A DNA stretch of 64,000 nt from Thalassovita autumnalis. GTDB taxonomy: Bacteria; Pseudomonadota; Alphaproteobacteria; Rhodobacterales; Rhodobacteraceae. Below the pieces are notes generated by a model that made no database searches, was not told the origin of the DNA, and was given only the letters and a program-made list of their open reading frames with translations. Of the stretch, positions 1-64,000 are shown one piece after another. A program made the position numbers and the translations under genes. The stretch covers positions 1-64,000 of the forward strand of contig NZ_CYSB01000024.1 in the NCBI RefSeq assembly GCF_001458255.1. Direction: 5' to 3'. Numbering within the stretch: position 1 is the first letter of the stretch; every line of letters starts with the position of its first letter.

Positions 1-2
1 AC

Positions 3-1175
3 AACGCCGAGGCTATCGCCACGGTCGCGGCCTCGATCCAAGAGTTTGGCTGGCGCCAACCCATCGTCGTGGACGAGGCAATGGTCGTGTTAGCCGGGCA
101 CACCCGTCTTGAAGCGGCCCGCAAGCTCGGTTTCAAAACCGCGCCGGTGCATGTCGCCAAGGGGCTGACGGCATCCCAGGCGCGGGCCTTCCGGATCATG
201 GACAACCGCTCCAGCGAAAACGCGGAGTGGGACAAGGACCTGCTTAACCTTGAGATGGCTGACCTGCTGGAGGCGGAGTTCGACCTTGGCCTGACGGGCT
301 TCACCGACGATGAACTCAACGCACTGATGTCCAGCCTTGAGGACGGCGCCGGTCCCCAAGAGGGTGAGGAAGATGTGCCGGAAACTCCCGAGGATCCGAT
401 CAGCCGCCCCGGCGATCTCTGGATCCTCGGCAACCACCGGCTGCTCTGCGGCGACAGCACCGTCGCCACGGATGTAGAGCGCGTCTTGAACGGGATAACA
501 CCCCTCCTTATGGCGACAGATCCTCCATACGGTGTTGAATATGACCCGAGCTGGCGCAACCAAGCGGGCGCCGCCAAGACTAAGCGCACCGGCAAGGTGC
601 TGAATGATGACCGGGCCGACTGGCGCGAAGCCTGGGGGCTGTTTCCCGGCGACGTCGCCTACGTCTGGCATGGCGCCTTGCATGCAGCCACAGTCGCCGA
701 AAGCCTCGAAGTCGCAGGCTTCAGCATCCGGTCGCAGATCATCTGGGCCAAAGAACGGTTGGTTCTGAGCCGTGGAGATTATCACTGGCAGCATGAACCG
801 GCCTGGTACGCTGTCAAAAAGACCGGCAAAGGCCATTGGGCGGGGGATCGCAAGCAGACAACGCTCTGGCAGATTGCCAACAAGGATCAGGACGAAAAAA
901 CAGTCCACGGGACGCAGAAGCCGGTCGAGTGCATGCGACGGCCTATCCTAAACAACTCGAGCCCCGGGCAGGCGGTCTATGAACCCTTCATGGGATCAGG
1001 AACGACGCTGATCGCAGCCGAGACCACGGGCCGCGTTTGTCTCGGGATCGAGCTGAACCCGGCTTATATCGATGTAGCCGTCCAACGCTGGCAGAAATTC
1101 ACGGGCAAAGAGGCAGTGCTTGAGGGTGGCGAGATGACCTTCGATGCCCTGAAACCTGAGCGCGCGGCTGCATGA
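3..1175 (+). CDS. Phage-type ParB-like nuclease domain / DNA methyltransferase (5' end outside window)
   Basis: The open frame runs in from the left edge, so the true start is not visible; GTG at 69 is internal to the domain. The first ~60 visible residues resemble a ParB-like partition/nuclease N domain (IVVDEAMVVLAGHTRLEAAR). The second half is an amino-methyltransferase of the N4/N6 type, with motif IV DPPYGVEYD and the AdoMet-binding motif PFMGSGTTLIAAE near the C-terminus. The motif order (DPPY before FxGxG) fits a beta-class DNA methylase, typically carried by phages and acting on host or phage DNA. It overlaps the next gene by ATGA. Positions 631-985 are duplicated at 36017-36371, after an IS6 element. 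The sequence specificity cannot be read. Confidence 0.85.
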   Translation, partial: NAEAIATVAASIQEFGWRQPIVVDEAMVVLAGHTRLEAARKLGFKTAPVHVAKGLTASQARAFRIMDNRSSENAEWDKDLLNLEMADLLEAEFDLGLTGFTDDELNALMSSLEDGAGPQEGEEDVPETPEDPISRPGDLWILGNHRLLCGDSTVATDVERVLNGITPLLMATDPPYGVEYDPSWRNQAGAAKTKRTGKVLNDDRADWREAWGLFPGDVAYVWHGALHAATVAESLEVAGFSIRSQIIWAKERLVLSRGDYHWQHEPAWYAVKKTGKGHWAGDRKQTTLWQIANKDQDEKTVHGTQKPVECMRRPILNNSSPGQAVYEPFMGSGTTLIAAETTGRVCLGIELNPAYIDVAVQRWQKFTGKEAVLEGGEMTFDALKPERAAA

Positions 1176-1468
1176 ACCAGTCCCGCCTCATGTCTCTGGT
1201 CGAGGCGATCACCAACGTGATCGTCGGCTATGGCGTCGCGGTTGTGACGCAGATCCTGATCTTTCCGATCTTTGGGCTGCAAACAACGTTGGGACAAAAT
1301 CTTGCTATGGGCGGGATCTTCACGATCGTCAGCCTGTTGCGATCGTTCGCTCTGCGGCGGCTATTTAACCAGCTTGCTGCGCGTCGTGGAGTCGGCGATA
1401 GTTTGCCTTATGTCCAAAACGCAGTCGCAAGATACACCGCTTTTAGATGCCGCCAAGGCGGCCGCTAA
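1172..1468 (+). CDS. Small phage membrane protein, DUF7220-like
   Basis: A 98-residue protein whose start codon overlaps the methylase stop codon (ATGA), implying translational coupling. Two hydrophobic stretches are visible (about residues 12-33 and 42-58), followed by a basic segment LRRLFN. The N-terminal half resembles the small DUF7220 family found beside phage methylases. Beyond residue ~68 the sequence (ARRGVGDSLPYVQ onward) is unlike that family and overlaps the start of the next gene, so the C-terminus may come from a local frameshift. No biochemical function is known to me. Confidence 0.6.
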   Translation: MNQSRLMSLVEAITNVIVGYGVAVVTQILIFPIFGLQTTLGQNLAMGGIFTIVSLLRSFALRRLFNQLAARRGVGDSLPYVQNAVARYTAFRCRQGGR

Positions 1469-1793
1469 TGTAGAGGATACACGCTCTCCTGAGCGGCGTA
1501 TGTTGCCCCATGATCTTGATGTGGCGCTCAAATATCTCTCCGATGGGGAGCTTTCAGCGCTTTCGCGTGCTGTGACGGCTGAGTTGGATCGCCGGAATTC
1601 TTTGATGGCAAAGCCTCTAATGGAGCCCGCACAGCCCAAGCGGAAGCCAGCTCAAAAAGTTGAGGGCTTAACGCAATCCCAGATCAACCTGATCCAAGCT
1701 TCTGTAAAGGCCGGGGTTAAGCCAGCTGTTTTGTCGCGCCAATTTGGGCTCAGCCAAGCGCAAATCCGCGCTGCTTTAAAGGCGGGCGGATAA
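1410..1793 (+). CDS. Small phage protein with helix-turn-helix-like C-terminus
   Basis: A 127-residue protein starting at ATG 1410, overlapping the previous frame. The middle is charged and helical. The C-terminal ~45 residues (LTQSQINLIQASVKAGVKPAVLSRQFGLSQAQIRAALKAGG) read as a helix-turn-helix of the resolvase/Hin type, so a DNA-binding accessory role is plausible. It sits between the methylase and the terminase small subunit, where phages often carry small regulators. I do not recognise a named family. Confidence 0.5.
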   Translation: MSKTQSQDTPLLDAAKAAANVEDTRSPERRMLPHDLDVALKYLSDGELSALSRAVTAELDRRNSLMAKPLMEPAQPKRKPAQKVEGLTQSQINLIQASVKAGVKPAVLSRQFGLSQAQIRAALKAGG

Positions 1794-1797
1794 AAAA

Positions 1798-1857
1798 GGG
1801 CCAGCACATGGCTGGCCCAGTTGTGAGGCACATGACGCCGAGCAGAGAGGCGTCATG
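1798..1857. repeat. Two consecutive perfect hairpins upstream of the terminase genes
   Basis: The first hairpin (1798-1818) has an 8-bp stem GGGCCAGC/GCTGGCCC with a 5-nt loop. It follows an A-run (1792-1797), so read on the minus strand it is a hairpin followed by U residues, like an intrinsic terminator. The second hairpin (1831-1857) has a 9-bp stem CATGACGCC/GGCGTCATG with a 9-nt loop. They fill the gap between the small HTH gene and the terminase small subunit and may insulate the packaging genes. The rest of 1858-2013 shows no gene I can support. Confidence 0.6.
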
Positions 1858-2013
1858 GAGCGAGGGTTCATACAGGCGAATCCTCGTGAATAAGCTTTGA
1901 TGTTTGGCTTTCCGGGGGCAAGGCGTGGGGTTGACGTCCGCGTCAAGAGTCACCGCAATGACACATGTTTTTCCTCTGGGTGTCATCGTGTTGAGGGGAG
2001 GGGGGAGCGCACT

Positions 2014-2610
2014 ATGTCAAACGCCACCCAACCCATCAGCGTCATCTCGCGACTCCTCGATCTCTCGGAACGGCGGGTGCAGCAACTGAGCCGCGAGGGT
2101 GTGATCCCAAAGGCCGAGCGTGGGCAGTATGACCTGATCGGCTCTGTGCGCGGCTATGTCCGCTATCTGCGCGACCAGGCCGTCAAGGCGCAGGCCGGTG
2201 CGCCAGACTATGCCGCCGAACGTGCCCGGTTCATCCGAGCGCGGGCGAACCTCGCTGAAATGGAAGCCGAGGAAAAGCGCCACTCGCTGATCGCAGCGGA
2301 CCAGATTGAGGCAGCCTGGATCGCCGTGCTTGCGCTTCTGAGAACCCGCCTGTTGGCGCTGCCGGATCGGCTGGCGCCACAGGCCTTTGACCAACCCACC
2401 GTCGGAGATACCCGGACCCTGATCCGCACTGCGATCCGCGAGGTGCTCGATGATCTCGCGCAGCCAGACATTGAACTTGAAGCCGACATTGATCTTGAAG
2501 GGGTCGCCAATCCTGAAACGGACAGTGGCGAAGGCACTGGCAGTTCTGAAGCCGCCGCCGGACCTGACGATCAGCGATTGGGCAGACCAGAACCGCCGTC
2601 TGAGCTCTGA
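2014..2610 (+). CDS. Phage terminase small subunit, Nu1-like
   Basis: This 198-residue protein should bind the phage packaging site and load the large terminase. The N-terminal ~50 residues form a winged-helix/excisionase-type fold (ISRLLDLSERRVQQLSREGVI), as in Nu1 of lambda-like phages. It is followed by a coiled-coil segment (AERARFIRARANLAEMEAEEKR) and an acidic, disordered tail. ATG 2014 is chosen because a GGGGAGGGGGG purine tract lies just upstream. Its 3' end overlaps the large-subunit gene by up to 161 bp if that gene starts at ATG 2450, or by 86 bp if it starts at GTG 2525. Confidence 0.85.
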   Translation: MSNATQPISVISRLLDLSERRVQQLSREGVIPKAERGQYDLIGSVRGYVRYLRDQAVKAQAGAPDYAAERARFIRARANLAEMEAEEKRHSLIAADQIEAAWIAVLALLRTRLLALPDRLAPQAFDQPTVGDTRTLIRTAIREVLDDLAQPDIELEADIDLEGVANPETDSGEGTGSSEAAAGPDDQRLGRPEPPSEL

Positions 2611-3034
2611 GGCCAGCGCCGAGCCGGGCCAGTGGCGCACGAGCCGCGCGGAATACCAGCGTGGGATCATGGAAGCGGTCTCTGATGCCGCCACCGAAAC
2701 CGTCGTGATCATGTCCAGTTCACAGGTGGGCAAGGCGCTGGCGCTCGATACGCCGCTAGCGACGCCTACCGGCTGGACCACGATGGCCGACGTACAGGTG
2801 GGCGACATCCTTTTTGACGAAACTGGCGCGCCGTGCCGCGTCACGGGCGCCACGGATGTGATGCTCAATCGGCGCTGCTACCGCGTGCGGTTTTCAGACG
2901 GCAGTTCGATCATCGCCGATGCCGATCACCTCTGGGCGGTTGACAGCGACACACCAGTGCGCGCGCAGGACGCGATGAGGGACCTGTTCCATGACGATCC
3001 ACCGGGCGGTCCTGACGACGAAGGAGATTGCTGA
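2450..3034 (+). CDS. Large terminase (GpA type) N-terminus plus N-terminal half of an intein
   Basis: Residues 1-95 are the N-extein of a GpA-type large terminase: a conserved DLTISDWADQNRRLSSEASAEPG segment, then SSSQVGK, the first half of the Walker A motif. From Ala96 the sequence becomes an intein (ALALDTPLATPTGW is block A; ADADHLW is block B). The frame stops at 3034, 99 residues into the intein. The rest of intein and terminase is in another frame that begins with its own ATG at 2991. Alternative start GTG 2525 would shorten the N-terminus by 25 residues. This is either a one-base frameshift or a natural split gene. Confidence 0.8.
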   Translation: MISRSQTLNLKPTLILKGSPILKRTVAKALAVLKPPPDLTISDWADQNRRLSSEASAEPGQWRTSRAEYQRGIMEAVSDAATETVVIMSSSQVGKALALDTPLATPTGWTTMADVQVGDILFDETGAPCRVTGATDVMLNRRCYRVRFSDGSSIIADADHLWAVDSDTPVRAQDAMRDLFHDDPPGGPDDEGDC

Positions 3035-3968
3035 AACCGCGCATTACTACGGCGCGAAAAAGCGGAACCGATATGCCATCCCTGTGGCCGGTGCGCTGCA
3101 GCTGCCCGAACAGGCCTTACCGATTCCACCCTATGCCCTTGGTGTCTGGCTTGGGGACGGCCACAGCTACGGCTCGCAGATCACCTGTCATCGTGATGAT
3201 CTGGAAATCGCCGACCATCTGCACGCATGCGGCATGGAGGTTGAGGTGACGTCGAAGGACAGGCGGTTTCCGCACATCCTGACACTGAAGCCGACGTTGC
3301 CTTGGCCAGCGCATATCTGCCGCCGCGGGCATGACATGAATGTGCTGGGTCGCCACGGAAATGGAAAGTGCGCGGAATGTGGGCGGCAGTTCTCGATGCA
3401 ATGGAAGCACGGTTCTGCGGTTGATCCTGTTCTAGAGGAGGGCAAGCCGTTCAGCCTGCGCTTGCGGGAGATGGGGCTGGCGAAGGATCGGAAGACGCCA
3501 GAAACCGGCAAACACATACCGCCCGCCTACCTGCGCGCGTCGATAGATCAGCGCATGGCCCTTCTGCAAGGGCTGATGGATACCGACGGCTACATCGCGG
3601 AATGCGGCCGCTGCGAGTTCATCACCATTCACCGACGCCTGGCGGATGGCTTTGGCGAATTGTTGGCCTCCTTGGGCATCAAGTTTACTGCCGTCGACAA
3701 ACAGCCGACGGTGGTGGTTGACGGCGAACGACGTCTTGGAAACCCTGCGACGCGGTTCTCCTTCATGATCTATGACGACACGCAGGTGTTCCGACTGTCT
3801 AGGAAGCGGGCGCGCCAGGTCTCCCGTGAGGGACGGCGGACAACGGAAACCGAGCGGCGCCGTATTGTCGCTGTCGAGCCGGTTGAGAGCGTGCCTGTGC
3901 GCTGCATTCAGGTCGATAGCCCAAACCGGCTCTATCTGGCGGGGCGGACCATGATCCCGACGCATAAT
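2735..3968 (+). other. Intein with LAGLIDADG endonuclease in the terminase Walker A motif, class 3 signature
   Basis: The element lies between Lys (SSSQVGK) and Thr (TEMVNN), exactly inside the P-loop. It is 1234 nt long, i.e. 411 codons plus one base, which shows the frame break. The first residue is Ala, not Cys or Ser. Block B ends HLW, block F carries Cys (VRCIQVD), and block G is PTHN followed by Thr. Trp, Cys and Thr at those block positions are the WCT triplet that defines class 3 inteins, in which the block F Cys is the first nucleophile. A two-motif homing endonuclease is present (LGVWLGDG and LLQGLMDTDGYI), with a Cys/His cluster between them. Confidence 0.85.
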
Positions 3969-5657
3969 ACGGAGATGGTCAACAACGCCGTCGGCTACCA
4001 CATCGATCAGGACCCGGCACCGATCATGGTGGTGATGCCGACCGAGCGCGACGCGGAAACCTGGTCGAAGGACCGCTTCTCACCGATGGCGCGGGATACG
4101 CCGTGTTTGCAGGATAAGATCGCTAATCCGAAGTCGCGAGACGGCAACAACAAGATCCTGCACAAGCGGTTCCCGGGCGGGCATCTGACCATCGTGGGCG
4201 CAAATGCGCCCTCTGGCCTTGCGAGCCGGCCGATCCGCTTGCTGCTGTGCGATGAGGTCGATCGCTATCCGTTCAGCGCAGGGGCTGAGGGGGACCCGGT
4301 CAACCTCGCGAAAAAGCGGACAGTGACGTTTTGGAACCGCAAGATCGTGCTGGTGTCCACGCCGACGAACAAGGGCGCGAGCCGGATCGAGGCGGCATTC
4401 GAGGAGAGCGACCAGAGGCGGTTCTGGGTGCCATGCCCGGCCTGTGGCCACGACCAAATCCTGACCTGGGGACAGGTCAAATGGGACAAGGACGAGAATG
4501 GCGGCCATCGTCCAGAAACCGCGCGCTACCATTGCGCCGAGTGCGATGCCGCGTGGAAGGATGAGACCCGCTGGGCAGCCATCTCGAAGGGCCGCTGGAT
4601 CGCAGACGCGCCATTCAATGGGACTGCAGGCTTCCATCTGAACGAGATCTATTCGCCCTGGGTGCGGCTTGAAGCCATGGCCAAGGCGTTTCTCTCGGCG
4701 CGCGCGGGCGGCGACGAGACCATGAAGACCTTCGTCAACACCTCGCTCGGCGAGACCTGGATGGAAAGTGGCGAGGCGCCGGACTGGCAGCGACTGCAGG
4801 GTCTGAAGGAAGATTGGCGCGCGGGCATGGTGCCGGCGGGCGGGTTGTTCCTGACCGCTGGGGTCGACGTGCAGAAAGACCGGATTGAGATCGATGTCTG
4901 GGCATGGGGCAGGGGCCTGCAAAGCTGGCTCATCGATCACATCGTGATTGAGGGTGGCCCGGGGGATCCGGCGTGCTGGCAGCAACTCTCTGATCTGCTT
5001 GGCCGGACATGGCAGCATGAGTGTGGTATCTCGATGACCCTCGCCAAACTGGCGATCGATACGGGCTATGAGACCAGCGCTGTCTATGCTTGGGCGCGGC
5101 AGGTGGGGTTTGGACAGGTGGCGCCGATCAAAGGCCTTGAGGGCTTTAATCGGGCAAGCCCAGTGACAGGGCCGACGTTTGTCGACGCGACGATCGCGGG
5201 CAAGCGTCTGCGAAGAGGGGCACGTCTGTGGACGATCGCGACCTCGACCTTCAAGGCCGAGACCTATCGCTTCCTGCGGCTCGATCCGCCGGAGGTCAGC
5301 AGCCCGGCGGCGGAGGAGAGGTTTCCTCCCGGCTTTCTCCATCTACCGGGCTGGGTCGACGCCGAATGGCTCAAGCAGTTGACGGCCGAGCAACTGGTCA
5401 CGATCAAGAACAAGCGCGGCTTTGCGAAGCTCGAATGGCAGAAGCTGCGGGAACGCAACGAAGCCCTCGACTGTCGGGTTTATGCCCGAGCTGCGGCTTG
5501 GATTCTCGGGGCTGACCGCTGGTCTGATGCGCGGTGGGAGGAATTGGCCGAACAGTTCGCTGTCGCTGAGGCAAAGGGCAGGGCCGTTACCAAAGCACAG
5601 AATCCGACGCGCAAAGCAAAGGTCCGCTACGTCGCGCGGTCAACATACATGGGCTAA
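2991..5657 (+). CDS. C-terminal half of intein (with homing endonuclease) plus large terminase ATPase-nuclease
   Basis: This 888-residue frame starts at ATG 2991, nine bases after a GAGGG sequence, and its frame cannot extend further left than 2979 because of a TGA at 2976. Residues 1-326 are the endonuclease and C-terminal splicing part of the intein, ending THN. Residues 327-888 are the terminase C-extein: Walker B LLLCDEVDRYP, a zinc-ribbon-like CPACGHDQ...HCAEC, and nuclease-like acidic residues in GVDVQKDRIEID, LAIDTGYET and EALDCRVYA. Joined to the upstream half, the spliced terminase would be about 657 residues, a normal GpA length. Without splicing the Walker A motif is destroyed. Confidence 0.8.
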   Translation: MTIHRAVLTTKEIAETAHYYGAKKRNRYAIPVAGALQLPEQALPIPPYALGVWLGDGHSYGSQITCHRDDLEIADHLHACGMEVEVTSKDRRFPHILTLKPTLPWPAHICRRGHDMNVLGRHGNGKCAECGRQFSMQWKHGSAVDPVLEEGKPFSLRLREMGLAKDRKTPETGKHIPPAYLRASIDQRMALLQGLMDTDGYIAECGRCEFITIHRRLADGFGELLASLGIKFTAVDKQPTVVVDGERRLGNPATRFSFMIYDDTQVFRLSRKRARQVSREGRRTTETERRRIVAVEPVESVPVRCIQVDSPNRLYLAGRTMIPTHNTEMVNNAVGYHIDQDPAPIMVVMPTERDAETWSKDRFSPMARDTPCLQDKIANPKSRDGNNKILHKRFPGGHLTIVGANAPSGLASRPIRLLLCDEVDRYPFSAGAEGDPVNLAKKRTVTFWNRKIVLVSTPTNKGASRIEAAFEESDQRRFWVPCPACGHDQILTWGQVKWDKDENGGHRPETARYHCAECDAAWKDETRWAAISKGRWIADAPFNGTAGFHLNEIYSPWVRLEAMAKAFLSARAGGDETMKTFVNTSLGETWMESGEAPDWQRLQGLKEDWRAGMVPAGGLFLTAGVDVQKDRIEIDVWAWGRGLQSWLIDHIVIEGGPGDPACWQQLSDLLGRTWQHECGISMTLAKLAIDTGYETSAVYAWARQVGFGQVAPIKGLEGFNRASPVTGPTFVDATIAGKRLRRGARLWTIATSTFKAETYRFLRLDPPEVSSPAAEERFPPGFLHLPGWVDAEWLKQLTAEQLVTIKNKRGFAKLEWQKLRERNEALDCRVYARAAAWILGADRWSDARWEELAEQFAVAEAKGRAVTKAQNPTRKAKVRYVARSTYMG

Positions 5658-5682
5658 GAAAGAAATGGGTTTATTGGTGGCA

Positions 5683-6576
5683 TCACTGCAGGCAGCATTT
5701 TTTGAACTTTTTGCCGCTATCACAGGGACAAGGGTCATTACGACCGACTTTATCTGCGGCGTTCACAAAAGCCTCGGTCCATGGCGAAACCCGCAATAGA
5801 TTATCGGCTTTGCGCCGATTTTGTTCTGCGAGGTATTCTGCGGAATAACTGTGCCATTTCGAAAGTTCGTCGATCGCATCTGAGATCAGAGCTTTCTGGT
5901 AACGCTGGCCCACTAGCGTGCCATTGGCAGCTAGCGTGGCTTCGTAATCCTCAAGAAAATGCTCGACGTTGCAGTATTCTTTTGGGATCAAACCTTGGTC
6001 GAACACATCGCGTACAGGTTGCGACATGTTAGGGATGCCGAGAGCAGCAATGGCTTCCATCCAACCGGTGAGCACATCAGTCTGTGCCTTGGGGCAGCGT
6101 TGACGAAACGTCCGGAAGTAATCCTCAATGCCCGCGCGTTGTTCGGAGTGCTGTTGCGCAATCAAGACTAGGGCATCGAGGAGAGAACTTCTGGAAAAGT
6201 CATCAGCTTTATCGTCTTCGACTGCCTCAAAGATTGGCTGCAAGTCACCATCGAATGTGCCTGCGATGACGCGAAAGCTGGTCTCGGTCACTGCATCTCC
6301 GAGGAGGTGCTCGAGAGCGTGGGTGGGGCGTCGGAGCAGTTGTAGCAATGGCCGATAGGCGCTCGGTTCACGCCATTCACCAAGCAAGTGGAAGATGGGA
6401 ATGAGCGCCATCACGTCATCAGCCTGCATATCGCGAATGCGTTGCCGCGTGAGACGGTCGATGAGATTGATGAAAACAGGCGCCATATCATCACGCTTGT
6501 CGCTGGCCTCGGCCATTGCGGCTTTGGGGAAAATGTCGTCGCGCGCAAGATCGCGCATGATCTCATCTGGGGTCAT
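5683..6576 (-). CDS. DUF1186 / SEC-C motif protein
   Basis: A 297-residue protein on the strand opposite the phage genes, convergent with the terminase. Most of it is helical and repeat-like (LGEWREPSAYRPLLQLLRRP and similar), matching DUF1186. It ends in a SEC-C zinc motif, GRNDPCPCDSGKKFKKCC, as on the C-terminus of SecA. SEC-C modules bind zinc and often mediate contact with the ribosome or other proteins; the function of DUF1186 proteins is not established. Its position inside a packaging module, with its own orientation, suggests a cargo (moron) gene. Confidence 0.8.
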   Translation of the reverse strand: MTPDEIMRDLARDDIFPKAAMAEASDKRDDMAPVFINLIDRLTRQRIRDMQADDVMALIPIFHLLGEWREPSAYRPLLQLLRRPTHALEHLLGDAVTETSFRVIAGTFDGDLQPIFEAVEDDKADDFSRSSLLDALVLIAQQHSEQRAGIEDYFRTFRQRCPKAQTDVLTGWMEAIAALGIPNMSQPVRDVFDQGLIPKEYCNVEHFLEDYEATLAANGTLVGQRYQKALISDAIDELSKWHSYSAEYLAEQNRRKADNLLRVSPWTEAFVNAADKVGRNDPCPCDSGKKFKKCCLQ

Positions 6577-6640
6577 GGTGTCGGCTGAACTCTCAATTGT
6601 TGCGCCTATTGAAGCAATTTAATGAGGGAGGTCAATTCGG

Positions 6641-6856
6641 ATGCCGACAATTACCGATCTTCGTCTACGCCGCGAGGTACTTTCAACGCAGCGCGCCTCT
6701 GGTGTGGCGCGAGTGAGCTACGACGGTAAGAAGGTCGACTATCGCTCTGTCGCCGAGATCGACCGGGCCATCGAAGCGCTGGATCGTGAGATTGCCTTGG
6801 CAGAGGGGCGGCGGATCGTGCGCCATGTCCGCGTGACAGCGACCAAAGGCCTCTGA
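6641..6856 (+). CDS. Phage head-tail joining protein, gpW-like
   Basis: A 71-residue protein with a strong GGGAGG ribosome binding site before ATG 6641. The sequence VSYDGKKVDYRSVAEIDRAIEALDREI is typical of the gpW family, the small lambda protein placed between the terminase and the portal that stabilises filled heads. Order and size agree with this. It is followed within 5 bp by the portal gene. Confidence 0.8.
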   Translation: MPTITDLRLRREVLSTQRASGVARVSYDGKKVDYRSVAEIDRAIEALDREIALAEGRRIVRHVRVTATKGL

Positions 6857-6861
6857 GCGAA

Positions 6862-7914
6862 ATGGCAATTTTTGACCTGTTCCGCCGCCCCAAGCCGGGC
6901 GACCCTGAAGCCATGCGCGCGCGGCTTGAAGGGGCGATGGCCAAGCGCCGGCTGCGCGGTTGGAACCCGCCGCTGGAAAACATCAACGCGTTGGTCGCCT
7001 CCGGCGGCCCCCGCCTCTTGGCCCGCTCGCGGGAACTGGTGGTGACCAATGGCTATGCGGCGAACGCCTGTGAAGCCTTCGCGGCCAATCTCGTCGGAGA
7101 CGGCATCAAACCGTCTTCGTTGATTGGTGATGCCGATCTTCGTGATCAGGTGCAAAAGCTCTGGCTCGCCTGGACCGACGAGGCGGATGCCGATGGGCTG
7201 ACCGACTTCTACGGCCTGCAAGCCATGATCGCGCGCGAGATGTTTGTCGCAGGCGAGTGCTTCGTGCGCTTGCGCCCGCGTCGCGCGGAGGACGGTCTGC
7301 TGGTTCCACTGCAATTGCAACTTCTCCAATCCGAGATGTTGCCCTTCGAGAAAACCGAGACGGACCCAAACGGGAACCGCATTCGCTGCGGGATCGAGTT
7401 TGACCTGATCGGACGCCGGGTGGCCTATCACTTTCGCAGGCGGCATCCCGGCGATAGCACGGACCAACGCGTGGCAGTACCCGAGACGGTCCGCGTGCCG
7501 GCCGAGGAGGTGCTGCACATCTACCGCCCCATTGATGCGGGGCAAATCCGGGGTCTGCCGCATGTGGCGCCTGCCATGGTGCGGCTGTTCCTTCTCGACC
7601 AATACGACGACGCAGAACTCGACCGGAAGAAAACCGCGGCGATGTTCGCAGGCTTCATCACCAAGACAGCGCCAGAAGACCCAATGATGGGGGAGGGGGA
7701 GGCGGACCTTGATGGCGCGGCGCTGGCAGCTGCCGTCGAACAAGATCTTGACGTCAAATCCGGATTTGATCTGGTGCGTTTCAATGCCGGAGTTTCGGCG
7801 CCACCTCAGGGAAGGAACCAATCCGATTCCGCTGAAGGCGTACAAAGAAATCGAGGAGGCGAAACGAAATGGGCACCTTTATTGATTCTGGGCCCAATAT
7901 CCGATCGCGCTTAG
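6862..7914 (+). pseudogene. Truncated lambda-family portal protein
   Basis: The first ~300 codons encode the N-terminal part of a lambda-type portal protein (residues NGYAANACEAFAANLVGDGIKP, MIARDM-like MIAREMFVAGE, EVLHIYRPIDAGQIRGLPH, YDDAELDRKKTAAMFAGF). Portals of this family run to about 500 residues. Here the similarity ends near 7740-7760, and the last ~50 residues (GFDLVRFNAGVSAPPQGRN onward) look foreign. The remaining head, tail and protease genes of a phage are absent. The break lies just upstream of an IS3-type terminal repeat, so the prophage was probably cut by insertion or IS-mediated deletion. Confidence 0.75.
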
Positions 7915-8027
7915 CAGAACGGACGAATCAGTTTGGGATCCGTAACCAAAAGATATCTGCGAGTTCCATTCGGTCTACTCAGGACTCTCTTATTTCGACC
8001 AATCCTCCGTTTTCTAACTATAGGGCC
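7760..8027. other. Junction DNA between broken portal gene and copper island
   Basis: No complete gene is supported. A short plus-strand frame (7794-7892) reads MPEFRRHLREGTNPIPLKAY and ends at a TGA; it could be the C-terminus of an unknown gene. Minus-strand sequence next to the 8051 repeat contains CGGAGGA followed by sequence resembling the leader of an IS3 orfA, but the orfA start is not intact. I read this as a deletion scar of the left-hand IS copy. Confidence 0.4.
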
Positions 8028-8051
8028 GGACCACTCAAGTGGGGCGGATCA
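8028..8051 (-). repeat. Left 24-bp IS3-type terminal repeat
   Basis: This 24-bp sequence is the exact reverse complement of 34875-34898, which lies just beyond the stop codon of an IS3-family orfB. The outer end (TGATCCGCCCC read on the minus strand) faces the copper genes. The pair therefore brackets 8052-34874 in the arrangement expected of two IS copies in inverted orientation. The sequence inside the repeat differs from the right-hand copy, suggesting the other end of the same kind of IS. Confidence 0.75.
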
Positions 8052-8075
8052 CGATGTAGTGCGTGAATGTTTTCA

Positions 8076-9008
8076 TCAGCCATGGCTGTGGTTTCCTTCC
8101 TTCTCAATTGCCGACAAATCGATCACGTCGGCACCACTCTCATCAAGGCAATGCGTCTCGATCTGAAGCGTGACGAAGAAGAACCCGTAGGTTTCGCGAA
8201 GCTGGGAATGCGCTTCTTCTAGTATGGTCTGTTGAGGGGCGCCTTCCGTGATACGCAAATGCGCTGAAAACACGTGCCGCCCGCTCGTCAGCGCCCAGGC
8301 ATGGGCGTGATGGACGTCTTCGACTCCTGAGAGCGCTTCCAGCGCACGTGAAACCTCTGGCAAGCTGACATCGGGCGGTGCGCCCTCCATTAACAGATGC
8401 GCCGCTTCCCTGAGAATCCCCCAACTGGCCCAGATCAGGACAAACCCGAATCCCATGCCCAGAAGCGGGTCGATCAGCAAGAAACCGGTATAGCGGATCA
8501 CCAGCGCGGTCACGATGATCAGAAGGCTGCCGACGAAGGTCTGGATGACATGCCAGAGCGCGCCCTTGGTGTTGAGATCGTCCTTGCTCTGCTTCCAGAT
8601 CAGGCCTAGCGATATGAACTCAGTGATGAGCCCGCCGGCGGCTGCGATCAGCATTGGGCCTGTCGGAAGATCGATCGGTGAGGAGAGACGCATAGCGGCC
8701 ATGGCGATGACGACGAGCGCCATGGCCAACAGAAACCCACCATTGACGAGCGCCCCGATGATCTCGGCGCGATACCAGCCGAAGCTGCGCTCCTCATCCG
8801 CGGGTCGCCGCGCCAGCTTTGCAGCCACGATAGCGACCAACACGCCTCCGACCGCCGAGAAAGTGTGAAAGGCGTCCGAGATCACGGCGATGGAACCGGT
8901 CCAGAGGCCTATCCCAAGCTCGATGACAAAATACACACCCGTCAGCCAAGCCGAAATCGCCAATCCGCGACCGCTGGTGGGCATGTGTCCCTGATGTCCG
9001 TTTGCCAT
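8076..9008 (-). CDS. Cation diffusion facilitator (CDF) family transporter
   Basis: A 310-residue inner-membrane proton/metal antiporter of the CDF family, with six predicted helices and a His-containing cytoplasmic tail (VEDVHHAHAW, ending NHSHG). ATG 9008 is preceded by GGAGG at good spacing. It follows the P-type ATPase by 22 bp on the same strand, so the two form one metal-export operon. The metal-site motifs are unusual. Helix 2 has SDAFHTFSAV, where CzcD-like proteins have HxxxD, and helix 5 has HVIQT instead of HxxxD. Both site A aspartates are thus replaced, so the substrate may not be Zn, or transport may be altered. Confidence 0.85.
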   Translation of the reverse strand: MANGHQGHMPTSGRGLAISAWLTGVYFVIELGIGLWTGSIAVISDAFHTFSAVGGVLVAIVAAKLARRPADEERSFGWYRAEIIGALVNGGFLLAMALVVIAMAAMRLSSPIDLPTGPMLIAAAGGLITEFISLGLIWKQSKDDLNTKGALWHVIQTFVGSLLIIVTALVIRYTGFLLIDPLLGMGFGFVLIWASWGILREAAHLLMEGAPPDVSLPEVSRALEALSGVEDVHHAHAWALTSGRHVFSAHLRITEGAPQQTILEEAHSQLRETYGFFFVTLQIETHCLDESGADVIDLSAIEKEGNHSHG

Positions 9009-9030
9009 GGGTTTTCCTCCTAAGCCACTA

Positions 9031-11388
9031 TCAAAGCCGCACCCGCCGCAGCCGCAGCGCATTCGAGATGACCGAGACAGATGACAGGCTCATCGCCGCG
9101 GCGGCGATCATTGGGGACAACAAAAGGCCGAAAACCGGGTAGAGAATACCGGCCGCGACCGGGACGCCGGCGGCGTTGTACGCGAAGGCAAAAAACAGGT
9201 TCTGCTTGATGTTGCGCAACGTCGCCGTGGCGAGTTTGCGCGCCCGCACGATACCCACCAAGTCACCGCCGAGAAGGGTGATCCCGGCACTTTCGACGGC
9301 CACGTCAGCCCCGGTTCCCATGGCAATGCCGACATCGGCTGCCGCGAGGGCAGGGGCATCGTTCACCCCGTCGCCGGCCATGGCGATATGGGCCCCGTTG
9401 CTGCGCAGTTCCTCGACCAAGGCCTTCTTGTCCTCTGGCAAAACGCCGGCGCGCACCTCGTCGATGCCAAGTTTTCCAGCTACGGCCTCCGCGGTGCGCT
9501 GGTTGTCGCCTGTCGCCATGATGACGCGTAGACCCAGCGTGTGCAGGTCCCGGATGGCACCTGCGGTCGTCTCCTTGATCGGATCGGCGACGGCAACAAT
9601 TCCGGAGAGCGCGTCGTCGACCGCGATATACATCGCCGTTTTCCCGTCGCTGCGCAGACCGTTGGCGGTCTCGTCAGTCGATGTCGTGTCGAGGCCCAGT
9701 TGCTGCATCATGGCCGGGTTCCCGAGCGCGACCTTGCGTCCATCCACGACGCCTTGGACACCCTTGCCAGTGACGGCCTCGAATTGCTCGGCCAGCGACA
9801 AAGCTATGCCACGCTCCTGTGCCCCTTCGACAATGGCTTCGGCCAGCGGGTGTTCTGACCCGCGTTCAAGTGCCGCGGCAAGCGCCAGGACCTCTTTTTC
9901 ATCCCAGTCCGCAAAAGCTATTACATCGGTCAGCTTCGGTTTGCCGAGGGTCAGGGTGCCGGTCTTGTCAACGATTACGGTATCGACGCGCGCCATTCTC
10001 TCCAAGGCTTCGGCATCCTTGATGAGAACGCCGGCCTGCGCTCCGCGCCCGGCGGCGGTTGTAATCGAAATCGGCGTTGCCAGACCGAGGGCGCAAGGGC
10101 AGGCGATGATCAGAACCGACACCGAAGCGGCAATTGCAAAGACCAGCGCCGGGCTCGGGCCAAATGCCAACCAGAAAAGGAATGCGGCAATCGAAATGAC
10201 CACAACAGTGGGCACGAAGATTGAGGAGACCTTGTCGGCGAGACCCTGAATCGGAGCGCGGGAGCGTCGCGCGCCGGCGACCATGTCCACGATCTGGGCC
10301 AGAACGGTGTCTGCGCCAACCTGGGTGGCGCGGATGGCGATGGTGCCGTTCTTGTTGATAGTGCCGCCGGTGACCCGGTCATGTTCGGTCTTTTCGACCG
10401 GCACTGGCTCGCCGGTGAGCATGCTTTCGTCGATCGACGTCCGGCCATCGACAACCGCGCCATCGACCGGAACGCTGTCACCAGGACGGACGCGGAGCAG
10501 ATCGCCTTCGACGATGTTTTCAAGCGGTGCGTCATATTCCGTACCATCGGGCAGGATTCGGCGCGCCGTTTTGGGCGCCAGATCGAGAAGAGCGCGAATG
10601 GCATCGCCCGTTCGTTCCCGCGCCCGCAATTCCAGCACCTGGCCGACGAAGATCAGCGCCACGATGACCACGGCGGCTTCGAAATACGTACCCACGGATT
10701 CGCCTGCGCGGTACTCATCGGGAAAGAGGCCGGGGAGAAACGTTGCAAAGAGCGAGTAGATATAGGCCGCACCCACCCCGAGCGAGATCAGCGTCCACAT
10801 GTTCGGCGACATGTTCCCGATCGACTCCCAGCCGCGCTGGAAGAAAGGCCGCGCTGCCCAGAAAATGATGGGCGTTGCCAGGAGAAACTCCACATAGGTT
10901 GCAACCTGGTGCCCGATCCAGTCTCGCACTGGCAGGTCGACCAGTTCGCCCATTGTCAGGATGACCAGGGGAACCGCTGCCGCAGCGCTGATCCACATGC
11001 GCCGGGTGAAATCGGTGAGTTCCTCGCTCGGCTCGTCCGAAGGCACCATCGGCTCCAGCGCCATGCCGCAGATCGGGCAGGCGCCAGGTTCGTCGCGGAT
11101 AACTTCGGGGTGCATCGGGCAGGTCCATTGCGCGCCCGGCTGAACCTGTTGGCCCACTTTCTCAGCGTTGCCCGATGCAAAGAACCAGGGATCGGTCTCA
11201 AACTTGATCTGGCAACTATCCGAGCAAAAGAAGTACTCTAGATCGTTGAATTCCGCTCTTTTGGTCTCGGCGGAAATCTCGATCTCCATGCCGCAAACGG
11301 GATCAAGGACGGTGTCAGCGCCAGGTTGCCTTTTGTCCGAACCGTGTTCGTGCCCATGGTGGTGGTGATGGTTCATATGGTCGGCCAT
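9031..11388 (-). CDS. Heavy-metal (copper) P1B-type ATPase with YHS and metal-binding N-terminal domains
   Basis: A 785-residue inner-membrane ATPase expected to pump Cu (or Ag) out of the cytoplasm. The N-terminus is His-rich ([13 protein letters not shown]), then a YHS domain (DPVCGMEIE), then a zinc-ribbon-like module (CPMHPEV...CPICGM). The membrane core has the CPC motif ([13 protein letters not shown]). The cytoplasmic loops carry DKTGTLTLG, the SEHPLAEA motif and [13 protein letters not shown] 11388 has an AGGAG site 7 bases upstream. It is preceded by a MerR-type promoter at 11411-11441 and followed by the CDF gene. The N-terminal domain set resembles CopB/SilP-like ATPases rather than HMA-bearing CopA. 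Confidence 0.92.
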
Positions 11389-11410
11389 CGATTTCTCCTG
11401 TCTTTCCGAA

Positions 11411-11441
11411 AAGGTGGCGCCTCCAGTCACTGGAAGGTCAA
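11411..11441 (-). promoter_or_regulatory. CueR/MerR-type promoter-operator of the P-type ATPase-CDF operon
   Basis: On the minus strand TTGACC (11441-11436) is followed by the dyad CCTTCCAGTGACTGGAGG. A weak -10 (CACCTT, 11416-11411) lies 19 bases from the -35. A 19-bp spacer with a dyad between the boxes is the hallmark of MerR-family activation. The dyad closely resembles CueR operators. The likely regulator is the CueR-like protein at 34410. Confidence 0.7.
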
Positions 11442-11513
11442 CGGGAGAACTGTAACAATTGGTATCGAGCGGCTTCCCAGAGCGCATTATTCTTTTAATT
11501 CAGTTGTTTATGA

Positions 11514-12182
11514 TCAGGCCTGGTGGCGATCATCTGATCGGCTGCGTCTGAGTGCGATGATTAGAAGAGGCATTGCGGTGAGAAAACCAAGCCCGAGCGT
11601 CAGCCATTCCGCCGCACCAAAATCGCCGGACATGGCCTCGCTGCCAAAATGAGCCAGCACGAAACTGGCGGGAATGATCCCTGCGAATGTCGCAAGCATG
11701 AACCGCCAGAGATGAAGGCCACTCAGCCCCGCCGCGTAACTCATCGCATCGAAAGAAATGAATGGAAGCAACCGGCTTGAAAACACGATCACGGTGAGTG
11801 CGTTTTGCGAGCCGAGCAGCCCGTAGTCTGCCTTGCTCCCAAGCACCTTCACAACAGCGTCTCTTCCCAGATGGCGCGTGACCAAAAACGCGATCATCGC
11901 TCCCAGTTCGGAACCGATTGCGACATAGGCGGCGCCGGCGTAGTGACCGTAGGCTGCTCCAGCGGCCAATGCGATCGGGGCGCTCGGAATCGGGCTGGCG
12001 ACCACTGCAACAATCATCAAGAGAATTATGAGAGCTGGGCCAATGACCCCGATGTCTGAGACAAAGTGCTCAACTGTTTCGCGATCAAAAGAGCTAAACT
12101 GCTCTGGAGACCAGGCGAGCAAGAGGAGACCCAGTGCAAAGAAGGTCAACACATACAGGATCGGTCGGATTCGTTGGTTCAA
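11514..12182 (-). CDS. TVP38/TMEM64 (VTT/DedA-related) membrane protein
   Basis: A 222-residue polytopic inner-membrane protein with about six hydrophobic segments. The central motif region (GAAYGHYAGAAYVAIGSELGAMIAFLVTRHLGRD and FSSRLLPFISFDAMSYAAGLSGL) is diagnostic of the VTT domain. Members are thought to act in lipid flipping or membrane homeostasis, and are frequent in metal-resistance clusters (for example next to mercuric reductase), but the role there is not known. It lies upstream of, and on the same strand as, the P-type ATPase, separated by that gene's own promoter. Confidence 0.85.
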   Translation of the reverse strand: MNQRIRPILYVLTFFALGLLLLAWSPEQFSSFDRETVEHFVSDIGVIGPALIILLMIVAVVASPIPSAPIALAAGAAYGHYAGAAYVAIGSELGAMIAFLVTRHLGRDAVVKVLGSKADYGLLGSQNALTVIVFSSRLLPFISFDAMSYAAGLSGLHLWRFMLATFAGIIPASFVLAHFGSEAMSGDFGAAEWLTLGLGFLTAMPLLIIALRRSRSDDRHQA

Positions 12183-12245
12183 CCTGTTTCCCTGGTTTTT
12201 GATTTTATCCTCTTAACTTTGTACTTCGCCGCCGTATCGCTTTTT

Positions 12246-12713
12246 TCAAAGGAGTGCGGCGGGCAAAACGGCCAAGGCTTCGTTCATCGACACAACCGGA
12301 AGACCTGCGGCTATCCAACCCGGGCCGAGACGGTTTCCGAGCATCCCTTCCGATACGTCGACAAATCCCGCATGACCGGCTTGCCGCAGAGCATTCATGA
12401 CAGCGCCAGACCGTCCGCCAGTTGCGCAGATCAGGGCAACGGTTCGGCCTTCTGCCAATTGCCGCGTTGCGAACAGCCGTTCAGGGAACCGCTTTTCGTG
12501 CATGCTGACCAACCAGGCACCCTGGGCGACTCCGGTTTCCCGCCATTCTTCACGGGATCGGATATCCAAGAGCCTAACCTGATCCTCCAGCAAAGCCGCG
12601 TGCGCTTGCTTGGTTGACCAGACTTTGCGGCTTTGAGCCAGCACAGTTGTTGCGAATGACTGAGGGGAGATTGCGGCTGACATCGCAAGGAATGTTCGGC
12701 GATCAAATCTCAT
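12246..12713 (-). CDS. Exported rhodanese-like protein
   Basis: A 155-residue protein with an N-terminal twin-arginine-like signal (RFDRRTFLAMSAAIS, cleavage near VLA-QS). The rest is one rhodanese domain with the active-site loop CATGGRS, so the catalytic Cys is present. Periplasmic rhodaneses can handle sulfane sulfur; here sulfur or thiol chemistry around copper is an inference. ATG 12713 is preferred over an upstream TTG (12734) because AGAGGA lies nine bases before it. It is followed by the TVP38 gene and preceded closely by a DUF302 gene. Confidence 0.8.
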   Translation of the reverse strand: MRFDRRTFLAMSAAISPQSFATTVLAQSRKVWSTKQAHAALLEDQVRLLDIRSREEWRETGVAQGAWLVSMHEKRFPERLFATRQLAEGRTVALICATGGRSGAVMNALRQAGHAGFVDVSEGMLGNRLGPGWIAAGLPVVSMNEALAVLPAALL

Positions 12714-12737
12714 TGCGAATTGTCCTCTTAACAACGA

Positions 12738-13124
12738 TCAAGCCTTTTCTACCGCCTCAATCAGCATTTCGCGTACCTCCCCGGCAATTGCGTGCAGGTC
12801 CCGGTTGTCCACGGCGGCCATTGACGCGACCGGATCGACAGCGCTAATTTCCGTTCCGCCTTCGAGGCTTCGCAGAATCACATTACAAGGCAGCATGGCC
12901 CCGATCCGAGCCTCGATACCCAGAGCCTGATTCGCCATGTTCGGGTTGCATGCGCCGAGAATGCGATACCCATCCATATCTACGCCGATCTTATTTTTCA
13001 TCGTCTCCTTCACATCGATCTCGGTCAGGACACCAAATCCCCGCTCCTTCAGCGCCTCACGAATTCGCATATCTGCGTCATCAATGTGAACTCCAGACAA
13101 TAGCCGGTCGTATGTGTAGCTCAT
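12738..13124 (-). CDS. DUF302 family protein
   Basis: A 128-residue protein, ATG 13124 preceded by GGAG. It matches DUF302: YDRLLSGVHIDDADMRIREALKERGFGVLTEIDVKETMKNKIGVD, then the conserved ILGACNPNMANQAL and GAMLPCNVILR segments, each with one Cys. DUF302 proteins are small dimeric folds with unknown biochemical role that recur in heavy-metal and sulfur gene sets. It lies 24 bp upstream of the rhodanese start, so the two are probably cotranscribed. Confidence 0.85.
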   Translation of the reverse strand: MSYTYDRLLSGVHIDDADMRIREALKERGFGVLTEIDVKETMKNKIGVDMDGYRILGACNPNMANQALGIEARIGAMLPCNVILRSLEGGTEISAVDPVASMAAVDNRDLHAIAGEVREMLIEAVEKA

Positions 13125-13190
13125 TCTATACTCCAGATTAGAAGTTGCCCTGATCAAGCGAAAAGGGATAAAACGCTCGACCAGGGCGGG

Positions 13191-13208
13191 AAAACCGCGT
13201 TACCGCGG
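13191..13208 (-). terminator. Intrinsic terminator of the EF-hand gene
   Basis: On the minus strand the sequence just after the EF-hand stop codon is a CCGCG/CGCGG hairpin with a short loop, followed by TTTT. It separates the EF-hand gene from DUF302 and the rhodanese. Confidence 0.6.
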
Positions 13209-13209
13209 A

Positions 13210-13806
13210 TCAGTTTTCCTCGGTGCTCGTGTCAGCTCCATCCATCATCGCGCCCGGCTTCATGTTCCCGCGCATCATGGTCATGCGCTCCATCTTGTCG
13301 GCCGGCGCCGTCATCTCACCAGCGGTCACCTTGCCGTCGCCATCCGCATCGAGATGCTGAAATCGGTCAACCATGGCTTCGCGGATCATGGAACTGTGCA
13401 GCATCTCGAACTCTTCGATCGAGAGAGTGCTGTCGCCGTTCGCATCAAAGCTCGAATGCATCGCTTGAAGTTGCCCGTGCGCTTCTTCCGATGTGACATT
13501 GCCGTCACCGTCTGCGTCGAACTTGGCCATCATCGGACCCATCATGCCCGACATGCCGCTGTTGCCCATCATGCCCATTTGACCCATGCCGGTACCGCCC
13601 ATCATGCCAGCGTGCATGCGCATCATCATTTGCATCATGTTATGCCCGCCGCCATTCATCATGTTGTGCCCGCCGCCTTTCATCCCGGCACCCGGCCCGG
13701 CATTCGGTGCGTTGGCACCATGGCCGTGTCCAGTGTCGGCGAACGCAATACCGGCTGATGCTGTCGAAAGAACGATGGTTACTGCAAGAACGGAGATCTT
13801 TTTCAT
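13210..13806 (-). CDS. Secreted Met-rich EF-hand protein
   Basis: A 198-residue exported protein with a Sec signal peptide (KKISVLAVTIVLSTASAGIAFA). Residues ~24-93 are Gly/Met/His-rich (GGGHNMMNGGGHNMMQMMMR), a composition typical of periplasmic Cu(I)/Ag(I) binding segments. Three EF-hand loops follow: DADGDGNVTSEE, DANGDSTLSIEE and DADGDGKVTAGE, which should bind Ca. The start is ATG 13806 with GAGGA five bases upstream. It is divergent from the two-component system at 13979, which may control it. It is probably a metal-buffering periplasmic protein; its exact role is unknown. Confidence 0.85.
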   Translation of the reverse strand: MKKISVLAVTIVLSTASAGIAFADTGHGHGANAPNAGPGAGMKGGGHNMMNGGGHNMMQMMMRMHAGMMGGTGMGQMGMMGNSGMSGMMGPMMAKFDADGDGNVTSEEAHGQLQAMHSSFDANGDSTLSIEEFEMLHSSMIREAMVDRFQHLDADGDGKVTAGEMTAPADKMERMTMMRGNMKPGAMMDGADTSTEEN

Positions 13807-13978
13807 TGTTTCCTCACGTGTTTGGTTTCGATGTCTTTCAGTTCGGTATGAGAAATCGAATTTTGAATGGCCTGCACGGAGCGTTTTGTAATGGCCTGTC
13901 GCAAGACCCGTGAGTTGATACAATTGGTGACAAAATAGGCCCTGACCCTTCGAAACCGCACTGATTAAAAGGAAAAAC

Positions 13979-14701
13979 ATGTCCGAGGCACCGCATATCC
14001 TGGTGGTCGATGACCACAAAGAAATTCGAGAGAGCGTATCGCGCTTTCTCGAAAAGAACGGCATGCGCGCGACTGCTGCAAAAGACGCGCATGACATGGA
14101 CGCCAAACTCGCCTTGGGACATTTCGATCTCATTGTGCTTGACGTCATGATGCCGGGAGAAAGTGGTCTCTCGGCTTGCCAACGGCTTTCTGCAGATCGC
14201 AGTTTGCCGATCATCTTGCTAACGGCTCTCGGTGAGGAGACGGACCGGATCGTCGGGCTTGAGATCGGAGCTGATGACTATGTGAGCAAGCCATTCAACC
14301 CCCGCGAATTACTCGCTCGCATCAAGGCTGTGCTTCGGCGATCCGAGCGACCGGAAATGCACGCCGGTGACTTCGCAGGTAAAAAAGTGCACTTCGCACA
14401 TCTGACGCTTGATACCGACAGGCACGTCCTAATCGATGAAACTGGCTTAGAAACACCTCTGACCACTTCGGATTTCAAATTGTTGACGGTTCTTCTCGAA
14501 CGGGCGCGCATGGTGCTCAGCCGAGAACAACTGCTGGACTTGACTGCGGGTCGAATGGCCGGGCCGCTTGATAGAACGATCGACAACCAGATTAGCCGGC
14601 TGCGCCGAAAAATCGAACCTGACATTCTCCGACCGAAGATCATCACCACGGTTAGAAATGGCGGGTATTGCCTTGCGGCGGATGCCGAGGTTCTCGAATG
14701 A
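13979..14701 (+). CDS. OmpR-family response regulator
   Basis: A 240-residue two-component regulator. The receiver domain has the acidic pocket (VVDDHKE), the phospho-acceptor Asp in LIVLDVMMPGESG, and the conserved Lys in YVSKPFNPRE. The C-terminal ~100 residues are a winged-helix DNA-binding domain (LSREQLLDLTAGR, NQISRLRRKIE). Its stop codon overlaps the start of the sensor kinase (ATGA). Divergent to the Met-rich EF-hand gene across a 172-bp region, and upstream of a ccm operon. By context it probably responds to envelope copper, like CusR/CopR; no binding box was confirmed. Confidence 0.92.
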   Translation: MSEAPHILVVDDHKEIRESVSRFLEKNGMRATAAKDAHDMDAKLALGHFDLIVLDVMMPGESGLSACQRLSADRSLPIILLTALGEETDRIVGLEIGADDYVSKPFNPRELLARIKAVLRRSERPEMHAGDFAGKKVHFAHLTLDTDRHVLIDETGLETPLTTSDFKLLTVLLERARMVLSREQLLDLTAGRMAGPLDRTIDNQISRLRRKIEPDILRPKIITTVRNGGYCLAADAEVLE

Positions 14702-16104
14702 TGCGGTGGCCATTCAACACATTGCGCGTTCAGTTGGTCTTGTTGGTCGTGGCAGCGTTAGCCGCCGCGCAGATCATCAGTCTTTGGCTCTTTGTCGATG
14801 AGCGAAGCCTTGCGATCCGGGCAGCCTTCGGGTTCGAAGCGGCCGGAAGAGCCGCAAACGTCGCGCGGCTTATCGACGAAGCGCCGCCGGATTTACATGC
14901 CTCGATTTTGCGTGCAGCCAACTCCCCCTTAGTTCGCTTCGACATGTCGGACAAGCCGATCGTGACGCATACTGGTCACTCCGATGGCGGATTGGTCGAA
15001 GCCCGTGTCAGGGCTTTACTTGGTGATACCTACAGCCGCGACATCCGCGTCGAGTTGCATCAAATCGAAGGGCAGATTCTGCCGCTGCCGCATTTGTCGG
15101 AAGAAATGGCCGAAATGCACATGGCCATGATGCGGGGAGAGCTGTCGGCCGTTGAGATGAACCTTTCTATCGCCATTTCAGGCGGGCAGTGGCTGAATGT
15201 GGGCACGAGGTTCGAACGGCCACCGCTTCAATGGCCACTGTTTTCAACCCTGACATTCGCGCTTACTGCGGCGGTGCTCTTGATTGTCGTCTTTTGGTTT
15301 TTGCTGTCACGCCTAACAGGTCCGTTGCAACGACTGGTGAAGGCGGCTGATGCCCTTGGCAGAGGTGAAGACGTGGCTGATTTGCCGATGTCGGGGCCCA
15401 AAGAGGTGCGCGATCTCACAACAGCATTTAATCGAATGCAAGATCGCCTTACGCGCTATGTCGCTGATCGGACAAGGCTGCTTGCCGCCCTGGGGCATGA
15501 TTTGCGTTCACCGCTGACGGCTCTGCGTGTTCGAGCTGAAATGGTGGAAGAAGCGGAAACGCGCGACAGTCTTGTGACCTCGATCGAAGAAATGCAGACC
15601 ATGGTCGACGCAACGCTTACATTTGCACGCGGGCTGACCGGATCTGAAGAAGCAGTCGAGGTGGACGTCGGCGAGTTTCTGTCGACGCTTCGCATCGATA
15701 TGGTCGAGCAATTCGAGCTCGAAACAGGTGCAAGCATACATGCGCTTGTTCGTCCGAGCGCTTTTCGGCGCGCTCTTCGCAATGTCATCGAGAATGCGGT
15801 TCGTTATGGGAAGAGTGCTCGCGTTAGCTACACGGTCCGAAAGAGTGATCTTCTGATTTTCGTCGATGACTCAGGGCCAGGCATCCGGGCAACCGAACTG
15901 GAGCGCGTTTTCGATCCGTTCTATCGGCTTGAAGAATCGCGATCTCTCGAAACAGGTGGGCATGGTCTCGGACTTGCCATCGCCCGCACGATCATCCGCG
16001 CGCATGGCGGCGATATTTCACTGGCAAACCTGGAAGAAAGCGGAGTGCGAGCCAGCATCGCTATCCCTCTCGCTGGCGATGCCATTCAAGGAGAAGAGGA
16101 ATGA
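14698..16104 (+). CDS. EnvZ-like sensor histidine kinase with Met/His-rich periplasmic loop
   Basis: A 468-residue membrane kinase. Two transmembrane segments (about residues 10-30 and 185-205) flank a periplasmic domain. This is followed by HAMP, the H-box LGHDLRSPLTALR, and N, G1 and G2 boxes (NVIENAVRYG, DDSGPGI, GGHGLGLAIA). The periplasmic domain contains LSEEMAEMHMAMMRGE, a Met/His cluster suited to Cu(I) binding, so copper sensing is a reasonable inference. ATG 14698 overlaps the regulator stop. It is followed four bases later by a small SHOCT protein. Confidence 0.92.
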   Translation: MMRWPFNTLRVQLVLLVVAALAAAQIISLWLFVDERSLAIRAAFGFEAAGRAANVARLIDEAPPDLHASILRAANSPLVRFDMSDKPIVTHTGHSDGGLVEARVRALLGDTYSRDIRVELHQIEGQILPLPHLSEEMAEMHMAMMRGELSAVEMNLSIAISGGQWLNVGTRFERPPLQWPLFSTLTFALTAAVLLIVVFWFLLSRLTGPLQRLVKAADALGRGEDVADLPMSGPKEVRDLTTAFNRMQDRLTRYVADRTRLLAALGHDLRSPLTALRVRAEMVEEAETRDSLVTSIEEMQTMVDATLTFARGLTGSEEAVEVDVGEFLSTLRIDMVEQFELETGASIHALVRPSAFRRALRNVIENAVRYGKSARVSYTVRKSDLLIFVDDSGPGIRATELERVFDPFYRLEESRSLETGGHGLGLAIARTIIRAHGGDISLANLEESGVRASIAIPLAGDAIQGEEE

Positions 16105-16108
16105 AGAA

Positions 16109-16426
16109 ATGCGATTTTTCAATATGTTGTCCACATCTACGACGGCTCTCTTGCCATCCATCGTGCTCGCAGATCAGCGAAGTGACGGGCCGTGGGACTA
16201 TGGTCACATGATGTGGGGTGGAGGGTATGGAATGTTTGGCGGTTTGATGATGCTGGTTTTCTGGGGACTGGTCATCTTTCTGATTGTGGTTGCAGTCCGC
16301 CGGTTCACCAATGGGAACAGCGCTCCCAAACAGCCGGACGCGCTGGATATTTTGAGGGACCGCTTCGCGAAAGGCGAAATCGACGAGGAGGAATTCCAGA
16401 AGCGCAAAAGCACCCTGGAAAGCTGA
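16109..16426 (+). CDS. Small membrane protein with SHOCT domain
   Basis: A 105-residue protein: short N-terminal signal-like segment, a Met/Gly/Trp-rich stretch (YGHMMWGGGYGMFGGLMM), one transmembrane helix (VFWGLVIFLIVVAVRRF), and a C-terminal SHOCT motif (DALDILRDRFAKGEIDEEEFQKRKSTL). SHOCT is a short oligomerisation motif often placed at the end of membrane proteins. Start ATG 16109 follows a GAGGA eight bases away, right after the sensor kinase stop. Similar small proteins are common in copper islands; the function is unknown. Confidence 0.8.
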   Translation: MRFFNMLSTSTTALLPSIVLADQRSDGPWDYGHMMWGGGYGMFGGLMMLVFWGLVIFLIVVAVRRFTNGNSAPKQPDALDILRDRFAKGEIDEEEFQKRKSTLES

Positions 16427-16493
16427 ACCCCGACTCCACACCGTACTTTGAGCTTCAACCCCGCAACCGAACACATACGAATTGGAAGACACC

Positions 16494-18494
16494 ATGACGC
16501 CCGAATTCGGCCATTTCGCACTGGCACTCGCATTGGCACTTGCGCTTGTCCAAAGCGTGCTTCCCATCCTCGGTGCGGCACGTGGCAACCTAAAGTGGAT
16601 GCGCTCGGCGCGGGCATTGTCCGTGGCTCAACTATTGTTCGTTGGCTTGGCATTCGCGGCATTGATGCGCGCGTTTGTTGTCAGCGATTTTACGGTTTTG
16701 AATGTCGCCGAAAACTCACACTCCCTGAAGCCGATGCTTTACAAGGTTGCGGCGACCTGGGGCAGCCATGAGGGGTCACTCCTTCTTTGGGTTCTCATTC
16801 TGACGGCATTCGGCGCTGCAGTTTCCTTTTTCGGTTCAAACATCCCCGAGCCTCTCAAGGCTCGAACCTTGTCGGTGCAGGCCTGGATCAGCGTCGGATT
16901 CCTGTCCTTCATGCTGTTGACGTCAAACCCCTTCGAACGCCTGTTTCCACCGCCAATCGACGGCAATGACCTGAACCCGCTGCTTCAGGATGTCGGGTTG
17001 GCGATGCACCCACCGCTATTATACCTGGGCTATGTCGGGTTCTCGATCGTCTTTTCATTTGCTGTTGCGGCCTTACTTGAGGGGCGGATCGATACAGCTT
17101 GGGCGCGGTGGGTCCGACCGTGGACACTTGCCGCGTGGATGAGCCTGACCGCAGGTATCGCACTCGGGTCATGGTGGGCGTATTACGAGCTTGGCTGGGG
17201 TGGCTGGTGGTTCTGGGACCCAGTTGAGAACGTCAGCTTCATGCCATGGCTGCTTGGCACGGCGCTGCTGCATTCGGCCATCGTGACCGAGAAACGCGAC
17301 GCATTCAAAAGCTGGACGATCCTTCTGGCGATCCTAACGTTTTCGCTGTCGCTGCTGGGTACCTTTGTCGTGCGGTCAGGGCTTTTGACGTCGGTGCATG
17401 CCTTTGCGGTCGATCCCGAACGCGGGCTCTACATTCTGATGCTTCTGGCGCTGTCAATCGGCGGTTCACTGGCGCTTTTTGCGTGGCGTGCACCGATGAT
17501 GGAGGCCGGTGGGCTCTTCAAGCCGGTCAGCCGGGAAGCGGGGCTATTGGTAAACAACCTCATTCTGGCGGCGGCCACTGGAACCGTGCTGTTCGGAACG
17601 CTTTACCCGCTCTTTCTGGAAGCCGTGACGGGTGACAAAATTTCGGTTGGACCACCGTTTTTCAATGCATCTTTCATTCCGATGATGCTGCCTCTTGTCT
17701 TTGTGATGGGGCTTGGCCCGTATTTGTCATGGAAACGCGCCGATCTTGCTGGGGTCTTTCAGCGGCTTCGCTTCGTCGCCATCCTGTCGGTGCTGGGTGT
17801 CCTCGCCATTTGGTATATGACTATGGGCGGCCCGGTTCTTGCCTATCTTTCGATCCTTCTGGCGATCTGGTTGTTCCTTGCGACCTTACGGGAATGGGCG
17901 CTTAGAATTCGACTGTTCGATGTCCCCTTCAAAGAGGCACTGCGACGCGCGCGAAACCTGCCAAGGGCAACCCATGGTATGACTATGGCGCATGCGGGTC
18001 TTGCAGTTGCAATGTTCGGTTTTGTTGGATCGAGCGCCTGGAAATCTGAACAGGTCGTGTTTGTCGGGCCGGGCTCGAACATCTTCATTGCCGGTTTTGA
18101 CGTTACGTTTGAAGGTGTTCAGCGCCTTAGCGGCCCGAATTACTTTGCAGACCGAGGCACGTTGGTCGTGCGTCGTGACGGTGAGATCGTGACGATGCTC
18201 TATCCCGAACGCCGAACGTTTCCGGTGGCACAAAGCTCGACGACGGAATCCGCGATCCGCTCGACCCTGGCAGGCGATCTATACGCTTCGATTGCACAGC
18301 CTGCTTCGGAAGATGCAGAAGAAAGCGGTGCCTGGACGCTTCGCATTCTTTATGAGCCCCTGGTGAACTTCATCTGGATCGGATCGTTCATGCTGGTTCT
18401 TGGTGGAGGGCTGTCCCTTTCGGACAGGAGGCTACGGGTTGGCGCGCCTCGGCGTAGAACCATTGACGCGACCACCTCGGTTCCGGCGGAGTAG
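16494..18494 (+). CDS. ccmF: Cytochrome c heme lyase subunit CcmF
   Basis: A 666-residue polytopic inner-membrane protein, the heme-handling core of the system I cytochrome c heme lyase. The WWD domain is clear (ELGWGGWWFWDPVENVSFMPW), and conserved His residues occur in NSHSLKPMLYK and in SVHAFAVDPERG. Length and the C-terminal periplasmic region match normal CcmF. ATG 16494 is preferred over TTG 16482. It begins a tight ccmFGHI run (3-bp gap, then overlaps). The ccmABCDE genes are not in the window. Confidence 0.95.
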   Translation: MTPEFGHFALALALALALVQSVLPILGAARGNLKWMRSARALSVAQLLFVGLAFAALMRAFVVSDFTVLNVAENSHSLKPMLYKVAATWGSHEGSLLLWVLILTAFGAAVSFFGSNIPEPLKARTLSVQAWISVGFLSFMLLTSNPFERLFPPPIDGNDLNPLLQDVGLAMHPPLLYLGYVGFSIVFSFAVAALLEGRIDTAWARWVRPWTLAAWMSLTAGIALGSWWAYYELGWGGWWFWDPVENVSFMPWLLGTALLHSAIVTEKRDAFKSWTILLAILTFSLSLLGTFVVRSGLLTSVHAFAVDPERGLYILMLLALSIGGSLALFAWRAPMMEAGGLFKPVSREAGLLVNNLILAAATGTVLFGTLYPLFLEAVTGDKISVGPPFFNASFIPMMLPLVFVMGLGPYLSWKRADLAGVFQRLRFVAILSVLGVLAIWYMTMGGPVLAYLSILLAIWLFLATLREWALRIRLFDVPFKEALRRARNLPRATHGMTMAHAGLAVAMFGFVGSSAWKSEQVVFVGPGSNIFIAGFDVTFEGVQRLSGPNYFADRGTLVVRRDGEIVTMLYPERRTFPVAQSSTTESAIRSTLAGDLYASIAQPASEDAEESGAWTLRILYEPLVNFIWIGSFMLVLGGGLSLSDRRLRVGAPRRRTIDATTSVPAE

Positions 18495-18497
18495 AAG

Positions 18498-19061
18498 ATG
18501 AAACGTATTCTTGCCTTCGCACCCCTTGTGATCGCTATGATCTTTGGAGGGTTCTTCCTTTGGGGTCTGAATCCAAACCGCGATCCAAACGCAATCCCTT
18601 CGGTTCTTATTGAACAGCCAGCGCCGGAGTTCGAGCTTGCAGCTGTTGAGGGTCTGCAAACACCGGGATTGTCGCGCGCCGATTTGACCGGGCACGATCG
18701 CCCGATCGTGCTCAACGTGTTTGCCTCATGGTGCGTTCCGTGCCGCGCCGAGCATACAGTGTTGACCAACCTGGTCGAACGCGATGGCATCCGGCTGTTC
18801 GGGATCAATTACAAGGATAAGCCCAAGGATGCGGTGCGCTGGCTTGCCAATCTTGGAAACCCGTACGAGCGGATCGGATCGGACCTGAACGGTAGGATCG
18901 GGATCGAGTGGGGGATTTCCGGTGTTCCGGAAAGTTTCATCATCGGAACGGATGGCACGGTTCTTTTCCGCTATGTCGGCCCGGTCGTGGGCGATGAGGC
19001 CATTGCAAAGTTCCGTGAAGCGCTCACTCAGGCTGGCGCGCTTGAGGAAAGGAACAGCTAA
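18498..19061 (+). CDS. ccmG: Thiol:disulfide oxidoreductase CcmG/DsbE
   Basis: A 187-residue membrane-anchored periplasmic thioredoxin. An N-terminal anchor helix (ILAFAPLVIAMIFGGFFLWGL) precedes a thioredoxin fold with the active-site WCVPC and the cis-Pro segment GVPESFIIG. CcmG reduces apocytochrome or CcmH thiols before heme attachment. It lies between ccmF and ccmH, overlapping the latter by one base. Confidence 0.93.
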   Translation: MKRILAFAPLVIAMIFGGFFLWGLNPNRDPNAIPSVLIEQPAPEFELAAVEGLQTPGLSRADLTGHDRPIVLNVFASWCVPCRAEHTVLTNLVERDGIRLFGINYKDKPKDAVRWLANLGNPYERIGSDLNGRIGIEWGISGVPESFIIGTDGTVLFRYVGPVVGDEAIAKFREALTQAGALEERNS

Positions 19062-19537
19062 TGCATCGGTTTGTCGTTCTGCTTGTTTTCATGATCCTTC
19101 TGCCGTTGTCAGCGCAAGCGGTGGAACCCGACGAAATGCTTGCTGACCCGGTGCTTGAGGAACGGGCGCGCGTTATCTCGAAGGATCTGCGCTGCGTTGT
19201 CTGCCAAAACCAGGACATCGACAGTTCCAACGCGGGCGTCGCGAGAGATCTGAGGCTACTGGTCCGGGAACGGTTGCTGGAGGGAGACAGCAACAATCAG
19301 GTGATGGCCTACATCCAGGCACGCTATGGCGACTATGTCCTGCTGAAGCCTCCATTCAAACCGTCGACCTACGCTTTGTGGGGCACACCGATCGCCTTGA
19401 CGCTGATCGCTCTGCTCTTTGGTCTGAACATCGTTCTGCGAGGCAGGCGGAAAAGCGCGTTACCTGAATTAACAGAAGCCGAAGAGCGTCAGGTGGCGAA
19501 GTTTATCGACAATGAAAAATCAGGAGATCCATCATGA
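19061..19537 (+). CDS. ccmH: Cytochrome c maturation protein CcmH
   Basis: A 158-residue protein with a cleavable signal (LLVFMILLPLSAQA), a periplasmic domain with LRCVVCQNQDI, the CcmH/NrfF redox motif (LRCxxCQ), and a C-terminal transmembrane helix (IALTLIALLFGLNIVL). It is the thiol partner of CcmG and part of the heme lyase. Translationally coupled on both sides (TAATG with ccmG and ATGA with ccmI). Confidence 0.93.
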   Translation: MHRFVVLLVFMILLPLSAQAVEPDEMLADPVLEERARVISKDLRCVVCQNQDIDSSNAGVARDLRLLVRERLLEGDSNNQVMAYIQARYGDYVLLKPPFKPSTYALWGTPIALTLIALLFGLNIVLRGRRKSALPELTEAEERQVAKFIDNEKSGDPS

Positions 19538-20691
19538 TCTGGGCCGGTTTCGGGTTTATGACCCTGATAGCGGTGCTGTTCGCAGCCTGGCCGCTTTTAG
19601 CAAAGGGCAAGGGTGTTGTCGCCACCGAGGATGGAACCTCGGCGGTATTGGTGGACCAGCTCGACGAAGTCCAAAGAGACCATGAGCGCGGCGTGATTTC
19701 CGAGGGTGAAGCCGACGCCGCCAGGATGGAGATCAAGCGGCGAATCCTGGCGTTGTCGCGTAAAACCTCTGACGCAGGCCCGCAATCAGCTGGCGATGGA
19801 AACGCCGCCATGTATTTGGCCGCGTTGTTCGTTCCAATTCTGGCTATTGGATACTATTCGATTAACGGCACTCCTGTTTCATCAAGCCGTGCGTTGGAAG
19901 CACTTCAGGCCGAGCGCGAAGAAGAACAAAAAATCGCTGACTTGGCGCAGAAGCTTTTTGAACGCCTGACCAGTGAACCAAATGGCGGTCAATCGGACGG
20001 GTGGATGCTGCTTGGGCAGACCTATATGCGCATGGGGAAACACAGTGACGCCGTTCAGGCCTTTGACGTCATCACGCGTCGTGAAGGTGCCACATCTGAA
20101 ACCTGGTCGCGGCTTGCCGAAGCATTGGTCATGGCAGAGGCTGGGATTGTCACGCCTCGGGCACAGTCGGCGATCGACCAAGCGTTCAGGTTGGACCCTG
20201 CCAATCCGGCAGCGGCCTTTTACATGGCGGTCTCATTGGAACAGGCCGGTAAAACGAAGGACGCACATGACCTGTTGATCAGCCGCCTGAATGAAGCGGA
20301 GGGTTTCGCGCCTTGGATGGAAACCTTTGTCGCCAAAGCGAACCGAATTGGAAGCGAGATTGGCCGCGCCCCGGTAAACTTGGCCAGCTTTGCTCCGATG
20401 GTAGCGGACCCGGGACCATCGGCGGACGATGTCGCGGCAGCTGGCGACATGACCGAAGAGGACAGGTCCGCCTTTATCCGGTCCATGGTTGAACGCTTGG
20501 CATCCCGTCTCGAAGACGAGCCGGACGACCTGGAAGGCTGGATGAGGCTGGCAAACGCCTACACCGTGCTTGGCGAGCGCGATAACGCAGTATCCGCATA
20601 TGAGAAAGCGAGCGCCTTGTTGCAGAACGCACCGGAAACCGATCCGAGACGACAAAGGATCGAACGCGCGTTATCGGAATTGAAAGGATAG
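19534..20691 (+). CDS. ccmI: Apocytochrome chaperone CcmI
   Basis: A 385-residue protein with an N-terminal transmembrane segment, a second membrane helix (AAMYLAALFVPILAIGYYSING) and a long C-terminal TPR-containing periplasmic region (QTYMRMGKHSDAVQAFDVI, LANAYTVLGERDNAVSAYEKA). CcmI binds the C-terminus of apocytochromes and hands them to CcmFH. Last of the ccmFGHI block; the next gene starts 4 bp downstream. Confidence 0.92.
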   Translation: MIWAGFGFMTLIAVLFAAWPLLAKGKGVVATEDGTSAVLVDQLDEVQRDHERGVISEGEADAARMEIKRRILALSRKTSDAGPQSAGDGNAAMYLAALFVPILAIGYYSINGTPVSSSRALEALQAEREEEQKIADLAQKLFERLTSEPNGGQSDGWMLLGQTYMRMGKHSDAVQAFDVITRREGATSETWSRLAEALVMAEAGIVTPRAQSAIDQAFRLDPANPAAAFYMAVSLEQAGKTKDAHDLLISRLNEAEGFAPWMETFVAKANRIGSEIGRAPVNLASFAPMVADPGPSADDVAAAGDMTEEDRSAFIRSMVERLASRLEDEPDDLEGWMRLANAYTVLGERDNAVSAYEKASALLQNAPETDPRRQRIERALSELKG

Positions 20692-20695
20692 AGCC

Positions 20696-21277
20696 ATGAA
20701 ACGGCGTGATTTACTGAAAGGCGGGATGGCAATGTCGGCATTCGCTGCGGCAACACCCCTGCTGGCGCATGACGAGATTATCCCGGACTACCAGTTGCCC
20801 GAAGCGTTCATGCCCCGCGAGGTCCGGCTCGAAACGGATTTTGAGCCCAATGAAATCCATGTCGATCCCGGCCAGTTTGCGCTCTACTGGACGTTGCCGA
20901 AAAAGAAAGCCCTCAGATACACAGTGGGTATTGGTCGACCTAGGCTCTATGAGGCGGGCGAGTTTTTTGTCGGAGCGAAAAGAGAGTGGCCCTATTGGAG
21001 GCCCACTCCCGACATGATCAAGCGCGAACCGAACCGGTACGGGCGGCTTTCGAATGGGCTGCCCGGTGGTCTCAACAACCCGCTGGGCGCACGGGCGCTT
21101 TATCTGTTCCAGCCCGGTCGTGGCGACACCTATCTGCGGATTCACGGGACCAATGAACCTTCGACGCTGGCACGCCGCGTATCTAACGGGTGTGCGCGTT
21201 TGGTGAATGATCAGGTTATCGATCTGTACAACCGTGTTCCCATGGAAACCCGCGTGGTTCTGCATCCCGTCGCCTGA
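20696..21277 (+). CDS. L,D-transpeptidase (YkuD domain), exported
   Basis: A 193-residue protein with a twin-arginine-like signal (MKRRDLLKGGMAMSAFAAATPLLA). The YkuD catalytic region is complete: HGTNEPSTLARRVSNGCARL, with the catalytic His and Cys and following Arg. Such enzymes form 3-3 peptidoglycan cross-links or attach proteins to peptidoglycan. It sits directly behind ccmI and before lgt, an unusual setting, and a second, distinct copy is at 25889. Copper is known to inhibit L,D-transpeptidases in E. coli; these copies may compensate, which is an inference. Confidence 0.9.
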   Translation: MKRRDLLKGGMAMSAFAAATPLLAHDEIIPDYQLPEAFMPREVRLETDFEPNEIHVDPGQFALYWTLPKKKALRYTVGIGRPRLYEAGEFFVGAKREWPYWRPTPDMIKREPNRYGRLSNGLPGGLNNPLGARALYLFQPGRGDTYLRIHGTNEPSTLARRVSNGCARLVNDQVIDLYNRVPMETRVVLHPVA

Positions 21278-21373
21278 AGTCGAGCTTTGAAGAACTTCCG
21301 AGGTCCAGAGGGACCTCAGCCGAAACAGCTTTGACCGGGCAACTCGGGCCGACGCAACGATAGGCATACCAAA

Positions 21374-22279
21374 ATGATCCCTTTTCCGGACATCTCCCCC
21401 GAACTGTTCGCATTCGACGTCTTTGGCTTTGAGGTTGCCCTCAGATGGTATGCCCTGGCCTATATCGTTGGGATCCTTATTGCCTGGCGGTTGGCCAAGG
21501 TGGTGTTGGCGCGGCCGCAAATGTGGCGTAATGACCAGCCTGTGATGCAGCCCGACCAGTTCGAAGATCTGGTCACCTACCTGATCCTGGGCATCATCCT
21601 CGGTGGCCGGATGGGATATGTCCTGTTCTACAATCCCGGGCAGTTTTCCAACGATCCGCTGGCGATTTTGAAGATCTGGCAAGGCGGGATGTCGTTTCAC
21701 GGCGGGCTTCTCGGCGTTGCCATCGTGGCCCTGGTCTATGCATTGCGGCAAAAATTGTCGCTACTTTCGACCGGTGATCTGCTGGCGCTGATTACGGCGC
21801 CGGGCCTGTTCCTCGGCAGGGTGGCCAATTTCATCAATGCCGAGCTTTGGGGCCGCCCCACCGATTTGCCCTGGAGCGTGGTATTCCCCGGACGGGCGGC
21901 GCAGGATTGCGGGCAGCAGATCGGGCAGCTCTGCGCCCGCCACCCATCCCAGCTCTATGAAGCGGCGCTTGAGGGCATTCTGCTCGGCACAGTCATTTTC
22001 TGGATTGCGTTTCGAAAGGCCGGGTTCAGAAGGCCCGGATTATTGATGGGTGTCTTTTTTGCCGGCTATGGTCTGGCGAGGTTTACTGTCGAGTTCGTAC
22101 GCCAGCCGGACGCGCAGTTTGTCAGCGCGGGCAATCCGACCGGGTTTGCCTGGCAGATTGGCGATCTAGGGCTGACACAGGGTCAGGCATTGACGCTTCC
22201 GATGATCGCTGTGGGGTTGGTGCTGATCTGGCGCGCCGCTGCGGGCGAAGGCAAGGCATTGGGCAGATCTGCAAACTGA
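21374..22279 (+). CDS. lgt: Prolipoprotein diacylglyceryl transferase
   Basis: A 301-residue polytopic inner-membrane enzyme that moves diacylglycerol from phosphatidylglycerol to the lipobox Cys of prolipoproteins. The conserved elements are visible: [21 protein letters not shown], and the Lgt signature [20 protein letters not shown], plus HPSQLYEA. Length is normal. The bacterium will almost certainly have a chromosomal lgt as well, so this looks like an accessory copy carried with the copper genes. Confidence 0.93.
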
Positions 22280-22330
22280 GTGCCAAAGCGCTTCAAGACC
22301 GACCCTGTAGACAGGTGATTTCAAGACACC

Positions 22331-22807
22331 CTATTCGCCTTGGTAACTTGCGAATACCTCGGTCGTGCCATCCTTTTTCATCAAAAGCACATCGTAGGCG
22401 TCTCGTTCGCTCTCGGGACCCATTCCGGGCGACCCATAAGGCATGCCGGGCACGGTCAATCCAATCGCATCGGGGCGCTCGGCAAGCAGGCGACGCACAT
22501 CGGATGCTGGAACGTGGCCTTCAACGAAATACCCCTCGATCGTCGCGGTGTGGCATGAGGCAAGGTCTTCGGAAATTCCGTTTCTGAGTTTGTAACCATA
22601 AAGAGCCTCATTTGACGCGTTCTGAACGGTGACATCAAACCCCGAAACACGCATTATCTTGATCCAAGCACCGCAGCATCCGCAATTGGGATCCTTGATC
22701 ACGTGGAGTGTAGAGTTGCTTTGAGCAATTGCAGGCAGGGTGGATGCAATCAGCGCGGCCGCAGCGCTTTGCAAAACGGCTCTGCGGTTGGGGTTGATTG
22801 GTGGCAT
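22331..22807 (-). CDS. DUF411 metal-binding protein, exported
   Basis: A 158-residue periplasmic protein with a Tat/Sec-type signal (NRRAVLQSAAAALIASTLPAIA). The DUF411 core includes KDPNCGCCGAWIKIMR and SCHTATIEGYFVEGHVPASDV, with Cys and His residues expected to bind copper. DUF411 proteins (CopG-like) are regular members of copper and silver resistance loci. Convergent with lgt. Confidence 0.9.
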   Translation of the reverse strand: MPPINPNRRAVLQSAAAALIASTLPAIAQSNSTLHVIKDPNCGCCGAWIKIMRVSGFDVTVQNASNEALYGYKLRNGISEDLASCHTATIEGYFVEGHVPASDVRRLLAERPDAIGLTVPGMPYGSPGMGPESERDAYDVLLMKKDGTTEVFASYQGE

Positions 22808-22998
22808 GGTGTTTTCCTTCGTTTAATGTGCCGAGCTTGCTTGGCCGTTAGAAATCAGTTGCGAGTTTGCTCTTGATATTGAACTGTGGCGCTTTGAACC
22901 ATGACTTTGCTCAAGTTTCACGGCGAAGTGAATTAAAAGCATGGTATTCGCCAAGGAGTCTTTCTCGGACAAGAATGGCTGGTCGTATGCGCATCAGC

Positions 22999-25125
22999 TT
23001 AGTTATGTGCCGCGGCAATCGGCGTTGCGAGACGGGCATCTTCCAAAGCCTGGAGAACGGCTGCCGCCGAGAGAATTTCCGACAAAACGATCCCGTTCGG
23101 GGCACCCGGGCCGTAGACCGCATTAAACGGAATGCCGAAGCGGTTGAAACTTTCCAGGTAGCGCGAAATCGCCTCGTTCGGCCGTGTCCAATCTGCCTGC
23201 ATTTGTGTGACGTCATCACTTCGCAGAGCATGGAGGACGGGTTCGCGATCGAGAACAAGTGCCTTGTTCGCTTTGCAGGTCAAACACCAGTCGGCGGTGA
23301 CATCGACAAACACCACCTCGCCACGAGAGACCAGGCGGGCGATTTCAGCGCGATCGAATGCCGTCCATTCCTGAGTTGCGGCGTTTGTCTGGTTGTGGGC
23401 AGGTTGCGCCAGCATGGCGGATGCGACGAGCGGCAGGGTCGAAAACACAGCGATGCTCGGCCAGCGCAGCCGGGCTGACAGGCCGCCGCGGGACAGGACC
23501 AGGATCAAGGCTGCTGACAGGGCGGCAACCGCAATCGCCGCCCGGGTACCGGCGACCCCTGTGAGAACCCAAAACAGCCAGAGTGCGGTGACAACCAGAA
23601 GCAGGCCCAACGCAAGCTTCAATCCGACCATCCAACGGCCGGGCTTAGGCAGGAAGGTCACCAAGCGCGGGGATGCGGCGACAACCAGGTAAGGTGTGGC
23701 GAGCCCGAAACCAAGAAATGTGAACACGATCAACAGATCGGTTCCGCGACCGGCGAGCGCGAAGGCGATGGCGGTGCCAAGAAATGGCGCCGAACATGGC
23801 GTTGCCATAACCGCGCCAAACAGGCCCGTGAAAAAGTCAGAGGTATACCCATGCCTCCGGCCGGCATTGGAGAGCCGCGTCTGCAGGCCGGATGGCAGAA
23901 CGATTTCAAACATTCCGAACAGGTTCGCCGAAAACACTGCCAGGACGGTGAACATCAGGGCCAGGAACACGGGGTTTTGAAACTGAAGCCCCCAACCGAC
24001 CATGACTCCGAAGCGCTGCAGCAGGAAAAGCACGGCGGCAAGCCCCCACATGAACACCATGACGCCTGCAGCGGCCGCAAGAAATCCGCCGCGTACCACC
24101 TGTTTGTCACGGCCCTGCTGTTTGAGGGCGGAAGAAAGCTTGATCGACAGGACCGGAAGCACGCAAGGCATGGCGTTGAGGATCATCCCGCCAAGAAACG
24201 CAACCAGCGCGATCCAGGCGAGTTGGTCAATGCCGGGGCCAAGCACATTGAGGCGGAAAGGCGGCGCGAGCTGCGTCTCGACCCGTTCGGGGGTCACGGT
24301 GAAGGCGCGGCCAGCACCATCGGTAACGGTGATGATCGGAGGCCTGAAGCGCTCCTCGTCAAATGACAACACCGGGAAGCGCGCCCAAAGCAGGGTTCCG
24401 CGATCGCCCAGCCGAATGTCAGGTTTGCCAAGAGCGGTGCCGGTTCCGAGTTCAGGGAACACGTCAGGTGCCTGAAATGGCGCAGCGGCCTTTACCGAAA
24501 TCGTCAATTCCGAAAACCCGTCATCAACATGCGCAATGGCAGATCCCAGCTGTGCGTCCTTCTCTTCGATCGGCACCCGCGCAATAAACTCGCTCAGTCG
24601 GCTGGCGCTTTTGTTATCAATCCCGTTTCCCGAGGGAAGGGTCAGCGACAGTTCAAAATTCTGCGGTACACAGACATTCGAGCAGATCAGCAGAGAAACC
24701 CTGGCAGAAAGGGAAACGGGTTTGCCCGGCTGCTCCAGTTGAACCTCCAGAGGGAAGACAACCTCATCGCTGTAACCGAAGTTCTCGATCCCGAATGCCG
24801 TGAACCGGGTTGGTGCCGGCCAAAGCATTTTGACATTCGCGACGTTCTGCGATCCGCTCCAGTCGATTTCCGGAGGAAGACCAACCTCTCCCGGTGATCG
24901 CCAATAGGCCTTCCAGCCCTCACTAAGCACGAGGTCCAAACCCGCAGAAATCGTTACCGCGTCTTTGGCGACCGCATCCTGCACTGTTATCAGCCGGGCG
25001 CTCAGGGCGGGATCGGAAAAGGTGTCCGAGTTCTTTGCCAGAGGAGCATCCGGGATGAAGGCACCAAGTCCGAAGCCGATGACCACGGTCGAGATCAGCG
25101 TTCTGAGAGTTCGGTTTCTTATCAT
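22999..25125 (-). CDS. ScsB/DsbD-like membrane thiol-disulfide reductase
   Basis: A 708-residue protein in three parts: an exported N-terminal domain with SLLICSNVCVPQ, a central eight-helix DsbD transporter domain with the redox Cys residues in NAMPCVLPV and MATPCSAPFLG, and a C-terminal periplasmic thioredoxin domain with VDVTADWCLTCKANK. It should move electrons from cytoplasmic thioredoxin to periplasmic partners. The likely partner is the DsbA/ScsC-like protein at 30745. The domain order matches ScsB of suppressor-of-copper-sensitivity loci. It is encoded 30 bp after a small lipoprotein gene on the same strand. Confidence 0.9.
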   Translation of the reverse strand: MIRNRTLRTLISTVVIGFGLGAFIPDAPLAKNSDTFSDPALSARLITVQDAVAKDAVTISAGLDLVLSEGWKAYWRSPGEVGLPPEIDWSGSQNVANVKMLWPAPTRFTAFGIENFGYSDEVVFPLEVQLEQPGKPVSLSARVSLLICSNVCVPQNFELSLTLPSGNGIDNKSASRLSEFIARVPIEEKDAQLGSAIAHVDDGFSELTISVKAAAPFQAPDVFPELGTGTALGKPDIRLGDRGTLLWARFPVLSFDEERFRPPIITVTDGAGRAFTVTPERVETQLAPPFRLNVLGPGIDQLAWIALVAFLGGMILNAMPCVLPVLSIKLSSALKQQGRDKQVVRGGFLAAAAGVMVFMWGLAAVLFLLQRFGVMVGWGLQFQNPVFLALMFTVLAVFSANLFGMFEIVLPSGLQTRLSNAGRRHGYTSDFFTGLFGAVMATPCSAPFLGTAIAFALAGRGTDLLIVFTFLGFGLATPYLVVAASPRLVTFLPKPGRWMVGLKLALGLLLVVTALWLFWVLTGVAGTRAAIAVAALSAALILVLSRGGLSARLRWPSIAVFSTLPLVASAMLAQPAHNQTNAATQEWTAFDRAEIARLVSRGEVVFVDVTADWCLTCKANKALVLDREPVLHALRSDDVTQMQADWTRPNEAISRYLESFNRFGIPFNAVYGPGAPNGIVLSEILSAAAVLQALEDARLATPIAAAHN

Positions 25126-25155
25126 TTTTCGTCGCGCATCTCGAAGATTGGGTTT

Positions 25156-25410
25156 TTATTCGGAAGCTTGGAAAGATACCCACTCAACGTCAGCGATGAC
25201 ATAGCCCTGTCGCCCGTTTTCGCAGGAAAAGGCTTGCACGGAGCCGGAAGGAGATCCTTCAATACTACACCCTTCTGGAATGGCAGAAGCGGTGCCTTTC
25301 GAAGACACCGCCGGGCCATCCGGTTTGACGCATTGATCAACAGTTGAAGAACAGCCAGTAACTGCGAGCCCCAGCAAGCTTACACAAACGACGCGACAAT
25401 GGCCGGCCAA
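25156..25410 (-). CDS. Small lipoprotein, TTG start
   Basis: An 84-residue protein with a hydrophobic leader and the lipobox LAVTGC, so it should be lipid-anchored (substrate for Lgt). The mature part has three further Cys residues (VDQC, PEGC, SFSC-like AFSC). No ATG fits. TTG 25410 is chosen because it follows the stop codon of the DUF2933 gene by one base (TGA-A-TTG) and has an AAGGGG site seven bases upstream. Its family is not recognised; it is placed in the DUF2933-lipoprotein-ScsB operon. Confidence 0.6.
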   Translation of the reverse strand: MAGHCRVVCVSLLGLAVTGCSSTVDQCVKPDGPAVSSKGTASAIPEGCSIEGSPSGSVQAFSCENGRQGYVIADVEWVSFQASE

Positions 25411-25411
25411 T

Positions 25412-25717
25412 TCACACCCCTTGGCGTTGGGATTTTTCCATTTGTTGGTTCGTGAGTAATGGAATCGCCTTTGTCGTCTCTTCGTCCTCCGAAGCCCCAT
25501 GACAGGGTTTCCCCATCATCTTGTGCATCATGAAATGCGCCCCGACACAAAGCACAAGCGGCAGAAAGACCGCTGATTTGCCCCAAAGCCCACCAATCGT
25601 TCCTCCAGCAACAAAGTAGCCGGCAATCGGCAATAGCATAACGGCACAGCACACCATCATGCCGTAGCGCATTATCTTTGAGTGGCCTGACCCGGTTGGG
25701 CTGGATTTTTTAGTCAT
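25412..25717 (-). CDS. DUF2933-like small membrane protein
   Basis: A 101-residue protein with two transmembrane segments (MMVCCAVMLLPIAGYFVAGG and VFLPLVLCVGAHFMMHKMMG) and a metal-loving composition (MMHKMMGKPCHG). The pattern matches DUF2933 proteins that accompany copper ATPases. ATG 25717 is preceded by GAGGA; the upstream in-frame extension (to 25795) is unlikely because it would run through the promoter. First gene of the minus-strand operon. Confidence 0.75.
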   Translation of the reverse strand: MTKKSSPTGSGHSKIMRYGMMVCCAVMLLPIAGYFVAGGTIGGLWGKSAVFLPLVLCVGAHFMMHKMMGKPCHGASEDEETTKAIPLLTNQQMEKSQRQGV

Positions 25718-25751
25718 CGAGTCCTCACAACATTTGATCGCACCCCCATTT

Positions 25752-25777
25752 GCAGGCCTCACATATGGTAAGGTCAA
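25752..25777 (-). promoter_or_regulatory. MerR-type promoter upstream of DUF2933-lipoprotein-scsB operon
   Basis: On the minus strand TTGACC (25777-25772) is followed by a partial dyad (CCTTACCATATGTGAGGCC). A weak CAAATG -10 begins 19 bases after the -35. It resembles the other copper promoters of this island but with poorer symmetry. Confidence 0.5.
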
Positions 25778-25888
25778 GGTTACATATGGATACAAAAATC
25801 ACAGCCTTGTCAGGTTGATGTCGAGCAGTCTTCTAGTAGAAAAAATCCGAAGATCTAAACGGATGATCCTACTAATTGGAGGCAAGAC

Positions 25889-26458
25889 ATGGGCAGGTTC
25901 AGATCAAACCAGATCACCAGACGAACTTTGTTCTTTGGAGCGTCAGCATTCCTTGCCGCTCCCTCGATAGTGCGGGCGCAGGACTCAGAACCTGTGCGCC
26001 GCAACATCTCGTCGTTCGCATTGCACGACTGGCGAGACCATTTCGACAGTATGGGCAAGGGAGTAATCGTGTCCGACACAACCACCAAGGTCCTCCAGCA
26101 TTGGACAACGGACGGGGAGATGCGAGTCTACCCCACGTCGGTGCCTTTAACGGACGAACTGACAAAGCGCGGCTACACCGAAGTTGTCGAAAAGCGAAAA
26201 AATCCGGGCTGGGCTCCAACCCCATCCATGCGCGAGCGCAATCCTGAATGGCCCGCATACGTCAAAGGCGGCGATCCGATAAACCCTCTCGGAACACGGG
26301 CGCTCTACCTTTCGTGGCAATACTACCGGATCCACGGAACCCAGGACACACGCAAAATCGGACGAAAATCGTCGAACGGATGCATTGGTCTTTTCAACGA
26401 GCAAATCGAGGAAGTGTACGAGCGGACGCCGATCGGGACACAAGTCAAGCTTATCTGA
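25889..26458 (+). CDS. Second L,D-transpeptidase (YkuD), Tat-exported
   Basis: A 189-residue protein with a twin-arginine signal (TRRTLFFGASAFLAAPSIVRA). The active site is present: RIHGTQDTRKIGRKSSNGCIGLFN, with His and catalytic Cys. The Arg that usually follows the Cys in GCIRL is Gly here, unlike the copy at 20696 (GCARL). It starts a plus-strand run of periplasmic redox genes. The two transpeptidases are clearly divergent, so this is not a recent duplication. Confidence 0.88.
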   Translation: MGRFRSNQITRRTLFFGASAFLAAPSIVRAQDSEPVRRNISSFALHDWRDHFDSMGKGVIVSDTTTKVLQHWTTDGEMRVYPTSVPLTDELTKRGYTEVVEKRKNPGWAPTPSMRERNPEWPAYVKGGDPINPLGTRALYLSWQYYRIHGTQDTRKIGRKSSNGCIGLFNEQIEEVYERTPIGTQVKLI

Positions 26459-26492
26459 AGAAAACTGCCCCAAGACGGGCAAAGGACGGCAA

Positions 26493-26951
26493 ATGAATAA
26501 AACTGGTCTGTTCGTTGGAGGGGTCTTGCTCGCGGGTTTGGTCGTGGCAGCGTTGCAGTTTCTGCAACCCGCACCCGCCACTCTGGGTCATTCGATGGTG
26601 ACACCGGACACAAGCAGGATCGCCCAGGGCGAACCAATCGTTGAGCTTCGCATACCAGCCAATTTGTCTGCTGAAGCGGAGATCGGCAAGCGTGCATTCG
26701 AGGCAAAATGCGCGGACTGCCACGGTGAAAATGCGGCAGGCCAGAATGGTGTCGCACCTCCGTTGGTTCACAAGATTTACGAACCAAGCCACCATTCAGA
26801 CATGGCATTCGTTTTGGCCGCCAAAAACGGTGTACGCGCGCATCACTGGAAGTTCGGAAACATGCCTCCGGTCAAAGGGTTGACCCAAGCCGACGTGAAA
26901 TACATTGCGCGCTACGTGCGCGAGCTTCAACGGGAGAACGGGATCAACTGA
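26493..26951 (+). CDS. Membrane-anchored c-type cytochrome
   Basis: A 152-residue protein with an uncleaved N-terminal anchor (GLFVGGVLLAGLVVAAL) and one class I cytochrome c domain with heme motif CADCH and a Met-containing ligand region (KFGNMPPVKGLTQADVKYIARYVRELQ). It likely carries electrons between copper-oxidising enzymes and the respiratory chain. AAGGA lies six bases before ATG 26493. It overlaps the next gene (TGATG). Confidence 0.85.
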   Translation: MNKTGLFVGGVLLAGLVVAALQFLQPAPATLGHSMVTPDTSRIAQGEPIVELRIPANLSAEAEIGKRAFEAKCADCHGENAAGQNGVAPPLVHKIYEPSHHSDMAFVLAAKNGVRAHHWKFGNMPPVKGLTQADVKYIARYVRELQRENGIN

Positions 26952-27301
26952 TGCATCTCTGGAGAGGAAATCAGGTACGTCTTCTAGTCCGCGTTGTCGT
27001 TTTGACTGTGCTTGGTGTTTTTCTGGCGGTTCCTGAAGCGGTGCGCGCGCATCCCGAAGTCGAATTCGCCATTGCCGGGGAGCACGAGAAGTCCCACCGG
27101 GGTGCGCATGACGCAGATTTCGCGGAAATTTCTGGTCACTGCCATCCCGGCTTGGACTGTTACGTGACCGCCGTTCTAACGCTGCAACCGAACTTTACAG
27201 TCTCAAGTGCCCAAACCCCTTTGCCATTTTCGTTTACCAACCATTCACGCGAAAGCTGGTTGGCTTTGTTTGATCCACCACCTCCAAGAGCTCGGTCCTG
27301 A
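26951..27301 (+). CDS. Small exported His/Cys-containing protein of unknown function
   Basis: A 116-residue protein with an N-terminal signal (VVVLTVLGVFLAVPEAVRA). The mature part is rich in His (HPEVEFAIAGEHEKSHRGAHDADFAEISGHCHPGLDC) and ends with a proline-rich tail (DPPPPRARS). The HCHPGLDC cluster could bind Cu. Similar short exported proteins with a PPPPRA tail occur in metal-resistance clusters, but I cannot assign a family. It is translationally coupled to the cytochrome before it. Confidence 0.6.
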   Translation: MHLWRGNQVRLLVRVVVLTVLGVFLAVPEAVRAHPEVEFAIAGEHEKSHRGAHDADFAEISGHCHPGLDCYVTAVLTLQPNFTVSSAQTPLPFSFTNHSRESWLALFDPPPPRARS

Positions 27302-27341
27302 TTGCAGATACATCAACTCATACAGATCAAGGACCAACCCG

Positions 27342-27920
27342 ATGAAAAAACTCACCGTAATTACCGCTTTTGTTTTCACTTCGGCAGCGCTCGCAGCCTA
27401 CGCGCATGGCGGCGCTACTGGAATTGTCAAAGAACGCATGGATGCCATGAGCGCCATGGGAAAAGCCGTTAAAGCGATCACCCCAATGATGCGTGGCGAA
27501 ATCGAATTCAATGCCGCCACGGTTCGTTCGGTAGCAAAAACGATTGGGAATCACGCGGGCGCTGATCTCACAGAGCTTTTCCCAGAAGGCAGCGGCGGTG
27601 CCCCGTCGGAAACCAGGGACGCGGTCTGGACCAACTGGAACGAATTCACTGAATTGGCCGAGCAACTTGAGATCTATGCTGACGGACTGGCGAGAGCAGC
27701 CAACAACGGCATGATGGCAGGCGCCCAAAGTGGCATGTCTTCTGGCGCAATGATGGGCGGCAGTTCGATGATGGGCGGCGGCACCATGATGGGCGGTGGA
27801 ATGATGCAGGGGGCGATGACGGCTGACGACATTGCGGGTATGCCAGTGGATGGTGCCTTCGCAATGGTCAGTCAGGTATGCTCGGCCTGTCATACAAAAT
27901 TCCGTGCTGAGTCAAAATAA
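27342..27920 (+). CDS. Cytochrome c'-type protein with Met-rich insert
   Basis: A 192-residue exported protein (signal KKLTVITAFVFTSAALAAYA) of the class II cytochrome c family. The heme motif CSACH is at the C-terminus (VCSACHTKFRAESK), as in four-helix cytochromes c'. Between helices 3 and 4 is a Gly/Met insert (GGSSMMGGGTMMGGGMMQGAM), about 35 residues long, not part of normal cytochrome c' and resembling Cu-binding Met clusters. One base separates it from the diheme cytochrome gene. Confidence 0.88.
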   Translation: MKKLTVITAFVFTSAALAAYAHGGATGIVKERMDAMSAMGKAVKAITPMMRGEIEFNAATVRSVAKTIGNHAGADLTELFPEGSGGAPSETRDAVWTNWNEFTELAEQLEIYADGLARAANNGMMAGAQSGMSSGAMMGGSSMMGGGTMMGGGMMQGAMTADDIAGMPVDGAFAMVSQVCSACHTKFRAESK

Positions 27921-27921
27921 G

Positions 27922-28821
27922 ATGAAGCGGATGATCTTATTTGGTTCCGGCGTATCTCTACTGGGCATCGTTGGGCTTGGAACGCTGGTGATTTGGCCGA
28001 TAGGCCTGAAACCCAATCCAATCGAGTTGATAGGTGACGTAGATCGCGGCGCCTATCTCGCGCGTGCAAGCGGTTGCATTGCGTGCCACACTGATTTTGA
28101 GGGCGGTGGAGCTCCACTTGCGGGTGGTGTGAAGTTGGACACGCCCTTCGGGGCACTCTATTCCGCAAACCTGACTACCGACCCGGAGCATGGCATCGGT
28201 GATTGGACAATCGAGGAGTTTGCGCAAGCGGTGCGGCAGGGCATCTCGCCCGAGGGAGAGCCGTACTACCCGGCGTTCACCTATCCGTTTTATGCGAATT
28301 TCACAGATCAGGACATTGCAGATCTTTGGGCGGCCTTTCAGACCGTCCCTGCGGTGTCTCAACCGGCCCCAAGTCATCAAATGGCGTTTCCGTTTAATCA
28401 ACGATGGGGCCTGAAACTGTGGCGCGCGGCATTTCTTGAACCACCTCGGACAGGCCCGATTGAAGGTAACGACCCTGTCTGGAACCGTGGGCGGGAACTT
28501 GTCGAAGGAGCGACACATTGCGCGGCCTGCCATACAGGCAGAAACATCCTTGGCGCTCGAAACTCCGATGACGAGCACTTCGCAGGCAACCCATCTCTTC
28601 CGGGAGGCAACAAAGCGCCGGCGATCGACCATGAAACGCTTCAGTCTCGTGACTGGACCGTGGATGCGCTCGCATACGCCCTGAAGACGGGAATTACGCC
28701 CAGCGGAGACGCCTTCGGTGGTTCAATGGGTGAGGTCGTTCTTCAAGGAACGCAATTCCTGACGGATGCAGATCGACAGGCCATCGCAACGTATTTGATG
28801 GATGATCATTCAGGTGGGTGA
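27922..28821 (+). CDS. Diheme c-type cytochrome, membrane-anchored
   Basis: A 299-residue protein with an N-terminal anchor and two cytochrome c domains, heme motifs CIACH (about residue 52) and CAACH (about residue 198). The layout resembles the cytochrome subunits of membrane dehydrogenases (GTPFGALYS-like segment DTPFGALYSANLTTDP, GTAM-like ligand region). Here it probably passes electrons from periplasmic copper proteins to a quinol or oxidase acceptor. It precedes the multicopper oxidase by 48 bp. Confidence 0.85.
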   Translation: MKRMILFGSGVSLLGIVGLGTLVIWPIGLKPNPIELIGDVDRGAYLARASGCIACHTDFEGGGAPLAGGVKLDTPFGALYSANLTTDPEHGIGDWTIEEFAQAVRQGISPEGEPYYPAFTYPFYANFTDQDIADLWAAFQTVPAVSQPAPSHQMAFPFNQRWGLKLWRAAFLEPPRTGPIEGNDPVWNRGRELVEGATHCAACHTGRNILGARNSDDEHFAGNPSLPGGNKAPAIDHETLQSRDWTVDALAYALKTGITPSGDAFGGSMGEVVLQGTQFLTDADRQAIATYLMDDHSGG

Positions 28822-28869
28822 CAAGATTGTGGGCGGTCCCAGACTGCCCGCAAAAACGAAAGGGACGAC

Positions 28870-30264
28870 ATGACACAATCACGGCGGGAATTTCTGCAAG
28901 CAAGCGGCGCAGTGGGATTACTCGGAGCACTGCCGAATGCGGGATTTGCTGATTCGGAAGAGATGGCCGTGATGGCGGCTCGACCAGCTAGAGTACAGTT
29001 GGCGCCGTCAGCGTATCCGCAGACTGAGATATGGGGATATGACGGGCAAATGCCGGGACCTGCGATCCGGGTAAAACAAGGTGAGCGCGTTGCGAGACGG
29101 TTTGTCAACGAGCTGCCGCAAGCAAGCTCTGTCCATTGGCATGGGCTTCGGATCGACAATGCTATGGACGGAGTTGCAGGTCTCACCCAAGATGCGGTGG
29201 AGCCGGGAAAAAGCTTTGACTACGATTTCGTTGCCCCTGATGCGGGAACTTTCTGGTTTCATGCTCATAATCGCTCTTTTGAACAGGTTGCCAGAGGGCT
29301 TTATGGTGCGTTGATTGTCGAAGAACCGGTTGCGGCGGACGTTGACCGTGACGAGGTGCTGATACTTGATGATTGGCTTCTTGACCCGAAAACGGCCCAA
29401 ATCGATCCGGAATTTGAGGCTCCGCACGATCGCAGTCACGCCGGCCGCCGGGGCAATTACATAGCGACCAATGGAAGGTCGGGTTTCACATTGCCAGTCA
29501 AGCGCAACGAGCGACTTCGCTTGCGCTTAATCAACGCGGCGAACGCCCGGATCTTCGAACTGGGCCTTGCTGGGTTGAAAGGTTGGGTGATGGCTTACGA
29601 CGGTATGCCTTTGGCAAAGCCGGAGTTGGTTGAAGGGGCGTTTTTGCTGTCCCCGGGAGAGCGGGTCGATCTTTTCGTTGATGTTGTTGCCGAGTCCGGA
29701 GATATGGCTCATCTCGTCCGAATTGATGACCAGCAGCAGTATTCGCAAACGACTTTCACGGTCGCCGGCGACGCGGCTGCAACGCCGCGCGCTGATCCGG
29801 CGCCACTTCCGCCCAACCCGAACATGGAAATAGAGGGTGTTGAAACAGCACGACGGTTTCGCCTGAACATGGAAGGAGGGGCGATGGGTGGCCTGAATGC
29901 CGCAGAGCTAAACGGTGAGCGCAATTCCTTTCGCCAACTCGCGCAGGCCAACCAGTTCTGGGCATTTAACGGGGCGGTCGGCATGACCGACGCTCCACTT
30001 GCCCGTTTATCGCGTCGAGAAACCGCACGTCTGGAAATTTACAATGACACGTCGTTTCCGCACGCGATACATCTTCATGGCATGCATTTTCGTGAGTTGC
30101 TGAAGGATGGTTCGGTAGGGCCTTTGCGGGATACGGTTTTGATGTTTGGCGGTGAAACGCGCGAAATCGCATTTGTCGCGGACAACCCGGGCAAGTGGCT
30201 TTTCCACTGCCACATGCTCTCACATGCGGCTTCGGGCATGATGACATGGATCGACGTATCATGA
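28870..30264 (+). CDS. Multicopper oxidase, Tat-exported (CueO/CopA-oxidase type)
   Basis: A 464-residue periplasmic oxidase with a twin-arginine signal (SRREFLQASGAVGLLGALP). All four copper-ligand segments are present: HWHGLRID, FHAHNRS, HAIHLHGMHF and the C-terminal HCHMLSHAASGM with the T1 Cys and Met. It should oxidise Cu(I) to the less toxic Cu(II). A Met/Gly-rich insert, as in CueO, is not obvious. The stop overlaps the next cytochrome gene (ATGA), so cytochrome and oxidase are probably made together. Confidence 0.92.
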   Translation: MTQSRREFLQASGAVGLLGALPNAGFADSEEMAVMAARPARVQLAPSAYPQTEIWGYDGQMPGPAIRVKQGERVARRFVNELPQASSVHWHGLRIDNAMDGVAGLTQDAVEPGKSFDYDFVAPDAGTFWFHAHNRSFEQVARGLYGALIVEEPVAADVDRDEVLILDDWLLDPKTAQIDPEFEAPHDRSHAGRRGNYIATNGRSGFTLPVKRNERLRLRLINAANARIFELGLAGLKGWVMAYDGMPLAKPELVEGAFLLSPGERVDLFVDVVAESGDMAHLVRIDDQQQYSQTTFTVAGDAAATPRADPAPLPPNPNMEIEGVETARRFRLNMEGGAMGGLNAAELNGERNSFRQLAQANQFWAFNGAVGMTDAPLARLSRRETARLEIYNDTSFPHAIHLHGMHFRELLKDGSVGPLRDTVLMFGGETREIAFVADNPGKWLFHCHMLSHAASGMMTWIDVS

Positions 30265-30743
30265 ACAAACCAACCATTTTGCTCGGTGCGGCGGCTATCG
30301 TCCTCATAGGCGCGACCGGGTGGGTTGTCTCGCAAGAAAGCAGCCCCCAATCCATAACCGCTCCCAACGAACCAGACATCCAAGTTGGACAGGCTTTGTA
30401 TGGCGAGTATTGCGCGTCATGCCATGGCGATAATCTCGAGGGGCAACAAGACTGGCGCTCACCGGGAGAGGACGGGCGATTGCCCGCCCCTCCGCATGAT
30501 GAGACCGGGCACACATGGCACCACGCAGATCGAATGCTTTTTGACTACACGAAGCGTGGCGGGAAAGCTGTTTTGGCCGACCAAGGGGTTGAGTTTGACA
30601 GCGGCATGCCGGGATTTGGCGATGATCTGGGCGACGAAGAAATCTGGAACATTCTAGCGTTTATCCAATCAACCTGGCCTGAGCGTCAGCGTCAGCTCCA
30701 GGCTGAACGAACACGTTTCGATAATGAACGGGGAGGAAACTGA
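30261..30743 (+). CDS. Small c-type cytochrome
   Basis: A 160-residue membrane-anchored cytochrome c (anchor ILLGAAAIVLIGATGWVV) with one heme motif, CASCHGDNLEG, and a ligand Met in SGMPGFGD. Its closely coupled start suggests it is an electron partner of the multicopper oxidase. The C-terminus is helical and charged (RQLQAERTRFDNERGG). Confidence 0.85.
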   Translation: MNKPTILLGAAAIVLIGATGWVVSQESSPQSITAPNEPDIQVGQALYGEYCASCHGDNLEGQQDWRSPGEDGRLPAPPHDETGHTWHHADRMLFDYTKRGGKAVLADQGVEFDSGMPGFGDDLGDEEIWNILAFIQSTWPERQRQLQAERTRFDNERGGN

Positions 30744-30744
30744 A

Positions 30745-31479
30745 ATGAGATTCAGACAAGGAATTGCGGCGCTTACGCTGGCAATCATGGCACCTTTCAC
30801 GGCCTATGCCGATGGACTGGATGAAGCGCGCGTACGAGAGCTGGTTCTTGAGACAATCCGCGCAAATCCGCAAATCGTGATGGAGGCGGTCGCCATCCTT
30901 GAACAACAGCAGGCAGGCGCCCAAGCATCTGCGCAAGCTGAGGTTCTGATCAACCAAAGGAACCTTTTGGAACAAGACCCCAATGCACCGGTTCTAGGTA
31001 ATCCGGATGGAGATGTGACGGTTGTTGAGTTCTTCGATTACAATTGTTCTTTCTGCCGCAGGGCCATGCCGCAAGTTCAGGGCCTGCTCGATGGCGACCC
31101 GAATGTGCGGCTTGTCTACCGAGAGTGGCCGATCTTGGGGGACGGATCAGTGTTTGCGGCCAAAGCAGCCCTGGCCGCGCGCAACCAGGGCAAATACGAA
31201 GAATTCCACTGGGCCATGATGGGGATGAGCGGCCGCGCCGAAGAGGCATCGGTTCTGCGCATCGCGAAAGAGGTGGGTCTTGATATCGGCCAGCTTCGTC
31301 GGGACATGGAGGCACCGGAAGTGCAAGAGCACATTGCGTCTTCCATGCGCCTGACACAGGCTCTCGGCTTCAATGGCACGCCGTCATTTGTGATCGGAGA
31401 CGCCTTGGTGCCGGGTTTCGTCGAGCAATCCGAACTGGAAATCTATGTTTCCGACGCCCGGTCCGACGCGGACGAGTGA
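30745..31479 (+). CDS. DsbA/ScsC-like periplasmic thiol oxidoreductase
   Basis: A 244-residue exported protein (signal RFRQGIAALTLAIMAPFTAYA). The N-terminal helical segment (EARVRELVLETIRANPQIVMEAVAILEQQQ) matches the oligomerisation arm of ScsC/BcfH-like proteins. The thioredoxin domain has CSFC and the cis-Pro loop GTPSFVIG. It is a likely redox partner of the ScsB-like reductase at 22999, protecting or isomerising disulfides under copper. A GGGGAGG site precedes ATG 30745. Confidence 0.88.
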   Translation: MRFRQGIAALTLAIMAPFTAYADGLDEARVRELVLETIRANPQIVMEAVAILEQQQAGAQASAQAEVLINQRNLLEQDPNAPVLGNPDGDVTVVEFFDYNCSFCRRAMPQVQGLLDGDPNVRLVYREWPILGDGSVFAAKAALAARNQGKYEEFHWAMMGMSGRAEEASVLRIAKEVGLDIGQLRRDMEAPEVQEHIASSMRLTQALGFNGTPSFVIGDALVPGFVEQSELEIYVSDARSDADE

Positions 31480-31488
31480 ACGCGCGGG

Positions 31489-31527
31489 CATACCGCCTAG
31501 GGGTCAGCCCTGAGGCGGTATGCTTTT
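31489..31527. terminator. Bidirectional hairpin between dsbA-like and copZ genes
   Basis: A 10-bp stem (CATACCGCCT/AGGCGGTATG) with an inner AGGG/CCCT pairing is followed by CTTTT on the plus strand. It lies between convergent genes. Confidence 0.75.
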
Positions 31528-31727
31528 CAAGCGGTTGCAGGTTCTGACTCGTACCCTGCCTCTGTGATCGCTTGGCTCACATCCGCTTGCGAAAGGGAGG
31601 TATCAACGGTCACACGGCGGGTGTCGAGATCGCAGTTAACCGTTGCCGCCGGATCTACATCCTTGACGGCTTTTTCAATTGCGGCCGTGCAATGCCCGCA
31701 GCTCATTTCGGGAACACTGAATTCCAT
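31527..31727 (-). CDS. copZ: Copper chaperone CopZ (HMA domain)
   Basis: A 66-residue single HMA domain with the Cu(I) motif MSCGHC near the N-terminus. It should deliver Cu(I) to the HMA-bearing ATPase that is divergently encoded at 31888. Its own MerR-type promoter is at 31758-31788, so both are likely controlled by the CueR-like protein. Confidence 0.92.
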   Translation of the reverse strand: MEFSVPEMSCGHCTAAIEKAVKDVDPAATVNCDLDTRRVTVDTSLSQADVSQAITEAGYESEPATA

Positions 31728-31757
31728 GATTGGCTCCTAATCTTGGTGTCTTTTCGG

Positions 31758-31788
31758 GATATGGGGGCTCCAGTAGGGGGAGGGTCAA
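31758..31788 (-). promoter_or_regulatory. MerR-type promoter of copZ
   Basis: On the minus strand TTGACC (31788-31783) and CATATC (31763-31758) are separated by 19 bases containing the dyad CTCCCCCTACTGGAG. The long spacer and the dyad indicate CueR-type activation. Confidence 0.75.
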
Positions 31789-31826
31789 GTCAGTTTCAAT
31801 TTGCTGGGTATATTTCTTTCTCACTC

Positions 31827-31857
31827 TTGACCTTACAGTAACTGGAACCACTAGATG
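31827..31857 (+). promoter_or_regulatory. CueR-type promoter of the copA-cueR operon
   Basis: TTGACC (31827-31832) and TAGATG (31852-31857) are separated by 19 bases holding CTTACAGTAACTGGAACC, very close to known CueR operators. It reads into the copper ATPase, and the regulator gene lies at the end of the same operon, giving feedback control. Confidence 0.8.
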
Positions 31858-31887
31858 TAAGGCTGAAAGCCGGAACCGGAGACGACA

Positions 31888-34398
31888 ATGACCAACCCTA
31901 CAAGCGCAACGCTGTCCATTGAATCGATGACCTGTGCGTCCTGTGTCGGGCGCGTGGATCGCACGCTTCGTTCCCTGGAGGGCGTGGACGATGTTGCGGT
32001 TAATTTGGCCAGTGAAACCGCCCGTGTGTCAATCGACACACCGGAACGGCTGCGTGAAATCGCAGGGACACTTGACGAGGCGGGTTATCCAGCGCGGCGC
32101 GCCAGTGTAACGCTTAACGTTGCCTCGATGACCTGCGCGTCCTGCGTTGGCCGCGTTGACAAGGCACTTGCCGCTGTGTCCGGCGTTCTCGACGTGAACG
32201 TGAACCTGGCATCGGAGACTGCCACTATTTCCTACCTTGAGGGAGCAACGGATGCTGCGGCGCTTGCCACGGCCGCCACACAGGCAGGTTATCCGGCCGA
32301 GATTGCCGAGGCGGATGCGTCGTTGGACCGCGCCGCACGCAAGGAAGAAGAGGCTCGTGAAATCGCCCGGCGAACGATCCTGGCGGCTTCTTTGGCACTG
32401 CCGGTGTTTCTGCTCGAAATGGGGGCGCATCTTGTTCCAGGCATGCATGAATGGATCGGTCGCACGATCGGTCACCAGACAAGCTGGCTGATTCAGTTCG
32501 CCCTGACCACGGCGGTTTTGTTGGGGCCGGGTCGGTTTTTCTATCTCAAGGGCTTTCCTGCGCTTTTGAAGGGTGCGCCTGACATGAACAGCCTTGTCGC
32601 GGTCGGTACAGGTGCGGCCTATGTTTATTCGGTGGTTGCGACGTTCCTGCCCGCAGTTCTGCCTGCATCGGTGCGGGCGGTGTATTTTGAGGCGGCGGCG
32701 GTCATCGTTGTGCTGATTTTAGTCGGTCGGTATCTGGAGGCGCGGGCAAAAGGACGCACCGGCGCCGCGATACAGAAACTCCTGGGCCTGCAGGCCCGCA
32801 CGGCGCGGGTTCTTCGGGACGGAAAAACGATTGAACTGGCCATTGAAGAGCTGAGGGTCGGCGATATTGTTCAGGTGCGCCCCGGTGAGCGTATTGCCGT
32901 GGACGGCGAAGTCACAGATGGCGAGAGCCATGTCGACGAAAGCATGATCACCGGCGAGCCGGTTCCCGTGGCAAAAGCCCCGGGTGAAGCGGTTACCGGG
33001 GGGACGGTCAACGGCGTTGGGAGTATCCAATTTCGCGCCACACGCGTTGGGGCGGACACTACGCTGGCACAGATTATCCGGATGGTAGAAGAGGCACAGG
33101 GCGCGAAACTTCCGATTCAGGGGCTCGTGGATCGCATTACCCTCTGGTTCGTTCCTGCAGTCATGGGGGTTGCAGTGTTTACAGTGCTCGTCTGGCTGTT
33201 TTTGGGCCCCGACCCGGCGCTTACATTTGCGCTGGTAGCCGGCGTGTCGGTGTTGATCATCGCGTGCCCATGCGCGATGGGGTTAGCCACGCCCACGTCG
33301 ATCATGGTGGGCACTGGGCGCGCGGCTGAAATGGGCGTTTTGTTTCGCAAGGGGGATGCCCTGCAACAGCTAACCTCGGTCGGGGTTGTGGCGCTCGACA
33401 AGACCGGCACTGTTACGCAAGGCCGCCCCGAACTTACCGATGTCATCCTGACAGACGGGTTTCAGCGTACAGCGGTGCTGGCGCAAGTCGCGGCGGTCGA
33501 AAAAAAGTCCGAGCATCCGATCGCCCAGGCGATTGTTCGCGCGGCGCGGGTCGAGAGGGCAGATGATGTCAAGGCATCCGGGTTTCAGTCCGTGACCGGC
33601 TACGGCGTGAAAGCTGATGTGAACGGTGTCGAAGTGCTGGTCGGAGCCGACAGGTTCATGCTTCGTGAAGGGATTGACCCGGGAACGATCGCAGAAGTCG
33701 AAATCGATCTGGCGAAACGTGGACGCACGGCGCTTTATGCTGCAATCGGAGGAAAGATCGCCGCGGTTATCGGGGTTTCCGACCCGGTGAAAGCCAGCAG
33801 TCGCGAAGCAATCGAAGCTCTGCACCGTCAAGGCCTGAAAGTCGCGATGATTACCGGTGACAAACAGCAAACAGCCGATGCAATCGCTGCGGAAACCGGG
33901 ATCGATCATGTCGTGGCGGGCGTTCTGCCGGACGGAAAAGTCGAAGCGCTCGACCGGCTCAGGGCTGATGGTCAGAAAGTCGCCTTCGTAGGCGACGGCA
34001 TCAACGATGCCCCGGCGCTCGCCCATGCGGATGTGGGAATCGCCATTGGAACCGGAACTGATGTAGCCATCGAATCTGCCGATGTAGTCCTAATGTCGGG
34101 GGACCTGCGAGGCGTGGTCAATGCGTTTGAAGTTTCGACGCGCACGATGCGCAACATCCGTCAGAACCTGTTCTGGGCGTTCAGTTACAATACCGCGCTG
34201 ATCCCGGTGGCCGCAGGCGTTTTGTACCCGGCGTTTGGGCTGCTGCTTTCGCCGGTTCTGGCGGCAGGTGCGATGGCGCTTTCTTCGGTATTTGTTCTGA
34301 CGAACGCCCTGAGACTGCGCCGCGTCGCACCGCTTCTAGACGAAAATGAGACCCCGGGTCGGGAAGCCGTGCAAGCAGCTCCCGCCCCTGCGGAATAA
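31888..34398 (+). CDS. copA: Cu(I)-exporting P1B-type ATPase CopA, two HMA domains
   Basis: An 836-residue ATPase. Two N-terminal HMA domains each carry [11 protein letters not shown]. Eight membrane segments follow, with the CPC transport motif ([15 protein letters not shown]), phosphorylation site [17 protein letters not shown] and [14 protein letters not shown]. It is a textbook CopA and differs from the YHS-bearing ATPase at 9031. A CueR-type promoter precedes it and the MerR regulator gene follows 11 bp later. Confidence 0.95.
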
Positions 34399-34409
34399 AG
34401 GAGAAAAGC

Positions 34410-34829
34410 ATGAACATTGGAGACGTCGCTCGCCAGTCCGGCCTGCCCGCAAAGACGATCCGGTACTATGAGGACATCAGCCTGGTCAAACCTAAGCGTG
34501 AAACGAACGGATATCGGGTATTTAACGATGCCGATGTTCACAAACTGACCTTTCTGGCACGTGCGCGCGCCTTAGGATTCACCATTGAAGATTGCCGGAC
34601 GCTGCTTGCGCTTTACGAGGACAAGTCCCGCGCCAGTGCAGAGGTCAAGAAAGTCACCGGAAAACATCTCAATGAAATTGAGGCCAAGATCGCCGACCTG
34701 CAAGCCATGCACGCCACGCTCACGCGCCTGTCTGAAGAATGTGCCGGTGATCAACGCCCCGACTGTCCAATCCTAGAAGAGTTAAGCGGCAAAGACCGCC
34801 GCTCGAACACACATGATGCCAAGCAGTAA
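34410..34829 (+). CDS. cueR: CueR-like MerR-family copper regulator
   Basis: A 139-residue regulator with the MerR winged helix (MNIGDVARQSGLPAKTIRYYEDISLVKP), a long dimerisation helix, and a C-terminal metal loop CAGDQRPDC. Two Cys separated by seven residues is the Cu(I)-binding arrangement of CueR. It likely acts on the four MerR-type promoters of this island. It is the last copper gene before the right boundary repeat. Confidence 0.9.
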   Translation: MNIGDVARQSGLPAKTIRYYEDISLVKPKRETNGYRVFNDADVHKLTFLARARALGFTIEDCRTLLALYEDKSRASAEVKKVTGKHLNEIEAKIADLQAMHATLTRLSEECAGDQRPDCPILEELSGKDRRSNTHDAKQ

Positions 34830-34874
34830 GGAATTCAGTTAATGATTACTCGACGCGGTCTGATTACCGGTCTC

Positions 34875-34898
34875 TGATCCGCCCCACTTGAGTGGTCC
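34875..34898 (+). repeat. Right 24-bp IS3-type terminal repeat
   Basis: An exact inverted copy of 8028-8051. It lies 10 bp from the orfB stop and is the outer end of the IS3 remnant, marking the right border of the copper island. Confidence 0.8.
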
Positions 34899-34908
34899 AA
34901 TTTGATTG

Positions 34909-35199
34909 TTAGTGCATGATCGGCCTTTGGTCCATCTGGATGATGGTTTCGGGGGCCGGTGGGCGATAGCCCAGAGCACTGTGGGGTCGTTTCGTATTGA
35001 AGTGTTTCCTCCATTCTTCGATCAGGATTTGAGCCTCGCGCAGACTGTAGAAGATCTCGCCGTTCAAGAACTCGTCTCGGAACCGAGCGTTGAAGCTTTC
35101 ACAATATCCATTCTCCCAAGGGCTGCCCGGTTCAATGTAGGCCGTCTTTGCGCCGACAGCCTTGATCCAGTCCTGGACGGCCTGAGCAACGAACTCAGG
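34909..35199 (-). pseudogene. IS3-family transposase orfB, C-terminal remnant
   Basis: About 95 codons of the 3' end of an IS3 orfB survive: PEFVAQAVQDWIKAVGAKTAYIEPGSPWENGYCESFNARFRDEFLNGE and KRPHSALGYRPPAPETI, including the catalytic Glu region (ENGYCESFN). The 5' part, with the first two Asp residues, is missing because an IS6 element begins inside the DNGPEF codons. The reading frame can be extended upstream into IS6 sequence but that is not transposase. Confidence 0.85.
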
Positions 35200-36018
35200 G
35201 GTGATGTCAGAAGAAACCAACTTGAGGCGGGCAGGGCGGTCACATAGCGTCGAGGGATGACAAAACGCTCCCCTTTTCGCTATTTCAAAACCAGCCCAGA
35301 GATCATCCGGCTGGCGGTAATGATGTACGTCCGATTTCCGCTTTCGCTGCGGAACGTGGAAGATCTCCTTCACGAGCGGGGTATCGACGTCAGCCACGAA
35401 ACCATCCGGTTTTGGTGGAACAGATTTGGCCCGCTGTTCGCATCTGAGATACGTAAGCGCCGAGTTTATCAAATGCGATCTCACTCCAACTGGCGATGGC
35501 ATCTGGATGAGGTTTTCGTGAAGATCAACGGTGAGCAACACTATCTATGGCGGGCTGTCGATCATGAAGGTGAGGTGCTGGAAAGCTATGTCACGAAGCG
35601 CCGAGATCGTGCCGCAGCCTATAAATTCTTGAGAAAAGCGATGAAACGCTACGGCCATCCCGAGGTCGTAGTCACTGACAAGTTACGTTCATATGGCGCT
35701 GCGATGAAAGTTATCGGGAATGCGTCCAGGCAGGAAACGGGACGCTGGAAGAACAACCGAGCCGAGAATTCCCATTTGCCGTTTCGACGACGAGAACGCG
35801 CGATGCACCGTTTTCGCCGGATGCGAAGTTTACAGAAATTTGTCTCCATTCACGCATCCGTTTTCAACCACTTCAATCAGGAGCGCAGTCTTTCAAAACG
35901 AGATCATTTCAAGCTGAACCGCGCCGCCGCTCTTGCCGAGTGGCGGATTCTCTGCGCGACATAAAGGTTAGAGCTACTGGCCCAGTAGAGACGAGTTCGA
36001 ATTGGTCTGACACCACCC
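35199..36018 (+). mobile_element. IS6-family insertion sequence (~820 bp)
   Basis: The element holds one transposase gene and has imperfect terminal inverted repeats: GGTGATGTCAGA at the left and the complement of GGTGGTGTCAGA at the right. Length is typical for IS6/IS26-type elements. The left end cuts the IS3 orfB, and the right end abuts the duplicated methylase fragment. No matching 8-bp target duplication is seen, consistent with replicative cointegration or recombination rather than a simple insertion. End positions are accurate to 1-2 bp. Confidence 0.8.
35257..35964 (+). CDS. IS6-family DDE transposase
   Basis: A 235-residue transposase, apparently intact. The first Asp is in WHLDEVFVKING, the second in VVTDKLRSYGAA, and the Glu in NNRAENSHLPFRRRERAM. 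The N-terminal segment (SPEIIRLAVMMYVRFPLSLRNVEDLL) is typical of the IS6/IS26 family. It catalyses replicative transposition leading to cointegrates, which explains the local duplication and loss of flanking genes. Confidence 0.93.
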   Translation: MTKRSPFRYFKTSPEIIRLAVMMYVRFPLSLRNVEDLLHERGIDVSHETIRFWWNRFGPLFASEIRKRRVYQMRSHSNWRWHLDEVFVKINGEQHYLWRAVDHEGEVLESYVTKRRDRAAAYKFLRKAMKRYGHPEVVVTDKLRSYGAAMKVIGNASRQETGRWKNNRAENSHLPFRRRERAMHRFRRMRSLQKFVSIHASVFNHFNQERSLSKRDHFKLNRAAALAEWRILCAT

Positions 36019-36371
36019 TGGGGGCTGTTTCCCGGCGACGTCGCCTACGTCTGGCATGGCGCCTTGCATGCAGCCACAGTCGCCGAAAGCCTCGAAGTCG
36101 CAGGCTTCAGCATCCGGTCGCAGATCATCTGGGCCAAAGAACGGTTGGTTCTGAGCCGTGGAGATTATCACTGGCAGCATGAACCGGCCTGGTACGCTGT
36201 CAAAAAGACCGGCAAAGGCCATTGGGCGGGGGATCGCAAGCAGACAACGCTCTGGCAGATTGCCAACAAGGATCAGGACGAAAAAACAGTCCACGGGACG
36301 CAGAAGCCGGTCGAGTGCATGCGACGGCCTATCCTAAACAACTCGAGCCCCGGGCAGGCGGTCTATGAACC
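36017..36371 (+). pseudogene. Duplicated internal fragment of the phage methyltransferase gene
   Basis: These 355 bp match positions 631-985 of the window; I could read no difference. It begins exactly at the IS6 right end and stops inside the codons for YEPF, just before the AdoMet motif, so the fragment lacks the catalytic DPPY motif as well as FMGSGT. It is not functional. The fragment and its source flank the whole copper island as direct repeats 35.4 kb apart. Confidence 0.9.
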
Positions 36372-36588
36372 GGAGGGTGCCAACTGAATGAGCAGCATTT
36401 CATACTTGCAACCACGCCGTAACGCTACTGTAAACATGGGCACGACGGTGTTCGCGCGTCATGATCTCGGGGGTGGATCGAGCGGCTGCCCGGCTGGTAA
36501 GGTTGGTGCAATCAGGCGGTTCAAACGGATCGCTTCGGTTCTGGGGGAACGCCTGTCTCAGTCGCGCGCTGTCCCTAGCGTCTTTGGC
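36372..36588. other. Short unassigned stretch between the methylase fragment and the next IS
   Basis: A plus-strand frame at 36388-36597 (MSSISYLQPRRNATVNMG) has a plausible start after CGGAGGGTG but no recognisable homology, and it runs into the IS end. I do not support a gene here. Confidence 0.3.
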
Positions 36589-37872
36589 CTTCCCTGAGAG
36601 GGGTGCCAAAATGTGTACGTTGCGCCATCACGTTGACTTGCAATATTTTTTAATGGCCTTGACGAAACTCGGCAAGATGAATCCGACGTTATCAATCCTT
36701 GTGTTGGCTCGGAAATTCACGCTGCGTCACGAGTATACGATGTGACAATCCCACCAAGTTGGCGTCTGCGCCGGATCGGGCCGTCCCGGACGGGCCGGAA
36801 ATCGACTTGCAGAACGTTGTTGCCGATGTCTCGTCCGCGATGCGGGCGCTCGACATTGTAGTGTCGCACCCAGGTCCGCACGATGTAGTCGAGTTGGGAT
36901 CGGCTGAAGCAGACGAAGAAATCTAGGCATTCGCGCTTGATGGTGCCAATGAATGATTCTGCGAAGGCGTTTGCGTCCGGCGCCCTGTGTGGGATTTGGA
37001 GGACACGAGTTGCCTCTGATGTCCAAATAGTGTCGAAGTTGGCGCTGAACTTGGTGTCGGCGTCGCGGATCAGGAACTCCGGTGTGATACCTTGTTTTTC
37101 GCACCACATCAGAGTGTTGCGGGCCTGCTGAGTCACCCAAGCCGTGTCCGGGTTATAAGTCGGTGCGCTGCAGAAGACGCGGCGGCTGCCAAGATGGATG
37201 AACATCAGCACATAAGCCGTCCTTGGCCCGCGTAGCGTGAACACGGTCTTCGAGAAGAAGTCGCAGGCGACCATGGTTTCCATATGCGCGCGGATGAATG
37301 TGGTCCAGGGCAGGGCGGGCTTCTTCTTGCGCTTTTCCGGGCTTGGGTGAATGCCGGCGTCGTTCAGGATGCGTTTGACGGAATTGGCGCCGGCATACAG
37401 CCCGAGCTTTTTCAGCTCGCCCGCGATCCGCTTGTAACCCCAGAGGCGATTTTCAGATCCGATGCGGATGACAATATCGCGCAGCTCTTGCGTGAGGCGT
37501 GGCCGTCCTACGGCTTTGAAAGGACGGCCCACGCGCATCTGGGCGAGCCAGCGCTTGTAGGTCGCGGGCTTGGCCACTTCCATCAGCCCGTCGACCTCAT
37601 GCCCACACTCTTCCCCGATGCGCAGCAGCTCAGCCTTCTCGGCGGGCGACAGGATGATCCTTTGCGTCGGGATGCGGGCTCGTAAGATCTCGATCTGGGC
37701 CTTCAGCAGTCTCAGTTGTGCGTTGTGCCGCGGCAGGAAGAACTGGCTCAGGAAAACCAGAAGGAGAGATAAGATCGAATGCATCTTGCCGGGCTCTACT
37801 GTGGTGTTTAAAAAATGCCGCTATGTCAAGTTGATGGGGCTTTCATACATTTTGGCACCCCTCTCAGGGAAG
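36589..37872 (-). mobile_element. Complete insertion sequence with 26-bp perfect inverted repeats
   Basis: Perfect 26-bp terminal repeats at 36589-36614 and 37847-37872 (inner sequence CCCTGAGAGGGGTGCC) enclose one integrase-core transposase. Length is 1284 bp. I see no clear target duplication. The repeats and transposase look intact, so it may be active. Confidence 0.85.
36717..37784 (-). CDS. Integrase-core (rve) transposase
   Basis: A 355-residue single-frame transposase. The N-terminal half has helix-turn-helix segments (SPAEKAELLRIGEECGHEVDG, RLWGYKRIAGELKKLGLYAGANSVKRIL). The catalytic core has Asp in MVACDFFSKT, Asp in FLIRDADTKFS, and Glu in AFAESFIGTIKRECLD. It resembles IS3/IS481-type integrase folds but is encoded in one frame. 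A possible start inside the IS near 37784 leaves a short leader to the end. Confidence 0.85.
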   Translation of the reverse strand: MHSILSLLLVFLSQFFLPRHNAQLRLLKAQIEILRARIPTQRIILSPAEKAELLRIGEECGHEVDGLMEVAKPATYKRWLAQMRVGRPFKAVGRPRLTQELRDIVIRIGSENRLWGYKRIAGELKKLGLYAGANSVKRILNDAGIHPSPEKRKKKPALPWTTFIRAHMETMVACDFFSKTVFTLRGPRTAYVLMFIHLGSRRVFCSAPTYNPDTAWVTQQARNTLMWCEKQGITPEFLIRDADTKFSANFDTIWTSEATRVLQIPHRAPDANAFAESFIGTIKRECLDFFVCFSRSQLDYIVRTWVRHYNVERPHRGRDIGNNVLQVDFRPVRDGPIRRRRQLGGIVTSYTRDAA

Positions 37873-38132
37873 CCCAAAATGTTGGGGCCGGCTGATGGCC
37901 GCCATCAAGCCGGGGCAGGGGGCCTGTCTAAGTCTTTGCCCGCACGTGTTGCCGCGAGATTTCGACATTGCGACCCGCAGAGCCGCAATGGATTCGGGCT
38001 TCCCCTCAGAATTTTGTAGAGAGGTTCGTTGCCAGACCGTTTCGAGGCATGTGACACAGGTTCACGATTTGGAGGCAATGATTTAAATGGGTTAGAGCGA
38101 GAGAGAGTTGGGTGCCAGGTTGGCTCCCTCCG

Positions 38133-38279
38133 GCGGATCAAAACCGGGCGCGTATCGATCTTGGCTTCAACCTCGTCAATGGCGCCAATACCCTGCGGTT
38201 TGAGGTGTTCCATGATGGGATCGCAGCCTCGGATTATGAAAACACCGGGGTGGAAATCCAATTCAGCCGCTCGTTCTGA
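38133..38279 (+). pseudogene. C-terminal scrap of an outer-membrane beta-barrel (autotransporter-like) protein
   Basis: The last ~48 codons of a frame ending at TGA 38279 read ARIDLGFNLVNGANTLRFEVFHDG and end QFSRSF. Alternating hydrophobic residues and a terminal Phe are typical of the last strands of autotransporter barrels. No start or upstream barrel is present, and the nearby IS suggests the rest was deleted. An intrinsic terminator follows directly. The region 37873-38132 shows no gene. Confidence 0.55.
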
Positions 38280-38298
38280 GCAGTTTGATGATGAACTT

Positions 38299-38327
38299 AA
38301 AAAGGGGGGCTCCACGCTCCCCTTTTT
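38299..38327 (+). terminator. Intrinsic terminator after the barrel fragment
   Basis: AAAAAGGGG and CCCCTTTTT form a stem around a short loop (GGCTCCACGCT region), followed by a T-rich tract. Confidence 0.75.
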
Positions 38328-38329
38328 CT

Positions 38330-38985
38330 TTTGGAGCGCCCGGATCATTGGGGTGGATTCCGCGCCGTCGGTCCAATGACGGGGGCATATTGGACCGTCA
38401 CCGACAACGGTTTGACTTTGCAAACTCGCTGATGATCGGGCGGAGGTCACGGTGCCTGCATTCGCTCAACCCAGCGCATCCGCCTAGCCCATCTGCGCGA
38501 TCCTTTTTTGAATTTGACTTCGGCACCTTGATTGATCCCCAAAGTGGCCTGTCTGAGGTGGTTGCTCGGTTCGGCCCATTCCGCAGGACAGACACATGAC
38601 AAATGCGGGATGAAGTGTTTGGCTTGGAAAAGGTACGTCATTTGGACCGCTGCAAGGCCTGCAAAAATGCTGTTTTTGGGTTCACTATTCACTCTGTCTT
38701 CTAATCCTGATTCAATCTCTCCTGATCAAAGCGTCCGCCTGTCAACCTGGGGGCGTTCCCTTCTGGCCTGACGCTGCTGTTGACAACCCTTTCGTTCGGG
38801 CCAAGAAATGCGGGATATATTAATCCCCTGTTTGCGCATTTGCCGCGGATCTTTAAGAAATTCATCTTGTCGATGGTGCCGAAGGCAAAAGGGCGTTATT
38901 TGAGGGGCAAGCCGTTGCGTCAACCGCAACTCAATTGCCGTATATGCAGCCGCTGATGGTCAGCGGTTCCAGACAAAAGACATAT
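38330..38985. other. Intergenic region without supported genes
   Basis: Short frames exist on both strands but none has a convincing ribosome site, codon pattern or recognisable motif. The final ~150 bp should contain the promoter of the FabMG-like gene; no specific box is clear. Confidence 0.4.
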
Positions 38986-38998
38986 GTAGAAGGCCGTG

Positions 38999-40315
38999 AT
39001 GAAACAATCGATCCCGCTGACCTCTCTCCCTGAAAACAGCCTCTATGGCGAAGGTGATATCTTCGTTCTGTTTGGCGAACTGTTTGGCCGCGGCTATGCC
39101 ACCGGCTTGATCGAAGCGGCCAAAGCCGCGGGCATGACCGTTGTGGGCGTCACCGTTGGCCGCCGCGATGAGGATGGCAGCCTGCGGGCGCTTACAGCCG
39201 AAGAACATGCCGCAGCCGAGGAAAACCTGGGCGGCAAGATCATCAACGTGCCGCTGATGGCGGGCTTTGACATGGACGCCCCTGAAGGCGAAAAGACCCC
39301 GACCGATCTGGTTGGTGAGATGACCATCGATGGCTGGCAGGACCACAAGCTGGATTGGGATCTGATCGATCGCTGCCGTGACTTGGGTGTGACCCGTTTC
39401 AAAACCGCCCTGGCTGAGGTTATGGCCCAACTGGACGCGCTGATCCCGGCCGGCAAGAACGTGTTCTTCGCCCATACGATGGCCGGTGGCATTCCACGCG
39501 CCAAGGTGTTCATGGCCATTGCCAACCGCATCTACAAAGGTCGCGGCGCCCGTTACATGCCGTCGCAGTCGCTGGTCGAAAGCGATCTGGGCAAGCTGAT
39601 CCTGCAGAACTTTGATGAGGTGACCGCGCATACCTTCGGCCATCTGATCGAAGCCAGCAGCGCCATCCGCACCCGTATTGAAGGCGAAGGTGGTCAGGTC
39701 CGCTACACCGCTTACGGCTATCACGGCACCCGCGTGCTGATCGATGGCGAATACACCTGGCAGACCTACACCAACTACACCCAAGGCTTTGCCAAGATGA
39801 ACCTTGAGGCCCATGCGCAGGCCGCATGGGACAAGGGTGTGAAAGCCACCGTGTTCAACTGCCCGGAAATCCGCACCAACTCGTCCGATGTGTTTGCTGG
39901 CATCGAGCTGTCGCTGCTGCCTCTGCTGGAGGCGCTGCGCAAAGAAGGCGGCGGTGCCTGGGTGGATGCGCTTTGGCAGCAGTGTCAGGACCTGCTGAAA
40001 GAGGGCGCAACCGTCGAAGGTCTGCTGAAAGACGTCAACGGCTATCAGCTTGATCCGGTCATGCAACCCTTCAACAACTTCGAAGCCTGGCCCATGCCCA
40101 ACAGCGGTGAACAGGTTGAGAAAACCGTTGGCACCTCGCAGGCGATTGTGGCCCTACACAAAGACCGCAAGGTGCTGGTCAGCGATCTGTTGAGCCAGGA
40201 GGTGCTGAGCGCCACCGGTTCCCTGATCTTTGGTGAGGCCTCGGATCCGACTGGCCCGGTGCTGTGGCTGGATCACGACCTTGTGGCGCAGCAGCTGATC
40301 GCCGCCAAAGGCTGA
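38999..40315 (+). CDS. FabMG-like enoyl-ACP reductase family protein
   Basis: A 438-residue cytoplasmic protein. The first third looks like a nucleotide-binding Rossmann-type region (GEGDIFVLFGELFGRGYATGLIEAAKAAGMTVVGVTVGRRDEDG). The sequence matches, from memory, the roseobacter proteins annotated as the enoyl-ACP reductase FabMG family. That would imply the last reduction step of fatty-acid elongation; activity is not evident from motifs alone. Start ATG 38999 has AGAAGG five bases upstream; GTG 38996 is too close to it. A strong terminator follows. Confidence 0.6.
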   Translation: MKQSIPLTSLPENSLYGEGDIFVLFGELFGRGYATGLIEAAKAAGMTVVGVTVGRRDEDGSLRALTAEEHAAAEENLGGKIINVPLMAGFDMDAPEGEKTPTDLVGEMTIDGWQDHKLDWDLIDRCRDLGVTRFKTALAEVMAQLDALIPAGKNVFFAHTMAGGIPRAKVFMAIANRIYKGRGARYMPSQSLVESDLGKLILQNFDEVTAHTFGHLIEASSAIRTRIEGEGGQVRYTAYGYHGTRVLIDGEYTWQTYTNYTQGFAKMNLEAHAQAAWDKGVKATVFNCPEIRTNSSDVFAGIELSLLPLLEALRKEGGGAWVDALWQQCQDLLKEGATVEGLLKDVNGYQLDPVMQPFNNFEAWPMPNSGEQVEKTVGTSQAIVALHKDRKVLVSDLLSQEVLSATGSLIFGEASDPTGPVLWLDHDLVAQQLIAAKG

Positions 40316-40337
40316 TCGCGCCGTTGATTAACATGAC

Positions 40338-40367
40338 AAAGGGCCACCCGATCAGGTGGCCCTTTTT
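40338..40367. terminator. Bidirectional intrinsic terminator
   Basis: AAAGGGCCACC and GGTGGCCCTTT flank a 6-nt loop, with TTTTT on the plus strand and A residues on the other side. It lies between convergent fabMG-like and lysE-like genes. Confidence 0.9.
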
Positions 40368-40397
40368 GTTGCATCGCTCACTATTGGCGGCGCGTTG

Positions 40398-41021
40398 TTA
40401 TTTCTGTGTCAGCAGTTTGAACGCCAGCCCCAGGAAGACAACACCAGCAACCCGCTGCAGGATGACCTGGGCTTTGCCGGTGCCTGCCATCTTTTGCCCT
40501 GCCATGCCGGCGGCAACGGCCAGACTGCCAAAGACCAGTAGGGTCACCAGCGCCATCACCAGACCTAGGATGAGGATCTGCATCGCCACATTGCCAAGGG
40601 CCGGGTTCACAAACTGGGGCAGGAAGGCCAGCATGAAAATCGCCACTTTGGGGTTTGAGATGTTCATGATCATGCCACGCCCGACAAGCCGCAGCGGGCT
40701 GAGGCGCGGCGCTTCTTTGTTCTGCAGCGCAGAGGCACCGGCACGAAATGCCCCCCAGGCGAGGTAAACCAGATAGGCCGCACCAAGGGTTTTCAGCACG
40801 GTGAAGGCCGCAGGAACCGCCTGCATCGCCGCCGCAAGACCTAAGGCAACGGCTGCAGTGTGAACTGCCAACCCACAGCAGAGCCCCAGCACCACCATCA
40901 GGCCAGCACGGCGACCGACAAGGGCGGATTGGGTCATGACAAAGATATTGTCGGGACCGGGCACCAGTGCAAGCAGGGCACTTGTGGCAGAAAAGGCGAT
41001 CAGGGTTTCAATACTCAGCAT
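40398..41021 (-). CDS. LysE/RhtB family amino-acid exporter
   Basis: A 207-residue inner-membrane protein with six hydrophobic segments. The N-terminal LALVPGPDNIFVMTQSALVGRRAGLMVVLG and the central NISNPKVAIFMLAFLPQFV are diagnostic of LysE/RhtB exporters, which remove excess amino acids such as homoserine or threonine. The substrate cannot be read. It is convergent with the FabMG-like gene. Confidence 0.92.
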   Translation of the reverse strand: MLSIETLIAFSATSALLALVPGPDNIFVMTQSALVGRRAGLMVVLGLCCGLAVHTAAVALGLAAAMQAVPAAFTVLKTLGAAYLVYLAWGAFRAGASALQNKEAPRLSPLRLVGRGMIMNISNPKVAIFMLAFLPQFVNPALGNVAMQILILGLVMALVTLLVFGSLAVAAGMAGQKMAGTGKAQVILQRVAGVVFLGLAFKLLTQK

Positions 41022-41114
41022 CTGTCTTCCTTGCAGGCACGCCCCACCGGCGCGCTGTCAAGCTGTTACAGATGTTGCTTCAAAAGCCAAGAGGCGAGCT
41101 GCGCCTGCGTGTCC

Positions 41115-43262
41115 CTAGCGATGACGGTCCCGCCAGGCGTCATATGCGGCCTCGGTGCCACCTTTGCCGTGGCGGTCCCAGACATGTACCCGGGTTTTGG
41201 CCGTTGCGCGGCTGCCCATTGTGGGGGGCTGGCAGGTGATGGCCACGTGATCGCCATCGAAAGAGGCAAACCGGACAGAAGCTGCAGACTGCCCATCCAT
41301 CAGCTTGCGCCTCAGGAAATCCACCGCAATCCGCTCCCCCTGACGCAGAGATTCATAGTGTTCGCTGTATCGCTCAACCCCTGCAAAACACCGCCCGAAG
41401 GAGATGTTGCTGGCCAGCTTGTTCAACTCACCCTGCACGGTGAGGTCTGCGCTGTCCTTGGCTGCGGTCAGTCGGGTGTAATCGTACTCGGGATCTGGTG
41501 TGTAAGGATGGGGCAGCATTGCCCCTTCACCACTGAGCATCCGTTCGTCACTGAAATAGGCCGCAGGATGCAGGGGCTCTGCCCCGGTCAGGATGGGGCG
41601 ACCCCGCTCAGGCGTGCCAGCGGGCAGCTGATACATCTCAAAAAAGGCCTTCAGCACGGTCACACAGGCGCCGGCAACAGTGGCATGGGCAGACCCATGG
41701 CCGGGGTGCATTGGCGACCCTTCCGGGTAGACCTGCGGCAACAGGGCATTGCTGTCCTCATGCAACGGACCCAGATCAACGGTACCGTATTGGGCGCTCC
41801 AGAACCTGTTGTTGGTGCGGTTCAGCTGACATATGGCGCTGAGCAGGCCGCTTTCCGTCAGATCCCGCGACATCCTTGCAAAAAGCGGCTGCTCAGAGCC
41901 AAGGCTTTCCGCAGCGCTGCCACCGGTTTGTGACAGGGCGATGCCGGCGGCCAATGCCTCGGGCCGGGCGGTCAGCGGGGGAGCGAATTTCTGTGATTGC
42001 GCACTGGTCAGGGCCAGATGACCTACCTCGGCGAGCATGCTGAGGATATGGGCGGCCCCAAATGTCGCGGCGCCGTCGCGGGTGGGATGACCGCGCCCTT
42101 CAGGCAGGCCCTGATCGGTGGGCTCCTCCGCACCCAGAAGGATCAGCGCGGCGTTCTGGTAGGCCTGGAACAACGTGTCAAAATGGACATAGGTCGCCAG
42201 ATCACGTGGCGTGGTAATGAACCGGGCGGTGTCGCGGAACCGGTCGTAGGCATCTTTGCGGTTGGATCCGTTTTGCACATCCAGCCAGGTTGCCCATTCC
42301 GTCATATGATCACAGCCATCCAAGTGACCCGCAAACCGCTGCGAGATCATCTGAACCCCGTAACGGATCACGCCGTCATTTGGCTGAATGCAATCCTCCT
42401 GCGTCCTCAGAAGTTTGCGAATGGGGGCAGGGACGTAGCGTGCTGCGCGGCTGAGGGCATCCTGTGACGGTGCGGCACGCGCGGCCTTGGGGCCATCTTC
42501 GGTGTCCAGCGCATCAAGGGCTGCATATTCGCGATTTCCGACCAGCAGAAACTGCGAGATATAGGGACCAACGCGATCCCCGGGGGTGCAGCCGTTGAAC
42601 AGATGTGCAGGATCCAGATCGCCCCGCGCCAGACGGCGTTTGGCGGCCGCGGGGCCTTTGGCATGCTGGAAATAGGGCAGATCCGCCAGCTGTTCGGTCA
42701 AGCGCGCGGTGATCCGGCAGGTGGCCCACCGTTCAAAGGGAATGTCCCGCAACAGCGCGGCGGCATAAAGCTCGCCCATTTCGGCGGTCAGCTCATCCGA
42801 TCCCAGTTCCGGGGACGCCGGCATCTGTGGCGCTGCGGTGGGGCCGGTTGCACCCAGCCCGTCATCGCCCGGCCGTGTCAAAGGTGCTGGGGTGGCAAGT
42901 GGGCTTTCCTGTCGCCTTGCCTCATGGCTGCCACTGGGCCGCAGGAAGCCGCCAGAATAAAGCGGCACATTGAAACCCGCATGGCGGGTGGTCAGCGCAG
43001 TGATCAGTTGTTTCAGATCGCCCGCCCGGACGCGACCGTAGGGATCATGGCCCAGCCCCTTAGTGTAGGTGCCAAAGGCAGCCAGCAATATGTCATCATC
43101 GCTGCTGTGCAGGGAAGTGGCAGCCTTAATCTGGGCGGCGGACCAAGAGCCGTTTGTTTGCCCCCGGCCAGTGTCGACCCCACCAGAGCTGAGCATCAGC
43201 GCTGAATGGGTCCGAGTGGCGGTGGCGGAAGGAGGGGAGGGGTTGGGACGAAAACGAGTCAT
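41115..43262 (-). CDS. Vanadium haloperoxidase-like protein with altered active site
   Basis: A 715-residue protein. Family features: TTPRDLATYVHFDTLFQAYQNAALIL, LLPQVYPEGSPMHPGHGSAHATVAGAC and NKLASNISFGRCFAG. The phosphate-loop Ser and His (GSAHAT) are present. The segment where bacterial haloperoxidases have KW-VHRRLRPE reads NRFWSAQYGTVDLG, and the GVH(W/Y)xSD segment with the vanadate His reads GVERYSEHY, so Lys/Arg ligands and the His appear lost. Halogenation is therefore doubtful. ATG 43262 is chosen because AGGAG is seven bases upstream; the upstream extension would run into the divergent gene. No signal peptide. Confidence 0.8.
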   Translation of the reverse strand: MTRFRPNPSPPSATATRTHSALMLSSGGVDTGRGQTNGSWSAAQIKAATSLHSSDDDILLAAFGTYTKGLGHDPYGRVRAGDLKQLITALTTRHAGFNVPLYSGGFLRPSGSHEARRQESPLATPAPLTRPGDDGLGATGPTAAPQMPASPELGSDELTAEMGELYAAALLRDIPFERWATCRITARLTEQLADLPYFQHAKGPAAAKRRLARGDLDPAHLFNGCTPGDRVGPYISQFLLVGNREYAALDALDTEDGPKAARAAPSQDALSRAARYVPAPIRKLLRTQEDCIQPNDGVIRYGVQMISQRFAGHLDGCDHMTEWATWLDVQNGSNRKDAYDRFRDTARFITTPRDLATYVHFDTLFQAYQNAALILLGAEEPTDQGLPEGRGHPTRDGAATFGAAHILSMLAEVGHLALTSAQSQKFAPPLTARPEALAAGIALSQTGGSAAESLGSEQPLFARMSRDLTESGLLSAICQLNRTNNRFWSAQYGTVDLGPLHEDSNALLPQVYPEGSPMHPGHGSAHATVAGACVTVLKAFFEMYQLPAGTPERGRPILTGAEPLHPAAYFSDERMLSGEGAMLPHPYTPDPEYDYTRLTAAKDSADLTVQGELNKLASNISFGRCFAGVERYSEHYESLRQGERIAVDFLRRKLMDGQSAASVRFASFDGDHVAITCQPPTMGSRATAKTRVHVWDRHGKGGTEAAYDAWRDRHR

Positions 43263-43421
43263 ACTGGATCTCCTGCCGCGGGCTGGAGCGGTCAATGCGC
43301 GGCACACCCATGCTGCAGTATGGCGCGTGAACTCAGCGTGAGTTTTTGCCGTCAAATAATCGGCGACGGCGGGCTTTGGCCTCGTTAAGGTTGTTTCATA
43401 TAGACAATAGGGGAGTTCATT

Positions 43422-44534
43422 ATGCCATTTGCCCAGACACAACAGACGCAACAGACCCAGCAAACCCAACAGACGCAGCAGACCCAGCAAACCCAACAAA
43501 CGCAGAGCGCGCCGGGGCTGGCACATGCCGGGCAGGGCAGTTCACTGGCGCTGAGCCTTGCCTTGGATGCGGTGGCGCTGACCTTGCCGGGCACGCCGGA
43601 CAGCAGCGTCAGTCACAAGGTGCCGCGCGCTTCGGATGAGGTGGCTTGGGGCCGGCTGCAGCCCTTGCATCGTCACATCATGATGACCGAAAAATTGGCC
43701 GAGGGTCTGAGTGTTGAGGTGTCGGGCACCGATAAGGTGGCGGTTAAGCATAACGGAACCCTCCTGTGTGAGCTGACCACCCCGTTCCCTACCGATCCCG
43801 GTGCAAGCGGTGGCAAGGCCAAGGCGAAAGCTGCCTTGCAGCCGGTGCTGGACCGGCGGTGGCTGCGCGGTGAACGTGCGGGTGAGATCGTGACCCAGCA
43901 GACCGACATCCTGTCGTTCCTGGGGCTGGCCTATCCGATGACGCGCTCTAGCCACCCGATGACCATGGCGGTGCTGGATGCGGTTCTGGCCGCGATTGGC
44001 AAGATTGTTGTGCAGGCCAAACATCTGTTGAACACGCCGCGTCCGATCGAACTGACCTCAGCCGCATCGCCGATCATTCGCACCCCCGCCCATGCGGCCT
44101 GCCCCAGCGGGCACGCCAGTGAAGCCTTTGCAATGGCCTTCGCGATGGAGGCGATGATGTTTGGTTGTGCCAGCACGGAATTGCGTCTGATCGCGGCCCG
44201 GATTGAGGAAAATCGGGTGGTTTCCGGGGTTCATTACGAACATGACGGCTGGATGGGCCGCAAGCTGGCGGCTGCCTTGGCCCCGATCTTTGCCGATCGT
44301 TTGGGTCTGACGGCAACCGCCCCAACAGTCACTGAGATTGAAGATCACTGGTCCGCCTCAGGCGAAACCGGGGTTTGGTCGGCGCATGCTGCACATCAGG
44401 CCTCAACCCAAACTGTTGAGTGGCTCAGCGGCGCACCGGCCAAACGTGGCGGCATTAACGTAAACCCACCGGCTGATCGTGCGGATGTTCTGGCCTTCGC
44501 CATGGCAAAAGTCACGCAGGAGCTGGGTGCCTGA
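43422..44534 (+). CDS. PAP2/haloperoxidase-fold phosphatase-like protein with TQQ repeats
   Basis: A 370-residue protein. After an N-terminal Thr-Gln-Gln repeat tract, the catalytic motifs of the PAP2/vanadium haloperoxidase superfamily are complete: KHLLNTPRP (KxxxxxxRP), CPSGHAS (PSGH) and NRVVSGVHYEHD (RxxxxxHxxxD). It could be an acid phosphatase or, with vanadate, a peroxidase. No signal peptide or clear membrane helices are seen, so it is a soluble type. Divergent from the haloperoxidase-like gene (159-bp gap) and coupled to the subtilase (one base between stop and start). Confidence 0.82.
   Translation: MPFAQTQQTQQTQQTQQTQQTQQTQQTQSAPGLAHAGQGSSLALSLALDAVALTLPGTPDSSVSHKVPRASDEVAWGRLQPLHRHIMMTEKLAEGLSVEVSGTDKVAVKHNGTLLCELTTPFPTDPGASGGKAKAKAALQPVLDRRWLRGERAGEIVTQQTDILSFLGLAYPMTRSSHPMTMAVLDAVLAAIGKIVVQAKHLLNTPRPIELTSAASPIIRTPAHAACPSGHASEAFAMAFAMEAMMFGCASTELRLIAARIEENRVVSGVHYEHDGWMGRKLAAALAPIFADRLGLTATAPTVTEIEDHWSASGETGVWSAHAAHQASTQTVEWLSGAPAKRGGINVNPPADRADVLAFAMAKVTQELGA
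43437..43505 (+). repeat. Nine-base tandem repeat encoding (Thr-Gln-Gln)7
   Basis: Seven in-frame nine-base units (ACN CAR CAR) plus a partial eighth, at the N-terminus of the PAP2 protein. Third-base variation shows that the peptide, more than the DNA, has been kept. Copy number could vary between strains. Confidence 0.9.
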
Positions 44535-44535
44535 G

Positions 44536-46299
44536 ATGCTGAGCTTTCATGATATCTCAGATCTGAGTCATGCGCCGGACAACCTGCTGCCCGCAGGTCT
44601 GTCCGCGCTGCTGGCGCCGCCCGGCGCGGCGCGGAGCCGGGTGATCTACCAACAACAGGCGGCTGGGCAAACGGGTGCCTTGGCCGTCGGATCCTTGCCG
44701 GAGCCCTTGCCGACCCTGATGGAACAGGACCGTCTGGGCGCGGCATTGACGGCGATGGGGGCAGATCCCGCGGCGGGTGTCGTGCTGGCGGGGGAGGACG
44801 CAGCGGCCACAGCGGGTGCTTCTTTTGCACCAGCGGTCTGGCCCGCAGCCTGCACCGATATGGTGCCGCCCACCACCGTTGAGGAAATCGGCATCATTGA
44901 TGCTGGCATCGCCTTCTGGAACCCGGCGTTTCAGGACAGCCATGGCGCCAGCCGCTTTGCCTCCTTCGGTGGGCTTACCCTGAAATCGGGTGAGTTGCTG
45001 GCAGGGGAAACCCTTGATCCAGCCGTGCTGACAGCGATGGTGGCCCGGGGGCACACGAGCGCTGGTGACCGTGAAAACCGCCAACAGTTGGCGGCCCTGC
45101 TGCCGTCATCGGTTTATGCCCCGGTGGCCTATGGGCGGCCGCTGTTTCCGCCAAACGAGATGGCACATGGCACGGCGATGACCGAACTGGTGCTGTCCAC
45201 CGCATCTGATACGGCGCGGCTGCATGGGCTGGAACTGCCACAGGATGTGGTGCGTGATCTCAGCGGTGGCATGATGGGCGGTGTGCTGAATGGCGCGGTG
45301 CGGGCGCTGGTGGATCAGGTGGTTGCCTGCCGCAGCGATGGCAATCCCTTCCGAATGGTGCTGTTGCTGGCCTTTGGGTTCCTTGGTGGTCCGCAGGAAG
45401 GCATGGCCGCCCCGCATCAACTGGTTGAACAGTTGAACGCGACCCTTGCCAGCTATCGTAACCTTGGCATTGAGGTACAGCTGGTTGTGCCGATGGGCAA
45501 CCATCTGCAGGATCAGGCGCATGCCACCCTGCCTGCGGACCGAAAACTGGGTTGGCGTATCCAGCCAGACGATCACTCCCTCAACACGTTGGAGGTGATC
45601 CACCCCGGACCTGTGGCCAAGATCAAGTTGATCGCGCCGGATGGCAGTAAGGTGAAGCTTAAGCGCAGCCGGAAGGCCCTGGGCATTCTGAAACATGGCG
45701 GCAAGGCGATTGGTGCAGTGTGGCATCAGGAGGTTGGTGGCGGCTTGCTGCGCACCCGGATCAGCCTGAACCCCAGCGCCACCCGGCAGAGCGGCCTTGC
45801 CGCCGCGCCTTTTGGTCTGTGGCAGATCAAGCTGCCCAAAGGCCCGGAGGCCGAGGTCTGGATCCTGCGCGACGAAATGGGCTTTGATGCCAATCCCGCA
45901 ACCCCATCCCGCCGCAGCTGGCTGGAAGATGGGGCGCGGCCATTGCGTGATCCCAACGGGATGCCATTCCTCGATGACAGCGCGGCACCTGCCGGGGCGC
46001 TGGTTCTGCGGGCGGGCAGCGGATCGCTCCTGGCGGCACATTCCGCGCCGCAGATCACTTCGGTCGGGGCGCAGTGGCAGATGGCAGCAGGTGGCATGGA
46101 ACAGTGCTGGTATTCCGGCAACGCGCTCGATGGCACCGCGCCTGAACGGTGGGAAGATCTGGCGGCAGGCGCTGACCCGGCGCATCGCCCTATCGGGCCC
46201 TTTGGGCGGCGTGCGGTTCTGGGCAATGGTGGCCAGCGGCGCTACCGCGCGGCGGGCACTTCACTTGCGGCGGCCTTGGCGGCGGGTAGCATGGCCTAA
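44536..46299 (+). CDS. Subtilisin-like (S8) serine peptidase
   Basis: A 587-residue subtilase. Asp is in EEIGIIDAGIAFWNPAF, His in NEMAHGTAMTELVL, the oxyanion Asn in VVPMGNHLQDQ and Ser in AAGTSLAAALAAG at the very C-terminus. The order D-H-N-S is normal but the Ser lies at the end, with ~200 residues between Asn and Ser. No signal peptide, so it probably acts inside the cell. ATG 44536 follows the PAP2 stop by one base, with GGAG upstream. Its substrate might be a cluster protein, which is speculative. Confidence 0.82.
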   Translation: MLSFHDISDLSHAPDNLLPAGLSALLAPPGAARSRVIYQQQAAGQTGALAVGSLPEPLPTLMEQDRLGAALTAMGADPAAGVVLAGEDAAATAGASFAPAVWPAACTDMVPPTTVEEIGIIDAGIAFWNPAFQDSHGASRFASFGGLTLKSGELLAGETLDPAVLTAMVARGHTSAGDRENRQQLAALLPSSVYAPVAYGRPLFPPNEMAHGTAMTELVLSTASDTARLHGLELPQDVVRDLSGGMMGGVLNGAVRALVDQVVACRSDGNPFRMVLLLAFGFLGGPQEGMAAPHQLVEQLNATLASYRNLGIEVQLVVPMGNHLQDQAHATLPADRKLGWRIQPDDHSLNTLEVIHPGPVAKIKLIAPDGSKVKLKRSRKALGILKHGGKAIGAVWHQEVGGGLLRTRISLNPSATRQSGLAAAPFGLWQIKLPKGPEAEVWILRDEMGFDANPATPSRRSWLEDGARPLRDPNGMPFLDDSAAPAGALVLRAGSGSLLAAHSAPQITSVGAQWQMAAGGMEQCWYSGNALDGTAPERWEDLAAGADPAHRPIGPFGRRAVLGNGGQRRYRAAGTSLAAALAAGSMA

Positions 46300-46318
46300 G
46301 TATTGAAGTAAAAATGCA

Positions 46319-46348
46319 AAAGGCGTGGGATTCCCCACGCCTTTCGCT
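46319..46348. terminator. Intrinsic terminator between subtilase and SARP-like gene
   Basis: AAAGGCGTGGG and CCCACGCCTTT pair around a 4-nt loop, with T-rich sequence after it on the plus strand. Works for the convergent gene too. Confidence 0.85.
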
Positions 46349-46364
46349 TTCTATCCTTGAAACA

Positions 46365-48038
46365 TCAGACCACCAATTGATCCGCAAAGCCGCTGTTGCG
46401 TAGGGTCAGCATCGGATAGTCCGACTGGCGCAGCTGCGAAAACTCAAACTGCGGCTCATAGCGGCGCAGCAATTGGGCGGCCTGTTCCGCACCGTCGCGA
46501 TCCCCAACCAACAGGCGCAGGGCCACCAGATAGCGCAGGGCCGCACGTTGCGATGGGTTGTTCTGATGCGCCGCCTTTGCGGCAGACAGCGCGGTGTTGA
46601 GGTCGCCTTTGCCAAGGGCGGTCAGGCAGACTTCCATATCCCAGGCAAAGACATGCGGCAGGCCTTCTGCAGCACGGCGTGCTTCGGTCGCGGCGTGGTG
46701 CGCGGCCTCCACATCCCCCTGCAACAACGCCACGCGCGAAGACGCCTGCAGCGCATAGGGATTGCCATCATCGCTGCGCAACGCGGCGCGGGCCAGATGA
46801 TCCGCACGCTCCAAATCTCCGTTCAGATCCAGCGCGATGCGGGCGCCAAGCGCACAGACCAGCGGGTTCGCTGGGCGCAGGGCCAGGGCCTCGGCCGCAA
46901 GGCTTTCGGCCTCCGCAGCGACACCACTGTCATTGGCGGCAAATTCCATCGAGCGGGCCAAACGGGCAAAGGCCCGCCAAGCGAGCGCAACCGCAGCGCC
47001 TTCGCCAGAGCTGAGATTGACCAGCTCGTCCTCTGCTTTGTTGAGTTCAGCGAGGTCAGACACATAAAGGCGTGAGGCCGCGCGCTGCATTGCAATCAAG
47101 GGCGACTGCGCGGTGAGGCGCACTGAGCGAAAGCGCAACAGGATCTGCGAAAGTGCGCGTGAGGCAAAGGCCTGAATATCAGCGCCATCGGCAAGGCGCG
47201 ACACGTCCATCGGGACGCGCAGACGCCCTGACCAGAGGAAACGCCGATCGACATCCGCCAAAGCGCGCAGATGCACGTTCCACCAACCACTATCCACCAC
47301 TGAGGTTAACTCCAGATAGATAACGGCGGCGGCCTGCTGCAGCCGCGCCGGATCCGGTTCGACTGCGGCATAAATCTCATCTGCGCCCTCAGCCTCCAGC
47401 CGGGCGGACAACGTATCAATCAGCATCATCTCAAGGAAATATGCCTCATTACCCGTGCCACGCTCCAAAGGCCGGATCACGATGATTGTATTGCCCTGCG
47501 GGGTGAGCGACGGGCCGAGTTCCAAGGGCGAAGCGCCTGATACCGCCGCCTGTGCGGTTTCGAATTCTGCGGTGTGCTGCCCCTTCGGCGCGTTGCCGGA
47601 CGTTTTGTCAAACGCGGCTTCATCCGCGGCGCGCAGATCCCGCAGCCATTCGTCAAAGGCCGGGTCCGGCGCATCGACCAATTCCAGCAACTCGGCTGTG
47701 CCGGCCAGATCCGGGCGTGTGTCGACCTCAACGGCGTCTTCCAGCCAGATCTCCAACCGGTTGGCCCCGATGACGCCTTTTGCATCCGCCAGTGAATCGC
47801 GCAGGTTGGCCAGCGCCCGGCGCAGGTTGGCGGACGCTTTCTCAGGTGGTTTTTCCGACCATAGCATGGATTGGATCCAGGCACGTGACAGGCGGCGTTC
47901 TGGTGTCGTCGCCAGCAGCGCAAGGATGGCACGTTCTTTACGGTAGGGCGGCGTCAAATCACGCCCGTCCTCTGCCCGCAGGGCAAAGCGACCGCGCACT
48001 GTGATCGTGACGCGAGGCGGCGTGTCTAATGTAGGCAT
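46365..48038 (-). CDS. SARP-type transcriptional regulator with TPR-like region
   Basis: A 557-residue regulator. The N-terminal ~110 residues are a SARP/OmpR-like winged helix (VTITVRGRFALRAEDGRDLTPPYRKERAILALLATTPERRLSR, EKASANLRRALANLRDSL). The rest is helical with TPR-like repeats (AALRSDDGNPYALQASSRVALLQGDVEAAHHAATEARR). No ATPase or receiver domain is visible, so the signal is unknown. ATG 48038 is preferred to 48071 because GAAGGG lies 8-9 bases before it. It is divergent from the trypsin-fold gene and convergent to the subtilase, so it probably controls this cluster. Confidence 0.78.
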   Translation of the reverse strand: MPTLDTPPRVTITVRGRFALRAEDGRDLTPPYRKERAILALLATTPERRLSRAWIQSMLWSEKPPEKASANLRRALANLRDSLADAKGVIGANRLEIWLEDAVEVDTRPDLAGTAELLELVDAPDPAFDEWLRDLRAADEAAFDKTSGNAPKGQHTAEFETAQAAVSGASPLELGPSLTPQGNTIIVIRPLERGTGNEAYFLEMMLIDTLSARLEAEGADEIYAAVEPDPARLQQAAAVIYLELTSVVDSGWWNVHLRALADVDRRFLWSGRLRVPMDVSRLADGADIQAFASRALSQILLRFRSVRLTAQSPLIAMQRAASRLYVSDLAELNKAEDELVNLSSGEGAAVALAWRAFARLARSMEFAANDSGVAAEAESLAAEALALRPANPLVCALGARIALDLNGDLERADHLARAALRSDDGNPYALQASSRVALLQGDVEAAHHAATEARRAAEGLPHVFAWDMEVCLTALGKGDLNTALSAAKAAHQNNPSQRAALRYLVALRLLVGDRDGAEQAAQLLRRYEPQFEFSQLRQSDYPMLTLRNSGFADQLVV

Positions 48039-48417
48039 CAACTTACCCTTCAGCTGGGCCCCAACATTCACCGGTCAGGTGACAGTCCCTTCAGTCGGCC
48101 CGAATTTTCTGCAGCAGAGTGGCGAGGATAGCATAAATTTTAATCTTTGGTTAGAAAAATTGGATCACGTTCAACCCATTGTATATGAACTGAAATTTTA
48201 GCACTTCGGTCAAAATTCAGACGTAAAATCACGCTTTTTCGGTAAACTTCGTGAACAGATCACGCTGGCTTCACGCTGCACTGCGACAAAGGGCTGTACC
48301 GGGCGAAACGGTCGTGAACTATCCCCACCACATACAGCAAATGTATTGGCGTTCACTTGATCGTTTCGCCCTGTGCACGTGACGAGTGTTCTGTGGCTTC
48401 ACAGCGGGTGGTGCGCC

Positions 48418-48507
48418 GCCCGATCTTTTCTGACCCCTCGGACCCGCCCGCGATGGCGACCGGTGACTACGCCCGATCTTTTATCCTCCCAAGGGATCGG
48501 GCGGTTT
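48418..48507 (+). promoter_or_regulatory. Terminator-like leader hairpin with duplicated arm, candidate attenuator
   Basis: GCCCGATC occurs twice (48418-48425 and 48471-48478), each followed by TTTT. A single complement, GATCGGGC, is at 48495-48502 and is followed by GGTTTTT. The second copy makes a terminator hairpin just before the ribosome site of the trypsin-fold gene; the first copy can compete for the same arm. The arrangement fits transcription attenuation, or a terminator that follows a short leader RNA. Confidence 0.5.
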
Positions 48508-48530
48508 TTCGCAAGTCAAAGGACACGACG

Positions 48531-49958
48531 ATGCCGACGCCTGAACCTATCCTTCGTTTCTCTGACACACAGTTGGACGTGGCGCGCGACACCCTTATGC
48601 GATCCTACGGCAAGGCTGCGTTCTTTCGCGGTGCCGACGTTGGATTGCGCGCTGAAGGCAGCACCGGGGCAGGGGAAGTTGTGGCCCGGCTGTTTGTTGA
48701 GACGGGGCAAGCTGGCTGTGATTTTGACCGGGCGGACCTCCCGTCTGAGGTTGCAGGTGTCCCGGTTGAAGTGATCACCGCTGCCCCCGTTTCAGCATGC
48801 GAAACCCGCCGGCCTGAGGTTCCCAGTGGTCAGCCCGTGCCCCAGGTGATGGGGGGCGCGTCGCTGGGTCGGTTGAGCGGGGCCACGGGAACCGCAGGAT
48901 TGCTGGTTGTCGATCGCCAAAGTCGTCAGATCGGGGTGCTGTCATCCTGGCAGGTGTTAGCCGGTGCAACCGGTCGCTTTGGTGACGTGATCCTGCATCC
49001 CGGCCTTGCCGATACCGATATCAGCCGCGCCGATCAGGTGGCGAGCCTGGAGCGATGGACGCGTGGCACAGATGGCGATGCAGCGTTTGCCGCGCTTTTG
49101 CCGGGGCAAAGCTGGTTGCCGCTGCAATTTGGCAGTTTCCAACCGGTCAGCTCTGTGCGGACCGCCCGTCTGGGGGAGCGTGTCTATCGTGCCGGGCGCG
49201 GCACGACCCAGGCGCAGGCGATTGTGGAGGGTGCAGGGATCTACCGCGTCGCCTATGAGGTGGCCCCGGAACAGGTGGAGATGCGCGATGTTCGGGCTGT
49301 GCGGCTCCGCCCGCTTGATCGCGATGCCGCTGCCGGCGCGGGCCACCAAGGTGCGCTTTGGGCTGCGGGGCCAGAGCAGGCGGGCATCGGGGTGCAGTTT
49401 GCCATGGATGACGCCGGCCAAACTGGTGCGGGCGCAGTGGTGCTGGTCAGCCCGATGACGCATGTGCTGGACTGTCTGGACCTTGAGGTGGCGTGCTTTG
49501 AGCCTTGGCTTTCCAGCGCTGCACCACAGGAGGCGTCAATTACTCCCTCGCGTTGGGGCAGTGTGGAGGCCTTCCTGACCGAATATGCCGGCCGGGCGGA
49601 AGCGCCCAGCCCCTGCACGGGACCACAAGCCTTCGCCACGGCTGGGGGCTTTGGTGACCAGTTGCCTGACCTAGCGCAGGAGGATGACATGCAGCAGTTG
49701 CTGCCTATTTGGGTGGAACTGCGTGCCGCCCTTCAGGACCGGGGTTTTGGTGATGGCGCGCTGCGCATTTCGGACCCGATTGAAGCCTTGCAGGTAACGG
49801 CCCAGTGCGGCCATGACGCAGTGGCTGAAACCATCCGTCGCCTGCCCGTCCTACCAATGGTGGAGGGCGATCAGCTAAGGGGCGCCAAGACCTTTGTTGA
49901 GGTCTGTCGACTGCTCCGTGCTCAGACGCCCGCCACGTCAGGGCCTTTCGGGAAATAA
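48531..49958 (+). CDS. Trypsin-fold protein with lost catalytic His and Ser
   Basis: A 475-residue protein. The middle follows the layout of NAL1-like trypsin-fold proteins: GTAGLLVVDRQSRQIGVLSSWQVLA, GDAAFAALLP, VYRAGRGTTQ, GHQGALW, GIGVQF, and SPMTHVLDCLDLEV. In active members the three catalytic places read NNHVLA, DAAIA and GDSGSL. Here His is Gln (SSWQVLA), Asp is kept (GDAAFA) and Ser is Gln (GHQGALW), so it should be an inactive pseudoprotease. ATG 48531 is chosen for AAGGA eight bases upstream. Its stop overlaps a convergent kinase gene by 37 bp. It could bind the subtilase or its substrate. Confidence 0.75.
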   Translation: MPTPEPILRFSDTQLDVARDTLMRSYGKAAFFRGADVGLRAEGSTGAGEVVARLFVETGQAGCDFDRADLPSEVAGVPVEVITAAPVSACETRRPEVPSGQPVPQVMGGASLGRLSGATGTAGLLVVDRQSRQIGVLSSWQVLAGATGRFGDVILHPGLADTDISRADQVASLERWTRGTDGDAAFAALLPGQSWLPLQFGSFQPVSSVRTARLGERVYRAGRGTTQAQAIVEGAGIYRVAYEVAPEQVEMRDVRAVRLRPLDRDAAAGAGHQGALWAAGPEQAGIGVQFAMDDAGQTGAGAVVLVSPMTHVLDCLDLEVACFEPWLSSAAPQEASITPSRWGSVEAFLTEYAGRAEAPSPCTGPQAFATAGGFGDQLPDLAQEDDMQQLLPIWVELRAALQDRGFGDGALRISDPIEALQVTAQCGHDAVAETIRRLPVLPMVEGDQLRGAKTFVEVCRLLRAQTPATSGPFGK

Positions 49959-51316
49959 AGGCTGAACTGTGTGCCAGTCCCACCTTCCATTGAGGTGAGG
50001 GTCAGCTGCATCCCATTGCGCCGGGCCAGTGCCGCGGCGATGGACAGTCCCAATCCGGTGCCGTCTTCTGCTGAGGTCTCCGCACCGCGATAGAACCGTT
50101 CAAACACTTTTTCTTGTGCTTCAACCGGGATGCCGGGGCCGTTGTCTGATACTGTGATCCGCTCCGCAGTCAGGGCCACACGGATGTCAGAACCGCCATA
50201 TTTCACGGCGTTTTCGATGAGGTTGCGCAGGATATCTGCCACATCCTCGGCGCGGCAGATTACCGGGACCGTGTTGTCGGCGGAAAGGGTGATGTGCCGA
50301 CCGCGCGCTTCGGCCAACGGGTAGAGGTCTGCAACGGTGCGGCGCAGCACAACATCCACATCGCAGCGGCTAAGGTCAGGCGCCCCGCCAAGTTGCGGCT
50401 GCTCCGCCCGAGCCTGATCCAACAGGCGGTTGGCCAGGTTTGCGGCCCGGTCCACACCGGTCAGGATGTTCTCAAACCGGCGCTTGCTGTTCGGATCCAA
50501 CTGGGTTGCGTCAATCGCTTGGCACTGTGCTTTGATGGCGGTGAGCGGCGTACGCAGCTCATGCGCGGCATCATCGACAAATTGACGTTCGCGCGACAGG
50601 AAGGCCTCAATGCTTTGAAACAGGTTGTTGAGCGAGGTCAGGATCGGCCGCAGCTCATCCGGGGCTTCGGCATCTTCCAGCGGTTGCAGCTGCGTGGGCG
50701 CGCGTTGGCGCAGATCGCGTGACAGCCGGGTGAGCGGGCGCAGGCCTGAGCGTACCACGACCAAAGGCGCAATGACCGATGCGGCAAAAACAAACCCAAG
50801 CGGCAGGATCGCGGCCAGAGCAATCGCGCCGAGCAGATCATCGGCACTGTTTTCATGCCGGGCGATCAGGATCCCCCGGCCACCGCTGGTCCAGAAATGG
50901 CTGATCTGCCAGCCCGCATCGTCAGTTCCGGCATTGCCTTCAAGCCGCTCCTCTTCGCTAAAGGGGCGGGTGTCCGGGTGGCTGTCAAACAGCACGGTGC
51001 CATTGGCATCCGTCACCCGCAAAAGGTAGCCGTCGCGGTAATGATCCGGGTCCCAATCCAGACTGCGCAGGGCGATGCTCTCATTGTCCACGCGGGCAAG
51101 GGCGGTGGCCATCAGCTGCGCCTGCGCGTCGAAACTGGCGTTTAGTTCCAGCCGGGCGTTGATCACAATCGCAATGCTGGCGGCGATCCAGATCATCAGA
51201 ACCAGCGGCATCAATCGCCATTGGATGCGGGAGCGTATGGAAGTGCGCGGCTGGCTGAACGGGCGGCGCAGCGTTGCCCAGAGGCGGGCAGCCGTTGAGT
51301 TACTGGTCGATGACAT
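49922..51316 (-). CDS. Sensor histidine kinase (QseC/TctE-like)
   Basis: A 464-residue membrane kinase. Two transmembrane helices (about residues 35-53 and 162-185) flank a ~105-residue periplasmic sensor. The H-box is FVDDAAHELRTPLTAIK; N, G1 and G2 boxes are RNLIENAVKYGG, VSDNGPGIP and GTGLGLSIA. It overlaps the response regulator gene by 17 bp. The 3' end overlaps the convergent trypsin-fold gene. The ligand is unknown. Confidence 0.92.
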   Translation of the reverse strand: MSSTSNSTAARLWATLRRPFSQPRTSIRSRIQWRLMPLVLMIWIAASIAIVINARLELNASFDAQAQLMATALARVDNESIALRSLDWDPDHYRDGYLLRVTDANGTVLFDSHPDTRPFSEEERLEGNAGTDDAGWQISHFWTSGGRGILIARHENSADDLLGAIALAAILPLGFVFAASVIAPLVVVRSGLRPLTRLSRDLRQRAPTQLQPLEDAEAPDELRPILTSLNNLFQSIEAFLSRERQFVDDAAHELRTPLTAIKAQCQAIDATQLDPNSKRRFENILTGVDRAANLANRLLDQARAEQPQLGGAPDLSRCDVDVVLRRTVADLYPLAEARGRHITLSADNTVPVICRAEDVADILRNLIENAVKYGGSDIRVALTAERITVSDNGPGIPVEAQEKVFERFYRGAETSAEDGTGLGLSIAAALARRNGMQLTLTSMEGGTGTQFSLYFPKGPDVAGV

Positions 51317-51974
51317 AGCCGATACCCCGAATGGTGCGGATCAGATCTGTGCCGAGGCGGCGGCGGATCTGGGAAATGTAAACCTCTACGGTGTTGCTTT
51401 CAGCCCCGTCGTCCCAGCCATAAAGCACCTGAGCCAGATCGTCTTTGGACACCACACGACCACGCCGTTCCAGCAACACCTGCAACACCTGAAACGCCAG
51501 CGGTGGCAGGTCGATCAATGTGTTGTCTTTGCGCAGTGTGCGCGCGGCGGGGTCCAAGATGATATCGCCAATTTCCAGTGCAGGTACGGCGCGGCCGTTC
51601 GCACGGCGGATCATGGCGCGGGCGCGGGCCATCAGCTCCTGCATGTCGAAGGGTTTCACCATGTAGTCATCCGCCCCCAGATCCAGCCCCTCAATCCGGT
51701 TTTCCACCGCTTCCCGCGCGGTCAGAATAATCACCGGGATCTGTTTGCCTTGTGCGTTATGGCCGCCTTGACCGCGCAGCCAGCGCAATAGGGTGATGCC
51801 GTCCTGACCGGGCAGTCCCAAATCCAGCAGCACCAGATCAAAGGCCGAACTGGCCAATGCCTCCTCGGCGCTCAGCCCGTCGGCCACCCAATCCACGTGG
51901 AAGCCTTCGCGGCGGAGGGTGACCTCAATCGCGTCAGCGATCAGCGCATCGTCTTCGACCAGCAATACACGCAT
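51300..51974 (-). CDS. OmpR-family response regulator (QseB/TctD-like)
   Basis: A 224-residue regulator with receiver residues VEDD, LVLLDLGLPGQDG and YMVKPFDMQE, then a winged helix (RRGRVVSKDDLAQVLYG, NTVEVYISQIRRRLG). Its start codon directly abuts the stop of the upstream VTT-LssY gene, so it belongs to a four-gene minus-strand operon (glycosyltransferase, VTT-LssY, regulator, kinase). Confidence 0.93.
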   Translation of the reverse strand: MRVLLVEDDALIADAIEVTLRREGFHVDWVADGLSAEEALASSAFDLVLLDLGLPGQDGITLLRWLRGQGGHNAQGKQIPVIILTAREAVENRIEGLDLGADDYMVKPFDMQELMARARAMIRRANGRAVPALEIGDIILDPAARTLRKDNTLIDLPPLAFQVLQVLLERRGRVVSKDDLAQVLYGWDDGAESNTVEVYISQIRRRLGTDLIRTIRGIGYVIDQ

Positions 51975-53345
51975 TTAACTTAGCCCCGCTGTTGGCATTG
52001 GTGCCCCGGCACATGTCAGCTGTGCCAAGTCTACGTCAGCTGAGGCTTCGGCCACAATCAACAGCTTACCGTCTGTCTTGTAATCGCGAAATTCTCCAGC
52101 GGGCTGCAGCGGCTCCAGATGTAGATCAGGCGCGATTGGCAGGGCGGCAATCTGTTGGGCCAGCGTGGCGCGGGCGGCATCCACATCGGGGTCAATGTCG
52201 TGCAGCAGCGCAGGGATGTGGCGATAATATTTGATCGCGATCTCTTCATCTCGGCTGATCGCGCCAAGATACAGCGGCTGGCCATCAACCTGTCCGGCCG
52301 GCCACCAGCGGATGTGCAGCCGTTCGCTGAGCGTGCCAGGCATCTGAAAGGCAGATTGCGCGGGCTGACCGTTCAGGTAAAGCTCAGACACCGGGGGCGT
52401 GCCGGCCAGCAGCAGTTCGATGTAGGTCAGGATCCCGATGGAGTCGCGCGAAAAGGTCATGTTTCGCTGCCAGCCCAATTGCTCCATCAGCGCCTCAGGG
52501 GACCGCTCGCCGATCATCGCAATATTCACCGGCTGCGGTAGATGCAACGGGGTCTCCCCCGGGCGCGCCAGCAAGGGCTTCTGGCCAAGCTCGCAAAGCG
52601 ATTTATGGGTGGCAATGGGCTGTGGCTCAGGCTTCGCATGGGCGTTGCTGGCAAAGAAATAGACCATATTGCTGCTGAGGAATAAGGCCCCCGCCGCCAG
52701 TCCGGCCAGACACAGCCGCCGCCCATGCGACCGGTCAGATCGCCAAATGCGCCAGCATAGCAGGGCAAAGGCCATGAGCAGCATCACCGGCACCCAATGC
52801 GGCAGGATCCATAGGGCGATCCACGCCCAAACCGCGCCGAAGACCTGACTATAGGTTGCGCCCAGGGCCCCCAGCAGCAGGAACTGACCGGCCCCAAGTG
52901 TGATGCCCAGCGCCGCCGCCGCCCCAAAACGTAGGCGGGACAGGCCCAGACTGCCGGCCAAAAACGGGGTGATCCAGGCAACCGGGCCCAGAAGGCGTGA
53001 GATCACCACAAACTTGGCGCCATGTGTGCCCAGCATATGCCGTGCCCGCCGCAAGGCGCGCCGGTGTTTTTGCCGCCGCATCACTCGCAGGAGGGCGCGC
53101 GGCCCCAGCCGCTGACCCAGAATGAAGCTGGCCATATCCCCCAGCCAGGCGCTGAGCAGCACCAGCGCGATCAGATCCCATTGACCGGTCGCCGCCCCGA
53201 TCGCCCCCGCCGCGAGGAAGGCAACCTCGCCAAAAACGAAGAAGCCGATGCCGATCTGCGTGTCCAAAAAAGCGATGGTGGCAAGGGCCATATAGGTCCA
53301 GGCGCTGGGCAGCTCAGCGAGGGATAGAGAGAGTGTGTCCCACAT
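51975..53345 (-). CDS. DedA/VTT membrane protein fused to LssY-like C-terminal domain
   Basis: A 456-residue protein. The N-terminal ~210 residues are a DedA-type VTT domain (IGFFVFGEVAFLAAGAIG, LGDMASFILGQRLGP, FVVISRLLGPVAWITPFLAGSLGL). After a membrane helix (LCLAGLAAGALFLSSNMVYFF), ~230 periplasmic residues resemble the LssY C-terminal domain (MEQLGWQRNM, LHIRWWPAGQVDGQPLYLGAISRDEEIAIKY). DedA proteins carry lipid intermediates across the membrane. The fusion suggests lipid or lipopolysaccharide tailoring, in line with the glycosyltransferase gene nine bases upstream. Confidence 0.85.
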   Translation of the reverse strand: MWDTLSLSLAELPSAWTYMALATIAFLDTQIGIGFFVFGEVAFLAAGAIGAATGQWDLIALVLLSAWLGDMASFILGQRLGPRALLRVMRRQKHRRALRRARHMLGTHGAKFVVISRLLGPVAWITPFLAGSLGLSRLRFGAAAALGITLGAGQFLLLGALGATYSQVFGAVWAWIALWILPHWVPVMLLMAFALLCWRIWRSDRSHGRRLCLAGLAAGALFLSSNMVYFFASNAHAKPEPQPIATHKSLCELGQKPLLARPGETPLHLPQPVNIAMIGERSPEALMEQLGWQRNMTFSRDSIGILTYIELLLAGTPPVSELYLNGQPAQSAFQMPGTLSERLHIRWWPAGQVDGQPLYLGAISRDEEIAIKYYRHIPALLHDIDPDVDAARATLAQQIAALPIAPDLHLEPLQPAGEFRDYKTDGKLLIVAEASADVDLAQLTCAGAPMPTAGLS

Positions 53346-53354
53346 GGTCCCGCC

Positions 53355-54089
53355 TCACTTGTAGTGGCCAAAGGCGTAGGGGATTTCGTTTTTGTACATC
53401 TCACCGCGGAAGAACCGCCGCAGATTGGCGCGCAAATAGGTCAGGCCGGTGCGCAGGGTGCCATCCTGATCCAGCCGGCGGGGGTCAAAGCCAAACCGTG
53501 CACGCAGAATGCCCAAGGTGGTGCGTTTGCCTTCCGCGGCTTTCAGAACGTAATTGCAATCCTCACAAAGGCTTAGGCCTTCATCAAACCCACCAATGCG
53601 CTGGTGCACGGCCGGTGTGGAAAACAAGCAGGCACCAATGGCGGTCGGGAAAAAGGGCAGGGTGACGCGGATGCCCAAGTTAAAGATGCCATAGCCCAGC
53701 GCCAGCCGTCGCGGCAGACCTGCGGTATCCATGCAAACCACACCAACGTCCAATTGGCGGCGATCCAGTTCGGCTAGGCTTTCTGCCAGGAACGCGGGAT
53801 CTAGACGTGTGTCCGCATCCAGAAACAGCAGCTTATCCCCCTGCGCGGCTGCGGCCCCGGTGTTGCGGCCCAGGCTGACACCACGGGTCTGCATTTCAAT
53901 GACACGGTACTGCGCAAAACGCGATGCGGCCGCATGGGACAGGGCAACGGTGTCATCGTCGCTGTTGCTGTCCACATGAATGATCTCAAAATCCTGAAAA
54001 CTCTGCGCGGCCAGATCATCCAGCAGGCGCGGCAGGCGTTGGGCCTCATTCAAGGTGATGATCACGATGGAAACGGTTGGGGTGCTCAT
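53355..54089 (-). CDS. Family 2 glycosyltransferase
   Basis: A 244-residue GT-A glycosyltransferase: VSIVIITLNEAQRLPRLL at the N-terminus, the metal-binding DxD in LLFLDADTRLD, and a possible acid segment GGFDEGLSLCEDCNYVLKA. No transmembrane segment is obvious. First gene of the operon with the VTT-LssY protein and a two-component system. The acceptor could be a lipid carrier, a guess from context. Confidence 0.88.
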   Translation of the reverse strand: MSTPTVSIVIITLNEAQRLPRLLDDLAAQSFQDFEIIHVDSNSDDDTVALSHAAASRFAQYRVIEMQTRGVSLGRNTGAAAAQGDKLLFLDADTRLDPAFLAESLAELDRRQLDVGVVCMDTAGLPRRLALGYGIFNLGIRVTLPFFPTAIGACLFSTPAVHQRIGGFDEGLSLCEDCNYVLKAAEGKRTTLGILRARFGFDPRRLDQDGTLRTGLTYLRANLRRFFRGEMYKNEIPYAFGHYK

Positions 54090-54151
54090 GTTGATTCTCC
54101 AGTGTTTGCGCGGTTGTCACGCGCAAAGCTGAAGGCAAACTGAAGAGCCTG

Positions 54152-54177
54152 AAAAAGACCCGCCAGGCGGCGGGTCT
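54152..54177 (-). terminator. Intrinsic terminator of the pxpBC operon
   Basis: On the minus strand a 9-bp stem AGACCCGCC/GGCGGGTCT with a 4-nt loop is followed by TTTTC, just after the pxpC stop codon. Confidence 0.85.
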
Positions 54178-54184
54178 GGGAATG

Positions 54185-55213
54185 TTATGCGTCGTCGCGA
54201 TCCAGATCGTCACCGGCTGTCACGCCGCTAATTAACTGATACCTCAGCAGATCCCGGATCTGGTGGGGATCGCGGATCTTGACCTCAGCCTTGCTGCGCA
54301 ACGCGGCAAGGCGGGCACTGTCCGGCTGCCACAGCGCATCCGCATCTTCTTGCGACAGGAGCTGAAGCTGAATCGGCGCGCCCAGCGGCGCTTGCGCCAG
54401 CATCGGCAGATCGTCCGGTATCACAGATCCCAATCGCGGATAGCCGCCCATGGTCTGGCAATCGGCCATCAACACGTAGGGCACCCCGTCGCCGGTCATC
54501 TGCACATCCCCCTGGGTGATGAAATCAGACCCTAGTGAGGCCGCTTCATCGGCGGGGAAGGGGGCATCATCGTGGTTCAGTCGCACGCCTTGGCGGTTGG
54601 CGGCAGCGTCGCGGGTGAATTGTGTGGCCAGCGCCCGCTGCAGGGTCGCCGTGCTGAACAGGCCGGTTTGTGGTCCGGGCATCATCCGCAGAATGCCGCC
54701 CTTGAACCTGTCTGGTTTTGGCAAGCGGCGTGGCGGCTCCTCAGGATCGGGGTCGCCCGTTAGGGGCAGGGTATCGCCCTCGGCCAGCAGCTGGCCAATC
54801 CCCAGCCCTGCCTGGGTTGCGACACTGCCCAGCCACTGCGGCTGTGCGATGGTCGCTGCAAAGGTCACGTAGCCATAGACCCCTTCGCTGACGCCGCCGA
54901 TCTCCAGCCGTTCGCCGGGTTGCAATACGTGGCTTTCATTCCAGCCCAATGGTTCGCCATCCAATGTGGCGCGCATCGGGGCGCCGGTCAGCGCAAAGCG
55001 GCTGGGGGCGGTCACGCTGAACGTACCGCCCAATCCGGCCATCTCAATCGCGGGCAGCACCTTGGGGGATTGCAGCAGCGCCGCCGCTTCCATCAGCGCC
55101 AGCCGATCCGCCGCGCCACCGGTGGCAATGCCCTGCGCCATATGGCCGGGCCGTCCCAGATCCTGAACCGAAAGTGCAGGTCCTGCGCGGTGAATGATCA
55201 GCTCCGCACTCAT
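54185..55213 (-). CDS. pxpC: 5-oxoprolinase subunit C (biotin-dependent carboxyltransferase family)
   Basis: A 342-residue protein of the KipA/PxpC family. Typical segments: LSVQDLGRPGHMAQGIATGGAADRLAL at the N-terminus, MMPGPQTGLF, and YVLMADCQTMGGYPRLGSVI. With PxpB and PxpA it opens 5-oxoproline (pyroglutamate) to glutamate at the cost of ATP. It overlaps pxpB by ATGA. No pxpA lies in the window. Confidence 0.9.
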   Translation of the reverse strand: MSAELIIHRAGPALSVQDLGRPGHMAQGIATGGAADRLALMEAAALLQSPKVLPAIEMAGLGGTFSVTAPSRFALTGAPMRATLDGEPLGWNESHVLQPGERLEIGGVSEGVYGYVTFAATIAQPQWLGSVATQAGLGIGQLLAEGDTLPLTGDPDPEEPPRRLPKPDRFKGGILRMMPGPQTGLFSTATLQRALATQFTRDAAANRQGVRLNHDDAPFPADEAASLGSDFITQGDVQMTGDGVPYVLMADCQTMGGYPRLGSVIPDDLPMLAQAPLGAPIQLQLLSQEDADALWQPDSARLAALRSKAEVKIRDPHQIRDLLRYQLISGVTAGDDLDRDDA

Positions 55214-55962
55214 GACAGCACCTCACAGCGTGCGCCGCCCAGACCCTCGGCATTGTCTTTCAGCAAATCGCGGTAGGCGTCATGGCTGACCTGATGTAGG
55301 CGCATCGCATCCCCCTGCCGCAGCAGAAAGGATTCGCTGCGTTCCTGCAAAAACGGGCGAAATCCGGTTTCAGCGATCTGCCGCCAGCCCGTGGTTGAGG
55401 CGCTGGTAAACAGCACCATCTGACGAATAGCGGTGGCAATGGCCCCCGCTGGCACCCGTGGTGTCAGGCTGCTTTGGCGTGGCACCTGCCAGCCCTCGGG
55501 CAGATAGCCCAGATAGGGTTGGCCCGGTGCAAAACCGATGGCCAAAACCCGCAGCTCGGTTTCCTGAGCTTCGGCGATGATGGTGTCTTCGCTCAGCCCG
55601 CTGACCGTCGCGAAATCCGTCAGCTGCGGGCCGAACTGCCCGCCGAAAGCCACGGGAATGTGCCAGCACCGTTTCGGCGCGGGCAGCGGATCATGCAGCC
55701 AGTCGCGCCCGTCGAGCAGCGCTGATGTTGCTGCGGTCACCGCTGCCCGATCCGTCCGGGCCGGGTCAAATTGCAGCAAGACTGAGATCAAAGAGGGCAC
55801 AACATCCGTCAATCCGGGCAGGTTGGCATCCTCAACCACACGCTGAAAGGCAAGGCAGGCGGCCGTGGCCTCGAAAGAGGCCTGTTTGGCGAATCGCACC
55901 AGCACACCGTCTTGGCCCAGCGGCAACACTTCGGGGGCTGGCATGCTATGTTGCTGTATCAT
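55210..55962 (-). CDS. pxpB: 5-oxoprolinase subunit B (allophanate hydrolase subunit 1 family)
   Basis: A 250-residue protein of the KipI/PxpB family, with GFAPGQPYLGYLPEGWQVPRQSSLTPRVPAGAIA as the signature. ATG 55962 is chosen over 55986 because AAGGA is nine bases before it. It is divergent from the TRAP transporter operon, with a 184-bp promoter region between. That layout suggests the transporter brings in the substrate, perhaps 5-oxoproline or a related cyclic amide. Confidence 0.88.
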   Translation of the reverse strand: MIQQHSMPAPEVLPLGQDGVLVRFAKQASFEATAACLAFQRVVEDANLPGLTDVVPSLISVLLQFDPARTDRAAVTAATSALLDGRDWLHDPLPAPKRCWHIPVAFGGQFGPQLTDFATVSGLSEDTIIAEAQETELRVLAIGFAPGQPYLGYLPEGWQVPRQSSLTPRVPAGAIATAIRQMVLFTSASTTGWRQIAETGFRPFLQERSESFLLRQGDAMRLHQVSHDAYRDLLKDNAEGLGGARCEVLS

Positions 55963-56115
55963 TCGTGGCGATCCTTGCAGGGACATGGAGGGAACAGGAC
56001 AAAACAGGGCGAATATAGCTGTTAAAGCAGGGGGGCGTGCAGAAAACTCTTGACCAGATTTTCATTTTACTGACATTTTGTCAACGTAATGCCAAAAAAT
56101 TACTTCCAACAGTGA

Positions 56116-56132
56116 AGCCCGACCGTCGGGCT
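56116..56132 (+). promoter_or_regulatory. Short hairpin beside the dctP ribosome site
   Basis: AGCCCGA and TCGGGCT pair around CCG directly before GAGGAG, the dctP Shine-Dalgarno. A 5' hairpin like this can stabilise the highly expressed binding-protein mRNA. Confidence 0.45.
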
Positions 56133-56146
56133 GAGGAGAAACAACC

Positions 56147-57112
56147 ATGTTTAAACTTGCTGCAACCTTCGCGCTGGGTCTGGGCCTGGCCGGTGCCGCA
56201 ACCGCCGAGACCTGGGACATGCCGACGCCCTATGGCGACAGCACCTTCCACACCGTCAACATCCGTGAGTTCGCGGCCGACGTTGCTGCGGCCACCGATG
56301 GCGCGTTGGAGATCACCATCCACTCAGCCGGTTCGCTGTTCCCGCACCCCGAGATCAAAAACGCCGTGCGTTCGCGTCAGGTTCCAATCGGTGAATTCTT
56401 CCTGTCGCGCCTGTCGAACGAAGATCTGGCCTATGGTGTAGACAGCCAGCCGTTTGTTGCGACCTCCTATGATGATGCCGCCAAACTGTGGGCCGCACAG
56501 AAACCGGTGATCGAAAAGCTGATGGCCAAAGAAGGCCTGAAGCCGCTGTTCTCGGTGCCGTGGCCGGCGCAGGGTCTTTACACCAACGGCGAAGTGAAAA
56601 CCGTCGATGATCTGGCAGGTCTGCGTTTCCGCGCCTACAACGCCGCACTGGAAGAGTTCGCAACCCTGGCCAAAGCGGCCCCGGTTCAGATCGAAGCCTC
56701 AAACATCCCGCAGGCCTTTGCCACCGGTCAGGTTCAGGCGATGATCACCTCGCCCTCCACTGGCGCCAACTCCAAGGCCTGGGACTTTGTCACCCACTAC
56801 ACCCCGATCAACGCATGGGTTCCGAAAAACATCGTGGTTGTGAACACCCGCGTGTTCGACCGCCTGCCGGCTGACGTTCAGGCGGCTGTGATGGAAGCCG
56901 CTGCCAAAGCCGAAACCCGCGGTTGGGAAATGTCGGCGGCCGAAGCTGAAACCAAAACCAAAGTTATGGCTGACAACGGCATCACCGTGGTTCAGCCGTC
57001 CGATGAGCTGATGAACGGCCTGCTGGCGATCGGCGCAGAGATGGTGAATAACTGGATGAATAACGCCAGCGAAGACGCCATTGAGGTTCTGAACGGCTAC
57101 CAGGCCAACTGA
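56147..57112 (+). CDS. dctP: TRAP transporter solute-binding protein DctP
   Basis: A 321-residue periplasmic binding protein with a Sec signal (FKLAATFALGLGLAGAATA). DctP hallmarks are KTVDDLAGLRFRAYNAALEEFATL and QAFATGQVQAMITSPSTGA; a conserved Arg (LRFRAY) normally binds a carboxylate. It starts after GAGGAG at ATG 56147. A terminator-like hairpin between it and dctQ would give more binding protein than membrane parts. The ligand may relate to pxpBC. Confidence 0.93.
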   Translation: MFKLAATFALGLGLAGAATAETWDMPTPYGDSTFHTVNIREFAADVAAATDGALEITIHSAGSLFPHPEIKNAVRSRQVPIGEFFLSRLSNEDLAYGVDSQPFVATSYDDAAKLWAAQKPVIEKLMAKEGLKPLFSVPWPAQGLYTNGEVKTVDDLAGLRFRAYNAALEEFATLAKAAPVQIEASNIPQAFATGQVQAMITSPSTGANSKAWDFVTHYTPINAWVPKNIVVVNTRVFDRLPADVQAAVMEAAAKAETRGWEMSAAEAETKTKVMADNGITVVQPSDELMNGLLAIGAEMVNNWMNNASEDAIEVLNGYQAN

Positions 57113-57128
57113 TCCTGACATCAAAGAA

Positions 57129-57157
57129 CGCCCCGATCTTGCGGTCGGGGCGTTTTT
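57129..57157 (+). terminator. Intercistronic partial terminator between dctP and dctQ
   Basis: CGCCCCGA/TCGGGGCG stem with an 8-nt loop and TTTTT. It lies inside the operon and probably lets only part of transcription continue into dctQM. Confidence 0.85.
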
Positions 57158-57194
57158 GTAAACATGGGGGACAGCCCCCGAGGGAGGAGGCGCC

Positions 57195-57722
57195 ATGCTG
57201 CGGCGATTTTTAGACGGGCTTTATCTGACGGCAGGCTGGATTGCCGCGCTGTCGATCCTATTCATCTGCGTGATCGTCACCGCGCAGGTCAGCCTGAACA
57301 TTCTGGCGCGTATCGGCGGGCCTGATCTCTCATTCACTATTCCGTCTTATGCGGATTTTGCAGGCTTTGCGCTGGCCACTGCCAGCTTCATGGCGCTGTC
57401 CTATACCCTGCGTCTGGGCGGCCATATCCGGGTCAACCTGTTGATCCAACGCCTCAGCCAAGGGCCGCGTTGGCTGTTGGAGCTGACGACGCTGGCATTG
57501 GGGGCGGCCATGGCGGGCTATGCCACTTATTTCGCCGCCTCCCTCCTGTGGGAAAGCTGGCACTACGGGGATATGTCGACAGGCATCGTTGCGATCCCTC
57601 TGTGGATCCCGCAGCTGTCGATGGTTGGGGGGCTGGGCCTCTTGACCGTTGCGCTGGTGGATACCTTTGTTGAGGCGCTGATTGCGCGCAAACCTATCCT
57701 GGCGGATGAAGGGTCGGAGTAA
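57195..57722 (+). CDS. dctQ: TRAP transporter small membrane subunit DctQ
   Basis: A 175-residue inner-membrane protein with four hydrophobic helices and the DctQ-type segments SYADFAGFALATASFMALSYTLRLGGHIRVNLL and GIVAIPLWIPQLSMVGGLGLL. It bridges DctP and DctM in the membrane complex. dctM begins 4 bp after its stop. Confidence 0.92.
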   Translation: MLRRFLDGLYLTAGWIAALSILFICVIVTAQVSLNILARIGGPDLSFTIPSYADFAGFALATASFMALSYTLRLGGHIRVNLLIQRLSQGPRWLLELTTLALGAAMAGYATYFAASLLWESWHYGDMSTGIVAIPLWIPQLSMVGGLGLLTVALVDTFVEALIARKPILADEGSE

Positions 57723-57726
57723 CAAA

Positions 57727-59037
57727 ATGCCTGAATTGTCTGATCCTATCGTCTTTTCGATCCTTCTGGCCGTTTTGCTGGCGCTGCTGGCTGCGGGTCT
57801 TTGGGTGGCCATGTCATTGATCGTGATGGCCTTTGTCGCGATTGCCTTCTTTTCAAACGCACCCGAAGGTCTGGTGCTGGCCACCACGCTTTGGGGGCAC
57901 AGTCACAGCTGGCCCTTGGCCGCGCTGCCCTTGTTCATCTTGATGGGGGAGATCCTGCTCAGATCCCGCCTGTCTGAGGATATGTTCAGCGGCTTGGCGC
58001 CCTGGCTCAGCCGGGTGCCGGGCCGTCTGTTGCATGTCAATATCTTGGGCTGTGCGATCTTTGCTGCGGTCTCCGGCTCCTCTGCCGCGACCGCCGCCAC
58101 CATCGGCCGGATGTCGGTGCCTGAGTTGAAAGAGCGCGGCTATCCCGACAGCCTGATCCTTGGCACCTTGGCAGGGTCTGCCACGCTGGGGCTGTTGATC
58201 CCACCCTCGATCATCCTGATTGTCTATGGGGTGGCCACCGAACAATCCATTGCCCGCTTGTTTGTGGCCGGTGTGCTGCCGGGCGCCATGCTGGTGGGGC
58301 TGTTCGCCGCCTATGTCGCGCTGCGCGCGTTTATGAACAAGGATCTGATCCCCGATGAAGGGCCCGCGGTGCCGTTCATGGAAAAGGTCAAAGCCTCACG
58401 CCGGCTGATCCCCGTGCTGCTGCTGATCTGCGGTGTGATCGGCACGATCTATTCCGGTGTTGCCTCGCCCACCGATGCGGCGGCGATCGGTGTGGTGCTG
58501 TCGCTGATCCTTGCCATGCTGTCTGGTGGTTTTGGCATGGCCCAGTTCAAAGAGGCGCTGCTGTCGGCCACCCGCACCTCGGCGATGATTGCCTTTATCC
58601 TCATGGGCGCAGCCTTCCTTGCGATTGCCATGGGCTTCACCGGGATCCCGCGCAATCTGGCCACCTGGATCGGCACCTTCAACCTGTCGCCCTATGCGCT
58701 GCTGGCGGTGCTGACCGTTTTCTTCATCATCCTGGGCTGTTTCCTTGATGGCATTTCGGTCGTGGTGCTGACCACATCGATCATCCTGCCGATGGTGGAG
58801 GCCGTAGGCATCGATCCCCTGTGGTTCGGCATCTACCTTGTGCTGGTGGTGGAGATGAGCCAGATCACCCCGCCGGTGGGCTTCAACCTCTTCGTGATAC
58901 AGGGGCTGACGGGATATAACATCCTGAAGGTCGCCAAGGCGGCGCTGCCGTTCTTCTTCCTGCTGTTGCTGGGCGTTTTGCTGATCACGGCCTTCCCGGG
59001 CATCGTGACCGTGCTGCCAAACGCGATGGGCAACTAA
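57727..59037 (+). CDS. dctM: TRAP transporter large membrane subunit DctM
   Basis: A 436-residue membrane protein with about twelve helices and the DctM signatures LPLFILMGEILLRS, GCAIFAAVSGSSAATAATIGRMSVPELKERGYP and GSATLGLLIPPSIILIVYG. It carries the Na-driven transport path. ATG 57727 is preferred to an in-frame upstream ATG (57682) that would overlap dctQ without a ribosome site. Confidence 0.93.
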   Translation: MPELSDPIVFSILLAVLLALLAAGLWVAMSLIVMAFVAIAFFSNAPEGLVLATTLWGHSHSWPLAALPLFILMGEILLRSRLSEDMFSGLAPWLSRVPGRLLHVNILGCAIFAAVSGSSAATAATIGRMSVPELKERGYPDSLILGTLAGSATLGLLIPPSIILIVYGVATEQSIARLFVAGVLPGAMLVGLFAAYVALRAFMNKDLIPDEGPAVPFMEKVKASRRLIPVLLLICGVIGTIYSGVASPTDAAAIGVVLSLILAMLSGGFGMAQFKEALLSATRTSAMIAFILMGAAFLAIAMGFTGIPRNLATWIGTFNLSPYALLAVLTVFFIILGCFLDGISVVVLTTSIILPMVEAVGIDPLWFGIYLVLVVEMSQITPPVGFNLFVIQGLTGYNILKVAKAALPFFFLLLLGVLLITAFPGIVTVLPNAMGN

Positions 59038-59068
59038 GCCAGCGATCTCGAGATCTGACGGTGGCCTC

Positions 59069-59587
59069 CTAGAGGGAGGCCGCCGCCCGACTGGCCTGAT
59101 CGTAAAGGCCAGACAGCGCCCTGAGCGAGGCCGCGATTTCGCGTAGCTCATCGCCCTCAATGCCCGCACGTGGCAACACCTCCAACAGGCATTGCTCGCG
59201 CACTTCCTTATAGCGTTCGCACAGGCTGCGCCCTTCGGCGGAGGTGGTGTAAAACACCTCCTTGCCGCGCTTTTCCGAATCCAGCAGCCCCATCTTCAAC
59301 AGCTTGCGCAGGGCATAGTTGACGGTATGGGTGTCTTCGAGGTTCAGCAGAAAACAGATATCACTCAGCCGTTTTTCCCGGTCACGGTGGTTGGTGTTGT
59401 GCAGCACCAAAACCTCCAGCGGTGACAGTTCCGGCATGCCAGCGGCGGCCATACAGCGCTGCATCCAGCGGTTAAATGCGTTGTGGATGATGATCAGCCC
59501 GTATTCCAACTCGGACATTTCCCAGCCATCGCCCTCAGCCAGATGACGGGAGGAGACAATGCGGCGTTTTCCGGCACGTTCGGTCAT
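59069..59587 (-). CDS. MarR-like winged-helix regulator
   Basis: A 172-residue DNA-binding protein. The winged helix is clear (SPLEVLVLHNTNHRDREKRLSDICFLLNLEDTHTVNYALRKLLKMGLL, then a wing with KRGKEVFYTTSAEGR). It belongs to the predicted MarR-type (HTH_27) family common next to TRAP genes. Convergent with dctM; it may control dctPQM and pxpBC. Confidence 0.85.
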   Translation of the reverse strand: MTERAGKRRIVSSRHLAEGDGWEMSELEYGLIIIHNAFNRWMQRCMAAAGMPELSPLEVLVLHNTNHRDREKRLSDICFLLNLEDTHTVNYALRKLLKMGLLDSEKRGKEVFYTTSAEGRSLCERYKEVREQCLLEVLPRAGIEGDELREIAASLRALSGLYDQASRAAASL

Positions 59588-59758
59588 GGTGAGCTCTTTT
59601 ACCTTGGGGATACTCTGACATTTTGCAGGTGTTGCCTATGTGCGGCAACCAAATAACACCGTCAAATCACCGAAAAGAAAGTCACCTATTCTCTGATTTA
59701 CCCTTTTTCCAAGATTTCTTTCGCTTTTGCGCGCTTCACGCAATTTTCACTCGCAATG

Positions 59759-59793
59759 TTAGCGCTAATATGTTTAATCCGCGTTAGCGCTAG
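59759..59793. promoter_or_regulatory. Two LacI-type palindromes upstream of gap
   Basis: TTAGCGCTAA (59759-59768) is a perfect 10-bp palindrome. A near copy, TTAGCGCTAG, is at 59784-59793, 25 bases downstream and 63 bases before the gap start. Central CG palindromes like this are typical for LacI-family regulators; in alphaproteobacteria such regulators (CceR/PckR type) control central carbon genes. Confidence 0.6.
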
Positions 59794-59855
59794 CAGGGCG
59801 CGAGTCGTCTTGTATTGCACCTATTCGGACCCCGCATTCCACGAAGGAGACACCC

Positions 59856-60860
59856 ATGACCACGAAACTTGCCATCAACGGGTTTGGCCGCATCGGCCGC
59901 TGCGTGTTGCGCGCGTGGATCGAATCCGGGCGTAAGGACATTGAAATCGTTGCGATTAACGATCTGGGTCCGGTGGCCACCAACGCGCACTTGCTGCAGT
60001 TTGACAGTGTGCACGGCCATCTGAACGCTGACATTGTGGTGGAAGAAAATGCCCTGGTCGTTAACGGTCACCGCATTCGTGTGACCGCCGAACGTAATCC
60101 CGCTGATCTGCCCTGGGGCGATGTCGACATCGCGCTGGAATGCACCGGCATCTTCACCAAGCGGGACAAAGCCGCGGCACATCTGGAAAATGGTTCCAAC
60201 AAAGTGCTGATCTCGGCCCCGGGTGACGGCGCCGACCGTACGGTGGTGTTTGGTGTGAACCATCAGGACCTGACCGCCGAGGATGTGGTTGTTTCCAACG
60301 CCTCCTGCACCACCAACTGCCTGGCCCCGGTTGCCAAGGTTCTGGACGATGCTTTTGGCATTGAGACCGGTTACATGACCACCGTGCATGCCTACACCGG
60401 CGATCAGCCGACCCTGGACACCATGCACAAGGACCTCTACCGCGCGCGGGCTGCGGCACTGTCAATGATCCCGACATCCACCGGTGCGGCGCGTGCCGTG
60501 TCGCTGGTGCTGCCGCATCTGAAGGGCAAGCTGGATGGTTCGGCCATCCGTGTGCCGACCCCGAATGTCTCGGTAGTTGACCTGACCTTCATGCCGAAGA
60601 AAGGGACGACGGTCGAAGAGGTGAACGCCGCGATTGAGGCCGCCGCCTCCGAAGGCCCGCTGAAGGGTGTGCTGGCCCGCAACGACCTGCCCCTGGTTTC
60701 CAGTGACTTCAACCACAACCCGCATTCGTCGATCTTCGCCGCGGATCAGACCAAGGTCACCGATGGTGGCATGGTGCGTGTCCTCAGCTGGTATGACAAC
60801 GAATGGGGTTTCTCGAACCGGATGCTGGACACCGCAGGCGCGATGGCAGCGCTGGGCTAA
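59856..60860 (+). CDS. gap: Type I glyceraldehyde-3-phosphate dehydrogenase
   Basis: A 334-residue glycolytic/gluconeogenic enzyme. The NAD-binding start [15 protein letters not shown], catalytic Cys in [12 protein letters not shown], His in TVHAYTGDQ, and [14 protein letters not shown] are all present. In this group it may serve gluconeogenesis or the lower Entner-Doudoroff route. A strong terminator lies at its end and LacI-type operators upstream. Confidence 0.96.
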
Positions 60861-60880
60861 GTCCATCGAAGAGAACAGGA

Positions 60881-60908
60881 AAAAGGCCGGGGAACGCCCC
60901 GGCCTTTT
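60881..60908. terminator. Bidirectional intrinsic terminator between gap and the aldose epimerase gene
   Basis: A 12-bp stem AAAAGGCCGGGG/CCCCGGCCTTTT with a 4-nt loop, with A and T tracts on both sides. Confidence 0.92.
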
Positions 60909-60911
60909 GCG

Positions 60912-61904
60912 TTAGATCTTGCTGATTTTAAAGCGGCTGGTCTGCCGGTAGGTCTGTCCCGGTTCCAACAGGATTGACGGATACTCCGGATGGTTCGGCG
61001 CATCGGGCCAGTGTTGCGGCTCCAACGCAAGGCCGGCATTGGCGCCGTAAGGGTGGGGATGATGACCGCGCCCGGTGTTGAGACCCGCGCCGTCATAGAC
61101 CTGCAGCCCCGGCTCATTGGTTGCCACCTCCAGTCGCGCCTTATCCGTTTGCACAGCCGCCGCCAGCGGCATATCCCCCTGGCCTGCAAGGCAGAAGTTG
61201 TGGTCGAGCCCATCTGCTTCGGGCCGCAAAACAGGGGCGGCGCTGCGATAATCAAAACCAGTGCCTATCACTGGGGCCGGGGCGCCAAGGGGGATGTTTT
61301 CATCATCCAGCGGCAGGTAGCTTTCGGCCATGACCTGCAGTTCTGTCCCGTGCAGGGCAGGGGATGTATCCAGCTTCCAGTAGCTGTGATGGGCCGGGTT
61401 GCAATAGGTGGTCTGCTCCGCAGTTGCCTCAATCTCCAACAGCAGGGCGCCGTCCTCTTCCAGACTGTAGCGCGCCTTGAGGGTGATTGGTCCCGGCAGC
61501 CCGCCCACACCATCGACCTGGGTGATCATCAAGGTCACGCTGACCTCACTATGTGACAGGATCCGCCAATTGGCCTGCCCAATGCCATCGTCGCCGCCAT
61601 GCAACGTGGTGATGCCGTTTTCGTTGCGCTCCAACTCCAGTGTCCGATCGCCCAGCGGCGCGCGGCCTTTGGCGATCCGATTGGCCACAGGGCCCACAAT
61701 CGCCCCAAAATAGCGCATTTCATCAAGGTATGGGGGGAAGTCAGGCGCCCCCAGCACGAGCGCATGGCCGATGCCTTCGACGCGGAAATCCTGCAGGCTG
61801 GCGCCCCAGGTCATCACCTTTGCGGTCACACCGGCGCGTTGCAGGGTCACGCGTTCAACCACCTCACCATTGGGGGTGGTGCCAAAGGGATGCCGTGTGC
61901 TCAT
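60912..61904 (-). CDS. galM: Aldose 1-epimerase (mutarotase)
   Basis: A 330-residue cytosolic enzyme. Family motifs are GPVANRIAKGRAPLGDRTLELERNENGITTLHGG, NPAHHSYW with catalytic His, and HPEYPSILLEPGQTY with the catalytic Glu. It interconverts alpha and beta sugar anomers. ATG 61904 has GAAGG eight bases upstream; an in-frame TTG at 61919 is less likely. Confidence 0.9.
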   Translation of the reverse strand: MSTRHPFGTTPNGEVVERVTLQRAGVTAKVMTWGASLQDFRVEGIGHALVLGAPDFPPYLDEMRYFGAIVGPVANRIAKGRAPLGDRTLELERNENGITTLHGGDDGIGQANWRILSHSEVSVTLMITQVDGVGGLPGPITLKARYSLEEDGALLLEIEATAEQTTYCNPAHHSYWKLDTSPALHGTELQVMAESYLPLDDENIPLGAPAPVIGTGFDYRSAAPVLRPEADGLDHNFCLAGQGDMPLAAAVQTDKARLEVATNEPGLQVYDGAGLNTGRGHHPHPYGANAGLALEPQHWPDAPNHPEYPSILLEPGQTYRQTSRFKISKI

Positions 61905-61958
61905 GGTCGGGGCCTTCAATTGTTAACGCTCACATGAACGCCCTGCAGATCGGGTGAG

Positions 61959-62726
61959 TCAATCCTGAAACAGGTCCAGCCAGCCCAGTGAGGTTTCACT
62001 CGTGCCCTCGGGCTTATACTCTGCCCCAAGGGGCGCACTGTATCCAGCCTGATCCAAATGCGCAAAGACGCGGTGATAGTCCAATTCCCCAACATCCGGG
62101 CGGCCCCGGGATGGCACGCCCGCGAACTGCACGTGCCCGATCAAAGGCGCATATTGCGCCAAGCCGGCGATCACATCGTCCCCCATGCGGGCCACGTGGT
62201 AGCAATCAAACATCAGCTTCAGATTGTCCGCTCCCACCTCTGCGATGATCTCAACCGCTTGGTCGAGCGTGGTCAGGAAGTAGCCCGGCACGTCATGGCT
62301 GTTGATCGGCTCAATCAGCAGGGTCAGGCCATGCGCTGCGGCGCGGGTGCAGCCATAGCGCAGATTTTCCACAAATGCTGCCCGCGCCTCTGCCCCGTCG
62401 GCCTTGCCTGCCATCACGTGAATATTGGCCGTGTCGGTGGCGACGGCATAACCGATCGCCTGATCAATTGCGGCGCGGGCTGCGGCCCGTCTGTGGGGCA
62501 GCGCGGCCAGCCCAAATTCTCCAGCGGTCAGATCACCCGGTGCTGTGTTCAGGCCCAGCATCGGCAGCCCAGTGTCGAGTAGAGTAGCCCGCACTTCCTC
62601 GGGATCCACTTCATAGGGAAAGTGGCATTCCACCGCGTCAAATCCGGCCGCATGGGCGGCGCGGATCGCTGCGGGCAGGGGCAGCTCAGCCCAAAGAAAT
62701 CCCAGGTTTGCAGAAAATTTCGCCAT
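61959..62726 (-). CDS. hyi: Hydroxypyruvate isomerase-like TIM-barrel protein (Hyi/OtnI)
   Basis: A 255-residue TIM-barrel of the xylose isomerase-like superfamily. Signatures include SANLGFLWAELPLPAAIRAAHAAGFDAVECHFPY, LIEPINSHDVPGYFLTT (Glu metal ligand), LMFDCYHVARMGDD and LGAEYKPEG. Members interconvert hydroxypyruvate and tartronate semialdehyde, or act on 2-oxo-tetronates. Sequence alone does not separate these two. It probably belongs to glyoxylate or sugar-acid metabolism. Confidence 0.85.
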   Translation of the reverse strand: MAKFSANLGFLWAELPLPAAIRAAHAAGFDAVECHFPYEVDPEEVRATLLDTGLPMLGLNTAPGDLTAGEFGLAALPHRRAAARAAIDQAIGYAVATDTANIHVMAGKADGAEARAAFVENLRYGCTRAAAHGLTLLIEPINSHDVPGYFLTTLDQAVEIIAEVGADNLKLMFDCYHVARMGDDVIAGLAQYAPLIGHVQFAGVPSRGRPDVGELDYHRVFAHLDQAGYSAPLGAEYKPEGTSETSLGWLDLFQD

Positions 62727-62833
62727 GCTTTCCCTCTGATTTTACTGCCCTTTTTATGGCCTCTTGGTGTGCCCGGACGCAAGGGGGGCGCAAGTTGGTT
62801 GACAGCGTGCCGCCCGCGCCGCATGTTCGCGCC

Positions 62834-62991
62834 ACGTCGGGGGAGTCCCACCAAGGGGACTGAGAGGCTGACAGGGGCAAAGGCGACTTTGCACCGGCGA
62901 CGCGACCCTTAGAACCTGACCCAGTTGACACTGGCGTAGGGAGACCAAGGGGAGCATTGCGCCCTTTGGGCCGCTATTGGGCCCTGTTTTT
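62834..62991 (+). ncRNA. TPP (THI-box) riboswitch with terminator
   Basis: The conserved aptamer pieces are in order: GGGGGAGTCC, AAGGGGACTGAGAGG (CTGAGA core), then CCCTTAGAACCTGACCCAGTT, and GCGTAGGGA. A hairpin near 62968-62984 (GGGCC/GGCCC) followed by TGTTTTT (62985-62991) can serve as the expression platform. It should shut down thiC when thiamine pyrophosphate is plentiful. Confidence 0.93.
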
Positions 62992-63051
62992 AGGGGACCA
63001 GTGCGGTCTCTTTCTACCTCATCGTTTGGCTTGGGTCTTTTCGAGTCTTGA

Positions 63052-64000
<949 letters not shown>

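Follow-up and report, generated by a model that had tools for sequence, protein, structure and literature searches.

A Hypervariable Peptide Array on a PAP2/Haloperoxidase-Fold Enzyme Covaries with an Adjacent TPR Regulator in Two Clades: A Possible Lock-and-Key Control Module

Introduction

SARP regulators have a BTAD domain that follows the winged helix, and CadC-type regulators carry a winged-helix (wHTH) domain with a TolB-like and TPR sensor, going by domain names, as does the regulator treated here; we know of no tagged partner enzyme of CadC. RRNPP systems are described as a DNA-binding TPR receptor encoded next to a variable peptide (PMC10075063). Sequestration of MalT in its inactive state by inhibitors, MalY among them, has also been reported (PMC10427625), and for CspB/CspC, active and inactive subtilase relatives are described as acting together. 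In the open-access literature searched, neither the gene set presented below nor its array is described, and the product name gave only an unrelated match.

The sequence analysed here (the window) comprises 64,000 nucleotides of Thalassovita autumnalis (GCF_001458255.1, contig NZ_CYSB01000024.1, positions 1 to 64,000, forward strand), with the locus at 41115–49958. The first-pass annotation had placed five adjacent open reading frames there, and all five are present where it put them. The following features were assigned:

41115–43262, minus strand: accessory gene for a large Corallina-type V-bromoperoxidase relative, presumed vanadate-ligating His replaced by Glu (15/104 related loci with enough flank)
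43422–44534, plus strand: PAP2/haloperoxidase-fold enzyme with a peptide array at its N-terminus; fold soluble, motifs retained (profile search, alignment, structure model)
43434–43505, plus strand: tandem array, QTQ x8, perfect; 9-bp unit, 6/8 DNA units distinct, modelled as disordered
44536–46299, plus strand: Csp-like S8 subtilase, catalytic residues intact (ORF list, profile match, alignment)
46316–46347, both strands: terminator-like hairpin separating the subtilase gene from the convergent regulator gene
46365–48038, minus strand: winged-helix/TolB-like/TPR regulator, previously called a SARP; the ORF possibly runs from 48071
46368–46745, minus strand: C-terminal TPR half of the regulator (residues 431–556), covarying with the array unit in relatives
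48531–49958, plus strand: accessory gene for a trypsin-fold (NAL1-like) protein, catalytic His and Ser lost (5/104 related loci with enough flank)

Core Genes and Their Neighbours

The core module consists of three genes, encoding the enzyme (43422), the subtilase (44536) and the regulator (46365). Among 210 distinct related enzymes (duplicates removed), a regulator lies within 4.5 kb of 204, a subtilase of 200 and both of 195, and where at least 6 kb had been fetched on both sides, each of the two genes accompanies 71 of 71 enzymes. For five of the six enzymes lacking a regulator (L041, L063, L077, L174 and L187), a contig or region end truncates the locus on the possible regulator side, and the sixth, L062, lies on a 12-kb contig. 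Of the ten lacking a subtilase, L125 and L162 are cut, and L049 and L172–L178 are uncut downstream of the enzyme; another subtilase is seen by eye downstream of the enzyme in L178, and L172, L173, L175 and L177 have the regulator and the tagged enzyme with no recognisable subtilase in the 2.4–2.7 kb downstream of the enzyme. Among the 104 enzymes flanked by 4 kb or more on each side, a large V-bromoperoxidase relative is found at 15 and a trypsin-like gene at 5; within 4.5 kb, the corresponding counts are at least 12 and at least 5 of 210, which are lower bounds, as 80 of the stretches extend no further than about 2.8 kb. The expectation that five genes stay together thus held for the core trio and failed for the other two, which are optional, and the five-gene module was rejected as a unit. 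Since these two genes are seldom present at related loci, the pairing of intact and degenerate enzymes, proposed earlier as the theme of the locus, is not its organising principle.

The enzyme, 370 aa in length, was said to keep all motifs of its fold, and this is borne out by K200, R207, P208, P228, S229, H231, R265, G269 and H271, which are invariant in 62 sequences. It matches 7f17 (profile E 8.4e-22; Foldseek E 8.4e-5, TM 0.39 of query), and Foldseek ranks acid phosphatases above haloperoxidases. The subtilase gene starts one base past the enzyme stop codon. Its product was correctly taken for an intact serine protease, with D122, H211, N322 and S576, whose roles we assume, invariant in 47 sequences and the Asp-His-Ser triad of S8 subtilases present as D122, H211 and S576; the best profile match in the PDB is 9sj6 (E 1e-14), followed by CspB 4i0w (E 1.9e-10). 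A protease-controlled module, as suggested earlier, is possible. No signal peptide is apparent by eye on the proteins.

The regulator, 557 aa in length, combines a DNA-binding domain with TPRs, as RRNPP receptors do. Pfam shows Trans_reg_C and TPR-type matches below the cut-offs, and none of the five families reported at E values up to 10 is BTAD; its identification as a SARP was therefore rejected. Its structure model matches the CadC sensor and TPR superhelices, although the TM-scores are low, with the CadC periplasmic domain (3ly9) matched at E 6.9e-6.

The accessory protein at 41115 is a relative of the Corallina-type vanadium bromoperoxidase (1qhb, E 4.6e-69), and its gene probably starts at 43262, not 43526. 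The loss of motifs claimed for it is partial: K, RP, the His of HPS, the His of SGH and R are retained, but SGH has become SAH and AGVH has become AGVE. AGVHYFSD reads AGVERYSE in this protein, and the His that we take to ligate vanadate in V-bromoperoxidases is therefore gone. Six of nine large V-bromoperoxidase relatives, judged by eye, are without part of the motif set. The trypsin-fold protein at 48531 is dead, as had been stated, with its HV motif changed to QV and GDSG to GHQG, both of which are retained in the relatives L066 and L072. Degenerate accessory enzymes recur among related loci. One recurring class of neighbour is the animal-type haem peroxidase, found at 11 loci, two of them with the same gene; RTX proteins and transporters near the loci were judged ordinary.

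The Tandem Peptide Array

The enzyme begins with a perfect tandem peptide array (QTQ x8 in the window), which the first-pass annotation overlooked. Such an array is present in 204 of the 210 distinct related enzymes (L077, L079, L117, L150, L171 and L208 are array-free), compared with 6/210 residue-shuffled proteins; across the enzymes, 111 different units are seen, and the median first residue of the array is 8. In a search of 20 loci and the window for gene-borne arrays (at least 4 copies, 3-residue unit), only the enzyme's array and its antisense readings were found. The unit differs even between relatives whose remaining enzyme is 92–96% identical, and near-identical Phaeobacter strains have arrays differing by whole units (5–7 copies). 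Genomes with two or more arrays, read by hand, have differing units in 18 of 18 cases, a result equally expected by chance given the number of units. The period of the unit ranges from 2 to 6 across arrays, which is odd for a single binding groove and counts against the docking-tag reading given below.

The array is constrained at the protein level. Across 193 arrays with at least 4 copies, differences from the array consensus codons were synonymous in 2333 cases and nonsynonymous in 40, giving a pN/pS of 0.006, a value biased downwards because arrays were detected by their perfect core. In 4385 comparisons of adjacent copies, the same codon is used 1267 times, whereas shuffles give 1637.5 ± 26.3 (0/300 as low), and this avoidance was replicated in 108 arrays outside the first codon set; from that first set, L065 and L069 (duplicates), L077 and L117 (no array) and L079 (array reads N) had been dropped, and the identical L043 and L090 kept.

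Covariation of the Array Unit and the Regulator

In the Hydrogenophaga-like clade (14 loci; L089, with an incomplete regulator, left out), the last 128 aa of the regulator follow the unit with r 0.69 (0/2000 permutations, in which, as in all covariation tests here, phylogeny is still contained), and the other parts of the regulator and the enzyme do not follow it in the permutation test. The subtilase of this clade leans towards the unit (75/2000 as high; 24/2000 with graded unit similarity), with its stretch 260–390 reaching r 0.48 under graded similarity (21/2000). In this clade the regulator, the enzyme and the subtilase are all encoded on the same strand, and the regulator 3′ end adjoins the array. 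In the Paracoccus clade (41 loci, 12 units; of 46 genus loci, L187 is cut, L198 and L205 are of another type, and L208 and L224 are split), the TPR columns 360–440 give r 0.44 and 0.41 (0/200 permutations), and the wHTH columns 0–120 show no tracking of the unit (r 0.08, −0.03 and −0.12), although single wHTH columns rank high for unit association. The TolB-like domain of Paracoccus also covaries with the unit (0.20–0.33, 0/200), as do the enzyme's first 60 columns past the array (0.14) and the first 80 columns of the subtilase (0.19), each at 0/200. By sequence comparison, therefore, it is the TPR half, not the DNA-binding domain, that tracks the unit in two clades whose genes are ordered differently.

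In a Mantel test of all clades together, the unit–TPR signal is weak: TPRb gives r 0.05 (23/300 permutations as high), TPRa 0.09 (0/300), the subtilase 0.08 (5/300) and the enzyme's own catalytic part 0.19 (0/300). In the matched comparison, TPRb leans with the unit in 21/27 pairs (+0.09) and the wHTH leans the same way in 21/29 (+0.06); L043, L065 and L069 were left out of the whole-set and matched-pair comparisons. When nearest pairs are kept disjoint, the identity of the TPR less that of the wHTH is +0.07 for the same unit and −0.09 for different units (10 pairs each, p 0.002). Prediction of the unit from the nearest neighbour is just slightly better with the TPR than with other parts, succeeding in 29/36 cases with the TPR, 27 with the TolB-like domain, 25 with the wHTH, 24 with the enzyme and 23 with the subtilase.

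These data bear on whether the array is a neutral coding microsatellite, its covariation being due to linkage or phylogeny. The whole-unit changes in Phaeobacter, the weak whole-set signal and the regulator 3′ end lying next to the array in Hydrogenophaga all fit such an origin, which is nevertheless considered very unlikely: the array occurs in nearly all enzymes, with constrained protein sequence and codons that avoid repetition in adjacent copies, and in Paracoccus, where the regulator is divergent and its DNA-binding domain therefore adjoins the array, covariation is seen in the distant TPR and not in that domain, which argues against linkage.

It could also be hypothesized that the array is a multi-copy propeptide from which the subtilase cuts short peptides sensed by the TPR regulator, as in RRNPP pheromone signalling. 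Hypervariable identical copies adjoining an HTH-TPR receptor, a protease near 200/210 enzymes, the receptor covariation in two clades and a subtilase leaning somewhat to the unit are in keeping with this, as is the intragenic duplication reported for RRNPP propeptides (PMC10075063). A pheromone is nonetheless unlikely: inspection by eye shows no Sec signal, the array is embedded in an enzyme of 370 aa, GS, QG and similar units would make poor signals, the TPR half tracks the unit more closely than the subtilase, and some relatives have no recognisable subtilase within reach. A self-modifying peptide natural product, in which the array is a repeated core that the fused haloperoxidase-fold enzyme tailors and the subtilase excises, would suit the specialised metabolism suggested earlier, and core-like hypervariability, an attached enzyme and a protease are all present; it is judged the least probable origin of the array, since many units (GGA, QG, GS, NTS) have no readily oxidised residue, the TPR half would have no need to follow a core sequence but does follow the unit in two clades, and the fold comparison favours acid phosphatases.

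Distribution

The module occurs patchily (5/84, 28/195 and 54/125 genomes at E <= 1e-60), and some copies are plasmid-borne, among them one of Phaeobacter inhibens with the unit NSF. This pattern, together with a V-bromoperoxidase or animal-type haem peroxidase adjoining some loci, would agree with a defence or stress module in which the regulator fires on a disturbed tagged enzyme or protease and (halo)peroxidases make oxidants that harm the invader or the cell. However, PADLOC gives 0 families in the five proteins, its matches are scattered among the neighbour proteins scanned (232 of 238 selected, Burkholderiales loci left out) with no family above 2 per scan, and neither the enzyme nor the regulator matches any of 50,697 phage records. 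The defence idea put forward earlier is thus weakly supported and rather improbable. A known anti-phage defence system was rejected because the five proteins match no PADLOC model; a phage origin was likewise rejected, the enzyme and the regulator having no match in the phage records and the three core proteins no PHROG family.

Proposed Mechanism

The reading preferred here, to which roughly even odds are given, is that, in a two- to three-gene module, the enzyme exerts control over its own regulator through a hypervariable docking tag. The disordered N-terminal array of identical short peptides would be an address tag on the enzyme, and the C-terminal TPR half of the adjacent regulator may bind the cognate tag, a recognition to which the covariation points; if so, the enzyme would hold, and signal to, a private transcription factor in a trigger-enzyme arrangement. 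The subtilase would most likely cleave either the enzyme or the regulator and so end or reset the complex, and accessory peroxidases or trypsin-fold proteins could serve as optional outputs. With tag and TPR groove drifting together, several copies in one cell might stay insulated from one another, which may be the reason for the diversity.

More generally, it is proposed tentatively, at slightly below even confidence, that perfect arrays of a near-arbitrary unit act as private address labels read by the TPR of a transcription factor, that evolution rewires label and reader in concert within short times, and that alternating synonymous codons make the label stable in DNA, amounting to an evolvable repeat code for specific protein–protein recognition. 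An enzyme tag and a regulator sensing half that change in step have the look of a lock-and-key control system, hitherto undescribed, in many bacteria. If true, the 111 units would represent a natural set of orthogonal key–lock pairs with a tag uniform within the protein and disguised at the DNA level, would allow a direct test of the evolutionary re-aiming of a peptide-binding TPR domain, and would point to a function for a widespread, unexplained gene trio and to parts for synthetic regulation.

Comparison with Known Systems

The enzyme shares its fold and active-site motifs with class A acid phosphatases and vanadium haloperoxidases, from which it differs by the extra N-terminal region with the array. 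The subtilase resembles the CspB/CspC germination subtilases by profile, but the inactive partners here have other folds and are optional, and, to our knowledge, the hosts found for the gene trio are not spore-formers. The regulator shares a winged-helix N-terminus and a TPR C-terminus with SARP regulators but is missing the BTAD domain, and, unlike CadC-type regulators, it has no transmembrane helix evident by eye.

RRNPP systems resemble the module in that a DNA-binding TPR receptor adjoins a variable peptide. However, the small (10–100 aa) secreted propeptide described there is missing, the peptide being a perfect array on an enzyme (secretion judged by eye); the regulator exceeds the 250–500 aa range given for receptors (PMC10075063), and the hosts belong to Pseudomonadota, not Bacillota. 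In trigger-enzyme control, MalT held by MalY would be the analogous case of an enzyme holding a transcription activator, although the portion of PMC10427625 consulted mentions no hypervariable repeated tag; MalT is a STAND protein, whereas the factor held here would be a wHTH/TolB-like/TPR regulator.

Composition of the Locus and Folds of Its Proteins

The first-pass annotation had described five adjacent genes (41115 to 48531) as paired intact and degenerate enzymes under a SARP regulator. These genes and their neighbours in the window are as follows:

38996, FabV (Pfam)
40398, exporter-like gene of LysE type
41115, large relative of vanadium bromoperoxidases (V-BPO)
43422, PAP2/haloperoxidase-fold enzyme tagged with a tandem peptide array (QTQ, eight copies)
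44536, Csp-like S8 subtilase
46365, regulator with winged-helix (wHTH), TolB-like and TPR parts
48531, trypsin-like protein
49922-51974, two-component pair (kinase by Pfam, regulator by eye)
51975-53345, VTT-domain protein with an LssY C-terminus, beside the two-component pair

In Pfam, the enzyme is a borderline PAP2 match (E 5.1e-6; 26.7 bits against a cut-off of 27.2), and the regulator has Trans_reg_C and TPR-type matches, both weak; Pfam gave no family for the subtilase, the large protein at 41115 or the trypsin-like protein, and PADLOC gave none for any of the five. An 18-bp tandem repeat (2.6 copies, 27750-27796) bears no relation to the trio of enzyme, subtilase and regulator.

A profile built from 21 enzyme sequences finds the acid phosphatase 7f17 (E 8.4e-22) as well as LpxE and vanadium bromoperoxidases. 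The AlphaFold2 model of the enzyme (62 sequences, mean pLDDT 82) has a mainly helical core and a disordered N-terminus (residues 1-34, pLDDT below 50); with this model, Foldseek places acid phosphatases nearest and vanadium iodoperoxidase 4cit at rank 30, and phosphatase and haloperoxidase chemistry cannot be told apart on this fold evidence. Clostridial germination proteases are the nearest matches of the subtilase profile. The regulator model (pLDDT 90) shows three parts, namely a winged helix, an alpha/beta domain and C-terminal helical repeats; consensus TPR proteins and the sensor domain of CadC are among its matches.

Conservation and Distribution of the Trio

The subtilase was found in 8 of 149 genomes of the family searched, and the tagged enzyme adjoins it in all 8. 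The first relatives were 80 named loci, mostly from Rhodobacterales, Hyphomicrobiales and Burkholderiales, among at least 546 confirmed relatives; a further 120 stretches brought the set to 210 enzymes once duplicates were removed. Within 4.5 kb of the enzyme, the regulator is present in 204/210 and the subtilase in 200/210, rising to 71/71 for each among enzymes with 6 kb or more of retrieved flank on each side; with at least 4 kb, the values are 103/104 and 104/104. The trio is thus real and widespread (both partners in 195/210), whereas the proposed five-gene set dissolves, the large V-BPO relative accompanying 15/104 and the trypsin-like gene 5/104 loci with at least 4 kb on each side.

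The distribution of the enzyme family is patchy: it occurs in 122 of 394 genomes sampled at about one per genus (E ≤ 1e-20, more distant subfamily included) and, at E ≤ 1e-60, in 5/84 Roseovarius, 28/195 Bradyrhizobium and 54/125 Paracoccus genomes, the genera of related loci L131, L085 and L134, respectively. Enzyme matches were found in 34 of 72,556 plasmid records. In Phaeobacter, all ten regions opened carry the trio, annotated as a winged-helix protein, a PAP2 phosphatase and an S8 peptidase; in one Paracoccus region, the gene at the regulator's position is annotated as a hypothetical protein. A type VI secretion ATPase gene (tssH) lies near the Paracoccus zhejiangensis plasmid copy (L260, 376-3123), and one locus (L073, identical to L156) holds two complete trios close together (8025-18921), with units GS and SAY. 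Loci L172-L178 form a more distant subfamily in which the enzyme is tagged and a low-scoring regulator is present wherever the stretch extends far enough; by eye, the subtilase of L178 is of another kind, and several of the other loci have none in reach.

Haloperoxidase-type company is recurrent but optional, since V-BPO relatives and haem peroxidases recur at some loci only. Among nine aligned V-BPO relatives (by eye), the three motif blocks are kept in L051, L058 and L064, and parts are lost in the other six. An animal-type haem peroxidase (PF03098) cluster lies near 11 loci, two of which hold one and the same gene; by Pfam, PF03098 was found in 4/112 and 5/120 neighbour proteins. In the haem peroxidase beside the trio of L042 (2131-3399), the FIDHD-like motif, which we take to have a functional role in such enzymes, is seemingly absent, though most others keep it (by eye).

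The Tandem Array

In the first alignment of 21 enzymes, the array is a perfect tripeptide repeat in 20 and has a four-residue unit in L048; the units mostly differ. With an array defined as a unit of 2-6 residues present in three or more perfect copies, 204 of 210 enzymes carry one (period 3 in 169, period 4 in 28), compared with 6/210 residue-shuffled controls; the median copy number is 7.8 (range 3-20.5), the median first residue is 8, and 111 distinct units occur. Among the six enzymes without an array, L079 has the region stored as N (masked). In L171 (2135-3127) and L208, the array is missing or short and the subtilase is also split, for which reason they resemble decaying copies, as if the components of the module decayed together.

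The unit changes while the remaining enzyme is 92-96% identical (SGGI/SGGL, SAGV/SGGY). Units differ in 18/18 genomes with at least two arrays read by hand, which chance alone also predicts given the number of units. In ten Phaeobacter plasmid copies, whose enzyme 3' parts are 95-99.9% identical to L261, the unit is always NSF, in 5, 6 or 7 copies.

In 193 arrays, copies differing by one residue included, a residue change occurs in 40 of 1681 units; against the array consensus, there are 2333 synonymous and 40 nonsynonymous codon differences, giving a pN/pS of 0.006, a value biased downwards since arrays were located by their perfect core. Given the many synonymous differences between copies, most copies are not fresh duplicates. 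Adjacent copies share a codon in 1267/4385 cases versus 1637.5 ± 26.3 in within-array shuffles (0/300 as low), while identity two copies apart is commoner than in shuffles (1588/3769 versus 1410.9 ± 24.8); both departures from the shuffles hold in the first set as in the 108 arrays added later. We read this alternation as probable removal of slippage-prone DNA repeats.

Covariation of Unit and Regulator

Over all 89 loci, the association between unit and regulator is weak. In the Hydrogenophaga-like clade (14 loci, 8/91 pairs with the same unit; enzyme and subtilase identity controlled), the last 128 regulator residues track unit identity (partial r 0.69, 0/2000 permutations), also when the rest of the regulator is controlled (0.75, 0/2000). 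The wHTH-plus-helix (449/2000), TolB-like (510/2000) and first TPR parts (1273/2000) and the enzyme (1587/2000 as high) do not track it in this clade; the subtilase leans towards it (75/2000 as high; graded unit similarity 24/2000), with its stretch 260-390 reaching r 0.48 against graded similarity (21/2000). By our reading of the Hydrogenophaga alignment, the residue at one TPR position is W for units of the I, L, M and T types, L for those of the A and V types, and Y for those of the Y type.

Linkage could mislead in this clade because the array lies next to the 3' end of the regulator gene; in Paracoccus, where the regulator is divergent, it is the DNA-binding domain that borders the array. 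Across 41 Paracoccus loci (106/820 pairs with the same unit), regulator columns 360-440 track the unit most strongly (r 0.44 and 0.41, 0/200), the TolB-like part is intermediate (0.20-0.33), columns 1-120 do not track it (0.08, -0.03, -0.12), and values are weak for the first columns of the enzyme (0.14), those of the subtilase (0.19) and the subtilase as a whole (0.10, 2/500); these permutations leave phylogeny in, and wHTH columns appear in the single-column ranking. The nearest neighbour shares the unit in 29 of 36 cases by TPR, 27 by TolB-like part, 25 by wHTH, 24 by enzyme and 23 by subtilase. When disjoint nearest pairs are taken, TPR identity exceeds wHTH identity in all 10 pairs that share a unit, and the mean of TPR minus wHTH is -0.09 in the 10 pairs that do not (p 0.002); pairs sharing a unit are also closer overall. 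Telling against the link, the matched comparison raises wHTH identity as well.

Proposed Mechanism and Comparison with Known Systems

The grounds first offered for a module were mistaken; what stands in their place is the conserved trio, the array and the covariation of unit and TPR half. The model shows the array as disordered; it lies close to the start of the protein and varies in step with a domain of the adjacent regulator whose fold is of a peptide-binding kind. The enzyme may use the array to dock directly on that regulator. Peptide release, in which the subtilase would free array peptides sensed by the TPR regulator as pheromones, is still a live alternative: in RRNPP systems, the receptor is a TPR protein found next to its propeptide (PMC10075063), yet here the TPR half tracks the unit more closely than the subtilase does, and L172, L173, L175 and L177 have regulator and tagged enzyme with no subtilase recognised over 2.4-2.7 kb on the enzyme's downstream side. 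On these two grounds direct docking is favoured, and judged from sequence it is probable. As far as the searches show, the trio, its hypervariable, codon-alternated array and the unit-TPR covariation make up a probable recognition system of a kind undescribed in the open-access literature searched; the enzyme-regulator parallel for docking is MalY, which holds MalT (PMC10427625).
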